A stretch of 32,364 nucleotides of DNA from Oscillibacter valericigenes (GTDB lineage: Bacteria; Bacillota; Clostridia; Oscillospirales; Oscillospiraceae). Below the pieces are notes generated by a model. It did not search any database. It was not told where the DNA came from and saw only the letters and a list, made by a program, of their open reading frames with translations. Position numbers and translations under genes: made by a program. The stretch covers positions 1 to 32,364 of the forward strand of contig NZ_JAFBIQ010000025.1 of the NCBI RefSeq assembly GCF_021531315.1, read 5' to 3'. Positions 1-32,364 of this stretch are shown here, piece after piece; the stretch's first letter is position 1; each line of letters begins with the position of its first letter.

Positions 1-152
1 GCTCCCAGTTTTCCGGCAAAAAATGGTTCGTTATTCCCGACAAAATATGGTTGGGAACTCCCGACGCCAACAACATCACACAACTGAGATAGCTTGAAAA
101 GAGAGAGGTTACGCTCATCGGCCAACTCCATCACCCTTGCTATCGTATCCAT
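1..152 (-). CDS. Partial small protein, possibly XRE-like helix-turn-helix (N-terminus only)
   Basis: An open frame runs leftwards from an ATG at 152 to the window edge, giving about 50 residues beginning MDTIARVMELADERNLSL. A GGCGGGG ribosome-site candidate lies about 7 nt before the ATG. The start resembles small clostridial XRE regulators (a helix with ELADERNLSLFKLSQL), but the region where the recognition helix should follow (GVGSSQPYFVGNNEP) is unusual, so the fold is uncertain. The C-terminus is missing because the window ends. The gene lies downstream of the S24 repressor on the same strand, 69 nt past its stop, so the two may be co-transcribed. Confidence 0.45.
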   Translation of the reverse strand, partial: MDTIARVMELADERNLSLFKLSQLCDVVGVGSSQPYFVGNNEPFFAGKLG

Positions 153-221
153 ATAATCCCCGCCTTTCTACATCCTATCCCGCCATCAATTCTAAAGGAA
201 ATGCAGTTCAATACTCTGTAC

Positions 222-1040
222 TCAAAGAACTCGACCTACGACTTGAAACCGTGAATCGGGCATGATCACCTTGGGCGCGTATGCCTGATTATAGGACAGC
301 ATCACAGGCTGCATGTGCAGGCAACCATAGCTATCGGTGAATGCATCCTTTTGTTGTTCACTTGGCTCCTGCTCACTGTATACCTTCAAGTAGCCATCGC
401 CATCATAGACAAAGATGCCGACCTCTCCAACAGCCAAGGTCTCGCACTCCTCGACCCAGATGATCTGACCGTCATGATAAACAGGCTCCATGCTGTCACC
501 AGAAACCCGCACGCCAAAATCGGCACCTTTCGGAACAGACTTCTCAGGGAAACTAACCATCTCAAAGTTTCCTTCCTCAAGAAACTCGCCGGTACCAGCG
601 GATACCGCAAGATTACTCACAGGCATCTCTATGTACTTGAGAATGCTGACCACCTTTGGCTGCGGCTTATACTTCCCCGACGCAATCAGGTCATCCTTGT
701 ACTCCCTGACTTTTGCCAAGCCTGCATCATTGAGTGCCGGTGTATGACTGCTGCAAAAATAAGAAACATCCACATCCAGATCAAGCGCATGACAGACAGC
801 CACCAGCTGATAGGCGTTTGGTAAAGCACTGCCCTTTGCCCACTTATTGATGCCGCTGGGGGACATCGTTACCCCATACTGCCGCAAAAGTGCGCTGAAA
901 TCGACGAGGCTGAGGCCAGCCTTGCGGCGTGCTTCATCAATGCGGGCCCCAATAACATTTTCTTGACGCTCTGTCTCTGCATTATAGTTTGCGTGATTCG
1001 TTATCGGGAGAGAAAGAATTTTAGCTTTGCTCTTACTCAT
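222..1040 (-). CDS. LexA/CI-like repressor: XRE helix-turn-helix plus S24 self-cleaving peptidase
   Basis: A DNA-binding repressor of 272 residues that should inactivate itself by cleavage on DNA damage. An XRE-type helix-turn-helix spans about residues 28-90. A linker and an S24 peptidase domain follow (about 140-270). The expected cleavage site is Ala148-Gly149 in VSAGTGEF. The catalytic pair is visible as Ser183 (SGDSMEP) and Lys219 (GYLKVY). The ATG at 1040 follows an AAGGCGG ribosome site. It is divergent from a Y-family polymerase, and the shared spacer holds palindromes that could be its operators. Family knowledge says such repressors keep mobile-element genes silent until an SOS signal. 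That it controls this particular operon is inferred from the arrangement. All key residues are intact. Confidence 0.9.
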   Translation of the reverse strand: MSKSKAKILSLPITNHANYNAETERQENVIGARIDEARRKAGLSLVDFSALLRQYGVTMSPSGINKWAKGSALPNAYQLVAVCHALDLDVDVSYFCSSHTPALNDAGLAKVREYKDDLIASGKYKPQPKVVSILKYIEMPVSNLAVSAGTGEFLEEGNFEMVSFPEKSVPKGADFGVRVSGDSMEPVYHDGQIIWVEECETLAVGEVGIFVYDGDGYLKVYSEQEPSEQQKDAFTDSYGCLHMQPVMLSYNQAYAPKVIMPDSRFQVVGRVL

Positions 1041-1071
1041 AATAGCAACCGCCTTTTCTGTTTATGGCTTC

Positions 1072-1100
1072 AGTATATAGTGGAAAAGACTCGCTGTCAA
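1072..1100 (-). promoter_or_regulatory. Sigma-70 type promoter of the S24 repressor
   Basis: On the minus strand, TTGACA (complement of 1095-1100) is followed after exactly 17 nt by TATACT (complement of 1072-1077). This is close to consensus and lies about 35 nt upstream of the repressor start codon. The -35 box is part of the palindrome at 1096-1112. Confidence 0.65.
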
Positions 1101-1112
1101 TAGAAAATTGAC
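1096..1112. promoter_or_regulatory. Palindromic operator candidate between divergent repressor and polymerase genes
   Basis: GTCAAT, 5 nt (AGAAA), ATTGAC: a perfect 6-bp inverted repeat overlapping the -35 box of the repressor promoter. Its position suits autoregulation by the adjacent dimeric repressor. A second imperfect repeat, GATAA-N9-TTATC (1142-1160), lies between the -35 and -10 boxes of the polymerase promoter and could be the other operator. Binding is inferred from position only. Confidence 0.5.
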
Positions 1113-1133
1113 TATTACTCTACAAATGCGACA

Positions 1134-1162
1134 TTGACATAGATAAATAATCTGCTTATCAT
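1134..1162 (+). promoter_or_regulatory. Sigma-70 type promoter of the Y-family polymerase operon
   Basis: TTGACA (1134-1139), 17-nt spacer, TATCAT (1157-1162), about 35 nt before the ATG at 1197. The spacer contains the inverted repeat GATAA-N9-TTATC, which would let a repressor block RNA polymerase. Confidence 0.65.
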
Positions 1163-1196
1163 AAAAGCACACGAGCAAGATAAGAGGTGAAAACAC

Positions 1197-2438
1197 ATGG
1201 ATAACGAGCGTGTCATTCTGCACAGCGACATGAACTCCTTCTACGCATCCGTTGAAATGATGCTTAACCCAGAGCTCAAAGGAAAGCCTGTCGCGGTGTG
1301 CGGATCAACCGAAGAACGTCATGGTATTGTCTTGGCCAAATCAGACTTGGCCAAGAAAGCCGGAGTGAAAACGGGCATGGTGAATTGGGAAGCTCGGCAG
1401 CTTTGCCCAGGACTGGTCGTTGTGCCGCCCCAGTACGATCAGTACCTCAAGTATTCTAAGCTGGCCCGTCAAATTTACCACCGATATACGGATCTTGTTG
1501 AACCGTATGGCATGGATGAGTGCTGGCTTGATGTGACCGGTTCTGGTGTCTGCGGAACGGGCATGGAGATCGCCGAGGCAATCCGGCGGACAACAAAAGA
1601 GGAGCTTGGCCTGACGGTCAGCATCGGTGTGTCATTCAACAAGATTTTTGCCAAACTCGGGTCAGACATGCGAAAGCCGGATGCAATCACCGAAATCAAA
1701 CGGGACAACTTCAAAGAAAAAATCTGGCCTCTTGATGCTGCAGAGCTGCTGTATGTGGGCAAAGCCACAGAAAATAAGCTGGCTCAATACGGAATCCACA
1801 CCATCGGGGATTTGGCAAAGACTTCTCCGGATACACTGCGGCATATGCTGGGGATCAATGGTCTTAAGCTCTGGATGTATGCAAACGGAACGGATACTTC
1901 TCGTGTTATGCATAAGGACTTTGTCAGCCCCGTCAAGTCCATCGGGCACGGAATCACCTGTACTGCTGACCTGCAAACGCCGGAAGATGTGTTTCGCGTT
2001 ATGCTGGAATTGAGCCAGGATGTCGGGCATCGGCTCCGCGTCCATGAGTTGATGGCGTGTGGTGTTCAAGTCTCCATCCGGACAAATGACCTGTATGGCT
2101 CACAGTACCAGTGTAAGCTCCCATTCAGAACGCAGCTCCCCAACGAAATCGCCGGAGCGGGCTTTCATCTTCTTATGGAGCGGTATCGGTGGGATAAACC
2201 AATTCGAGCTGTCACGATTCGCGGTATTGATTTGATATCGCAGAAAGATGCAGAGCAACTCTCCATGTTCGTGAATCATCAGAAACGGGATCGCCGTATT
2301 CTTCTGGAGGACGCTGTCGAGGACATCCGAAGGAGATTTGGCAAACGCGCCATTTCCTATGCCATTCTTATGGGCGACTTAAAGATCCCCGACGACGGCA
2401 GGCAGTTGGTGACCATGCCCGGACTTATGTATCAGTAA
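1197..2438 (+). CDS. Y-family DNA polymerase (DinB/UmuC-like), translesion synthesis
   Basis: A Y-family polymerase of 413 residues, which copies damaged templates. The first catalytic aspartate is Asp11 in HSDMNSFYASVE, the aromatic steric-gate region follows it, and the second acidic pair is Asp107-Glu108 in YGMDECWLDV. The SIGVSFNKIFAKLGSDMRKP segment (142-161) is typical of the palm. Thumb and little-finger domains fill the rest. A probable beta-clamp binding peptide, QLSMF, lies at 354-358. The start has a good ribosome site (AAGAGGTG). It is first in an operon divergent from a self-cleaving repressor, so expression is probably induced by DNA damage. Y-family polymerases are common on clostridial mobile elements. 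It is full length with no visible defects. Confidence 0.93.
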   Translation: MDNERVILHSDMNSFYASVEMMLNPELKGKPVAVCGSTEERHGIVLAKSDLAKKAGVKTGMVNWEARQLCPGLVVVPPQYDQYLKYSKLARQIYHRYTDLVEPYGMDECWLDVTGSGVCGTGMEIAEAIRRTTKEELGLTVSIGVSFNKIFAKLGSDMRKPDAITEIKRDNFKEKIWPLDAAELLYVGKATENKLAQYGIHTIGDLAKTSPDTLRHMLGINGLKLWMYANGTDTSRVMHKDFVSPVKSIGHGITCTADLQTPEDVFRVMLELSQDVGHRLRVHELMACGVQVSIRTNDLYGSQYQCKLPFRTQLPNEIAGAGFHLLMERYRWDKPIRAVTIRGIDLISQKDAEQLSMFVNHQKRDRRILLEDAVEDIRRRFGKRAISYAILMGDLKIPDDGRQLVTMPGLMYQ

Positions 2439-2470
2439 CGACTGTCGACGGAAGGGAGAAACCGTTTGAG

Positions 2471-2728
2471 ATGAAAATGCAATTTCATAAAGCTGTGGTG
2501 AAGGTATTAGTTATCGTAGCCACAGACCGAACCAAGACGCCTGTCTCTCTGACCTTTGAAGATGGGAAGGAATACTCCATCGACCGTGTCTGTAGCAGAC
2601 AGAGAGCCGCAGCAACAAAAGTTGGTGGAACAGGTATCCGTTATACGATTATGATTGGAGGAAAACAGACCTATCTCTTCGAAGACGAAGATCAGTGGTT
2701 TGTTGAAGCAAAGAACCTCCATGTATAG
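2471..2728 (+). CDS. Small conserved-looking protein following the Y-family polymerase
   Basis: An 85-residue protein that I do not recognise as a named family. It begins 32 nt after the polymerase stop with a GAAGGGA ribosome site. It looks mainly beta-strand: alternating hydrophobic stretches (VVKVLVIVATD), then charged turns, then RYTIMIGGKQTYLFEDEDQWFVE at 56-78. No cysteines suggest metal binding (there is one, Cys37), and there is no membrane segment. Position suggests an accessory factor of the polymerase, as the YolD-like proteins are for other UmuC homologues, but I see no clear YolD similarity. The stop lies 5 nt before the next ATG, so it belongs to the same operon. Confidence 0.7.
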   Translation: MKMQFHKAVVKVLVIVATDRTKTPVSLTFEDGKEYSIDRVCSRQRAAATKVGGTGIRYTIMIGGKQTYLFEDEDQWFVEAKNLHV

Positions 2729-2733
2729 GAGAT

Positions 2734-3477
2734 ATGCCATTGAAATATCTATCACGCAATGACCTCGAAACTATCGGCGGGAGAGTCATCGCAGCATATA
2801 AAAGACTACCGGCTATATCTGGCCAAGCGCTGGAACGAGTAGATATCGACTATCTCTGTCAAGAGCTTCTGAGCCTTCGTATCGATTATGCCCGGTTATC
2901 TCTGAACGGCGAAAAAATCGGCCTGACATCTTCTTGCGATATAGGCGTCGAGGTATTCCCTGAAGATCCAAACTCCACGGAAGAGCAGTATTATATGCTT
3001 GATGGAAAAACCATTTTAATTGAAAGTGATCTCATGAAAGAGGGTGCCAATATAGGCCGAAGGAACTATACCGTTTCCCACGAGAGCTGTCACCATATTC
3101 TGAAAATGCTGTTTCCGCACGACTACGGAGCCCAAGCAAGCGGGCGTTCCGTTCACTGTTGTTACAGAAGCAACAGAGGAAATGGAGATTGGGAGGAATG
3201 GCAAGTTGAAACATTGGCTGCCATGATTTTACTTCCAGCCGAATGTGTAGTTCGAAGCATGGAGAGATTCGGTCTTGGAACCCAGATGCGCCTTCTAAAC
3301 CGAGTATTTGCCCCTGCCGATTACAAGAAGTTCGAAGCGATGGCATCATTTATGGGTGCATCTAAAACAGCGTTGTCCATTCGAATGACGCAGCTTGGAC
3401 TTCTGAAAAGAAATGATCTTTCCGACCCCTATAGTTTGGTTCGAGTCGACATGGATGAGGAGGACCGTATACTATGA
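2734..3477 (+). CDS. ImmA/IrrE-type zinc metallopeptidase
   Basis: A 247-residue protein with the HExxH zinc site as HESCH at 116-120 and a likely third ligand at Glu159 in WQVETLAAMILLP, the hallmark of the ImmA/IrrE (peptidase M78) family. These enzymes cleave phage- or element-type repressors; ImmA of ICEBs1 cuts ImmR. The partner here could be the S24 repressor or one of the XRE regulators, which is inference. The region after the active site (about 175-235) resembles the helical tail of the family. The ATG lies only 2 nt after the AGGAG motif, which is tight, so translation may depend on coupling to the preceding stop codon. It overlaps the next gene by 4 nt (ATGA). Confidence 0.88.
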   Translation: MPLKYLSRNDLETIGGRVIAAYKRLPAISGQALERVDIDYLCQELLSLRIDYARLSLNGEKIGLTSSCDIGVEVFPEDPNSTEEQYYMLDGKTILIESDLMKEGANIGRRNYTVSHESCHHILKMLFPHDYGAQASGRSVHCCYRSNRGNGDWEEWQVETLAAMILLPAECVVRSMERFGLGTQMRLLNRVFAPADYKKFEAMASFMGASKTALSIRMTQLGLLKRNDLSDPYSLVRVDMDEEDRIL

Positions 3478-3680
3478 AACCTAACTCGTATGAAATCAAA
3501 GTTGTAAAGCGTTGCCCGAAATGCAACTGGCGCATTTTTGATAAAGTGACTCCCACTTCGGGCATCATTGAGTTGAAGTGTCCCAACTGTCGAAAGATTG
3601 TTGAGATAGACCTGAGTTATCGTACCCCAATCCGCAGGAGAGCTACCTACTATCGAGCATCCTGCCATACTTACACATAA
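3474..3680 (+). CDS. Small zinc-ribbon protein
   Basis: A 68-residue protein with two CxxC knuckles, CPKC (residues 14-17) and CPNC (38-41), which form one zinc ribbon, followed by a basic tail (YRTPIRRRATYYR). It resembles Com-like or other phage zinc fingers, but the exact family is not clear. Its start overlaps the metallopeptidase stop by 4 nt (ATGA), so it is translationally coupled and last in the operon. A nucleic-acid binding role is likely from fold and charge. Confidence 0.7.
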   Translation: MKPNSYEIKVVKRCPKCNWRIFDKVTPTSGIIELKCPNCRKIVEIDLSYRTPIRRRATYYRASCHTYT

Positions 3681-3759
3681 GAGTAAACGACAACAGAATA
3701 AGAAAGCCGATTGCACCGAGCCACGGGTCCTTAGATAAGGAAGTCTATGAGACACCAAA

Positions 3760-3828
3760 TTGCCGGGCATTGAGAAGAAAAGGTTGCTGCAAAGTGTACC
3801 TATCTTCTTGATGCCCGGCTTTTTTGTG
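3760..3828 (+). terminator. Large terminator-like hairpin after the polymerase operon
   Basis: GCCGGGCATTGAGAAG pairs with CTTCTTGATGCCCGGC (two wobble or mismatch positions) across a loop of about 30 nt, followed by six T residues. The form fits an intrinsic terminator for the upstream operon. The loop is long for a simple terminator, so a small structured RNA is an alternative. Confidence 0.6.
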
Positions 3829-3894
3829 CTGTTGCCCCCTAACGGAGGTAACAATGCTGACTGGTTTTTGGGAACCCTATATCGCTCAATATCC

Positions 3895-3948
3895 TTGATC
3901 TCCGATTTTTTGAACCTCACCAAATTCAAAAAATCAAAAGGAGATCAA
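3895..3948 (+). promoter_or_regulatory. Hairpin that buries the ribosome site of the sigma-factor gene
   Basis: TTGATCTCC (3895-3903) pairs perfectly with GGAGATCAA (3940-3948), and inside it GATTTTTTGAA (3904-3914) pairs perfectly with TTCAAAAAATC (3925-3935). A 4-nt A bulge and a 10-nt loop complete it. The 3' arm contains the Shine-Dalgarno sequence GGAGAT of the gene starting at 3953. Twenty base pairs in all make chance unlikely. A translational switch is the natural reading. Confidence 0.65.
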
Positions 3949-3952
3949 AATC

Positions 3953-4399
3953 ATGTCCGAAAAAGTTTATGTTCTCAATGTTTACAATACCATGACCGGC
4001 CAATATGAACTTATCCAAGTAACCAAGGAAGTATTTCAGGCTTACAGGCGAACGAAATGGAATATCGAAGATAGCACGGAACGCTTTTTTAAGCATGAGA
4101 CGCAGATGAGTTCGCTGATTGGCGGAGAAAATGATGGATACGAGCGGTTCCACGAGTTTATAGATTATGACAATACGCCCGAAAATCAAGCCATTGAGGA
4201 GATGGTATTCCAGTCCTTGCATAATGTTCTGGAGCTGCTTCCTCCGAAAGACTACGAGCTGATCTATGAACTTTACTTCAAGAACCACACCGAAAGGGAA
4301 TGCGCACAGAGGCTGGGGATGTCTCAGCAGGCCATCCATGAGCGGAAGAAGCGCATTTTGAAAAAAATCAAAAATAATTTGGACGAGGAGGGTTGTTAA
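3953..4399 (+). CDS. Sigma-70-like factor (region 4 helix-turn-helix)
   Basis: A 148-residue protein whose C-terminal half is a sigma-70 region 4 type helix-turn-helix: LPPKDYELIYELYFKNHTERE at about 95-115, then CAQRLGMSQQAIHERKKRI for the turn and recognition helix. The N-terminal half is acidic and carries no obvious region 2, so it is either a small specialised sigma factor or a sigma-like activator of the kind found on clostridial conjugative elements. The ATG has a good AAGGAGAT ribosome site, but the site is within a long hairpin. No other gene follows for 700 nt; what follows is structured non-coding sequence. It may direct transcription of the recombinase genes downstream, which is inference from order. 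Confidence 0.8.
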   Translation: MSEKVYVLNVYNTMTGQYELIQVTKEVFQAYRRTKWNIEDSTERFFKHETQMSSLIGGENDGYERFHEFIDYDNTPENQAIEEMVFQSLHNVLELLPPKDYELIYELYFKNHTERECAQRLGMSQQAIHERKKRILKKIKNNLDEEGC

Positions 4400-4454
4400 G
4401 ATACCTGTTTTCTCCCGTATACATGCGAGAAGAAAAATCTCTTCTTGTGAACGT

Positions 4455-4765
4455 TGAAAACTGAATATCCGGCGACTGATAACGTCAGTCAGCGGGCCCC
4501 CGACGAAGGGGAGCAGCGATGCGGCGGGTGCGCCAAGACCCACCTGTGCGGAGAACTCCGCATAAAAGACGGCCTACTAAGGTGACCGAGCGGTATCCAC
4601 CCAGCCCAAAGCAGCTTTGGCAAGCTGTCTCGCGATGATACCGTTGACCTGTACTCACTGTCCAGCCACAGACTCAAGCAATGGGGGCAGCTCGGAGAGA
4701 TCCTCGGAGGGGTGAGATTCCCGGAGGGTGGTGCCAGCCACTGGTCAGTTTAGCCGCCCACGATC
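4455..4765 (+). ncRNA. Candidate structured non-coding RNA, family not recognised
   Basis: About 300 nt, GC-rich and without a convincing reading frame, packed with local pairings. Examples: GACTGA-TAACG-TCAGTC near 4475; CCCC-GACGAA-GGGG; TGCGGAG-AA-CTCCGCA near 4550; CGGTATC paired with GATACCG (about 4590-4645), enclosing the hairpin CAGCTT-TGG-CAAGCTG, and extended outward by AGGT/ACCT; GGGTGAGATTCCC near 4720. This density exceeds that of the flanking AT-richer DNA. I cannot assign a named RNA family. The plus strand is assumed from the flanking genes and from the terminator at 4814-4880. The ends are approximate. Confidence 0.5.
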
Positions 4766-4813
4766 CGGGGAGTAGTGTCGAATAGGATCATTAGAAAGTA
4801 AGAACACAAATAC

Positions 4814-4880
4814 GGCGGGAGCCGAGCCATACCATGGGAATGCAATATTCTTCCAACCACTGGACGGCTCCCGCCTTTTT
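4814..4880 (+). terminator. Strong intrinsic terminator after the candidate ncRNA
   Basis: GGCGGGAGCCG (4814-4824) pairs perfectly with CGGCTCCCGCC (4865-4875), followed by five T residues. About 40 nt between the arms can fold further (TGGGAAT with ATTCTTCCA). This would end a transcript coming from the sigma-factor gene or the ncRNA. Confidence 0.7.
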
Positions 4881-5003
4881 GATGGTAGAAATGTGCGGAT
4901 AAGTCTTGTCCTTAGATTTCTATCATCTATATTTTTGAAAAGTGACAACAACTGCGACATAATTATATTGAAAAGTTGCTCTTTGCAATGCGTACTACAT
5001 GGA

Positions 5004-5059
5004 GCAGCGAAACGACAAAGGCAGTGGACTATACCGTAGTCCGCTGTCTTTTTCGCTGC
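5004..5059 (+). promoter_or_regulatory. Nested leader hairpin before the SHOCT-like gene
   Basis: An outer stem GCAGCGAA/TTCGCTGC (5004-5011 with 5052-5059) encloses a long inner stem AAAGGCAGTGGACTA/TAGTCCGCTGTCTTT (5017-5031 with 5037-5051; two wobbles). The inner hairpin ends in a T run, so it could work as a terminator or attenuator about 40 nt ahead of the ATG at 5098. Confidence 0.5.
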
Positions 5060-5097
5060 CATAGATACAAAACCAACTACATCAAGGAGGTAACACC

Positions 5098-5256
5098 ATG
5101 CTGTCAAACAAGAACACCAAAAACGCCAATTTCCTTTTTATTGCTGATATGCTGAAGGATCTCCTTGCGCAGGAGTTGATCACAGAAAAGGAATATGCCA
5201 GGGCGAAAAAGTATTATATGAAGCTTACCGGTGCAGATATCGTATTAGCCCGCTGA
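5098..5256 (+). CDS. Small SHOCT-like protein ahead of the recombinases
   Basis: A 52-residue open frame beginning MLSNKNTKNANFLFIADMLK with an AAGGAGGT ribosome site 7 nt upstream. Residues 17-40 (IADMLKDLLAQELITEKEYARAKKYY) match the short helical SHOCT pattern, in which a helix, then GxITEEEFxxxKxxLL, forms an oligomerisation module. Small proteins of this kind often precede serine recombinase genes on clostridial elements; that statement is from general knowledge of such loci. The function is unknown: an excision partner or directionality factor is one possibility. It lies 142 nt before the first recombinase, and two palindromes lie between them. Confidence 0.7.
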   Translation: MLSNKNTKNANFLFIADMLKDLLAQELITEKEYARAKKYYMKLTGADIVLAR

Positions 5257-5345
5257 AAATTGTGTATAAGGTCAATTTTGCGCTGTTCCAATTGTTTTGG
5301 TAGCTATTCAGAATAGTTATCAGTATAATGTGGTTTGCCAAAAGT

Positions 5346-5372
5346 GGTTGGTATCATATTATGATACCAACC
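5346..5372. promoter_or_regulatory. 27-bp perfect palindrome upstream of the first recombinase
   Basis: GGTTGGTATCATA (5346-5358), a central T, then TATGATACCAACC (5360-5372): 13 bp per arm with no mismatch. It ends 26 nt before the recombinase ATG. A second, imperfect palindrome AGCTATTC-A-GAATAGTT lies at 5302-5318. The DNA form suits an operator for a dimeric regulator or the recombinase itself; the RNA form would be a hairpin in the leader. Confidence 0.6.
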
Positions 5373-5398
5373 AAAAAACGAGAGAGGAGGACACCGAA

Positions 5399-6940
5399 AT
5401 GCCTGAAGTACGGCTCATCACCCCGATCACAAGACAGAACACGAAGAAGATGCAGGTTGCAGCTTACTGCCGAGTGTCTTCCAACTCCGCTGATCAGCTC
5501 AACTCCTATGCCGCACAGATCCGAGCATACAAAAAATGCATCGGAGCACGCGACGATTGGGAACTGGTGGACATCTTCGCCGATGAAGGGCTCACTGGAA
5601 TGAAGAGCGAAACCCGTGATGAATTTCAGCGGATGATCCGCATGTGTGAGCTCAAGCAAATTGACCTCATCATCACGAAATCCATCTCCCGTTTCGCTCG
5701 AAACACAAAAGACGCTCTGGCCTATGTAAGAAAGCTCAAGTTGCTGGGTGTGGGCGTTCAGTTTGAAAAGGAAGGCATCTCGACGCTGTCTATGGGCGAC
5801 GAGATGCTTCTTAATACCTTCTCTGCTCTGGCGCAGGAGGAATCGCAGTCCATCTCTATGAACCAGCGCCTCTCAATCGTCAAACGCATGGAACTTGGCG
5901 AGTATGTGGACAGCAACGCCCCTTACGGATACCGGTTGGTCGACAAGGCATTGGCTGTGTACGAGCCGGAAGCTGCTGTTGTGCGGGACATTTTTGACCT
6001 GTATTTGCGGGGTTTCTCCATCAGTGAGATTGGCAGAGAATTGAAGAGTCGCAATATTCCTACCAAGGCCGGCAAGGAGAGCTGGCATCCGTACCGAATA
6101 GCCTATATGCTGAAAAATGAACGGTATATCGGCGATAGTTTCTATCAAAAAACTTACCGTGAAACAACGGTCCCATTCAACCAGCATATCAACCGCGGAC
6201 AGGAAGATCGCTTCTATGCCAAAGGAACACATCCCGGTATCATTGACAAGGATGTGTTCAATGCTGTTCAGCAGCTTATCCAAAAACGCAAGGAGACTTT
6301 CTCCAGAACAACTACCCAAAATATCTATCCGCTTACAAGCCGCATTCAGTGTTCTGAGTGCGGCTCTTTCTATCGGCGAAGGAGTGTGTCGGGTACTGTG
6401 AAGTGGGTATGCGCCCTTCACAAAGATGACAGCACAGCTTGCGATTCTCACTATTATAGCGAAGAACGGATCTATGACGGCTTTATCACCATGGTGAACA
6501 AGCTGCGGTTCTCTGAAGATAACATCCTCGGCCAAGTCATCAGCCGGCTAGAGATGACGCTGGCAGCTATGAAGCGGAACAATCTGGTTGCGCGCGATTT
6601 AAGCAATAGTATTGCCGAGTTGAATGCGAAACTGCTCATGCTCGAACAGCTCCGATCCAAGGGATACCTCGCCCCTGAAGTTTATCAGGCACAAGCCAAT
6701 GAGATCGGTGCAGAGCTGGCAAGGCTCAAGGATGTCAGGCAGGAAAAGTTTAATTCAAAGGCTGCCTCCATGCTCGAGGAAGTCAAGAAATTTAAAATGC
6801 TCATCTTCGAACTGGAAGAACCCCTTGAGGCATTCGATGAGAAACTCTTCCTGGAAATCGTGAAGTCCATCCAAATCAATAAAGAGGATGAAATGTCCGT
6901 AGAATTCCTTGGCGGACTTCGATTCAGGGAACGCATATAG
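5399..6940 (+). CDS. Large serine recombinase 1 of the triple cassette
   Basis: A site-specific serine recombinase of 513 residues. The catalytic resolvase domain spans about 18-165, with nucleophile Ser27 in YCRVSS and the arginine-rich motif SRFARNT at 97-103. A recombinase domain follows (about 175-280), then a zinc ribbon with Cys318, Cys321, Cys338 and Cys348, and a coiled coil (about 395-470). This is the layout of TnpX- and phiC31-type integrases. The start at 5399 follows AGAGGAGG; an in-frame ATG further upstream (5297) lies before the palindrome and is less likely. It should integrate or excise the element through a covalent Ser-DNA intermediate. The next recombinase starts 9 nt after its stop. 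All catalytic residues are present. Confidence 0.92.
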   Translation: MPEVRLITPITRQNTKKMQVAAYCRVSSNSADQLNSYAAQIRAYKKCIGARDDWELVDIFADEGLTGMKSETRDEFQRMIRMCELKQIDLIITKSISRFARNTKDALAYVRKLKLLGVGVQFEKEGISTLSMGDEMLLNTFSALAQEESQSISMNQRLSIVKRMELGEYVDSNAPYGYRLVDKALAVYEPEAAVVRDIFDLYLRGFSISEIGRELKSRNIPTKAGKESWHPYRIAYMLKNERYIGDSFYQKTYRETTVPFNQHINRGQEDRFYAKGTHPGIIDKDVFNAVQQLIQKRKETFSRTTTQNIYPLTSRIQCSECGSFYRRRSVSGTVKWVCALHKDDSTACDSHYYSEERIYDGFITMVNKLRFSEDNILGQVISRLEMTLAAMKRNNLVARDLSNSIAELNAKLLMLEQLRSKGYLAPEVYQAQANEIGAELARLKDVRQEKFNSKAASMLEEVKKFKMLIFELEEPLEAFDEKLFLEIVKSIQINKEDEMSVEFLGGLRFRERI

Positions 6941-6949
6941 GAGGCAGTC

Positions 6950-7831
6950 ATGAAAAAGACGCGGTATATCCCATACGGATACACAATGCGCAATGGTAGA
7001 ACGGTCATCTCCGGAGAAGAAGCAGAAGTTATCAGAGAAATTTTCAAATCGTATCTGAACGGAGCTTCCTTGAAAGCGATTGCTGACGAGTTGACCGACC
7101 ACCAGATTCCTTATACGCAAAAGAGCGCTATATGGGATAAGGCCCGTATTGCAAGGATCATCGACAACGCCAAATATGCAGGAACAGAAGAATATGATCC
7201 CATCATAGATGAGGAAATGTACGAGGCGGCAGTTAACCTGAAAATCGCTCGTCAGTGTAATGCTTGCGAAAAGGAAAACGATGCCATCGACCTGCTCCGA
7301 GAATTCGTTCGGTGTGACAGCTGCGGACACCCGATGAAACGCCGCATCAACGCAAAGCATCACATTCGAGAAAGCTGGAACTGTACCAATGGTGAATGCG
7401 GCATCAGAGTCCGCATCAGCGATACCCAACTCATCGAAACCATTACAGTCCTCATCAATCGGGTCATCCTCAATGACCATCTGCTCCAGCCGAAGCCCAA
7501 GAAACGGTATGAGCCAGATGCGAAGGTCACCAAGGTAGGAAATGATATCGCTCTGGAGCTGGAGCGTGACGCTCCAAACGAGGAGTTCATCATCGAAAAG
7601 ACCATCGAGATGGCAGCGCTCATGTACGAGCAGAGCAATGCCAAGTTGAACCTCACAGTATCGCTCGCAAGAAAGCTGGCACGAACGATGGTCACGCAGG
7701 ATGAATTCAATCGAGATTACTTTACCGCCCTCGCCTCATACATCACACTCGGTGAACAAGGCAAGGTGGTACTTCATACTAAGACAGAAACGGAGGTTAC
7801 GCTGGACGATGGAAGTAACGAAAGTTCCTAA
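6950..7831 (+). CDS. Recombinase-family protein lacking the catalytic domain (middle of triple cassette)
   Basis: A 293-residue protein that begins directly with the recombinase domain (PYGYTMRNGRTVISGEEAEV, typical of the segment after the resolvase core) and continues with a zinc ribbon (CDSC at about 121-124, then CTNGEC at about 143-148) and a helical tail. There is no resolvase domain and no catalytic serine, so it cannot cut DNA by this chemistry. A good ribosome site (AGGAGG) and a tight fit between two recombinases argue that it is a real gene, not a broken end. It probably binds att DNA as an accessory subunit, which is inference. It overlaps the next gene by 23 nt. Confidence 0.85.
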   Translation: MKKTRYIPYGYTMRNGRTVISGEEAEVIREIFKSYLNGASLKAIADELTDHQIPYTQKSAIWDKARIARIIDNAKYAGTEEYDPIIDEEMYEAAVNLKIARQCNACEKENDAIDLLREFVRCDSCGHPMKRRINAKHHIRESWNCTNGECGIRVRISDTQLIETITVLINRVILNDHLLQPKPKKRYEPDAKVTKVGNDIALELERDAPNEEFIIEKTIEMAALMYEQSNAKLNLTVSLARKLARTMVTQDEFNRDYFTALASYITLGEQGKVVLHTKTETEVTLDDGSNESS

Positions 7832-9440
7832 AAAAATCGTCACTGTCATAGAGCCAAAACGCTCCATGACAGTAGACAAAGAAAAATACAGGCAGAAGAA
7901 GGTTGCCGCATACTGCCGTGTCTCGACAGACAGCGAAGAGCAGCTCGTCTCCTACGCCAACCAAAAGAAGGTGTACACCGAGATGATCGCCAGCCGCAAA
8001 GATTGGTGCTTTGCAGGTCTCTTCGCTGACGAGGGTAAGTCCGGCACAAGAGCCGACAAGCGTCCCGAGTTCAATAAAATGATCAACGACTGTCTGGCCG
8101 GGAAGATCGATTACATCATCACCAAATCCGTATCCCGCTTTGCGAGAAATACGGTAGACTGCCTCGACTATGTCCGAATGCTCAAGTCCAAAGGCATCGG
8201 CGTCTATTTTGAGGAGCAGCAGATCGACACACTCAAGACAGACAGCGAGCTGTATCTGGTCATCTATGCTGGCTTCGCACAGTCCGAATCCGAAAGCATC
8301 AGTAAGAACATTACTTGGAGCGTTCGCAAGAAGTTCGAGGAAGGAACACCAGTGTTCATATACAAGCGGTTCCTTGGCTATAAAAAGGGTGCTGACGGTG
8401 AGCCTGAGATCGTACCGAGTGAAGCGGCCATCGTGGAACGTATCTTCAATCTCTATCTGGCTGGAGAAACCGTGGACAATATTTCCAAGATGATGCAGGC
8501 TGAGAACTATGATATCCCCGGCAAAACCATCAGCTTTAGCAAGGGCATGATCATGAATATGCTCTCCAACGAACGATACTGCGGAGATGTGATCCTGCAA
8601 AAATCCGTCACCGTTGACTGCATCGAAAAGAAGCGGAAGAAGAACACCGGAGAAGCTCCAATGTACTATGTTCAGAATAACCACCCAGCCATCATCGACA
8701 GAGTGACCTTCAACAAGGTTCAGGAAGAACTGGCCAGGCGAAAAACCAAAACGCCAGGATCTGCAAAGAGTTCCATCACATCCACCGGAAAGTATTCTCG
8801 CTACGCCCTGACCGATGTGCTCATCTGCGGCACCTGCGGTACCCGCTATCGCCGCGTGACATGGTCAAGAAATGGTACCAAGCGCATCGTGTGGCGCTGT
8901 ATCAGCCGACTGGACTACGGCAAGAAATATTGCAGCGATTCCCCCACCATTATGGAGGACAAGTTGCAGGAATCCATCGTTCGAGCGGTCAACAAGTTCA
9001 ACAAGCAGGATAACGCCACCTATAAGGCACTCATGAGAGCAACCATCAGCGAAGCCCTCGGCCTTAATGGAGATCCGGAAGAAGTAGATATGTTGGAGCG
9101 AAAGATCGAAGCCTTAAACAATAAGATGCTGGCCCTTGTCAATGAGAGTGTCAGTTCTGGCGATGGTATCGAGGCCCACGAAAGCGAGTTCATGACACTG
9201 TCGCAGGAAGCAGAACTCCTCAAGCAGCGTATAGCAGCCATTCAGGAAAGCACCGCCAAGGATAACGGTGAGCAGAACCGTCTCGAGCAGATTCAAGCTA
9301 TCATTGCCGAACGAGAAAGTAAGTGCATGGAGTATGATGATTCCATCGTCCGCCAGATGGTAGAATGTATTAAGGTTTATCCTGGCGGCAAGCTGGAAAT
9401 CATCTTCGGTGGCGGATACCTTGTCGAAGAATCCGTCTAA
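7809..9440 (+). CDS. Large serine recombinase 3 of the triple cassette
   Basis: A 543-residue serine recombinase. The resolvase domain is about residues 30-180 with nucleophile Ser39 in YCRVST and the motif SRFARNT. The recombinase domain follows (about 190-300), then a zinc ribbon beginning CGTCG, then a long coiled coil near 410-500. The ATG at 7809 follows GGAGG by 13 nt and overlaps the end of the preceding gene by 23 nt, which suggests translational coupling; an upstream in-frame ATG at 7701 lies deep inside the previous gene and is less likely. It is distinct in sequence from recombinase 1, so the two may form a heteromeric integrase. Catalytic residues are intact. Confidence 0.91.
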   Translation: MEVTKVPKKIVTVIEPKRSMTVDKEKYRQKKVAAYCRVSTDSEEQLVSYANQKKVYTEMIASRKDWCFAGLFADEGKSGTRADKRPEFNKMINDCLAGKIDYIITKSVSRFARNTVDCLDYVRMLKSKGIGVYFEEQQIDTLKTDSELYLVIYAGFAQSESESISKNITWSVRKKFEEGTPVFIYKRFLGYKKGADGEPEIVPSEAAIVERIFNLYLAGETVDNISKMMQAENYDIPGKTISFSKGMIMNMLSNERYCGDVILQKSVTVDCIEKKRKKNTGEAPMYYVQNNHPAIIDRVTFNKVQEELARRKTKTPGSAKSSITSTGKYSRYALTDVLICGTCGTRYRRVTWSRNGTKRIVWRCISRLDYGKKYCSDSPTIMEDKLQESIVRAVNKFNKQDNATYKALMRATISEALGLNGDPEEVDMLERKIEALNNKMLALVNESVSSGDGIEAHESEFMTLSQEAELLKQRIAAIQESTAKDNGEQNRLEQIQAIIAERESKCMEYDDSIVRQMVECIKVYPGGKLEIIFGGGYLVEESV

Positions 9441-9451
9441 GCGTAGGAGAT

Positions 9452-9480
9452 TGAGGGATCATCCCTCTTTCTCTTTCTTT
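9452..9480 (+). terminator. Terminator-like repeat after the recombinase cassette
   Basis: GAGGGAT-C-ATCCCTC followed by a T-rich stretch (TTCTCTTTCTTTATTT). The loop is only 1 nt as drawn, so 2 or 3 inner pairs would open. It sits between convergent genes and overlaps the end of the minus-strand gene at 9459. Confidence 0.4.
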
Positions 9481-9653
9481 ATTTCATCGTGGATGTTCTT
9501 CTGAATCGCATCGAGAAGGGCGACCTTTTGCTCTGGTGAACATTCCAACCTTGAGATGTAATTATAAATCAACTGTGCATAGACAGTTGCAACGCACTTG
9601 CCAAGTTCCTCCTGACCTTCCTTTGAACCCAGCAAATGAATGATTACTTCCAT
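9459..9653 (-). CDS. Small helical protein of unknown function
   Basis: A 64-residue protein not matched to a family I know. A strong ribosome site (GAGGAG) lies 8 nt before the ATG at 9653. The sequence is predicted almost all helical (ELGKCVATVYAQLIYNYISR, then SPEQKVALLDAIQKNIHDEI) with a charged end KKEKEG. It has no membrane segment. It is transcribed against the recombinase cassette and away from the HipB-like gene. Size and position are those of small regulators on mobile elements, but nothing in the sequence shows a DNA-binding motif. Confidence 0.55.
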   Translation of the reverse strand: MEVIIHLLGSKEGQEELGKCVATVYAQLIYNYISRLECSPEQKVALLDAIQKNIHDEIKKEKEG

Positions 9654-9763
9654 AGGATCTCCTCCTCATCAGGCATAAGGCCGGATGCATATCGGTAAGG
9701 TAGTCAGCACACAATGAAGTATGGGATAATCGCAGACACGCTATCTTTTAATGTCTTTATTTA

Positions 9764-9792
9764 TTGACAATTATAGATGTATCGTCTATAAT
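9764..9792 (+). promoter_or_regulatory. Consensus promoter with operator inverted repeat for the HipBA-like pair
   Basis: TTGACA (9764-9769), 17 nt, TATAAT (9787-9792): a perfect sigma-70 consensus. Within it, TTATAGA (9771-9777) and TCTATAA (9785-9791) form a perfect 7-bp inverted repeat with a 7-nt spacer that covers the spacer and the -10 box. Antitoxins of this family repress their own promoter, so this is the expected operator. Confidence 0.75.
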
Positions 9793-9828
9793 AACAAGCA
9801 CAAAGATGATGTGGAGGTGGTGTGCAGA

Positions 9829-10137
9829 ATGGGACGAAAGAGTGTTGCTGTGCTGCCGCAGACGCAGGCAATTTTAGAACAGCTGGGAGAACAGATCAAA
9901 CTTGCCAGATTACGGCGGCATCTGTCTGCCGAATTGGTCGCGGAAAGAGCTGGTGTGAGCCGAGCCACAGTGTGGAATGTTGAAAAGGGAAACCCCTCTG
10001 TCGCGATTGGGATCTATGCCGCAGTTCTGCACGCACTGAACAATATGGATAAAGACCTTCTGCTCGTTGCAAAGGATGATGAGCTGGGGCGTAAACTCCA
10101 AGACCTTGAGCTTACCACGCGCAAGAGAGCACCATGA
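9829..10137 (+). CDS. HipB-like XRE antitoxin/regulator
   Basis: A 102-residue protein with an XRE helix-turn-helix at about residues 20-75 (LRRHLSAELVAERAGVSRAT is the core). The tail DELGRKLQDLELTTRKR is typical of HipB-like antitoxins. The start at 9829 is chosen because GGAGGTGG lies 9-16 nt upstream; an in-frame ATG at 9751 lies upstream of the promoter and is excluded. It is followed 17 nt later by a HipA-like kinase, giving the usual antitoxin-toxin order. It should bind the inverted repeat at 9771-9791 and neutralise the kinase by complex formation, as known for HipBA. Confidence 0.87.
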   Translation: MGRKSVAVLPQTQAILEQLGEQIKLARLRRHLSAELVAERAGVSRATVWNVEKGNPSVAIGIYAAVLHALNNMDKDLLLVAKDDELGRKLQDLELTTRKRAP

Positions 10138-10154
10138 AACGGAGGTGATTAACC

Positions 10155-11417
10155 GTGGCGTCAAACCAAAAAGTAATTTATGTCTATGAGAGCTTCAGAT
10201 CTACAACGCCAAACTTCCTGGGGACTCTCTTCGTGGAGAATGTCCGTGGCCGGGAGAGCTACTCATTTGAATATGATGCTGACTGGTTAAAAAGCAGCGC
10301 AAACTACATGTATCTCGACCCGGATCTTCAGCTGTATGCCGGTCGGCAGTATCCCACCGGTGCAAAAAATGTGTTCGGCCTTTTCGCTGACTCTTCCCCC
10401 GACCGCTGGGGCCGCCTGCTGATGACGCGCAGAGAAAGAATACTTGCTGAACAGGAAGGACGGAAGCCTCGAAAACTCTTAGACAGCGACTTCCTGTTGG
10501 GCGTCTACGACGAGACTCGGATGGGCGCGATCCGCTTCAAGCTGGACAAAGACGGCCCGTTCCTTTCGGATGATTCAAAAACCCCGACGCCTCCCTGGAC
10601 CAGCTTGCGAACGCTGGAGGAAGCCTCCCGTCAATTCGAAAACGATGAGTCCGGTCTCGAGCAGAAATGGATCAATCAGCTCATCAAGCCCGGTTCCTCG
10701 CTGGGCGGCGCTCGTCCGAAGGCCACCGTTCTGGACACAAGCGAAAATCTGTGGATCGCCAAGTTTCCGTCCAAGCACGACGATGTTAATGTGGGCGCAT
10801 GGGAAAAGGTCACCCATGACCTTGCAAGACTTTGCGGCTTGGATGTTCCCGAGTCCATGCTGATCGACTTCTCCAAGTACGGAAGCACCTTCCTTGTACG
10901 ACGGTTTGACCGGAATGGTGCTGTGCGGATTCATTTCGCATCCGCCATGACAATGCTCGGAAAAACGGATGGGGCATCGGCTGCGGACGGCTCCAGTTAT
11001 CTTGAACTGGTGTCCTTTATCAAGGCCAACGGCGCTGCTCCCAAGAGAGATTTGACAGAGCTATGGAAGCGGATCGTGTTCAATATGGCTGTTTCCAATA
11101 CGGATGACCACATGAGGAATCATGGCTTTATCCTCAAGGCGGATGGCTGGCATCTCTCACCCTTGTACGATGTAAACCCCGTCCCGGAGGGTGACGAGCT
11201 GTCCCTCTGCGTAAACGAGGACGATGCGACGATTTCCCTCGACCTTGCGCTGGAGATCGCACCGTATTGTGAGATCAGCACCAAGGACGCAACTGCTATG
11301 GCGGCGGATGTCCTGAAAACCGTCCGAGAAAACTGGAATCGTCTGGCAGCGGAATGCGGATTAAGCCGGAGCGCACAGGAATATATGCGGCCGGCCTTCT
11401 CGCTGGCTCTTGAATAA
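10155..11417 (+). CDS. HipA-like serine/threonine kinase toxin
   Basis: A 420-residue HipA-family kinase. The start is GTG at 10155 behind GGAGGTG. Visible motifs are the loop SSLGGARPKA (181-190), where Ser182 corresponds to the autophosphorylated Ser150 of E. coli HipA, the ATP lysine Lys203 in WIAKFPS, the catalytic NTDDHMRNHGF (Asp317) and the metal-binding LYDVNP (Asp339). The N-terminal region (1-130) matches the HipA N1/couple_HipA domain (FGLFADSSPDRWGR). HipA toxins phosphorylate a tRNA synthetase or another translation factor; which target is used here cannot be read from sequence. Paired with the HipB-like gene, it may stabilise the mobile element. All kinase residues appear intact. 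Confidence 0.92.
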   Translation: MASNQKVIYVYESFRSTTPNFLGTLFVENVRGRESYSFEYDADWLKSSANYMYLDPDLQLYAGRQYPTGAKNVFGLFADSSPDRWGRLLMTRRERILAEQEGRKPRKLLDSDFLLGVYDETRMGAIRFKLDKDGPFLSDDSKTPTPPWTSLRTLEEASRQFENDESGLEQKWINQLIKPGSSLGGARPKATVLDTSENLWIAKFPSKHDDVNVGAWEKVTHDLARLCGLDVPESMLIDFSKYGSTFLVRRFDRNGAVRIHFASAMTMLGKTDGASAADGSSYLELVSFIKANGAAPKRDLTELWKRIVFNMAVSNTDDHMRNHGFILKADGWHLSPLYDVNPVPEGDELSLCVNEDDATISLDLALEIAPYCEISTKDATAMAADVLKTVRENWNRLAAECGLSRSAQEYMRPAFSLALE

Positions 11418-11437
11418 CACAGCTTGATTCACCATCG

Positions 11438-11470
11438 GATCTCCCTTCGAGCAAGGGGGATCTTTTTTTG
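11438..11470 (+). terminator. Intrinsic terminator after hipA-like gene
   Basis: GATCTCCCTT, loop CGAGC, AAGGGGGATC with one G-U pair, followed by a run of seven T residues. It lies 21 nt after the kinase stop and faces the end of the convergent minus-strand cassette. Confidence 0.8.
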
Positions 11471-11502
11471 CCAGTCACAAGCCAAAGAGCATTCCGCGCG
11501 TG

Positions 11503-12357
11503 CTATTCCTCAAGGACAGGATCATCTGCAAGCGGTTCTTCATTTTCCTCTACGAAATCATCTTCTACCGCAACCTTCCCAGAATGCAGCTTCGTCATTC
11601 GTAAGGTGTACTTGCATTTTCGGTTATATGCAACAAGCATAGCTTCGGCATAGCCGAGAGAGCCTGCACCGCGCTCTTTAGCAATACGAGAAAGCTGACG
11701 AACAGACATGAAGCCGACCTTTTCCTTAAAGGTTTCATCACGAAGCTGATCGCCAAATGCCACGACCATCTTTGCAACGCCAGCCAATACATTTGCACCG
11801 AGAGAGTCGATATCTCCCTCCCATGTACCAACGCAGAGCCGCAAAGTTCGGTCAAGCACATGGTAACCATATTTGGTGTAGATCCGCTCCAGCGTAGCAA
11901 CCGCACAGATCATGCCATATGCTTTGGTCGGCCCGATAGAAAGAGAATAGGATTCTACCAGCCGCTTAATAACGAGCTGCTGTTCATTTCCCGCTTCGAT
12001 ATTTGCCATGAATATCTCGTAAGGCTTCAGCGGCCGCACATGCTTCATCTGATTTGCAAAAATGTCCGCTTCGTTCTTGTAATCTAAGCTGTCATAAATC
12101 ATGCACCAAACAGGAGTTTCCCGCGAACCGGATACAGTAGCAACGATCTCTATGGTGTGCTGACCATTAAAGACATAGTTGACACCATCACGGCGGCTCA
12201 CCTTTACCGGGTTGATTTGGTTCAGGTCGAAATCCTCGATGGCTTTTTCAACCTGAGCCTGAGACAATGGCCGCTGGTATTCCTGATTAGATACGAGATT
12301 TTTGATCGGGATCTGCTCGAAGTGGACATTCGGAACAAATCTGCTGAAGTCTTGCAT
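11503..12357 (-). CDS. ParB/sulfiredoxin-fold protein 2, end of minus-strand cassette
   Basis: A 284-residue protein. The N-terminal domain (about 12-110) looks like the ParB/Srx nuclease-like fold: a conserved start (QIPIKNLVSNQEYQRPLSQAQ), then NPVKVSRRDGVNYVFNGQHTIE, in which NGQHT replaces the classic DGxHR motif. The rest is helical, with an acidic end (EENEEPLADDPVLEE). Unlike partition ParB proteins it lacks an obvious ParB-type helix-turn-helix. Its ATG overlaps the stop of the upstream ParB-like gene by one nucleotide (TAATG), so the two are co-translated. Proteins of this shape occur on Firmicutes mobile elements with unknown roles. An NTP-dependent DNA-binding role is possible by family. 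Confidence 0.75.
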   Translation of the reverse strand: MQDFSRFVPNVHFEQIPIKNLVSNQEYQRPLSQAQVEKAIEDFDLNQINPVKVSRRDGVNYVFNGQHTIEIVATVSGSRETPVWCMIYDSLDYKNEADIFANQMKHVRPLKPYEIFMANIEAGNEQQLVIKRLVESYSLSIGPTKAYGMICAVATLERIYTKYGYHVLDRTLRLCVGTWEGDIDSLGANVLAGVAKMVVAFGDQLRDETFKEKVGFMSVRQLSRIAKERGAGSLGYAEAMLVAYNRKCKYTLRMTKLHSGKVAVEDDFVEENEEPLADDPVLEE

Positions 12358-13295
12358 TAGTCTACCTCCCTGATATCTGAGAGCATCTCGGACACCTTCT
12401 CCTGTAGTGATAGCAGTGCTTCCTCGAGTCTGCTTTTTGCGCCCGTGGATGCAGCATTCATGTCCGCATTGTTTCTGGCTCTTTCAATGGAACTGACCCA
12501 CGACGGAACTGTAAGAGTCAAACCGGCGATTTCAGCATCTGGATCGTGCATAGGTGTAATTTTGATAAGTGGTAAAGTCACCTGCATAGGTTCGACTGGC
12601 TCCTCGTCTGTATCAGCAAATTCTTTTCGCGTATCACTATAACTGGTGAAGGGGTGTTGCAGGTCCTCAGGTTTTGACCCAATTCGCCTGATCTCTTCCG
12701 GAGGCATTTTCGAAAGGGCCACAAGGTTCTCGTGAGATATTTTGAAAGTGCCAGAAAGCACTTTGCCAGGAAGTTCGGGGTCTGCCTGTCCAACAACGTC
12801 TAATGCCTTACTGAAGATCGCATACTTCTGCACAGATCCAGTAGATACATTGTATTGAGCGCTGAACTTCTGGGCTGTGCGCCGAAAAGTATCGCCTCGC
12901 TCACCCTTGTTTCTCCGCTTATACTGGTTGAACCCATTGATGTTGGGCGGATGCTTACGCGCTACTTTCTCAAGTTCATACTGCTTTCCAATGAGATATC
13001 GTCTGGTTTCCTCCGTGATATTTCGGCGGCCGAGCTGATTGCTGCAGATCCAGACAATCGCTTGCTCTCGGTTCTCAAATGGCATCTTCCGTACAGCATA
13101 GGGGATGTGCAGCCGGTTACATATCTCGTAGCGATTATGGCCATCAATGATGATGTTATTCCATGTGATGATCGGCTCTCTGCAACCGTCTACTGTAAGA
13201 TTTACTTCGAGTTGAAGATACTCATCTTTCCGTAGAGGTCGAATGAGTGTCTTAAATTCCGGGTCGATCTCCAACACCGCAAATCCTTTATCCAT
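12357..13295 (-). CDS. ParB-like nuclease-fold protein 1
   Basis: A 312-residue protein (start at 13295, MDKGFAVLEIDPEF). Residues about 10-85 form a ParB-N-like domain with the motif IIIDGHNRYEICNRLHIPY, which carries the DGHNRYE signature, followed by a helical region (IVWICSNQLGRRNITEETRR) and a helical C-terminus likely to be coiled coil (about 270-310). A longer start at 13316 is possible, but 13295 gives the same 8-nt overlap with the previous gene (ATGGATAA) seen at three other junctions in this cassette, and a GAGGAG site lies upstream. The protein could bind DNA and act in partition, transfer or recombination control. The call rests on motif and order. Confidence 0.78.
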   Translation of the reverse strand: MDKGFAVLEIDPEFKTLIRPLRKDEYLQLEVNLTVDGCREPIITWNNIIIDGHNRYEICNRLHIPYAVRKMPFENREQAIVWICSNQLGRRNITEETRRYLIGKQYELEKVARKHPPNINGFNQYKRRNKGERGDTFRRTAQKFSAQYNVSTGSVQKYAIFSKALDVVGQADPELPGKVLSGTFKISHENLVALSKMPPEEIRRIGSKPEDLQHPFTSYSDTRKEFADTDEEPVEPMQVTLPLIKITPMHDPDAEIAGLTLTVPSWVSSIERARNNADMNAASTGAKSRLEEALLSLQEKVSEMLSDIREVD

Positions 13296-13677
13296 CGCTG
13301 GGAGGTCTCCTCTCATTTTTCTTTAAGGTTTTCATGGAGAAATAGGCTACTCTGTTTGCAACATCCACCTCTCCGCTCATACGATAACTGTATTGGAAGT
13401 CGAGAGTACCGATCATGTTGACCAAAGCACACAGGAGTGTATTACTGTAGAACTCAATAGAATAATGGCGTGATGTTTGAACCAACTTCACTCGGTTGGA
13501 GGTGCCACCAGCGAGGGGCCGATCTGAGCCAAGTACAGCAATGAACATTTCTTCTGGATTGACCAGAAATTGAACATATTGCGGATTCCCCATTTTGTTC
13601 AGGGTGGACTTATGTATGCGAAAGCGATTCCACTTTAAGTCAATGGTCATGATCGCGCTGTTATCCGTACTACCCAT
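13288..13677 (-). CDS. Stand-alone copy of a recombinase-linked domain (129 residues)
   Basis: A 129-residue protein of no family I can name. It appears to be a minimal copy of the domain at the C-terminus of the neighbouring 630-residue recombinase and in the 268-residue protein. The shared order is: beta segment with hydrophobic ends (NRFRIHKSTLNKMG), then YVQFLVNPEEMFIAVLGSD (compare VQLLINRESHILALRP and VELLIHPGLRKLAVRR), a polar gap, then an ALVNMIGTLDFQYSYRMSGEV block (compare FELMDWNIDYRYKLIGKVI). This match was seen by eye. It is coupled to both neighbours by 8-nt overlaps (ATGGGTAG upstream, ATGGATAA downstream). A DNA- or recombinase-binding adaptor is conceivable. Confidence 0.75.
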   Translation of the reverse strand: MGSTDNSAIMTIDLKWNRFRIHKSTLNKMGNPQYVQFLVNPEEMFIAVLGSDRPLAGGTSNRVKLVQTSRHYSIEFYSNTLLCALVNMIGTLDFQYSYRMSGEVDVANRVAYFSMKTLKKNERRPPSDG

Positions 13678-14476
13678 TTACACTCCCCTCCTGCACAGGT
13701 ACCTCTGGTTGATATGCGGTATGGACTGATGTGACATTTTCCACGGATGCCGTGGAGGATACAGAGCTATCCTTGATTCCATAAATCGCGTATCCGTCAA
13801 AGATATTGATCTGCAGAGATTTCTGGTGTTCACGATAGGGCAAACCGAACTGATCCTTCCAACCGGCTGGGAATACAGGTGTACGCGCAGTCTTGGGCTT
13901 GCCTCCGTCTTTTGCAATACGCTGATAAATCTCGGAGGCGTTCAAGTCGAATACAATCAGATACTCATCATTAGCATGGATGACCTTGCCAATCAGCTTG
14001 TACCTGTAATCAATATTCCAGTCCATCAGCTCAAAGAGCTTTGCAAAGAAGAACTTACCCGTCACCTGACGGGGCCTCCTCTTCCCACCAGATGTGTTGC
14101 ACCACGCGAATGCGTCTCGCTCTGACTCGGCGCAAGGGCGTAGCGCAAGAATGTGCGACTCTCGATTGATCAAGAGCTGGACACAGTCTGCATGGGGAAA
14201 CTTGTTCAAGCAAGCAGTATTGACATAAACTTTGTAATTGTTGAAGGTGATAGACGGCTCGAAAGTATGAGCGAAGAACTCCCTACGAACCACCTGATAC
14301 CCATCAAAATCGAAGTCGTCACTAAGTTCGATCACATCGCCTAGTGCCGATGCGTCGATTGTCATTGGCGTGTCCACATCCTCCTTAAAAGTAATGGTAG
14401 TTTCATCATCGATATTGCCGAATTGAGCATTCTGCAGCATCGGTGGGATGAAAGAAACCTGATTATCTACTTCCAT
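13670..14476 (-). CDS. Second protein carrying the recombinase-linked domain (268 residues)
   Basis: A 268-residue protein, family not recognised. After an acidic N-terminus (1-60) it carries, at about 65-190, the domain shared with the recombinase C-terminus: SITFNNYKVYVNTACLNKFP, VQLLINRESHILALRP, then FAKLFELMDWNIDYRYKLIG and the ending DEYLIVFDLNASEIY (compare DSVFLFDLSEPEIF in the recombinase). The similarity seems to extend into a short PAGWKDQFGLPYREH region (compare PKKLADRFGSDFYSH). The start lies 12 nt after the stop of the 75-residue gene, with an AAGGAGAT ribosome site. No cysteine zinc motif or membrane segment is visible. A structural partner of the recombinase is the best guess. 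Confidence 0.75.
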   Translation of the reverse strand: MEVDNQVSFIPPMLQNAQFGNIDDETTITFKEDVDTPMTIDASALGDVIELSDDFDFDGYQVVRREFFAHTFEPSITFNNYKVYVNTACLNKFPHADCVQLLINRESHILALRPCAESERDAFAWCNTSGGKRRPRQVTGKFFFAKLFELMDWNIDYRYKLIGKVIHANDEYLIVFDLNASEIYQRIAKDGGKPKTARTPVFPAGWKDQFGLPYREHQKSLQINIFDGYAIYGIKDSSVSSTASVENVTSVHTAYQPEVPVQEGSVNG

Positions 14477-14488
14477 TCTGATCTCCTT

Positions 14489-14716
14489 TCATTCGTCTCT
14501 GACAAGATCCAGCGCATCTCCAATCTGGCGTAGGCTCATGATGAGATAGCGACAAAGCCGTCTGAGTTGTTCCGCGTTATACTCTGCCATGATCTCATCC
14601 TGCTCGGCTTCGGACAAATCAGAAAAGCATCTGTTGATATGTATACCATCACGAACCACGCGGTAGTACACTCCATCAAGATTCCGAAAGATTGGAATAT
14701 TGTTTTTTTCAGGCAT
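14489..14716 (-). CDS. Small cassette protein (75 residues)
   Basis: A 75-residue protein, unrecognised. It has a short beta-rich start (IPIFRNLDGVYYRVVRDG) and a helical second half (SEAEQDEIMAEYNAEQLRRL). Its ATG overlaps the end of the recombinase gene by 8 nt (ATGCCTGA), the same geometry as three other junctions in the cassette, which supports it as a real translated gene. It may be a small accessory protein such as an excision or directionality factor, but there is no helix-turn-helix that I can see. Confidence 0.65.
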   Translation of the reverse strand: MPEKNNIPIFRNLDGVYYRVVRDGIHINRCFSDLSEAEQDEIMAEYNAEQLRRLCRYLIMSLRQIGDALDLVRDE

Positions 14717-16601
14717 TAAAATCCACCTCTTCCATCTGCTTTATGGGGGCTAATTGCTCTGCTATGAATCGCTGCATTTCATCAAACTTGGTGACTCGAA
14801 GCTTCTCACCGGTTTCAAAGAGTTGGCCTTCCAGCCAAAGCTTCCATGCATCTTCACTTTGTAATTCCGGTGAAGATGAGGTAAGTCTGTGAGAATAAAA
14901 GTCACTACCAAACCTGTCTGCCAGTTTCTTCGGAACTGCCCGAATACGCTTTCCTGATACGGAGAGAGGAGAAAGCTCACCGTCGCCGCTGATGGGAGAA
15001 TCTGTCCCCGTCATGAGATAGGACTGGATAAAAATCTCAGGCTCACTCAAATCAAATAGGAACACCGAATCTCCTTCGTTTTGGAGGAGTCTACCATAGG
15101 CCCTGAACTTAAAATCGGTTTCCCAATCGAGCAGTTCGAATAGGGTTCCACCAAATGCGGTACATGGTATCTCTTTGGCATAGTATTTTCCATCATCGGG
15201 TCGTGACCACTGTACGCACTGGCGAGAATCCTTAGCGGCGCGACGAACAGCGAGCTTCCGCAATCCCGGATGGATCAGCAGTTCAACTTTGTTGTCCTTC
15301 CCGAACTGCCTGACGCAATCTGTGCTGAACTTGATTTGTTTGCTCTGAAATAAGACATACGGTCTTTTGTTCGCATCAAAGAGAGATGAATTCGTAACTT
15401 CGAAGCCGCGCAAATCAAAATCTCCAGCTGCCACCTCGAATGTAGCGTCACCCTCTGCAGGCTGGCCGTAATATGTATCGTCCGTGTAGACACTCATAGA
15501 AGCCTGTAAATAATCGGCTGCCTTGAAACCTGCCCACTTAGGGCTAATCGTGACAAATCCTTTCAGAACGCCAGATTCAATCACCCGAAGCTCCGGCAGA
15601 ATAGACTTTCCGCCGTATTTCGCATTATTGATCATGTGCTGAACGGCTATATAATCGTCCCGCGACACGATTGCCTCGTGTTCTCCTTTATACAGGCTCT
15701 GCTGCCGTTCTCCTCTGTTTTTCTTGGACTTATGACTAATCACATCAGGCGTGAATGTCTTTCTTGTGAGAACATCACCACAATGCCGCTCATTCCTCAA
15801 GACCTGAATTACGGTGCCGGAAGTCCACTTGGAATTACCAAGGAATGTCCTCTTACCAAGTGCCTCGAGGGTTTTTGCAATATGCGATGAAGAATATCCG
15901 GACAGATACATGTAGAATATGAGCTTCACGGTCGGCGCTTCGTCCGGATTGATCACCAACTTGCCGTCAGCATCATGGGAATAGCCCAACAGCTTGGGTG
16001 TCAGAGGAAGTCCTCCATTCAACCGCTGAGCAAGCGAAACTTCCATACTGCGGCTTCGAATGCGGGACTCGTTTTCCGCAATGGAAGCCAAAAAAGACAG
16101 CGGCATGTTTGTATCCTCGTTCAACGAGAAGATGCATTCACTCTCGAAGAAAACGCCCACTGGATTGCGGAGCTCCGCAAGATTCCGCACCATAGTAATA
16201 CAGTCGACGGTATTTCTGGCAAGGCGAGAAACCGATTTAGTGATGATCAAGTCGATTTTTCCGGCTCTGCTGTCAGTGAGCATTTGGTTTAGCTCAGCGC
16301 GGTGTTTTGTCGAAGTGCCCGAGATTCCTTTATCGGCGTAGATCTTTACAAGCTTCCAATTGGGATGCTTCAAGACGAACTCTTCATAATAGTTCTTCTG
16401 AAGTTCATAGGAAGTTTCCTGACCGAGATTATCAGTTGAAACTCGGACGTAGACCGCAACACGCTGATGGACATCTGCATCGTAGAAGTCGACCTGTTTC
16501 TTTGCCGGATAGATGACATCTGGCTCTCTTCGATTCGAGTATCGCTTATGTACTTTCTCACGTTCTGCTTGGTCGGCTGCTTTCTTTGCTGATTTACTCA
16601 T
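14709..16601 (-). CDS. Large serine recombinase with an unusual C-terminal domain in place of the zinc ribbon
   Basis: A 630-residue serine recombinase. The resolvase domain is about residues 45-190 with nucleophile Ser55 in YVRVST and SVSRLARNT at about 123-131. The recombinase domain follows (about 200-325). Where other large serine recombinases carry a Cys4 zinc ribbon and a coiled coil, this protein has a cysteine-free segment (GVLKGFVTISPKWAGFKAAD, about 344-363) and then, at about 394-527, a domain that is repeated in two neighbouring stand-alone proteins. The start at 16601 (MSKSAKK) has an AGAGGTG site and overlaps the preceding gene by 8 nt; a GTG 3 codons upstream is less likely. 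It is a second integrase-type enzyme on the element, oriented opposite to the triple cassette. Confidence 0.9.
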   Translation of the reverse strand: MSKSAKKAADQAEREKVHKRYSNRREPDVIYPAKKQVDFYDADVHQRVAVYVRVSTDNLGQETSYELQKNYYEEFVLKHPNWKLVKIYADKGISGTSTKHRAELNQMLTDSRAGKIDLIITKSVSRLARNTVDCITMVRNLAELRNPVGVFFESECIFSLNEDTNMPLSFLASIAENESRIRSRSMEVSLAQRLNGGLPLTPKLLGYSHDADGKLVINPDEAPTVKLIFYMYLSGYSSSHIAKTLEALGKRTFLGNSKWTSGTVIQVLRNERHCGDVLTRKTFTPDVISHKSKKNRGERQQSLYKGEHEAIVSRDDYIAVQHMINNAKYGGKSILPELRVIESGVLKGFVTISPKWAGFKAADYLQASMSVYTDDTYYGQPAEGDATFEVAAGDFDLRGFEVTNSSLFDANKRPYVLFQSKQIKFSTDCVRQFGKDNKVELLIHPGLRKLAVRRAAKDSRQCVQWSRPDDGKYYAKEIPCTAFGGTLFELLDWETDFKFRAYGRLLQNEGDSVFLFDLSEPEIFIQSYLMTGTDSPISGDGELSPLSVSGKRIRAVPKKLADRFGSDFYSHRLTSSSPELQSEDAWKLWLEGQLFETGEKLRVTKFDEMQRFIAEQLAPIKQMEEVDFNA

Positions 16602-17217
16602 GGAGAGCACCTCTCATATCCAGCTCGTCATCAGGCAAGATTTTCCAGCCGGATGTTGGGAAGAAATAGGGCTCCCGAAGGTCATCACGATAATATGAGG
16701 CCAAAGTGTATAGATCTTCTGATATGAAGTAGATGCCAACAGGAGGCTTGCGAGCGGCGAGTATTCTTGCACAAATCGTCATTTCTTGGGCATCTCTGGA
16801 CACATTGCTGACCTTCTGTGTGATTATGAGATCGACTTTCCCAGCATCGCAGTCAGACAGGAGTTCAGACCATGCTGTAGAGTTCTCCATATACGGAGCG
16901 GTCGATCCATTGTCAATATAGAAACCTACAAACTCCCACATAGGATACTGCGCCAGCGTAGCACGAAAAACCTCTTTGTTGCGTTCGAGATATTCCTCGT
17001 CTCTATATTTCGTCTGGTTGAAAAAGCGGATGTACACTGCAACCTTGAACGGGATCTTGGGGTTCGGTACTTCATGGCGGATAGTTTTCAACCACTGCCT
17101 GTGTTGTGCCACAAGGGGTGATACCATGTTTTCTCCCAGGCACAGGTCAAAGGAGGGATACTCAGTCTCTTCGAGTCCTTGTTCAGTACCTAAAGGCAGC
17201 AGTTTCGTGTTTTCCAT
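16594..17217 (-). CDS. Resolvase-fold protein lacking the catalytic serine (dead recombinase partner)
   Basis: A 207-residue protein with only a resolvase-like domain (about 57-175). Where active enzymes read YVRVST, this reads YIRFFNQ, so the nucleophile position is Phe66. The arginine motif SRFARNT is also degraded (IITQKVSNVSRDAQEM). The rest of the fold is well kept: WEFVGFYIDNGSTAPYMENS matches the Y-ADxGISG-T region, and CDAGKVDLIITQKVS matches AGKIDLIITKSVS of its neighbour. The start at 17217 follows GGAGG by 5 nt; longer in-frame starts lie upstream. No recombinase domain or zinc ribbon follows. It is translationally coupled (8-nt overlap) to the active recombinase, so a regulatory or heteromeric role is likely; plain decay is an alternative. 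Confidence 0.82.
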   Translation of the reverse strand: MENTKLLPLGTEQGLEETEYPSFDLCLGENMVSPLVAQHRQWLKTIRHEVPNPKIPFKVAVYIRFFNQTKYRDEEYLERNKEVFRATLAQYPMWEFVGFYIDNGSTAPYMENSTAWSELLSDCDAGKVDLIITQKVSNVSRDAQEMTICARILAARKPPVGIYFISEDLYTLASYYRDDLREPYFFPTSGWKILPDDELDMRGALHE

Positions 17218-17284
17218 GTTTTCCTCCGGCATTTGGGCAAGCCCTTTTGGGTGAATTATAGGGAAAATGCTTAAAAATAAGAAG

Positions 17285-17316
17285 ATACCATAGGTCAGCA
17301 TCTTGACCTATGGTAT
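17285..17316. terminator. Hairpin A upstream of the cassette, near the XRE gene end
   Basis: ATACCATAGGTCA (17285-17297), loop GCATCT, TGACCTATGGTAT (17304-17316): a perfect 13-bp stem. It lies in the 143-nt gap between the dead-resolvase start and the XRE stop. Its core resembles the hairpin at 18253-18294 on the other side of the XRE pair. Confidence 0.55.
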
Positions 17317-17332
17317 GGAAATGACAAAAAAA

Positions 17333-17363
17333 TTATCGGATTGGTCACCCAATCCGATAATTA
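17333..17363 (-). terminator. Terminator of the minus-strand XRE gene
   Basis: ATTATCGGATTGG-GTCA-CCAATCCGATAAT is an almost perfect stem that begins at the stop of the XRE gene (17361). Read on the minus strand it is followed by TTTTTTTGTCATTTCC, which fits an intrinsic terminator for that gene. Confidence 0.7.
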
Positions 17364-17714
17364 ATCATTATTCTGCTTCTTATGCATGGAGGCTTTGACC
17401 TCTCGGACAATCTTTAAGATGGTTTCCATCTCACTGGCCGAGCAGTCTTCAAGGAGCTCCGCAAACTCACCTTGATAGATTGCTTTGACCTCCGGTACAT
17501 CTGGGCGGAGCAAATAGTCTGCAGATACCTGAAGGGCTTCCGCCACTTTGACGAAAGTCTCAAGTTGCATCCCCGTCTTTCCTCGTTCGATGTTGCTAAT
17601 CAGCGGCAGTGAAACAGAAGCTTCGACTGCCAAATCCGCTTGACTCATGCCTCTGCTGATTCGAACAGCTTTGATGCGTGAGCCGACCAGCTTCAGATCT
17701 TGTTCTTCATACAT
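17361..17714 (-). CDS. XRE-family regulator A
   Basis: A 117-residue regulator with an XRE helix-turn-helix at about 10-65 (MSQADLAVEASVSLPLISNI is the core). A helical tail follows, with the pattern LLEDCSASEMETILKIVREV. That tail resembles the tail of the divergent regulator at 17,867 (IFANCTPYETYVLLDVLKTT), so the two are probably paralogues. A GGAGGTG ribosome site lies before the ATG at 17714. It lies between the minus-strand recombinase cassette and the cargo operon; it may repress one or both. The tail with a conserved Asn/Asp-Cys-Ser/Thr is a feature of a clostridial XRE group, with unknown ligand. Confidence 0.88.
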   Translation of the reverse strand: MYEEQDLKLVGSRIKAVRISRGMSQADLAVEASVSLPLISNIERGKTGMQLETFVKVAEALQVSADYLLRPDVPEVKAIYQGEFAELLEDCSASEMETILKIVREVKASMHKKQNND

Positions 17715-17866
17715 GACCAGCTCACCTCCCCTTCGCCGGATATAAGCTAACGACTATAATTTAAGTTAGTATATAATATGCGAAGGTCAAGTTTATATAA
17801 TCGTACCGCTATAAAATAACGGTTCAAATATAATTGAGTTGCCAAAATTTTTAAGGAGGTTTCTCT
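17715..17866. promoter_or_regulatory. Divergent control region between two XRE genes
   Basis: 152 nt of AT-rich spacer. Inverted repeats seen are CCTTCGC with GCGAAGG (about 17729 and 17780), CTAAC with GTTAG inside it, and ACCG with CGGT near 17805-17825. On the minus strand TTGACC with a possible TAACTT about 16 nt on suggests a promoter for regulator A. These are likely operators of the two regulators; none was tested. Confidence 0.45.
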
Positions 17867-18226
17867 ATGCAACTCAATTACTATGTCCTTGGTCAAAGAA
17901 TCCAGAAAATCAGGAAGAACAAGCGGATCTCCCAAGCGGTGCTGTCCACCATGATCGACAAGTCCGCTGGATACATCAGCTATCTCGAGTGCGGTACAAA
18001 GGTTATGAGTCTCGAAACTTTTGTTGGCATCGCCAATGCGCTGGAGGTGTCGACTGATACGCTCCTGAACAGGCAGCTCACGGGTGCGACTGAGATGTCT
18101 AATGCCGAGGCGCAGAAAATCTTCGCCAACTGCACCCCGTATGAAACCTATGTCCTGTTGGATGTGCTGAAAACAACCAAGAACGCTCTACGCTCGCACC
18201 ACCATCTCCTCAAGGATGAGTGGTAA
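17867..18226 (+). CDS. XRE-family regulator B
   Basis: A 119-residue regulator with a helix-turn-helix at about 8-62 (ISQAVLSTMIDKSAGYISYLE is close to the recognition region) and a tail with the ANCTPYETYVLLDVLKT motif shared, in altered form, with regulator A. The ATG follows AAGGAGG with an 8-nt gap. It is divergent from regulator A across a repeat-rich spacer and lies 180 nt upstream of the cargo operon. A classical paired-regulator switch (CI/Cro-like) is a fair model, based on orientation alone. Confidence 0.88.
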   Translation: MQLNYYVLGQRIQKIRKNKRISQAVLSTMIDKSAGYISYLECGTKVMSLETFVGIANALEVSTDTLLNRQLTGATEMSNAEAQKIFANCTPYETYVLLDVLKTTKNALRSHHHLLKDEW

Positions 18227-18252
18227 TCATTTTATCAACTGAATATCAAATA

Positions 18253-18294
18253 GCAACAGACCACAGGTTAAGAGATTGACCTGTGGTCTGTTGC
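18253..18294 (+). terminator. Hairpin B after regulator B
   Basis: GCAACAGACCACAGGT (18253-18268), a 10-nt loop, then ACCTGTGGTCTGTTGC (18279-18294): a perfect 16-bp stem. The core ACCACAGGT/ACCTGTGGT matches hairpin A (ACCATAGGT/ACCTATGGT) with a paired base change. There is no T run directly after it, so it may be a processing or binding structure and not a plain terminator. Confidence 0.6.
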
Positions 18295-18300
18295 GTGCAA

Positions 18301-18333
18301 AAAACGATTATGTTTTCGCCCAAAACGATTATG
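18301..18333. repeat. Two 12-bp direct repeats 21 bp apart before the cargo operon
   Basis: AAAACGATTATG occurs at 18301-18312 and 18322-18333. The second copy lies within the hairpin GCCCAAA/TTTGGGC (18318-18341), which is followed by TTTT. A -10 like TATAAT lies at about 18371. A spacing of two helical turns suits a regulator that binds one DNA face. Confidence 0.5.
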
Positions 18334-18404
18334 ATTTGGGCTTTTGCGAGATTTTCCATTCTATTGATGCTATAATCCGATCAAGCCAGAAAGGATGAGG
18401 ATGA

Positions 18405-19112
18405 ATGATCTATTACACCGGCGATATTCACGGCAGTGCGAAAGGAATCGTTGCTTTTGCCCAACACTATGAGCTCACAGAATCGGACATCATCGTCATC
18501 CTTGGTGATGTCGGAGCGAACTATTACGGCAACAGGCGGGATCGGTATTGCAAAGATGCGCTTGCCAGAATAAAGCCCACCGTCTTCTGTATTCACGGAA
18601 ACCATGAACGGCGTCCAGACACTCTCGCGGGCTATAAGCAGAAAGAATGGAATGGCGGCCTTGTGTGGTACGAGGATGAGTATCCGAACTTACTCTTCGC
18701 CAGGGACGGAGACATCTTCACTATGGAAGGAACCCGGCATCTGGTCATCGGTGGCGCTTATAGCGTAGACAAATACTACCGACTGGAAAACAATCTGCTG
18801 TGGTTTGCAGATGAGCAGCCCTCGGCAGAAATCAAGACATATGTGGAAGATCAAATCACGAAAAACAGAATTGACATTGTTCTCTCTCATACCTGCCCCT
18901 ATAAGTACGAACCGCGGGATGCGTTTTTACCCATGATCGATCAGAGCACGGTTGATGACAGCACAGAGCGATGGCTTGATGGGATAGAAGAAAAAGTGGA
19001 TTATAAGGCATGGCTTTGCGGACACTGGCACATAGAGAAGCGAATTGACAAGCTTCGCTTCCTGTTCCACGATGTTGTGTCACTGGAAATGATAAAGCGA
19101 GGTTTCAAATGA
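18405..19112 (+). CDS. Calcineurin-like metallophosphoesterase 1
   Basis: A 235-residue metallophosphoesterase. Visible metal-binding motifs are GDIHG (Asp7, His9), GDVGANY (Asp35), GNHE (65-68), a histidine in LSHTCPY and the closing GHWHIEK. The fold acts on phosphomono- or diesters of nucleotides, nucleic acids or proteins; the substrate cannot be told. It is the first gene of the plus-strand cargo operon, with an AAGGATGAGG ribosome site. It overlaps the following gene by 4 nt (ATGA). A second phosphoesterase lies about 5 kb downstream in the same operon. Confidence 0.9.
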   Translation: MIYYTGDIHGSAKGIVAFAQHYELTESDIIVILGDVGANYYGNRRDRYCKDALARIKPTVFCIHGNHERRPDTLAGYKQKEWNGGLVWYEDEYPNLLFARDGDIFTMEGTRHLVIGGAYSVDKYYRLENNLLWFADEQPSAEIKTYVEDQITKNRIDIVLSHTCPYKYEPRDAFLPMIDQSTVDDSTERWLDGIEEKVDYKAWLCGHWHIEKRIDKLRFLFHDVVSLEMIKRGFK

Positions 19113-19723
19113 GTCGTTTCAAGAGCAATCTCTACACTGTTGAGCGCCGAGTATGGAGAAACCACAAGCTGTGCTGGATTCAGAACGATGACTTCACTCT
19201 CTTTTCAGGACATCACAAAACGAAAATCAAAGAGGAAGATCTCCCGGAATGGTATGTCTTTGGCAGATACTATAAGCTGTGGGGCTTTCTCTCCACAAAA
19301 GGTATTACCGACTTGCGGTATATCCCAAACCTGTGGATCAACCACTTCCTGAAAGATGACTGTCTCCTGATCTCCTATAGCGGTAAAATCGAGGAACATC
19401 CAGACAGCATCGGTTTTGAAAAATACAGCGGCGTTGATGAGCGTGTGTGGGGCAACGAGATCCTCGATGTGCTGAAAGGCGCAAGGATGTTTTCGGAATA
19501 TGATATCGCCCCTATCATAGAGCAGATCCGTGAGAAGCAGCGCATTCTCATTGAGAACTACCCAGACGAGTTCGGACCCCACAAGTGGAGTTTTGATCTC
19601 GATGAATGGATGGCAGAAGAGTACCACTCGGGTCGCCCAACCTATTACAGCAAAGCCATCACAGAAAAGAGAGAAGCAGAGCTGCGAGAACTATATGACA
19701 AAAGAGGACAGACAAATGGATGA
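19109..19723 (+). CDS. Unknown cargo protein (204 residues)
   Basis: A 204-residue protein that I cannot assign. It is rich in aromatic residues (WRNHKLCWIQNDDF, WYVFGRYYKLWGFL, WINHFL). There is no zinc motif and no membrane segment. It is translationally coupled to phosphoesterase 1 by an ATGA overlap, so the two may act together. The C-terminus is helical and charged (ITEKREAELRELYDKRG). Confidence 0.7.
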   Translation: MSRFKSNLYTVERRVWRNHKLCWIQNDDFTLFSGHHKTKIKEEDLPEWYVFGRYYKLWGFLSTKGITDLRYIPNLWINHFLKDDCLLISYSGKIEEHPDSIGFEKYSGVDERVWGNEILDVLKGARMFSEYDIAPIIEQIREKQRILIENYPDEFGPHKWSFDLDEWMAEEYHSGRPTYYSKAITEKREAELRELYDKRGQTNG

Positions 19724-20015
19724 ATGCCAACACGCAATGGAGGAACTCCGCAATATAGTCGAGGGGATCAGCAACCTGCGAGACACAGCATACGCGCACT
19801 ACTCTTTATTGGTCGAGCAGGTGCTGAAGGATCAAATCACCGACGAGCAGCAGTTAGAACAAATCATGGATGGCCTCTGCGATTTCTGCGATGAGATCCG
19901 CTTCATCGATCTTTATCGAAGCCTTTGCCGACACATCTATTACCAATATCCGCAGCTCGTGGGAGAGCATGTGGCTCTTTTCCGTGCGCTGTTTGAGGGG
20001 CCCGATGAGAAATGA
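19716..20015 (+). CDS. Small helical cargo protein (99 residues)
   Basis: A 99-residue protein starting at the ATG at 19716 (MDECQHAMEELRNIVEGI), which overlaps the previous gene by 8 nt and has an AGAGGA site. It is mostly alpha-helical, with cysteines at CDFCDE and at CRH. The family is unknown. A longer in-frame start exists upstream at 19530 but lies inside the previous gene and is unlikely. Confidence 0.6.
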   Translation: MDECQHAMEELRNIVEGISNLRDTAYAHYSLLVEQVLKDQITDEQQLEQIMDGLCDFCDEIRFIDLYRSLCRHIYYQYPQLVGEHVALFRALFEGPDEK

Positions 20016-20030
20016 TTTGAGAGAAGATGT

Positions 20031-20900
20031 ATGGAGGTAACCTTCAGTGAAGGTGGCAGATACAAGTTTGCCTGCTACCGCCTCACATATGAAGAAAGCA
20101 AGTCTCCAGATAGGATTGCAAAGATCAAAGCCGATCTTGCCTCAAAAGGGAAAGATGGGTATTCCATTGCAATCACTTATGACGCATCTCCCACCCCACC
20201 AACGTGGGACACATTCGCCAATTCCTTATTATGTCTGGACATAAGACTTGAGATGTGGAAGCTAATGCAAGAGAGTTGGCTACATCACAAAGCGGTCGAA
20301 GCGCAGAAAGGAGTGAGTAAGATGAGCACATCATATTTCATTTTTACGGAGGTTCTGGCAAGTGATCAGTGGCATTGTATCAACCCCCAAGTGATGAAGT
20401 TGCTGCCTATCGAACATCTCATTCTTGTTCCAACGCTTCGCTCGGACAGCAGGTATCAGTTTGAAAAAGCATACCGACAGCTTGAGTGCGATGGGCACCC
20501 GTTCACAGTAGACGAAATGTCAAGAAATCTACAGGCATCGGTGAACGACTGGCTTACTCCAGAGGACAGCGTCCGAATTGCCGTTTGCTACGATGACATC
20601 TTGAAGCTACTGAACACTTCTGGCAAAGAACATTCTGCATTTGCTCTTCGATTTGAAGTAGCTGCCTTTCAGAATGATGAATCCGATAATATTTTGGACT
20701 TCGTTTCAGTAGACGAATATCGGAAGATGGAGGATGAACTCAAGAAGGCTTATCAATATTTCGAATGGAATGACCGCTCCGGTGCGTATCGCTATTATGA
20801 GGAGATCCAAAAGAAGGTCGCCGCACAGGTCAAGGATTGGAAAGCGATAAACCCTCGGGCAGAAATCACCTCTGTCCGAATAATGCTTTTTTCAACCTAA
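20031..20900 (+). CDS. Unknown cargo protein, probably an N-terminal segment joined in frame to a small protein family
   Basis: An open frame of 289 residues. Residues 98 onward (MSTSYFIFTEVLASDQWHCI) look like the usual start of a recurring clostridial unknown family, and an internal AAAGGAG ribosome site lies just before the ATG at 20322. Residues 1-97 have a different character and a weak ribosome site at 20031. Either the gene is a fusion, or the first 97 residues are a separate small ORF whose stop codon has been lost. No catalytic motif is visible. A related layout occurs in the gene at 22,660. Confidence 0.6.
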   Translation: MEVTFSEGGRYKFACYRLTYEESKSPDRIAKIKADLASKGKDGYSIAITYDASPTPPTWDTFANSLLCLDIRLEMWKLMQESWLHHKAVEAQKGVSKMSTSYFIFTEVLASDQWHCINPQVMKLLPIEHLILVPTLRSDSRYQFEKAYRQLECDGHPFTVDEMSRNLQASVNDWLTPEDSVRIAVCYDDILKLLNTSGKEHSAFALRFEVAAFQNDESDNILDFVSVDEYRKMEDELKKAYQYFEWNDRSGAYRYYEEIQKKVAAQVKDWKAINPRAEITSVRIMLFST

Positions 20901-20925
20901 CGGAAAACACACAGGAGGGTTTCAG

Positions 20926-21438
20926 ATGCAATCGAATAAAGAATCGAACCAAAAGCTGATTGAGCGATTTCCGTTTCTTATGCCCCGTAACTGCTGGACA
21001 GGAGAAGTTCCAGAGGATTACGACTATTCCTATACGGAACTGGATTCCATGCCTGACGGCTGGCGTAAGGCTTTTGGGGAGCAAATGTGTGAAGATATCC
21101 GTGAGGAACTAGTGCATGCCGAGTACCTCGACCAATACCGTATTTCCCAGATCAAGGAGAAATATGGAACGCTCTGTTGGTATGACTTTGGCTGTACAGA
21201 GCGGATGCTTCGTGACATCATTCCCAAATATGAGCACCTATCGGCGAGAACTTGCATCAGATGTGGGAACCCTGCAACAAAGGTTTCTACTGGCTGGATC
21301 AGTCCCTACTGTGACACTTGTGCTGGCGAAATCAGTCATGCCGAGAGATTTATAGCCATTGAGAAATGGCTCGATAGAAGCAGCCGCGAAGTAACATCAA
21401 AAAGGAGTCTAAATGAAAAAGATACCCACTCTCTTTGA
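20926..21438 (+). CDS. Phage-type unknown protein with a zinc finger
   Basis: A 170-residue protein. The segment ISQIKEKYGTLCWYDFGCTE (about 72-91) matches the IKEKFGxLRxY pattern that is common in uncharacterised phage proteins. A CIRCGN...YCDTCA pair near 110-132 is a likely zinc finger. The start has an AGGAGGG site, and it overlaps the RNA ligase gene by 26 nt. The function is not known. Confidence 0.72.
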   Translation: MQSNKESNQKLIERFPFLMPRNCWTGEVPEDYDYSYTELDSMPDGWRKAFGEQMCEDIREELVHAEYLDQYRISQIKEKYGTLCWYDFGCTERMLRDIIPKYEHLSARTCIRCGNPATKVSTGWISPYCDTCAGEISHAERFIAIEKWLDRSSREVTSKRSLNEKDTHSL

Positions 21439-21973
21439 ACGAGAATTTGAAAACCATCGAATTGTCGGAATACTGCCAAATGTAAGCCCTGACCTTGCTT
21501 GGGTCATGGCCGGCGAAGGCGTAGCGACCATCAAATGGGACGGCGCCTGCTGTGCGGTCATCAATGGTATTTTCTACAAAAGATACGATGCAAAACATGG
21601 AAAACCGATTCCATCTAACGCTATCAAGTGCCAGGAGAAAGCGGACCCTGTCACCGGCCACTTACCTTGTTGGGTGCCGTGCAATAGAGCCGCATCCAGC
21701 GACAAATGGTTTTGGGATGCTTATGACAAGATGGGGATTGTACCAGATGGAACATACGAAGCCATTGGCCCGCATTTCAGATCCAATCCCCACAACCTTG
21801 ATACCGATATTCTCAAGCCCCACGGGAAAGACATTGTCGAACTGGATCGGAGCTTCGAGGGCATCCGCACTTATCTGGAAACCCATGTGATTGAGGGGAT
21901 TGTCTTCTGGAAAGATGGACAGCCTTGGTGCAAAATCAAGCGCACGGATTTCGGACTCCCGTGGGGAAGATGA
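21413..21973 (+). CDS. Minimal RNA ligase (nucleotidyltransferase superfamily)
   Basis: A 186-residue protein with the nucleotidyltransferase motifs of RNA ligases in order: motif I KWDGA with Lys41 as the adenylated lysine, an arginine-bearing YKRYD at about 56-60, motif III TYEAIGP (114-120), motif IV EGIVFW (161-166) and motif V KIKRTDFG (174-181). It lacks the extra C-terminal domain of T4 Rnl1 and Rnl2 and matches the small RNA-ligase-1-like proteins of phages and Clostridia. The reaction would be ATP-dependent sealing of 3'-OH and 5'-phosphate RNA ends. The ribosome site is AAAAGGAG. Two phosphoesterases in the same operon could supply RNA end processing, which is inference. Confidence 0.85.
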   Translation: MKKIPTLFEREFENHRIVGILPNVSPDLAWVMAGEGVATIKWDGACCAVINGIFYKRYDAKHGKPIPSNAIKCQEKADPVTGHLPCWVPCNRAASSDKWFWDAYDKMGIVPDGTYEAIGPHFRSNPHNLDTDILKPHGKDIVELDRSFEGIRTYLETHVIEGIVFWKDGQPWCKIKRTDFGLPWGR

Positions 21974-22003
21974 TTACCTGAAGAAAAATGGTAGGTACCA
22001 CCC

Positions 22004-22642
22004 ATGAGAGAAAAACCGAGATATTACCGACTGGAACTGGATGACTATTCTGCTGCCGCTTTTACCAGTTTCGGAAAATACTATTACGGTACAACGGAGG
22101 ACTTTCGTTGCTTCTTTAGAGAGCTCACCATTGATATGGCTCTGAAGAAACAATTTGGGAATCTGATATCTAGATTCCAGTCCTTCGAAGAAGGGCAGCA
22201 AAACATCAGCCACTACATTGCTTACAGGAAGATACCGTTCCTCGTTCCCACGCATCTGCTCCACAAGGAAACTGTCATCTTGGAGAATTACGAATGGGAG
22301 CACACTAACACATGGGGCTTACCCTACTATATGCGCTGTGACAAAGTCGAATCGGAACATCTCTGGTTTGCTTGTGACGGAGAATACTGCCGCACAGTCA
22401 AAGCTGTGTTTTCAAAATTGCAGTATGCTGGGGATGTCGGTCAGTGGAAGCATGTGGGAACAATGCTTTGGGGATTTCCGTGCATTCTCGCTGGGAACCA
22501 ATTTGGCTTCCGGAATCGGTTAGCGGAATCGGAGAAGCAATTTAAGACCATGGAGGAAGTCCAGCAGGATTGGGAGGTGTTTCTCAAAAGCCCAGATCCT
22601 GACTATTCGGAGTTTTGCAATGACATCTTTGGTGATGGCTGA
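22004..22642 (+). CDS. Unknown cargo protein (212 residues)
   Basis: A 212-residue protein, unrecognised. It has many aromatic residues (YYRLELDDYS, WGLPYYMRCD, WFACDGEYC). Cysteines are scattered, with no clear zinc site. The ribosome site is weak. It follows the RNA ligase by 30 nt and precedes another unknown gene by 17 nt, so it belongs to the same operon. Confidence 0.65.
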   Translation: MREKPRYYRLELDDYSAAAFTSFGKYYYGTTEDFRCFFRELTIDMALKKQFGNLISRFQSFEEGQQNISHYIAYRKIPFLVPTHLLHKETVILENYEWEHTNTWGLPYYMRCDKVESEHLWFACDGEYCRTVKAVFSKLQYAGDVGQWKHVGTMLWGFPCILAGNQFGFRNRLAESEKQFKTMEEVQQDWEVFLKSPDPDYSEFCNDIFGDG

Positions 22643-22659
22643 CACCATAGGGGGATTCC

Positions 22660-23355
22660 ATGAAAGAGAAATATCAAATCAGATCTCAAGGAAGCAACCT
22701 GACAAAGTATCTAGCAGAACAAGAATCGATGAACACTGACAGGTCTTTCTTCGGCTGTGTCTTCCAATTTTTTGACACCTCATATCATCCAACCACAAAG
22801 GACGAGATCATAATAAACTCACAGAAAAAGAGATTAATATCTTCATACCTAAAAAGCAAAGGCCAAACGGAGGTATGCAGCATGGGCAAATGGCTTGGCT
22901 ACATGGTGGAACTGTACCACGATGGTCAATGGTACAACATCGACCAGTGGCATCGACACGCAAATGGACAACTCAGACACCACTTTCTGTATACTGCGCC
23001 GGAACGAGATATTCTCTCTAGTGCACATGATGAGCTGGCTCTTAGTAGAGAGAGAATCTGCTTTTCTGACCTGGCAGCAGAAACCCAGGATATCATCTGT
23101 GCAGAAAATCCAGCTTTCGAACGCAGTACATTCGACTCGTGGGATTTCTTCATTTGGGGCAGCTTCTCTGATTTAGAGACACTGCTGCAAAAGCTCGCTG
23201 CAAAAGAAAACGATAAATGCATCTCAAAGGACTTACTCGAAACACTGATCTTCATGATTCGAAACCAAGTCCAGATTTTCCAACAAACCATCCCGTACTC
23301 CGTGGCTGATAGGTCATCGGAAATGCCAATCAGGATCATTATCTGTGAACTGTGA
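22660..23355 (+). CDS. Unknown cargo protein with a possible internal start
   Basis: A 231-residue open frame. An internal CGGAGGT site precedes the ATG at 22882, which begins MGKWLGYMVELYHDGQWYNI, much like MSTSYFIFTEVLASDQWHCI in the gene at 20,031. So the first 74 residues may be a separate or fused segment here too. The ends also look alike by eye (RIIICEL versus RIMLFST). A shared family is possible but weak. No catalytic motif is visible. Confidence 0.6.
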   Translation: MKEKYQIRSQGSNLTKYLAEQESMNTDRSFFGCVFQFFDTSYHPTTKDEIIINSQKKRLISSYLKSKGQTEVCSMGKWLGYMVELYHDGQWYNIDQWHRHANGQLRHHFLYTAPERDILSSAHDELALSRERICFSDLAAETQDIICAENPAFERSTFDSWDFFIWGSFSDLETLLQKLAAKENDKCISKDLLETLIFMIRNQVQIFQQTIPYSVADRSSEMPIRIIICEL

Positions 23356-23422
23356 TTTTTTGATAGCTATTCGCTCCGAAATATGGTAATTGTTCGTGTT
23401 ACAAAGAAGGAGGTGGAACACC

Positions 23423-24187
23423 ATGATTTATGCAATGTCTGATATCCATGGACAAAAGCGGCGCTTTGATTCCGTCATGAAGCAAATCAACCTGCAGCCG
23501 GATGATACTCTTTATATCCTTGGAGATGTGATAGACAGAAACCCAGATGGCATCAAAATCCTTCGTCAGATCATGGCGATGCCAAATGCCAAGATGCTTC
23601 TGGGTAACCACGAATTAATGATGATGAATGCTCTCTACTACCCTCCCCCAGAAGATGAGGAGTGGCCCGACCTCTACTACGGACCCAAGCTGTCTCTGTG
23701 GTATAGAAATGGTGGCCAGATAACGCATAATTATCTGAAGCACATAAAGAAAACCATTCGTCAGGAGATATTCGAGTATCTGGAGAAGTTGCCTTTAAAC
23801 ATAGAACTTACTCTGAACAATAGGCAGTTCATTCTGACCCACGCAGCGCCTGTCGAGCTTTATGAAACCTACGGCCATAAATATGAGTGTGAGCGAGACT
23901 TTGCCGTCTGGATGCGATTTGACAGTTTCCCTGTTCTGGAGGACTGCACAGTCATCTTCGGACACACGCCAACTATCCGTTTCCAGTATGATAACCCAAT
24001 GGCAATATGGGATGTAAAGAGCTGGATTGGAATCGACTGCGGATGTATGCTTCCTGAAAAGGGTGACCCCTGGTCCGGAGCACTTGGAAGACTGTCGTGT
24101 CTCCGATTGGATGATATGCAAGTCTTTTACTCCGAGGAACCTCAATACGACAATCTTAAAGAATCGGAGGAACAGCATGATGGATGA
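23423..24187 (+). CDS. Calcineurin-like metallophosphoesterase 2 (lambda-phosphatase/PrpE-like)
   Basis: A 254-residue metallophosphoesterase with the motifs SDIHGQ (Asp7, His9), GDVIDRN (Asp35, Asp38, Arg39), GNHE (61-64), a LTHAAP histidine and a closing GHTP. The GDVIDR form is that of the phage lambda protein phosphatase group, whose members remove phosphate from proteins and can also act on nucleic-acid ends. The start at 23423 follows AAGGAGGTGG. It overlaps the RelB-like gene by 11 nt. It is closer to PP-type phosphatases than phosphoesterase 1. Confidence 0.88.
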   Translation: MIYAMSDIHGQKRRFDSVMKQINLQPDDTLYILGDVIDRNPDGIKILRQIMAMPNAKMLLGNHELMMMNALYYPPPEDEEWPDLYYGPKLSLWYRNGGQITHNYLKHIKKTIRQEIFEYLEKLPLNIELTLNNRQFILTHAAPVELYETYGHKYECERDFAVWMRFDSFPVLEDCTVIFGHTPTIRFQYDNPMAIWDVKSWIGIDCGCMLPEKGDPWSGALGRLSCLRLDDMQVFYSEEPQYDNLKESEEQHDG

Positions 24188-24401
24188 TGGCAAAGTTACG
24201 ATTACCATAGAAATCGATGCAGAACTGCTGGCACAGGTAACCGATGTGCTAAAGCCTTATGGCCTCACGCCGGAAGAAGCCGCGGTGCAGTTCTTCGAAT
24301 ACTGTGCCGACCCAAAGACACAGGATCATGCGATTACACTTCTCAAAAGGTGGAAAGAGGAACAGGAAGCGCAAGAGAGGAATAGCACCAATGCTAAGTA
24401 A
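24177..24401 (+). CDS. RelB/DinJ-like small protein
   Basis: A 74-residue protein. The segment VTITIEIDAELLAQVTDVLK, then GLTPEEAAVQFFEY, matches the ribbon-helix-helix start of RelB/DinJ antitoxins. The start at 24177 follows GGAGG and overlaps the phosphoesterase gene by 11 nt. No RelE/YafQ-type toxin follows; the next gene has no such motif. It could be a DNA-binding regulator of the operon or an orphan antitoxin. Confidence 0.7.
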   Translation: MMDDGKVTITIEIDAELLAQVTDVLKPYGLTPEEAAVQFFEYCADPKTQDHAITLLKRWKEEQEAQERNSTNAK

Positions 24402-24732
24402 AGAAGGGTTCTGCAAAGCACTCCAGATGATAAAGGAGCAAGAGTCCATCGACGAACAGTTCAGCAAAGCACTCGACCTAGTTGGCAATGGCCACTTTGT
24501 ATTCGGTACCGAAAACAAGTATCTTCTGGCTCTTAGAGATGTTTTGAAAGAAGCGGTCAATGACCAATACGACTACATCGATTGGTGGCTGTATGAAGCA
24601 GCCGATGACTATACGGTATGGGAAGCAAATTGTACCATGAAGTATTGTCTCAAAGAGCCAGAAGCCCTGTATGATTATATAACTGGTATGCTAAAACCTA
24701 TCCCTGTATCTTCCGGAGAAAGCACATCATAG
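24391..24732 (+). CDS. Unknown cargo protein (113 residues)
   Basis: A 113-residue acidic, mostly helical protein beginning MLSKEGFCKALQMIKEQESI. The segment DYIDWWLYEAADDYTVWE looks conserved in character (aromatic and acidic). It overlaps the RelB-like gene by 11 nt; a GAGAGGA ribosome site lies upstream. The family is known to me only as hypothetical proteins of Clostridia; no function can be given. Confidence 0.65.
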   Translation: MLSKEGFCKALQMIKEQESIDEQFSKALDLVGNGHFVFGTENKYLLALRDVLKEAVNDQYDYIDWWLYEAADDYTVWEANCTMKYCLKEPEALYDYITGMLKPIPVSSGESTS

Positions 24733-24753
24733 TAGGAGTAAAGGAATGTCAAA

Positions 24754-24954
24754 ATGAAAAGACTGCCGCCACTATCCGAAATGGAACGCATCGAGCAAAC
24801 ACTGCTCGTCGAAAAACTGGATGAAATCCTGGAACGCATTGGCAACGAAGACATCGGCTTCGTAATAACAGAAAACGGTCTACCAGATATGGTCCTTATG
24901 CCATTCCGCTGGTTTGCCGAGAACTTTCCGGATGAAGTGCCTGATGGCCTATAA
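24754..24954 (+). CDS. Small protein, possibly Phd/YefM-antitoxin-like
   Basis: A 66-residue protein with IGFVITENGLPDMVLMPFRW, which resembles the xxPVVITxNGKPxAVLLP signature of Phd/YefM antitoxins, here at the C-terminal side of a helix. The similarity is short and by eye. The ribosome site is AAAGGA. No toxin partner is evident. Confidence 0.5.
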   Translation: MKRLPPLSEMERIEQTLLVEKLDEILERIGNEDIGFVITENGLPDMVLMPFRWFAENFPDEVPDGL

Positions 24955-25005
24955 ACGACCGATTTCAAATCGAGATAGATTCCACCGCTGAGGAGCCGAG
25001 AAAAG

Positions 25006-25251
25006 ATGGATGAGAAGTTTAACAGAATACCCGTCAGTGTCATCCATTTTGATAAGGATGGCACAGTCACAGATGTGGAGGATTACAACCTCGATAAAGT
25101 CGAACCTGACTTGTGGGCGCTCAAAGGTCTGGCTGCAGCACTGCTCCCTGTCATTCGCGAGTTCTATACGCGCGAAGAAAATGTTCAAGCATTTGAGGCG
25201 TGGCTGAAAGATTGGGAAAGTAATCCTCAAGAACACGGCAAGCGAAAATGA
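25006..25251 (+). CDS. Small unknown protein at the right end of the element
   Basis: An 81-residue protein with a beta-rich start (RIPVSVIHFDKDGTVTDVED) and helical C-terminus. The family is unknown. It has a GAGGAG-like site about 14 nt before the ATG. It is the last gene with mobile-element base composition; after it, an AT-richer gap leads to GC-rich chromosomal DNA. Confidence 0.55.
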   Translation: MDEKFNRIPVSVIHFDKDGTVTDVEDYNLDKVEPDLWALKGLAAALLPVIREFYTREENVQAFEAWLKDWESNPQEHGKRK

Positions 25252-25437
25252 TCACAAAGGCGGGAATCGGAAATGTGAGGCTGTATCTATTTTGGTCACT
25301 CTTAAAAATCCCTCGATTCTTCTCTATCACGGGAAATTGTAAGCAAAAAAATATGGCCGAAACAGCTCAAAGCCGCTTCAGCTCTCGATTTTTCCTATTT
25401 TCAGCATGCATCTAAATTGGTCACGCATCACAAAGAA
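25252..25437. repeat. Gene-free right end of the element with imperfect direct repeats
   Basis: ATCTATTTTGGTCAC (25285-25299) and ATCTAAATTGGTCAC (25410-25424) are the same at 13 of 15 positions. Between them, CTCGATTCTTC and CTCGATTTTTC also repeat (about 25312 and 25384). No gene is seen. The pattern fits an attachment-site or terminal region of the mobile element; no crossover dinucleotide can be named from one end. Confidence 0.4.
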
Positions 25438-25465
25438 CCGCAGCCGAAAGGCTGCGGTCCTTTCT
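25438..25465 (+). terminator. Terminator at the element/chromosome junction
   Basis: ACCGCAGCC, GAAA loop, GGCTGCGGT, followed by CCTTTCTTTTC. It is a compact hairpin with a T-rich tail and lies just inside the switch to GC-rich sequence. Confidence 0.7.
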
Positions 25466-25687
25466 TTTCATTTGCCCCGTTAACGCGCCGCACCGCCTGC
25501 GGTCTCCGCGGGAGGCAATGGCTGCTGCACAGATGCCGTCCCTACGGGATGGACGACCTTTTCCCGGAGCTCTTGGAAGAGCTGGCGCGGGATGAAAGGC
25601 TGACGCGCTCTGTCATTTAGCGCACCATGAGCTTGAGGAACTCTACCTCGTCCTCCAAATCGTCCACGCGGGAGCGCGGGTGCTTTT
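25466..25687. other. GC-rich spacer between element and choloylglycine hydrolase gene
   Basis: 222 nt with no convincing gene. On the minus strand a short frame without a start (about 25617-25671) reads SRVDDLEDEVEFLKLMVR and stop, which looks like a genuine protein end. On the plus strand a 23-residue frame (25549-25620) starts MDDLFPELLEEL and may be chance. Remnants of a gene disrupted near the insertion point are possible. Confidence 0.4.
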
Positions 25688-26677
25688 TTACGGGCGGATG
25701 GGGGAATTCTGGAGGAAAATGTCCTCCTGCGTGCGCATTGGATAGCGGACGAGCACATCGGCTTCGAGATTTTCCCGATGCATATCCACCGCGTTGATGC
25801 GGCGGTTGAAGTAGGTGGTGTAGTAATAGACGCCGCGGCTGGCATTCCAGCAGGAGGTGTAGATGGTGCGCTCATACTCGCCGGGGCGCACCTCGCAGCA
25901 GCCATTTTGCTGCTCGACCGAGCCGAGGATGTGGAAGAACTGTCCGACGCTGTCGGCCTCGCTCTCGCCGGAGACGGAGTGGAGCCGCGTGAACGCCGCG
26001 CGCGCGAAGCGCGAGGCGGAGGAGAGGTCGCCGGGGAGCCCCAGCGCGCCCATGCCGCGGCTGTAAAGCGTGAGCGGCAGCGCGTCGGAGAACAGGTTTT
26101 CGGGCTGCTTGGGGGAGAGGTGCATGAGGTTATTGAGCGCGAACAGCTGCTGGGGGAAGGGTGGGTTGTTCGTCAGCACGCCCGCGGGATCGTCGTAGAC
26201 CTTCAGCCCGTCCGCGACGGATTCGACGACGATCGCGCCGCTTTGGTCGGCGACGAGCCAGTGGAGCTGCGCGGCAGGGAGCTGCGGGCTGAACGGCGTG
26301 CCGACGAGGTTCATCGTGCGCAGGGCTTCACGCGCCTCCGCGAGCGTCGCGCAGCGGCCGAGCAGCCACGGAATGAACTCGAACTGCGCGATGTTCTCGC
26401 GCCCCGAAGAGACCTCGGCATAGTGCGCGTTGCCGACGAAGTTCAGCCCCGCCATGCCGAGGCCCTTTTCGTTCACCGCATCATAGTAGAGCGGGAAGCC
26501 GTCGGCGATGTGCGCCGTGCCGATGACAGCGTAGTGCGTGTCCATCGTGCCGCCATGGCGCAGGACGATGGGAAAGCGGCGCGGCAGGATGACGACCTCC
26601 TCGCCGTAGGAGAACTCATAGTCGAGCGTGCGCCCCATATAGAAGTCTTTGGTCTGATAGGTTGCTGCGGTGCACAT
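25688..26677 (-). CDS. Choloylglycine hydrolase family protein (bile salt hydrolase / penicillin V acylase type)
   Basis: A 329-residue Ntn-hydrolase. The N-terminal Cys2 (MCTAATY) becomes the nucleophile after removal of Met1. Other active-site residues are visible: Arg16 and Asp19 in GRTLDYE, Asn79 in GLNFVG, the Asn pair in LTNNPPF (170-171) and an arginine in SRFARAAF. The length is normal for the family. The enzyme hydrolyses the amide bond of conjugated bile acids or related acyl amides; whether bile salts or penicillin V is preferred cannot be told from sequence. It has a strong GGAGG ribosome site. It is chromosomal by composition and fits a gut organism. Confidence 0.93.
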   Translation of the reverse strand: MCTAATYQTKDFYMGRTLDYEFSYGEEVVILPRRFPIVLRHGGTMDTHYAVIGTAHIADGFPLYYDAVNEKGLGMAGLNFVGNAHYAEVSSGRENIAQFEFIPWLLGRCATLAEAREALRTMNLVGTPFSPQLPAAQLHWLVADQSGAIVVESVADGLKVYDDPAGVLTNNPPFPQQLFALNNLMHLSPKQPENLFSDALPLTLYSRGMGALGLPGDLSSASRFARAAFTRLHSVSGESEADSVGQFFHILGSVEQQNGCCEVRPGEYERTIYTSCWNASRGVYYYTTYFNRRINAVDMHRENLEADVLVRYPMRTQEDIFLQNSPIRP

Positions 26678-26766
26678 AAGCCCCTCCGAAAAAAGAATTT
26701 TGTTTTATATGCGCAAAGCTGCGGGACGTGGGGATACGGTCCGCGGCCGGTGATTTGACGCTTTGC

Positions 26767-27309
26767 TCAATAGTTTTCCGCGTGAATTTCAAAGTAGCTC
26801 TGCGGATGGCTGCAGGCGGGGCAGACCTCCGGGGCCTTCTCGCCAACGACGATGTGGCCGCAGTTGCGGCACTCCCACACCTTGACACTGCTCTTGGCAA
26901 AGACCTCGGCGGTTTCCACATTGTGCAGCAGGGCGCGGTAGCGCTCCTCGTGGTGCTTTTCGATGGCGGCGACCAAACGGAACCGCTCGGCCAAGTCGTG
27001 GAAGCCCTCCGCGTCGGCGGTCTTGGCAAAGCCATCGTACATATCGGTCCACTCGTAGTTCTCGCCCTCAGCGGCGGAGAGAAGATTTTCGGCGGTGTCG
27101 CCAATGCCGTTCAGCTCCTTGAACCACAGCTTTGCATGCTCCTTTTCGTTCTCGGCGGTCTTGAGGAACAGCGCCGCGATCTGCTCGTAGCCTTCCTTCT
27201 TGGCCTTGGAGGCGAAGTAGGTGTACTTGCTGCGCGCCTCGGACTCGCCGGAAAAGGCCGCCATCAGGTTCTTTTCGGTCTGGGTGCCTGCATACTTGGT
27301 GTTCTTCAT
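26767..27309 (-). CDS. Rubrerythrin
   Basis: A 180-residue protein with a ferritin-like diiron domain (about 10-140, with GESEAR, ENEKEH and IEKHHEERY metal-binding motifs) and a C-terminal rubredoxin-like domain with CRNCGH (about 147-152) and CPACSHP (about 162-168). Rubrerythrin reduces hydrogen peroxide to water in anaerobes, taking electrons through the rubredoxin site. It has an AAAGGAGG site before the ATG. It is complete and typical in length. Confidence 0.97.
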
Positions 27310-27415
27310 GGGGGGAACCTCCTTTATAAGTCATAGATCGAGATGGGATAATTATACCCTTTTTGCCGAGATTTACTATGGCATAAGCCACAGCGCGAAA
27401 AAACGGACGGCGCTC

Positions 27416-27991
27416 TCAGTCCGACCTGCGGCCGGCGTGCCAGCCGCAGGTCGTGAGATGGTCGTCCACCAGCCCTGCCGACTGGAGCAGGGAGTAGACG
27501 ATGGTCGAGCCGACGAAGGTGAAGCCGCGCCGCCTAAGGTCGCGGCTGATGCGGTCGGAGAGCGGCGTGGAGGCGGGAACCTCGGCGGGCGTTTTGGGGC
27601 TGTTGACGATGGGGCGGCCGTCCACATAGGCCCAGAGGAAGCGGTCGAAGCTGCCGAATTCGCGCTGAATTTCCAAAAAGTGCTTCGCGTTTTCGATCAC
27701 GGAGACGATCTTGCGGCGGTTGCGGACGATGCCCGCGTTGCCCATCAGCTCCTCGACCTTTGCCTCGTCGAAGCGGGCGACGGCGGCGGGGTCGAAGCTT
27801 GCGAAGGCCGCGCGGAAAGCCTCTCGCTTTTTCAAAATGGTGATCCACGAAAGCCCCGCCTGCATCCCCTCGAGCGAGAGCAGCTCAAAGAGCGCGCGGT
27901 CGTCGTGCGTGGGACGGCCCCACTCGTTGTCGTGGTAGTCGAGGTAAATTTGCTCCGGCCCTGCCCAATCGCAGCGTGAGGGCTGCACCAT
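27416..27991 (-). CDS. tag: DNA-3-methyladenine glycosylase I
   Basis: A 191-residue glycosylase of the Tag family, which removes 3-methyladenine from DNA in base excision repair. Zinc-binding positions are seen as Cys7 (SRCDW), His20 in YHDNEWG and the closing TTCGWH. The segment FELLSLEGMQAGLSWITILKK is the family signature. The start at 27991 (MVQPSRCDW) is preferred; it comes one nucleotide after the stop of ridA, so the two are co-transcribed. A longer in-frame start lies inside ridA and is unlikely. Confidence 0.95.
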   Translation of the reverse strand: MVQPSRCDWAGPEQIYLDYHDNEWGRPTHDDRALFELLSLEGMQAGLSWITILKKREAFRAAFASFDPAAVARFDEAKVEELMGNAGIVRNRRKIVSVIENAKHFLEIQREFGSFDRFLWAYVDGRPIVNSPKTPAEVPASTPLSDRISRDLRRRGFTFVGSTIVYSLLQSAGLVDDHLTTCGWHAGRRSD

Positions 27992-27992
27992 G

Positions 27993-28373
27993 TTACTTCT
28001 TAGCGGCGATGGCCTCAATTTCGACCAGCGCACCCTTGGGCAGCGCGCCGACCTGCACCGCGCTGCGCGCGGGGCATTCGGTTGTGAAATACTTCGCGTA
28101 CACGGCGTTTACCGCGGCGAACGCGCCCATGTCGGTGAGGAAAACGGTGGTCTTGACCACATCCTCCATCGCGCAGCCCGCGCCGGCGAGGACGGCCTTG
28201 AGGTTTTTGAGGGATTGCTCGGCCTGCTCCTCCACACCGCCGGGGACGAACGCGCCGGTGGCGGGGTCGAGCGGGAGCTGGCCGGAGACGAATACGAAAC
28301 CGCCTGCTTCGATGGCCTGCGAATAGGGACCGATGGCGCCGGGCGCCGCGGTGGTGGCAATGACAGTTTTCAT
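27993..28373 (-). CDS. ridA: RidA family reactive intermediate deaminase
   Basis: A 126-residue protein of the RidA/YjgF family, which hydrolyses reactive enamine and imine intermediates from amino acid metabolism. The family motifs are IGPYSQAI (14-21), VFVSGQLPLDP (27-37) and CPARSAVQVGALPKGALVEIE (100-120), with the active-site arginine in ARSAV and glutamate in EIEAIA. It has an AGGAGG ribosome site about 7 nt upstream of the ATG at 28373 (complement of CCTCCT at 28383-28388). It is followed directly by tag. Confidence 0.95.
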   Translation of the reverse strand: MKTVIATTAAPGAIGPYSQAIEAGGFVFVSGQLPLDPATGAFVPGGVEEQAEQSLKNLKAVLAGAGCAMEDVVKTTVFLTDMGAFAAVNAVYAKYFTTECPARSAVQVGALPKGALVEIEAIAAKK

Positions 28374-28532
28374 TGGAAACAGCCTCCTGTAATATAAGAT
28401 GCTTCCATGATAGCACCCGCGCGGCGTCCGCGTCAAGGCGTGACTTGCTTTTTGCGGCGGGGGCTTGCGTCCCACTGCGCTTTGTGGTATGCTGTGCGCA
28501 GCACAAGGCTGCACAGCAAAGGAGAGATGACA

Positions 28533-28880
28533 ATGATTATTCGTGCAGAGGATAGAAAGCAGATTTTGACGCCCAACGCCCGCGGCGGCGACGGCACGCT
28601 CGATAAGCGCGACTATGTGCTGGAGAATATGCCGGAGAACGCGAAAATGTTTGCCGAGATCAGGCTCGAGCCGGGCTGCTCGCTGGGGACGCACACCCAC
28701 ACGGGCGAATATGAGGTGTTCTTCTTCCATGAGGGGGAGATCACGCTCAACGACAACGGCACCGAGCGCAAGATGCACCCGGGTGACTTCGCCATCTGCT
28801 ACGACGGCGAGAGCCACGGCATCGCCAACCGCACGGACGCGCCTGCGTCGCTGTATGCGGCCATCATCAAGACGAAATAA
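28533..28880 (+). CDS. Cupin domain protein
   Basis: A 115-residue small cupin. The first metal-binding motif is THTHTGEYEVFFFHEG (about 53-68), and the second motif lies near HPGDFAICYDGESHGI. Single-domain cupins bind a metal and small ligands; the reaction is unknown here. The ATG at 28533 follows AAAGGAG by 8 nt; an ATG at 28527 lies too close to that site. It is followed 9 nt later by the TSCPD gene and is likely co-transcribed. Confidence 0.9.
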   Translation: MIIRAEDRKQILTPNARGGDGTLDKRDYVLENMPENAKMFAEIRLEPGCSLGTHTHTGEYEVFFFHEGEITLNDNGTERKMHPGDFAICYDGESHGIANRTDAPASLYAAIIKTK

Positions 28881-28889
28881 GGAGACAGC

Positions 28890-29153
28890 ATGACCACCTA
28901 TACCTATTATCCCAAGGGCACCTGCTCGAAGCAGATGGAGGTCGAGCTGGAGGACGGCGTGATCAAGGATGTGCGCGTGCTCGGCGGCTGCAACGGCAAC
29001 TTGCAGGGCATTTCAAGCCTGGTGCGCGGCATGAAGGCGGCGGACGCCATCGAGAGGATGCGCGGCATCCGCTGCGGCTTCAAGCCGACCTCCTGCCCAG
29101 ACCAGCTCTCCATCGCGCTGGAAAAGGCACTGGAGAAGGAGAAAAATGGATAA
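28890..29153 (+). CDS. TSCPD domain protein
   Basis: An 87-residue protein with the diagnostic TSCPDQLSIAL near the C-terminus and the family core GTCSKQMEVELEDGVI plus GGCNGNLQGISSLVRGM. These small proteins resemble the C-terminal zinc/nucleotide-binding part of class II ribonucleotide reductase; their own role is unknown. The start has AAGGAG. A strong hairpin follows directly. Confidence 0.93.
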   Translation: MTTYTYYPKGTCSKQMEVELEDGVIKDVRVLGGCNGNLQGISSLVRGMKAADAIERMRGIRCGFKPTSCPDQLSIALEKALEKEKNG

Positions 29154-29188
29154 AAGGAACGGCTTCGCATAGCGAAGCCGTTCCTTTT
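29152..29188. terminator. Bidirectional intrinsic terminator
   Basis: AAAAGGAACGGCTTCGC (29152-29168), loop ATA, GCGAAGCCGTTCCTTTT (29172-29188): a perfect 17-bp stem with A and T runs on both sides. It serves the plus-strand cupin/TSCPD pair and the convergent lipoprotein gene. Confidence 0.9.
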
Positions 29189-29212
29189 ATCCTCTTACGA
29201 ACCGAGCAGCGC

Positions 29213-29884
29213 TCAGTCTGCCTCAGGCGTGATCCCCAGCAGGTCGTAGCAGGAAAAGTCGTACACTGTGCCGTCATCCGGCACGGCGAGCGTGCCGTCC
29301 CGCCCACTGAGGGAGGGTTGATAGATAACGCTCGCGCCGTCCGAGGTGGTCACGGTGATCTGCGTGTCGGGCATGATGTCGCTCACATTGGCGGCGATGC
29401 ACAGCGGCATACCGGAGCCGCTCTCCCAAAGGATCTCGCCGACCACAGGGCCCTCCGCGTCCCAGCTGGGCCAGCCGAACTCGTTCACGGTGACGCGCGC
29501 GTCCTCGTCGGCGGGGACGATGCAGTAGATCTCCCAGCCGCCAGTGCAGACGGTCAGCTCGGCGGGCAGGTCAAGCAGGAAGGGATAGCGCGCAGCATAG
29601 CCGTTGTCCTCCAGCAGCGCGTGGAGGTCAATCGTGTCGCTGCCGTAGGTCGAGCCGAGAAGAGCGCAACCGAGCGCCGCACCCTCGCTTTTGACGGTGC
29701 TTCTCAGGTCGGCAAGGGACTGCTCCGCCTCGCTCAGCACGGGCGTATCGGGGATGTCGGGACCATCAGGCTGCTCGATGGGCGGCTGCACGGACGGGTC
29801 TCCAGTTGGCTGCTTTTTGCCGCAGGCGGCAAGGGAGAGCGCCAGCGCGAGCACCAGGAGCAGCGCACAAATAATTCGTTTCAT
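29213..29884 (-). CDS. Predicted lipoprotein of unknown function
   Basis: A 223-residue protein with a lipoprotein signal peptide: MKRIICALLLVLALALSLAAC, where Cys21 in LAAC is the lipidation site. A Pro-rich linker (about 25-48) follows, then a secreted domain of unknown family with aromatic and acidic segments. It is exported and anchored to the membrane outer face in a Gram-positive. The start has AAGGAGG. It lies 25 nt downstream of the TPM gene on the same strand. Confidence 0.85.
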   Translation of the reverse strand: MKRIICALLLVLALALSLAACGKKQPTGDPSVQPPIEQPDGPDIPDTPVLSEAEQSLADLRSTVKSEGAALGCALLGSTYGSDTIDLHALLEDNGYAARYPFLLDLPAELTVCTGGWEIYCIVPADEDARVTVNEFGWPSWDAEGPVVGEILWESGSGMPLCIAANVSDIMPDTQITVTTSDGASVIYQPSLSGRDGTLAVPDDGTVYDFSCYDLLGITPEAD

Positions 29885-29909
29885 GAGAGGGGCCTCCTTT
29901 CGGGGAGCG

Positions 29910-30752
29910 TTAGAATTTGCCGCTCGAATGCGAGGAGCCGCCGGAGTTGACGGTCGTGCCGCCGGAGAAGCTGGACCCGCTGTCAGACTCCGTCTTGATG
30001 GGTGTGCGGACCTCGGTGGTGTGCGTGAAACGATCCTCCCGCACGGTGATCTCCGCGCCGCCGGAGGCGGTGTAGCGCGCCGCGCCGGACGCCTTGCGCA
30101 CGCTCTTGAGCTTGCCCTTCTGAATGCCGCAGACGATGAACGCGAGGATCGCGCCGGCGGGCAGGCCGACCATCAGGCCAAAGCTGAGCTTTTCATCGAG
30201 CGTCAGCGGGATCTCGGGCTCTACATCAATGGGCGTGCCGTTGGCGTTAGCCTCAAGATAGCGGTCGCAGGCGGCGATAAAGTCCGCAAAGCCGCCGTAC
30301 CAGTCATCCTCGCGGAAGTTGTCCAAAAACTCGTCCTGCATGATGTGCTTGCCGTAGTCGGTGAAGGCGGCGTTGCCGGTGTCGCCGTGCGCCATGAGAT
30401 CAAAGTCGCGCTCGGCCATGCTCAGCGCGAGGATCACGCCGTTGCCGTCGTAGCTGTCGCCAAGCGACAGCGCGTCCCATGCGTACTCGCTAAAGGCGGC
30501 GATGCCGGTCTCGCCGTTTTCATTGACCGCGTCGGGGTCGATGTAGTCCGCCATATCGTCGACGACCACGACATACACGCCGCAGCTGTACTTTTCACTG
30601 ACAGGCGCAGCCAACTCATCCAGCGCGTCGCACTCATCCGCGGAGAGGAGCGACGCCTCGTCATAGACGTGGCTGACATTGTCCGCCGCGGCGGACACGC
30701 CGAGCGACAGGGCGAGGAGCAGGGCAAAGAGCACAGAAACATATTTTTTCAT
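29910..30752 (-). CDS. TPM domain membrane protein
   Basis: A 280-residue protein with a signal peptide (about 1-23), a TPM_phosphatase domain (about 25-165; VYDEASLLSADECDALDELA is its start) and one membrane segment at about 190-210 (FGLMVGLPAGAILAFIVCGI). The cytoplasmic tail is Ser/Gly-rich (GSSFSGGTTVNSGGSSHSSG). TPM domains are found in YgcG-like proteins and in a plant chloroplast protein of photosystem II repair. The start at 30752 fits the signal peptide; longer starts lie upstream. It follows the zinc-ribbon gene by 14 nt. Confidence 0.87.
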   Translation of the reverse strand: MKKYVSVLFALLLALSLGVSAAADNVSHVYDEASLLSADECDALDELAAPVSEKYSCGVYVVVVDDMADYIDPDAVNENGETGIAAFSEYAWDALSLGDSYDGNGVILALSMAERDFDLMAHGDTGNAAFTDYGKHIMQDEFLDNFREDDWYGGFADFIAACDRYLEANANGTPIDVEPEIPLTLDEKLSFGLMVGLPAGAILAFIVCGIQKGKLKSVRKASGAARYTASGGAEITVREDRFTHTTEVRTPIKTESDSGSSFSGGTTVNSGGSSHSSGKF

Positions 30753-30766
30753 TGTTCCACCCTCCC

Positions 30767-31882
30767 TTACAGCAGGACCGCGCAGGCCGCGACCACGATC
30801 GCCGCGGTGATGCCTGCGACGCGCGCGAAATACTTCCAGTAAAGCCCCTTGTCGAGCGGCAGGTCGCCGACGAGCTTGCCGGTCTGGCCGTTCATGGCGA
30901 AGAGAAAATTCTTGCCGTTCCAATTTGTGCTCAGCAGCCACACGGGCATGAGCGCATAGCGGACCTCGCCGCGGTGGAGCGCGACGCTGCGCTGCTCGAC
31001 CGTGCAGGTGGCGTAGCCTGCGCGGGCGTCGTCCTTTACAAGCTCCACAGCGCTGGCCTCGCAGCGCTCGTCCGCTCGCGCGGCGCAGTCCTGCACGGAG
31101 ACGTCGTACTTATCCGCGAGGAAGCCGGGCAGATAGGCGGTGGAAAAGGGCTTGAGATCCTGATAATCGAAGGGCTCGATGGCATCCATGTGGTCGTCCG
31201 GCATCTTGCTTGAGGCGTCCACCGGCACACGCTCAAAGCGCACGGTGCCTGCGCGGCGCACATCGAAGTGGTTTGTGACGGTCACATTTTCGTCCGAGGT
31301 GGAGTAGCTGTTCACCTGGGTGCCGTGGCAGAGGATGTCGACCTCGGCGCTGCCGTCGTAGAGCCAGAAGGGGACATAGACGCCCTTGACCTCTTCAATG
31401 TGATTTTCATTGGAAAATGCCTTCGGCAGCAGCTTTTTGCCGCCATAATGCTTTCGGAGCGCCGCGACCGCAGCCTTCTTATCCAGCTTGAAGGGCAGCA
31501 CATAATCGGGCTTGAGCGAGCCGCTGAACTGGCCGGGCACAATGGTGTTGTTGCCGCAATAGGGGCAGGAGGTCGCGCTGGTCGTCTCGTCGCAGATGAG
31601 CTCCGCACCGCAGCTCGGGCAGGAGTAAGCCTTCAGCTTCGCAGCGTCCTCGCCCCAATCGCTGCCGGAGACAGAGGCCCATTCGCCGTCCGCCGCGGCC
31701 TTTTCCTCCGCCTGCCGGAAGGCGGAGGCAGCCTTTTCATCTTTTTCGGTATAGCGCTGTTCGATTTCAGCCACCTCATAGCTCGAGCCGCAGAAATCGC
31801 ATTTGAGCTTGCCCGTTTCGCCGTCAAAGCGCAGCGGACCGGTGCAGGCGGGGCATTTGTAGTTGGTCACTTGATTAGCCAT
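30767..31882 (-). CDS. Membrane protein with N-terminal zinc ribbons
   Basis: A 371-residue protein. Zinc ribbons occur at residues 10-31 (CPAC...CDFC) and about 86-106 (CPSC...CPYC). The middle (about 110-330) has a FPFKL-like domain typical of TFIIB-zinc-ribbon membrane proteins of Firmicutes (YVLPFKLDKKAAVAALRKHY). A C-terminal membrane segment lies at about 350-370 (AGITAAIVVAACAVLL). The start at 31882 follows AAGGAGAG. It is co-transcribed with the TPM gene and probably with the zinc-ribbon gene upstream, a common trio whose function is unknown. Confidence 0.87.
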   Translation of the reverse strand: MANQVTNYKCPACTGPLRFDGETGKLKCDFCGSSYEVAEIEQRYTEKDEKAASAFRQAEEKAAADGEWASVSGSDWGEDAAKLKAYSCPSCGAELICDETTSATSCPYCGNNTIVPGQFSGSLKPDYVLPFKLDKKAAVAALRKHYGGKKLLPKAFSNENHIEEVKGVYVPFWLYDGSAEVDILCHGTQVNSYSTSDENVTVTNHFDVRRAGTVRFERVPVDASSKMPDDHMDAIEPFDYQDLKPFSTAYLPGFLADKYDVSVQDCAARADERCEASAVELVKDDARAGYATCTVEQRSVALHRGEVRYALMPVWLLSTNWNGKNFLFAMNGQTGKLVGDLPLDKGLYWKYFARVAGITAAIVVAACAVLL

Positions 31883-31969
31883 GCTTTTCTCTCCTTTTTC
31901 AAGAGTCGTCATAAGGTCGGCAGGAGCCTGCCGCATTTCGCGGCAGGCCCGTTGACCGCTTTTTTTCGA

Positions 31970-32364
31970 TTAGGCGCGGGGCTTGCCGCAGTTGGAGCAG
32001 AATTTGCCGCTGTTCTTCGTGCCGCACTCGCAGGTCCACTCGCCCGCGGGCGCGGGCTTGCCGCAGTTCGAGCAGAATTTACCCGTGTTCTTCGTGCCGC
32101 ACTCGCAGGTCCATTCATTCGCCGGAGCCGGGGCGGGCTTGCCGCAGTTCGCGCAGAATTTGCCCGTGTTGCCCGCCTGCCCGCACGCGCAGGTCCAGCC
32201 TGCCGCGGCGGGAGCCGCCTGCGCCTGTGCCGCCTGCTGCTGCGCGCCCTGCTGATAGAGGGTGCCCATCTGCGCGCCTGCCATGCCGCCGGCCATGCCC
32301 ATGCCCATGAACGCGCCGACCGCGCCGTTCGGGTTGCCCGCCGCCGTCTTCATCGCGTCGCCGG
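31970..32364 (-). CDS. C-terminal part of a zinc-ribbon protein, probably SPFH type
   Basis: The gene is cut by the window edge; 131 residues are visible. The N-terminal visible part reads GDAMKTAAGNPNGAVGAFMG and then Met/Gly- and Gln/Ala-rich sequence, followed by three tandem zinc ribbons of the form WTCxCGxxNxGKFCxNCGKP. This end is typical of SPFH/band-7 membrane-scaffold proteins with a zinc-ribbon tail found next to TPM and zinc-ribbon genes. The SPFH domain itself would lie outside the window, so that label is inferred. Confidence 0.75.
   Translation of the reverse strand, partial: GDAMKTAAGNPNGAVGAFMGMGMAGGMAGAQMGTLYQQGAQQQAAQAQAAPAAAGWTCACGQAGNTGKFCANCGKPAPAPANEWTCECGTKNTGKFCSNCGKPAPAGEWTCECGTKNSGKFCSNCGKPRA
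31982..32200. repeat. Three tandem zinc-ribbon coding repeats
   Basis: The protein unit WTCECGTKNxGKFCSNCGKP recurs three times, in DNA units of about 70 nt with near-identical stretches such as CCGCACTCGCAGGTCCA. The first two copies are nearly the same; the third is diverged. Recent duplication by slippage or unequal crossover explains it. Confidence 0.75.

Follow-up and report, generated by a model that had tools for sequence, protein, structure and literature searches.

A single unnamed domain, here called V, is common to a serine recombinase (REC-V) and to two stand-alone proteins, p268 and p129, encoded next to it in the window, the 32,364-nucleotide stretch of Oscillibacter valericigenes DNA that was analysed. 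The best explanation for the gene module to which the three belong, at a probability of about 0.4, is a DNA-binding complex, derived from a recombinase, that acts in lysogeny. We infer it from the homology, the gene order, the loss of the catalytic serine in a resolvase-like neighbour, the other serine recombinases nearby, the boundary of the element, and the palindromes with a -10 hexamer at a fixed spacing.

A domain shared by three neighbouring proteins

The genes and V segments are laid out as follows.

13288..13677, minus strand: p129, stand-alone V-domain protein of 129 aa; V core about 13306-13635
13670..14476, minus strand: p268, stand-alone V-domain protein of 268 aa; V core 13922-14326
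14489..14716, minus strand: p75, small protein; counterparts of similar size seen by eye in other loci
14709..16610, minus strand: REC-V, 633 aa, GTG start; catalytic domain at residues 51-195, recombinase domain at 222-328
15027..15431, minus strand: V domain of REC-V, residues 394-528, from sequence and profile matches and an AlphaFold2 model

The domain takes up residues 394-528 of REC-V, 51-185 of p268 and about 15-124 of p129. Single sequences relate REC-V to p268 with BLASTP at 3e-21 and with phmmer at 4e-21 (residues 394-528 aligned to 51-185). The link between p268 and p129 is weak at this level (BLASTP 2e-4, phmmer 1e-3), and that between REC-V and p129 (BLASTP 0.003) falls in a register that differs from that of the profile alignment. 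Once ortholog profiles of 25, 25 and 26 rows were compared, all three copies aligned in one register: p268 with REC-V at E 3.3e-29, p129:15-124 with p268:79-186 at E 5e-12, and p129:14-119 with REC-V:421-525 at E 7.5e-12, against E 0.32 for a control pairing p129 with the resolvase-like protein RES. The original prediction of an unfamiliar domain in the recombinase and its two neighbours, which had been drawn from a shared order of motifs, is thus confirmed, and the four strand sets it listed (VQLLI/VELLI/VQFLV, LAVRR/LALRP/IAVLG, DFKFRAYG/DYRYKLIG/DFQYSYRM and VFLFDL/LIVFDL/VAYFSM) are paired in the profile alignment.

The expectation that the folds would agree held in part. AlphaFold2 models of p129 (pLDDT 87.7) and REC-V were compared for the order of their elements. 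The REC-V model reaches a pLDDT of only 68.7 as a whole, with 10-residue means of 73-87 across 421-530 and low confidence at 394-410. Its residues 418-529 have the same order of elements as p129, except for two additional short strands (465-472).

The domain has no family or solved-fold match at significance. There is no family for p268 at E 1, and no significant one for p129, in Pfam, NCBIfam and PHROGs; the p129 and p268 profiles reach best E values of 1 and 9.5 against the sequences of solved structures. A search of the PDB with the p129 model gave nothing at E 0.001 or better, the best being PCNA (0.022, TM 0.22). Several weak PCNA or clamp matches stand near the top of this search, none of them significant, and a sliding-clamp fold was rejected, as was an AbrB/MraZ-like fold, which had been guessed from the strand-helix-strand pattern and is unsupported by the fold searches. 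Among viral models, three pass E 0.001 with a best TM of 0.58; two are called uncharacterized or go by a gene number and one is unnamed. Swapping of the copies, in the evolutionary sense, is not seen: the V sequences of the three proteins fall in separate groups, with 3 label changes, the fewest possible.

A serine recombinase without a zinc ribbon

REC-V matches the Pfam families PF00239 (7.6e-25) and PF07508 (9.7e-22). It has no PF13408 match in Pfam and no CxxC pair in its sequence, and V, as predicted, occupies the place of the zinc ribbon; 10 of 42 serine integrases likewise are without a PF13408 match in PMC4701971. The nearest solved folds are the serine-integrase complexes 9dxd, 9y66 and 9dxh and the C. 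difficile recombinase domain 3g13. The RVS motif with the nucleophilic serine is present in 101 of 101 full-length relatives and an SRxxRN-type motif in 96 of them, and the catalytic domain is apparently active. The conserved catalytic residues argue that REC-V does more than regulate.

REC-V lies within an inserted element that carries other serine recombinases.

1864..24485, no strand assigned: inserted element of 22.6 kb inside a Y-family polymerase (umuC-like) gene, with an 8-bp overlap at the junction
5297..6940, plus strand: zinc-ribbon serine recombinase, first of a triplet (PF00239, PF07508, PF13408); probable integrase
6950..7831, plus strand: middle member of the triplet, PF07508 and PF13408 only, no catalytic-domain match
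7701..9440, plus strand: zinc-ribbon serine recombinase, third of the triplet (PF00239, PF07508, PF13408)

The boundary can be read from a same-genus genome in which window positions 73-1863 and 24486-25432 are contiguous. The three zinc-ribbon-type genes stand toward the left end of the element and its integrases are likely among these recombinases; the 8-bp junction fits a serine-integrase event (compare PMC4701971). With the triplet and this junction in place, REC-V as the integrase of the element was set aside, and a part for it in its own element's integration is not supported.

The module across phages and other loci

Two further core genes and a divergent pair of repressor-type genes accompany the V-domain genes.

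11503..12357, minus strand: ParB284, DUF6551, ParB-like (PF20188 6.5e-31; PHROG 1033, ParB-like, 1.7e-13)
12357..13316, minus strand: ParB319, with a DGHNR motif and a helix-turn-helix-like stretch, both seen by eye
17361..17714, minus strand: XRE117, repressor-type HTH (HTH_3 2.4e-13), first gene of the operon
17867..18226, plus strand: distal divergent XRE (HTH_19 9e-8), first rightward early gene

ParB319 is called ParB-like by consensus only. It matches PHROG 21315 (function not assigned) at 2e-9, the window protein has no Pfam family at E 1 except RPAP1_N at 0.13, and 18 relatives have no family in common. Of the phage fusions with DUF6551, one binds CTP and another ATP (PMC12704722).

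In a survey of 114 loci, found using module proteins, the five core genes (REC-V, p268, p129 and the two ParB-like genes) are all present and in one order in 98. Among 32 loci retrieved by searching with the recombinase, p268 and p129 were each found in 30; the exceptions are L038, whose contig ends inside the recombinase, and L031, a fusion. Both L031 and L182 derive from contigs of 13,412 bases and very probably represent one contig, so the REC-V-ParB284 fusion counts as one case. In the divergent loci L178 and L179, the latter on a contig of 6.2 kb, genes for REC-V, p268, p129 and a RES-like protein are retained and no ParB match is present. Stand-alone V genes are thus constant neighbours of the recombinase, and the term "recombination partner" is fair as a genetic link, though not for a role in the element's own integration.

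This constancy can also be taken literally. REC-V would then carry out site-specific recombination, with p268 and p129 as directionality or synapsis factors working through V-V contacts, much as coiled-coil contacts and directionality factors (RDFs) work in zinc-ribbon integrases. The invariant serine of the 101 relatives and the adjoining V genes in nearly all loci speak for this reading, and in genome G032 (L180) the REC-V, p268 and p129 genes come after three serine recombinases on the same strand. Yet that REC-V is without about its first 75 residues, catalytic serine included, and the likely integrases are other serine recombinases. With the palindromes described below also taken into account, we regard this reading as possible though doubtful.

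The setting of the module is mostly phage. DNA like p268 occurs in 20 of 50,697 phage records and in 1 of 72,556 plasmid records; 16 of the 20 are PV0364xx records, and the 8 inspected are all labelled Ca. Heliusvirales. The nine core genes of Ca. Heliusviridae/Heliusvirales exclude this module, and the words recombinase, integrase and ParB are absent from that paper's text (PMC9226167). We recognised no paper describing the module or its promoters in the open-access literature, nor an account of lysogeny control in these phages in that literature, where the Heliusvirales papers were sampled in part.

A resolvase-like protein without its serine

16594..17217, minus strand: RES, resolvase-domain protein without catalytic serine (PF00239 4.2e-5)

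The active-site stretch of RES reads Y-I-R-F-F-N where Y-x-R-x-S is expected. The serine is absent in 61 of 61 RES proteins, 60 of which match Y-I-R-Y/F-F-N and the remaining one YIRTHH. The reading frame opens at 17301, with candidate ATG codons at 17217 or 17232; the start is likelier at 17217 (or 17232), because the promoter -10 falls inside the extension to 17301. RES was found in 54 of the 90 loci having at least 1.5 kb upstream and not in the other 36.

A conserved dead catalytic-domain protein raises the idea of superinfection exclusion, in which RES and the loose V proteins, expressed in the lysogen, would poison the recombinases of incoming phages. The operon does lie on one side of a divergent repressor-type pair, and toxin-antitoxin-like cargo, named by eye, adjoins the module in some loci. 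But PADLOC models match none of the six module proteins tested, the absence of RES from the 36 loci counts against it as well, and the module does not show the variability that is usual for defence genes, all of which makes this reading improbable.

Palindromes and promoters

17283..17318, minus strand: proximal 36-bp palindrome, in front of RES/REC-V
17255..17260, minus strand: TATAAT, 22 nt behind the proximal palindrome, at a conserved spacing
18256..18291, minus strand: distal 36-bp palindrome, behind the divergent XRE
18229..18234, minus strand: TAAAAT, 21 nt behind the distal palindrome, antisense to the distal XRE

A matrix trained on the same loci finds 97 palindrome sites in 1.65 Mb against 1 in the reversed sequence, and a pattern built from the two sites of the window finds only those two in its whole genome. 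The upstream region scores below the palindrome level in 19 of 98 cases, and no palindrome of this kind turned up in the part of L178-L180 that was searched, which for L179 was 746 bases. Three viral contigs (L063, L073, L123) begin at the palindrome or within 20 bp of it.

Of the distinct sites, 45 of 47 proximal and 17 of 21 distal ones are followed by a -10 hexamer at 21-22 nt; in random 70-mers such a hexamer occurs, at any position, in 18%. A second scoring rule places it at 21-22 nt in 44 of the 47 proximal sites and at 20 in 3, with a mean match of 5.62 of 6. The -35 is near chance by comparison (2.72 versus 2.48 of 6, with 0 of 47 scoring 5 or more), which is the usual sign of an activator-dependent promoter; the fixed -10 spacing would fit a repressor too. 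From the second predicted promoter, transcription would run back across the divergent repressor-type gene and on into XRE117 and the rest of the operon. The palindromes follow XRE genes, and intrinsic terminators were considered and set aside, because the arm sequence is conserved beyond mere pairing and the -10 keeps its spacing.

The distance between the two sites is 963-995 bp in 19 of the 21 pairs listed. Their central dinucleotides are identical in none of the 11 same-locus pairs with 4-nt spacers, so the two sites are unlikely crossover partners. The XRE pair has a constant orientation wherever both genes were found, in a search with one query that may miss distant ones. On both counts an invertible or excisable cassette between the palindromes was rejected for this pair. 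The half-site is 18 bp, centre included, and serine-integrase attB contacts reach about position 19 (PMC3783163). A palindrome length near that of attB counts both for the reading that we prefer and for REC-V and the V proteins as recombination partners; against the latter, the mismatched centres, the constant XRE orientation and the absence of the window's palindrome pattern elsewhere in the host genome carry weight.

Identical sites on a phage dimer would have matching centres, and this leaves room for REC-V as a resolvase of phage dimers, with the ParB-like proteins securing inheritance, as with plasmid resolvases and ParB. Sites of the res type stand directly in front of a recombinase gene, as the palindrome does here, and there are two ParB-like genes. 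We hold this reading to be quite improbable: no ParA-like gene was recognised among the module genes, L178 and L179 are without ParB matches, the plasmid count for p268-like DNA is the single record given above, and phages with other serine recombinases probably integrate.

As to the binder, the palindrome is present in loci where the plus-strand XRE alone was found and likewise where the minus-strand XRE alone was found, in the same one-query search. This independence makes a core-module protein the likelier binder, and XRE117 the less likely one. Correlations of half-site distance with protein distance, uncorrected for relatedness, are 0.52 for ParB319, 0.45 for ParB284, 0.45, 0.43 and 0.40 for the recombinase, catalytic and V domains of REC-V, 0.29 for XRE, 0.28 for p268 and 0.25 for p129. 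With several proteins so similar and the free V proteins lowest, no binder is singled out and the V proteins are not favoured.

A proposed role in lysogeny

In the reading that we prefer, the module would be the recombinase-derived part of the lysogeny region in a broad group of phages of Clostridia and their related elements. The V domain of REC-V may read the outer part of the site or bind partners; p268 and p129 would be old V-domain paralogues, RES, where present, a dead paralogue of the catalytic domain, and the two ParB-like proteins probable nucleotide-dependent DNA-binding factors. They may come together on the 36-bp palindromes in a single nucleoprotein complex, which would switch both the operon's own promoter and the second, antisense one described above. 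The effect would be activation rather than repression, and the establishment of lysogeny would be coupled to expression of the module, as lambda couples P_RE and P_I. Catalysis by REC-V might serve for exchange or resolution where two copies of the phage carry identical sites.

It is fair to add that the dead resolvase partner, the ParB pair, the phage setting and the paired promoters point as much to lysogeny control as to recombination. A bolder version, which we think unlikely, is a split multi-subunit serine recombinase (an active subunit, a dead one, two free V subunits and ParB-type factors) turned lysogeny switch. One type of palindrome, at two promoters about 975 bp apart and paired like recombinase sites, would drive repressor and module expression, with no strand exchange because the two site centres differ.

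Comparison with known systems

Genome engineering makes wide use of serine integrases, and the way in which specificity and direction are set by their C-terminal domains is under active study. REC-V is a natural recombinase that has no zinc ribbon and whose replacement domain is also encoded in free copies beside it, so that the separation of these two jobs can be tested directly. Temperate phages of gut Clostridia carry the module repeatedly, and the palindrome followed by TATAAT is a simple point at which to test when these phages enter lysogeny.

REC-V has its catalytic and recombinase domains in common with the large serine recombinases, such as the integrases of A118/LI, phiC31 and TP901-1. 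It differs from them in having V instead of the zinc ribbon, in probably not being the integrase of its element, and in having genes for V paralogues, and often one for a dead paralogue, as neighbours. Recombination directionality factors are small proteins near a serine recombinase, as are p268 and p129; these share a domain with the recombinase itself. Streptococcal ICEs have serine-integrase triplets (PMC4701971), and the window likewise has a triplet near one end and a short in-gene junction overlap, of 8 bp here, but its middle member has no catalytic-domain match and REC-V is a separate fourth recombinase. ParB284 matches the DUF6551 of phage proteins with a ParB-CTPase fold (PMC12704722); unlike them it is encoded with a recombinase, a word absent from that text, and no ParA partner was recognised among the module genes. 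To the Ca. Heliusviridae/Heliusvirales (PMC9226167) the tie is through the PV0364xx records.

Lambda P_RE and P_I are the CII-dependent promoters of lysogeny establishment. The module loci differ from them in the 36-bp palindrome and in a recombinase that is probably not the integrase, and no CII-like gene was found: among ORF clusters upstream of 37 loci there was no universal candidate for a CII-type activator, the only cluster present in all 37 being the XRE proteins. The likeness is one of architecture and is confined to loci that have the second palindrome. Both have two promoters, one operator type and a weak -35, with one promoter running antisense over the divergent regulator in the cro position toward a repressor-type gene and the other driving the recombinase operon.

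The V Domain

The three open reading frames, a 633-residue serine recombinase (REC-V) and proteins of 268 and 129 residues (p268 and p129), lie where the original prediction had placed them. Its claim that one unfamiliar domain, here called V, occurs in all three was borne out by profiles of aligned orthologues, which match in a single consistent register (p129 and p268, 5e-12; p129 and REC-V, 7.5e-12; p268 and REC-V, 3.3e-29, a match that continues past V into a C-terminal stretch common to both); a control comparison gave 0.32. With single sequences, residues 394-528 of REC-V correspond to 51-185 of p268 (BLASTP 3e-21, phmmer 4e-21), p129 is marginal against p268 (BLASTP 2e-4), and the BLASTP match of p129 to REC-V (0.003) is in the wrong register.

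Structure prediction, applied to p129 and REC-V, agrees with the expected common fold in the order of its elements. The AlphaFold2 model of p129 (pLDDT 87.7) runs strand-strand-helix-strand-strand, then strand-helix-strand-strand-strand, and REC-V 418-529 follows the same order (whole model 68.7), departing from it in two extra short strands. No significant match to V was found in Pfam, NCBIfam or PHROGs, and no significant fold match among solved structures; a fold search with the p129 model brought up three viral proteins, themselves predicted structures, that pass E 0.001. A tree of 133 V domains in four groups, many of its forks unresolved, needs 3 label changes, the minimum possible, and places the REC-V copies on one side of a branch with 99/98 support.

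The Module and Its Neighbors

Leftward from 17714, the genes run in the order XRE117 (a repressor-type HTH protein), RES (a resolvase-domain protein), REC-V, p75 (a small protein), p268, p129, and the ParB-like ParB319 and ParB284; a divergent XRE gene starts at 17867. Other features of the window are as follows.

5297-9440, left of the module: three serine recombinases with zinc ribbons, in a row
9751-11417, left of the module: HipB-like and HipA-like genes (by eye)
17283-17318: proximal palindrome
18256-18291: distal palindrome

RES has a phenylalanine at the catalytic serine position of its resolvase domain, the SRxxR motif is usually SNVSK or similar (SNVSR in the window), and the C-terminus, as we read the alignments, falls short of the long dimerisation helix. 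The middle member of the triplet (6950-7831) has a recombinase domain and a zinc ribbon with no catalytic-domain match, so that free parts of a recombinase are seen here a second time. In the triplets of six loci (L063, L064, L088, L096, L101, L126), the equivalent place is taken by proteins of 282-303 aa with weaker matches to recombinases. By eye, p75 (14489-14716) resembles small proteins of the form LDGxYY...CFSDL... in L115, L045 and L080, and such proteins recur around the control regions of module phages. Toxin-antitoxin-like cargo (an HTH pair, Fic-like, HipBA-like; by eye from translations) is seen in L018, L037, L096, L026 and window 9751-11417, either beside the palindrome (in the L loci, upstream of RES) or in the interval that separates ParB284 from the other recombinases.

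The comparison covered 114 loci, namely 32 genome loci found with REC-V, 80 viral loci found with p268 and two phage records; the query gene is present by selection, the other genes are not. The loci are redundant; at 95% REC-V identity, the subset in which the palindrome is clear and REC-V is long comes down to 43. Of the five core genes, p268 and p129 were each found in 112 of the 114 loci, ParB319 in 109, ParB284 in 107 and REC-V in 105. The whole set sits on one strand in 98 loci, in identical order each time. Among the 32 loci found with REC-V, p268 and p129 each occur in 30. Of the 90 loci whose sequence extends 1.5 kb or more upstream of REC-V, RES was found in 54. On the downstream side, 75 loci extend 3.5 kb or more, and in 56 of these further serine recombinases without V were found on the opposite strand.

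Matches to p268 occur in 20 of 50,697 phage records versus 1 of 72,556 plasmid records, and in 6 of 60 genomes sampled from the window's own genome up to its order, the window's own being one of the six. The eight phage records examined are all labelled Ca. Heliusvirales, and in each the module is followed downstream by two genes of recombinase type, six being read by annotation and position only and half of the second downstream genes being called hypothetical. The nine core genes in the consulted portion of the founding paper of the group do not include the module (PMC9226167).

Several loci diverge from this form. L178 (G005) and L179 (G031, a 6.2 kb contig) have RES-like, REC-V, p268-like and p129-like genes and no ParB matches; by its translation, an integrase near the L178 module resembles a tyrosine recombinase. 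In L180 (G032), p268 and p129 come after a REC-V that is truncated by about 75 residues at its N-terminus, and three serine recombinases precede this REC-V. An in-frame REC-V-ParB284 fusion of 871 residues occurs at L031:6425-9040 and L182:6163-8778, very probably one contig seen twice, where p268, p129 and ParB319 were not found. In L019 (9677-10801), about 1.1 kb of other sequence splits the ParB319 gene. Five loci (L106, L109, L117, L130, L131) have other recombinases upstream and an extra stand-alone resolvase-domain-like protein of 172-199 aa.

The Palindrome

An inverted-repeat search yielded a 36-bp palindrome, with 16-nt arms TTGACYNSTGGTTTAT flanking a variable 4-nt centre. The proximal copy fronts RES or REC-V and the distal one lies behind the divergent XRE gene, 963-995 bp apart in 19 of 21 listed pairs and 1984 and 2811 bp in the remaining two. 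A weight matrix found 97 sites in 1,654,678 bases versus 1 in reversed sequence, statistics that are partly circular, the matrix being trained on the same loci it scanned. By a looser frame score, devised after the sites were seen, 79 of 98 upstream regions exceed the 99% level of random segments and 19 fail it. Related palindromes stand at the equivalent place in other clades.

Allowing up to 2 mismatches, a pattern from the window's two sites has no match beyond those two in the window's own genome (2.48 Mb) and none in 17 other genomes of the genus, a search that would miss variants like that of L031. Applied to five complete phage records, a clade-specific pattern gives a single site in four of them; the record in which it gives none starts 49 bp ahead of REC-V.

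In L016 and L044 (98.6% identical), the proximal perfect palindrome has its 4-nt centre reverse-complemented (GGTG vs CACC). Within one clade of close phages (L124, L129, L186, L190, L191) the centre varies and the arms are near-constant. Three viral contigs (L063, L073, L123) start at a palindrome or within 20 bases of one, which may reflect the assembly or else genuine variation at this position.

The Inserted Element

In a same-genus genome, the counterparts of window 73-1863 (98.7%) and 24486-25432 (95.7%) adjoin with an 8-bp overlap; thus 22.6 kb has entered a gene for a Y-family polymerase. A replacement 3' end for that gene comes from the element (window 1197-2438 and 24259-24732), which keeps the reading frame open. 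Between the ends of the element, none of the ORFs searched was recognised as a phage structural gene. According to the portion of the source consulted, genes disrupted by streptococcal elements that carry serine-integrase triplets are left with repeats of 2-8 bp (PMC4701971); the window likewise has a triplet and an 8-bp junction overlap inside a gene, and the zinc-ribbon triplet is on this ground taken as the putative integrase of the element.

Another contig of the same genome (C27) has a stretch with 97% identity to window 2114-2370. The first ~73 bases of the window are a repeat: three other contigs begin with them and one more has them internally, and the assembly was probably interrupted by this repeat.

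Candidate Binders and Predicted Promoters

The palindrome is present in loci where the only XRE gene found is on the plus strand and also in loci where it is on the minus strand, which favors a core-module protein as the binder. Counted with the centre, its half-site measures 18 bp, about as far as an integrase reaches along attB in the part of the source consulted (PMC3783163), which favors REC-V as the candidate. ParB319 is kept open as a further candidate because of its helix-turn-helix-like stretch and the half-site/protein correlations, which are lowest for the free V proteins (p268 0.28, p129 0.25). The catalytic serine is kept in 101 of 101 full-length REC-V proteins, which argues that strand cleavage would still be under selection; the centres of the two palindromes of one locus match in 0 of 11 pairs, so this cleavage would seem not to be used between two sites of a single copy.

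Of the 47 distinct proximal sequences, 45 have a -10 box (at least 5 of 6 matches; its spacing played no part in finding the palindromes) that starts 21-22 nt past the palindrome, as do 17 of the 21 distinct distal sequences when read in the operon direction. Among random 70-mers, 18% have such a box at any position within the part scanned. On the other side, such boxes occur in 13 of 47 proximal sequences (the XRE side) and, at scattered distances, in 12 of 21 distal ones. The -35 boxes are near chance, and we infer that an activator may act at the palindrome. As the distal -10 lies on the operon side, the predicted distal promoter reads antisense through the divergent XRE gene toward XRE117 and the module. 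P_RE and P_I of phage lambda are the familiar architecture of this kind, and the predicted two-promoter arrangement at the module bears a likeness to it.
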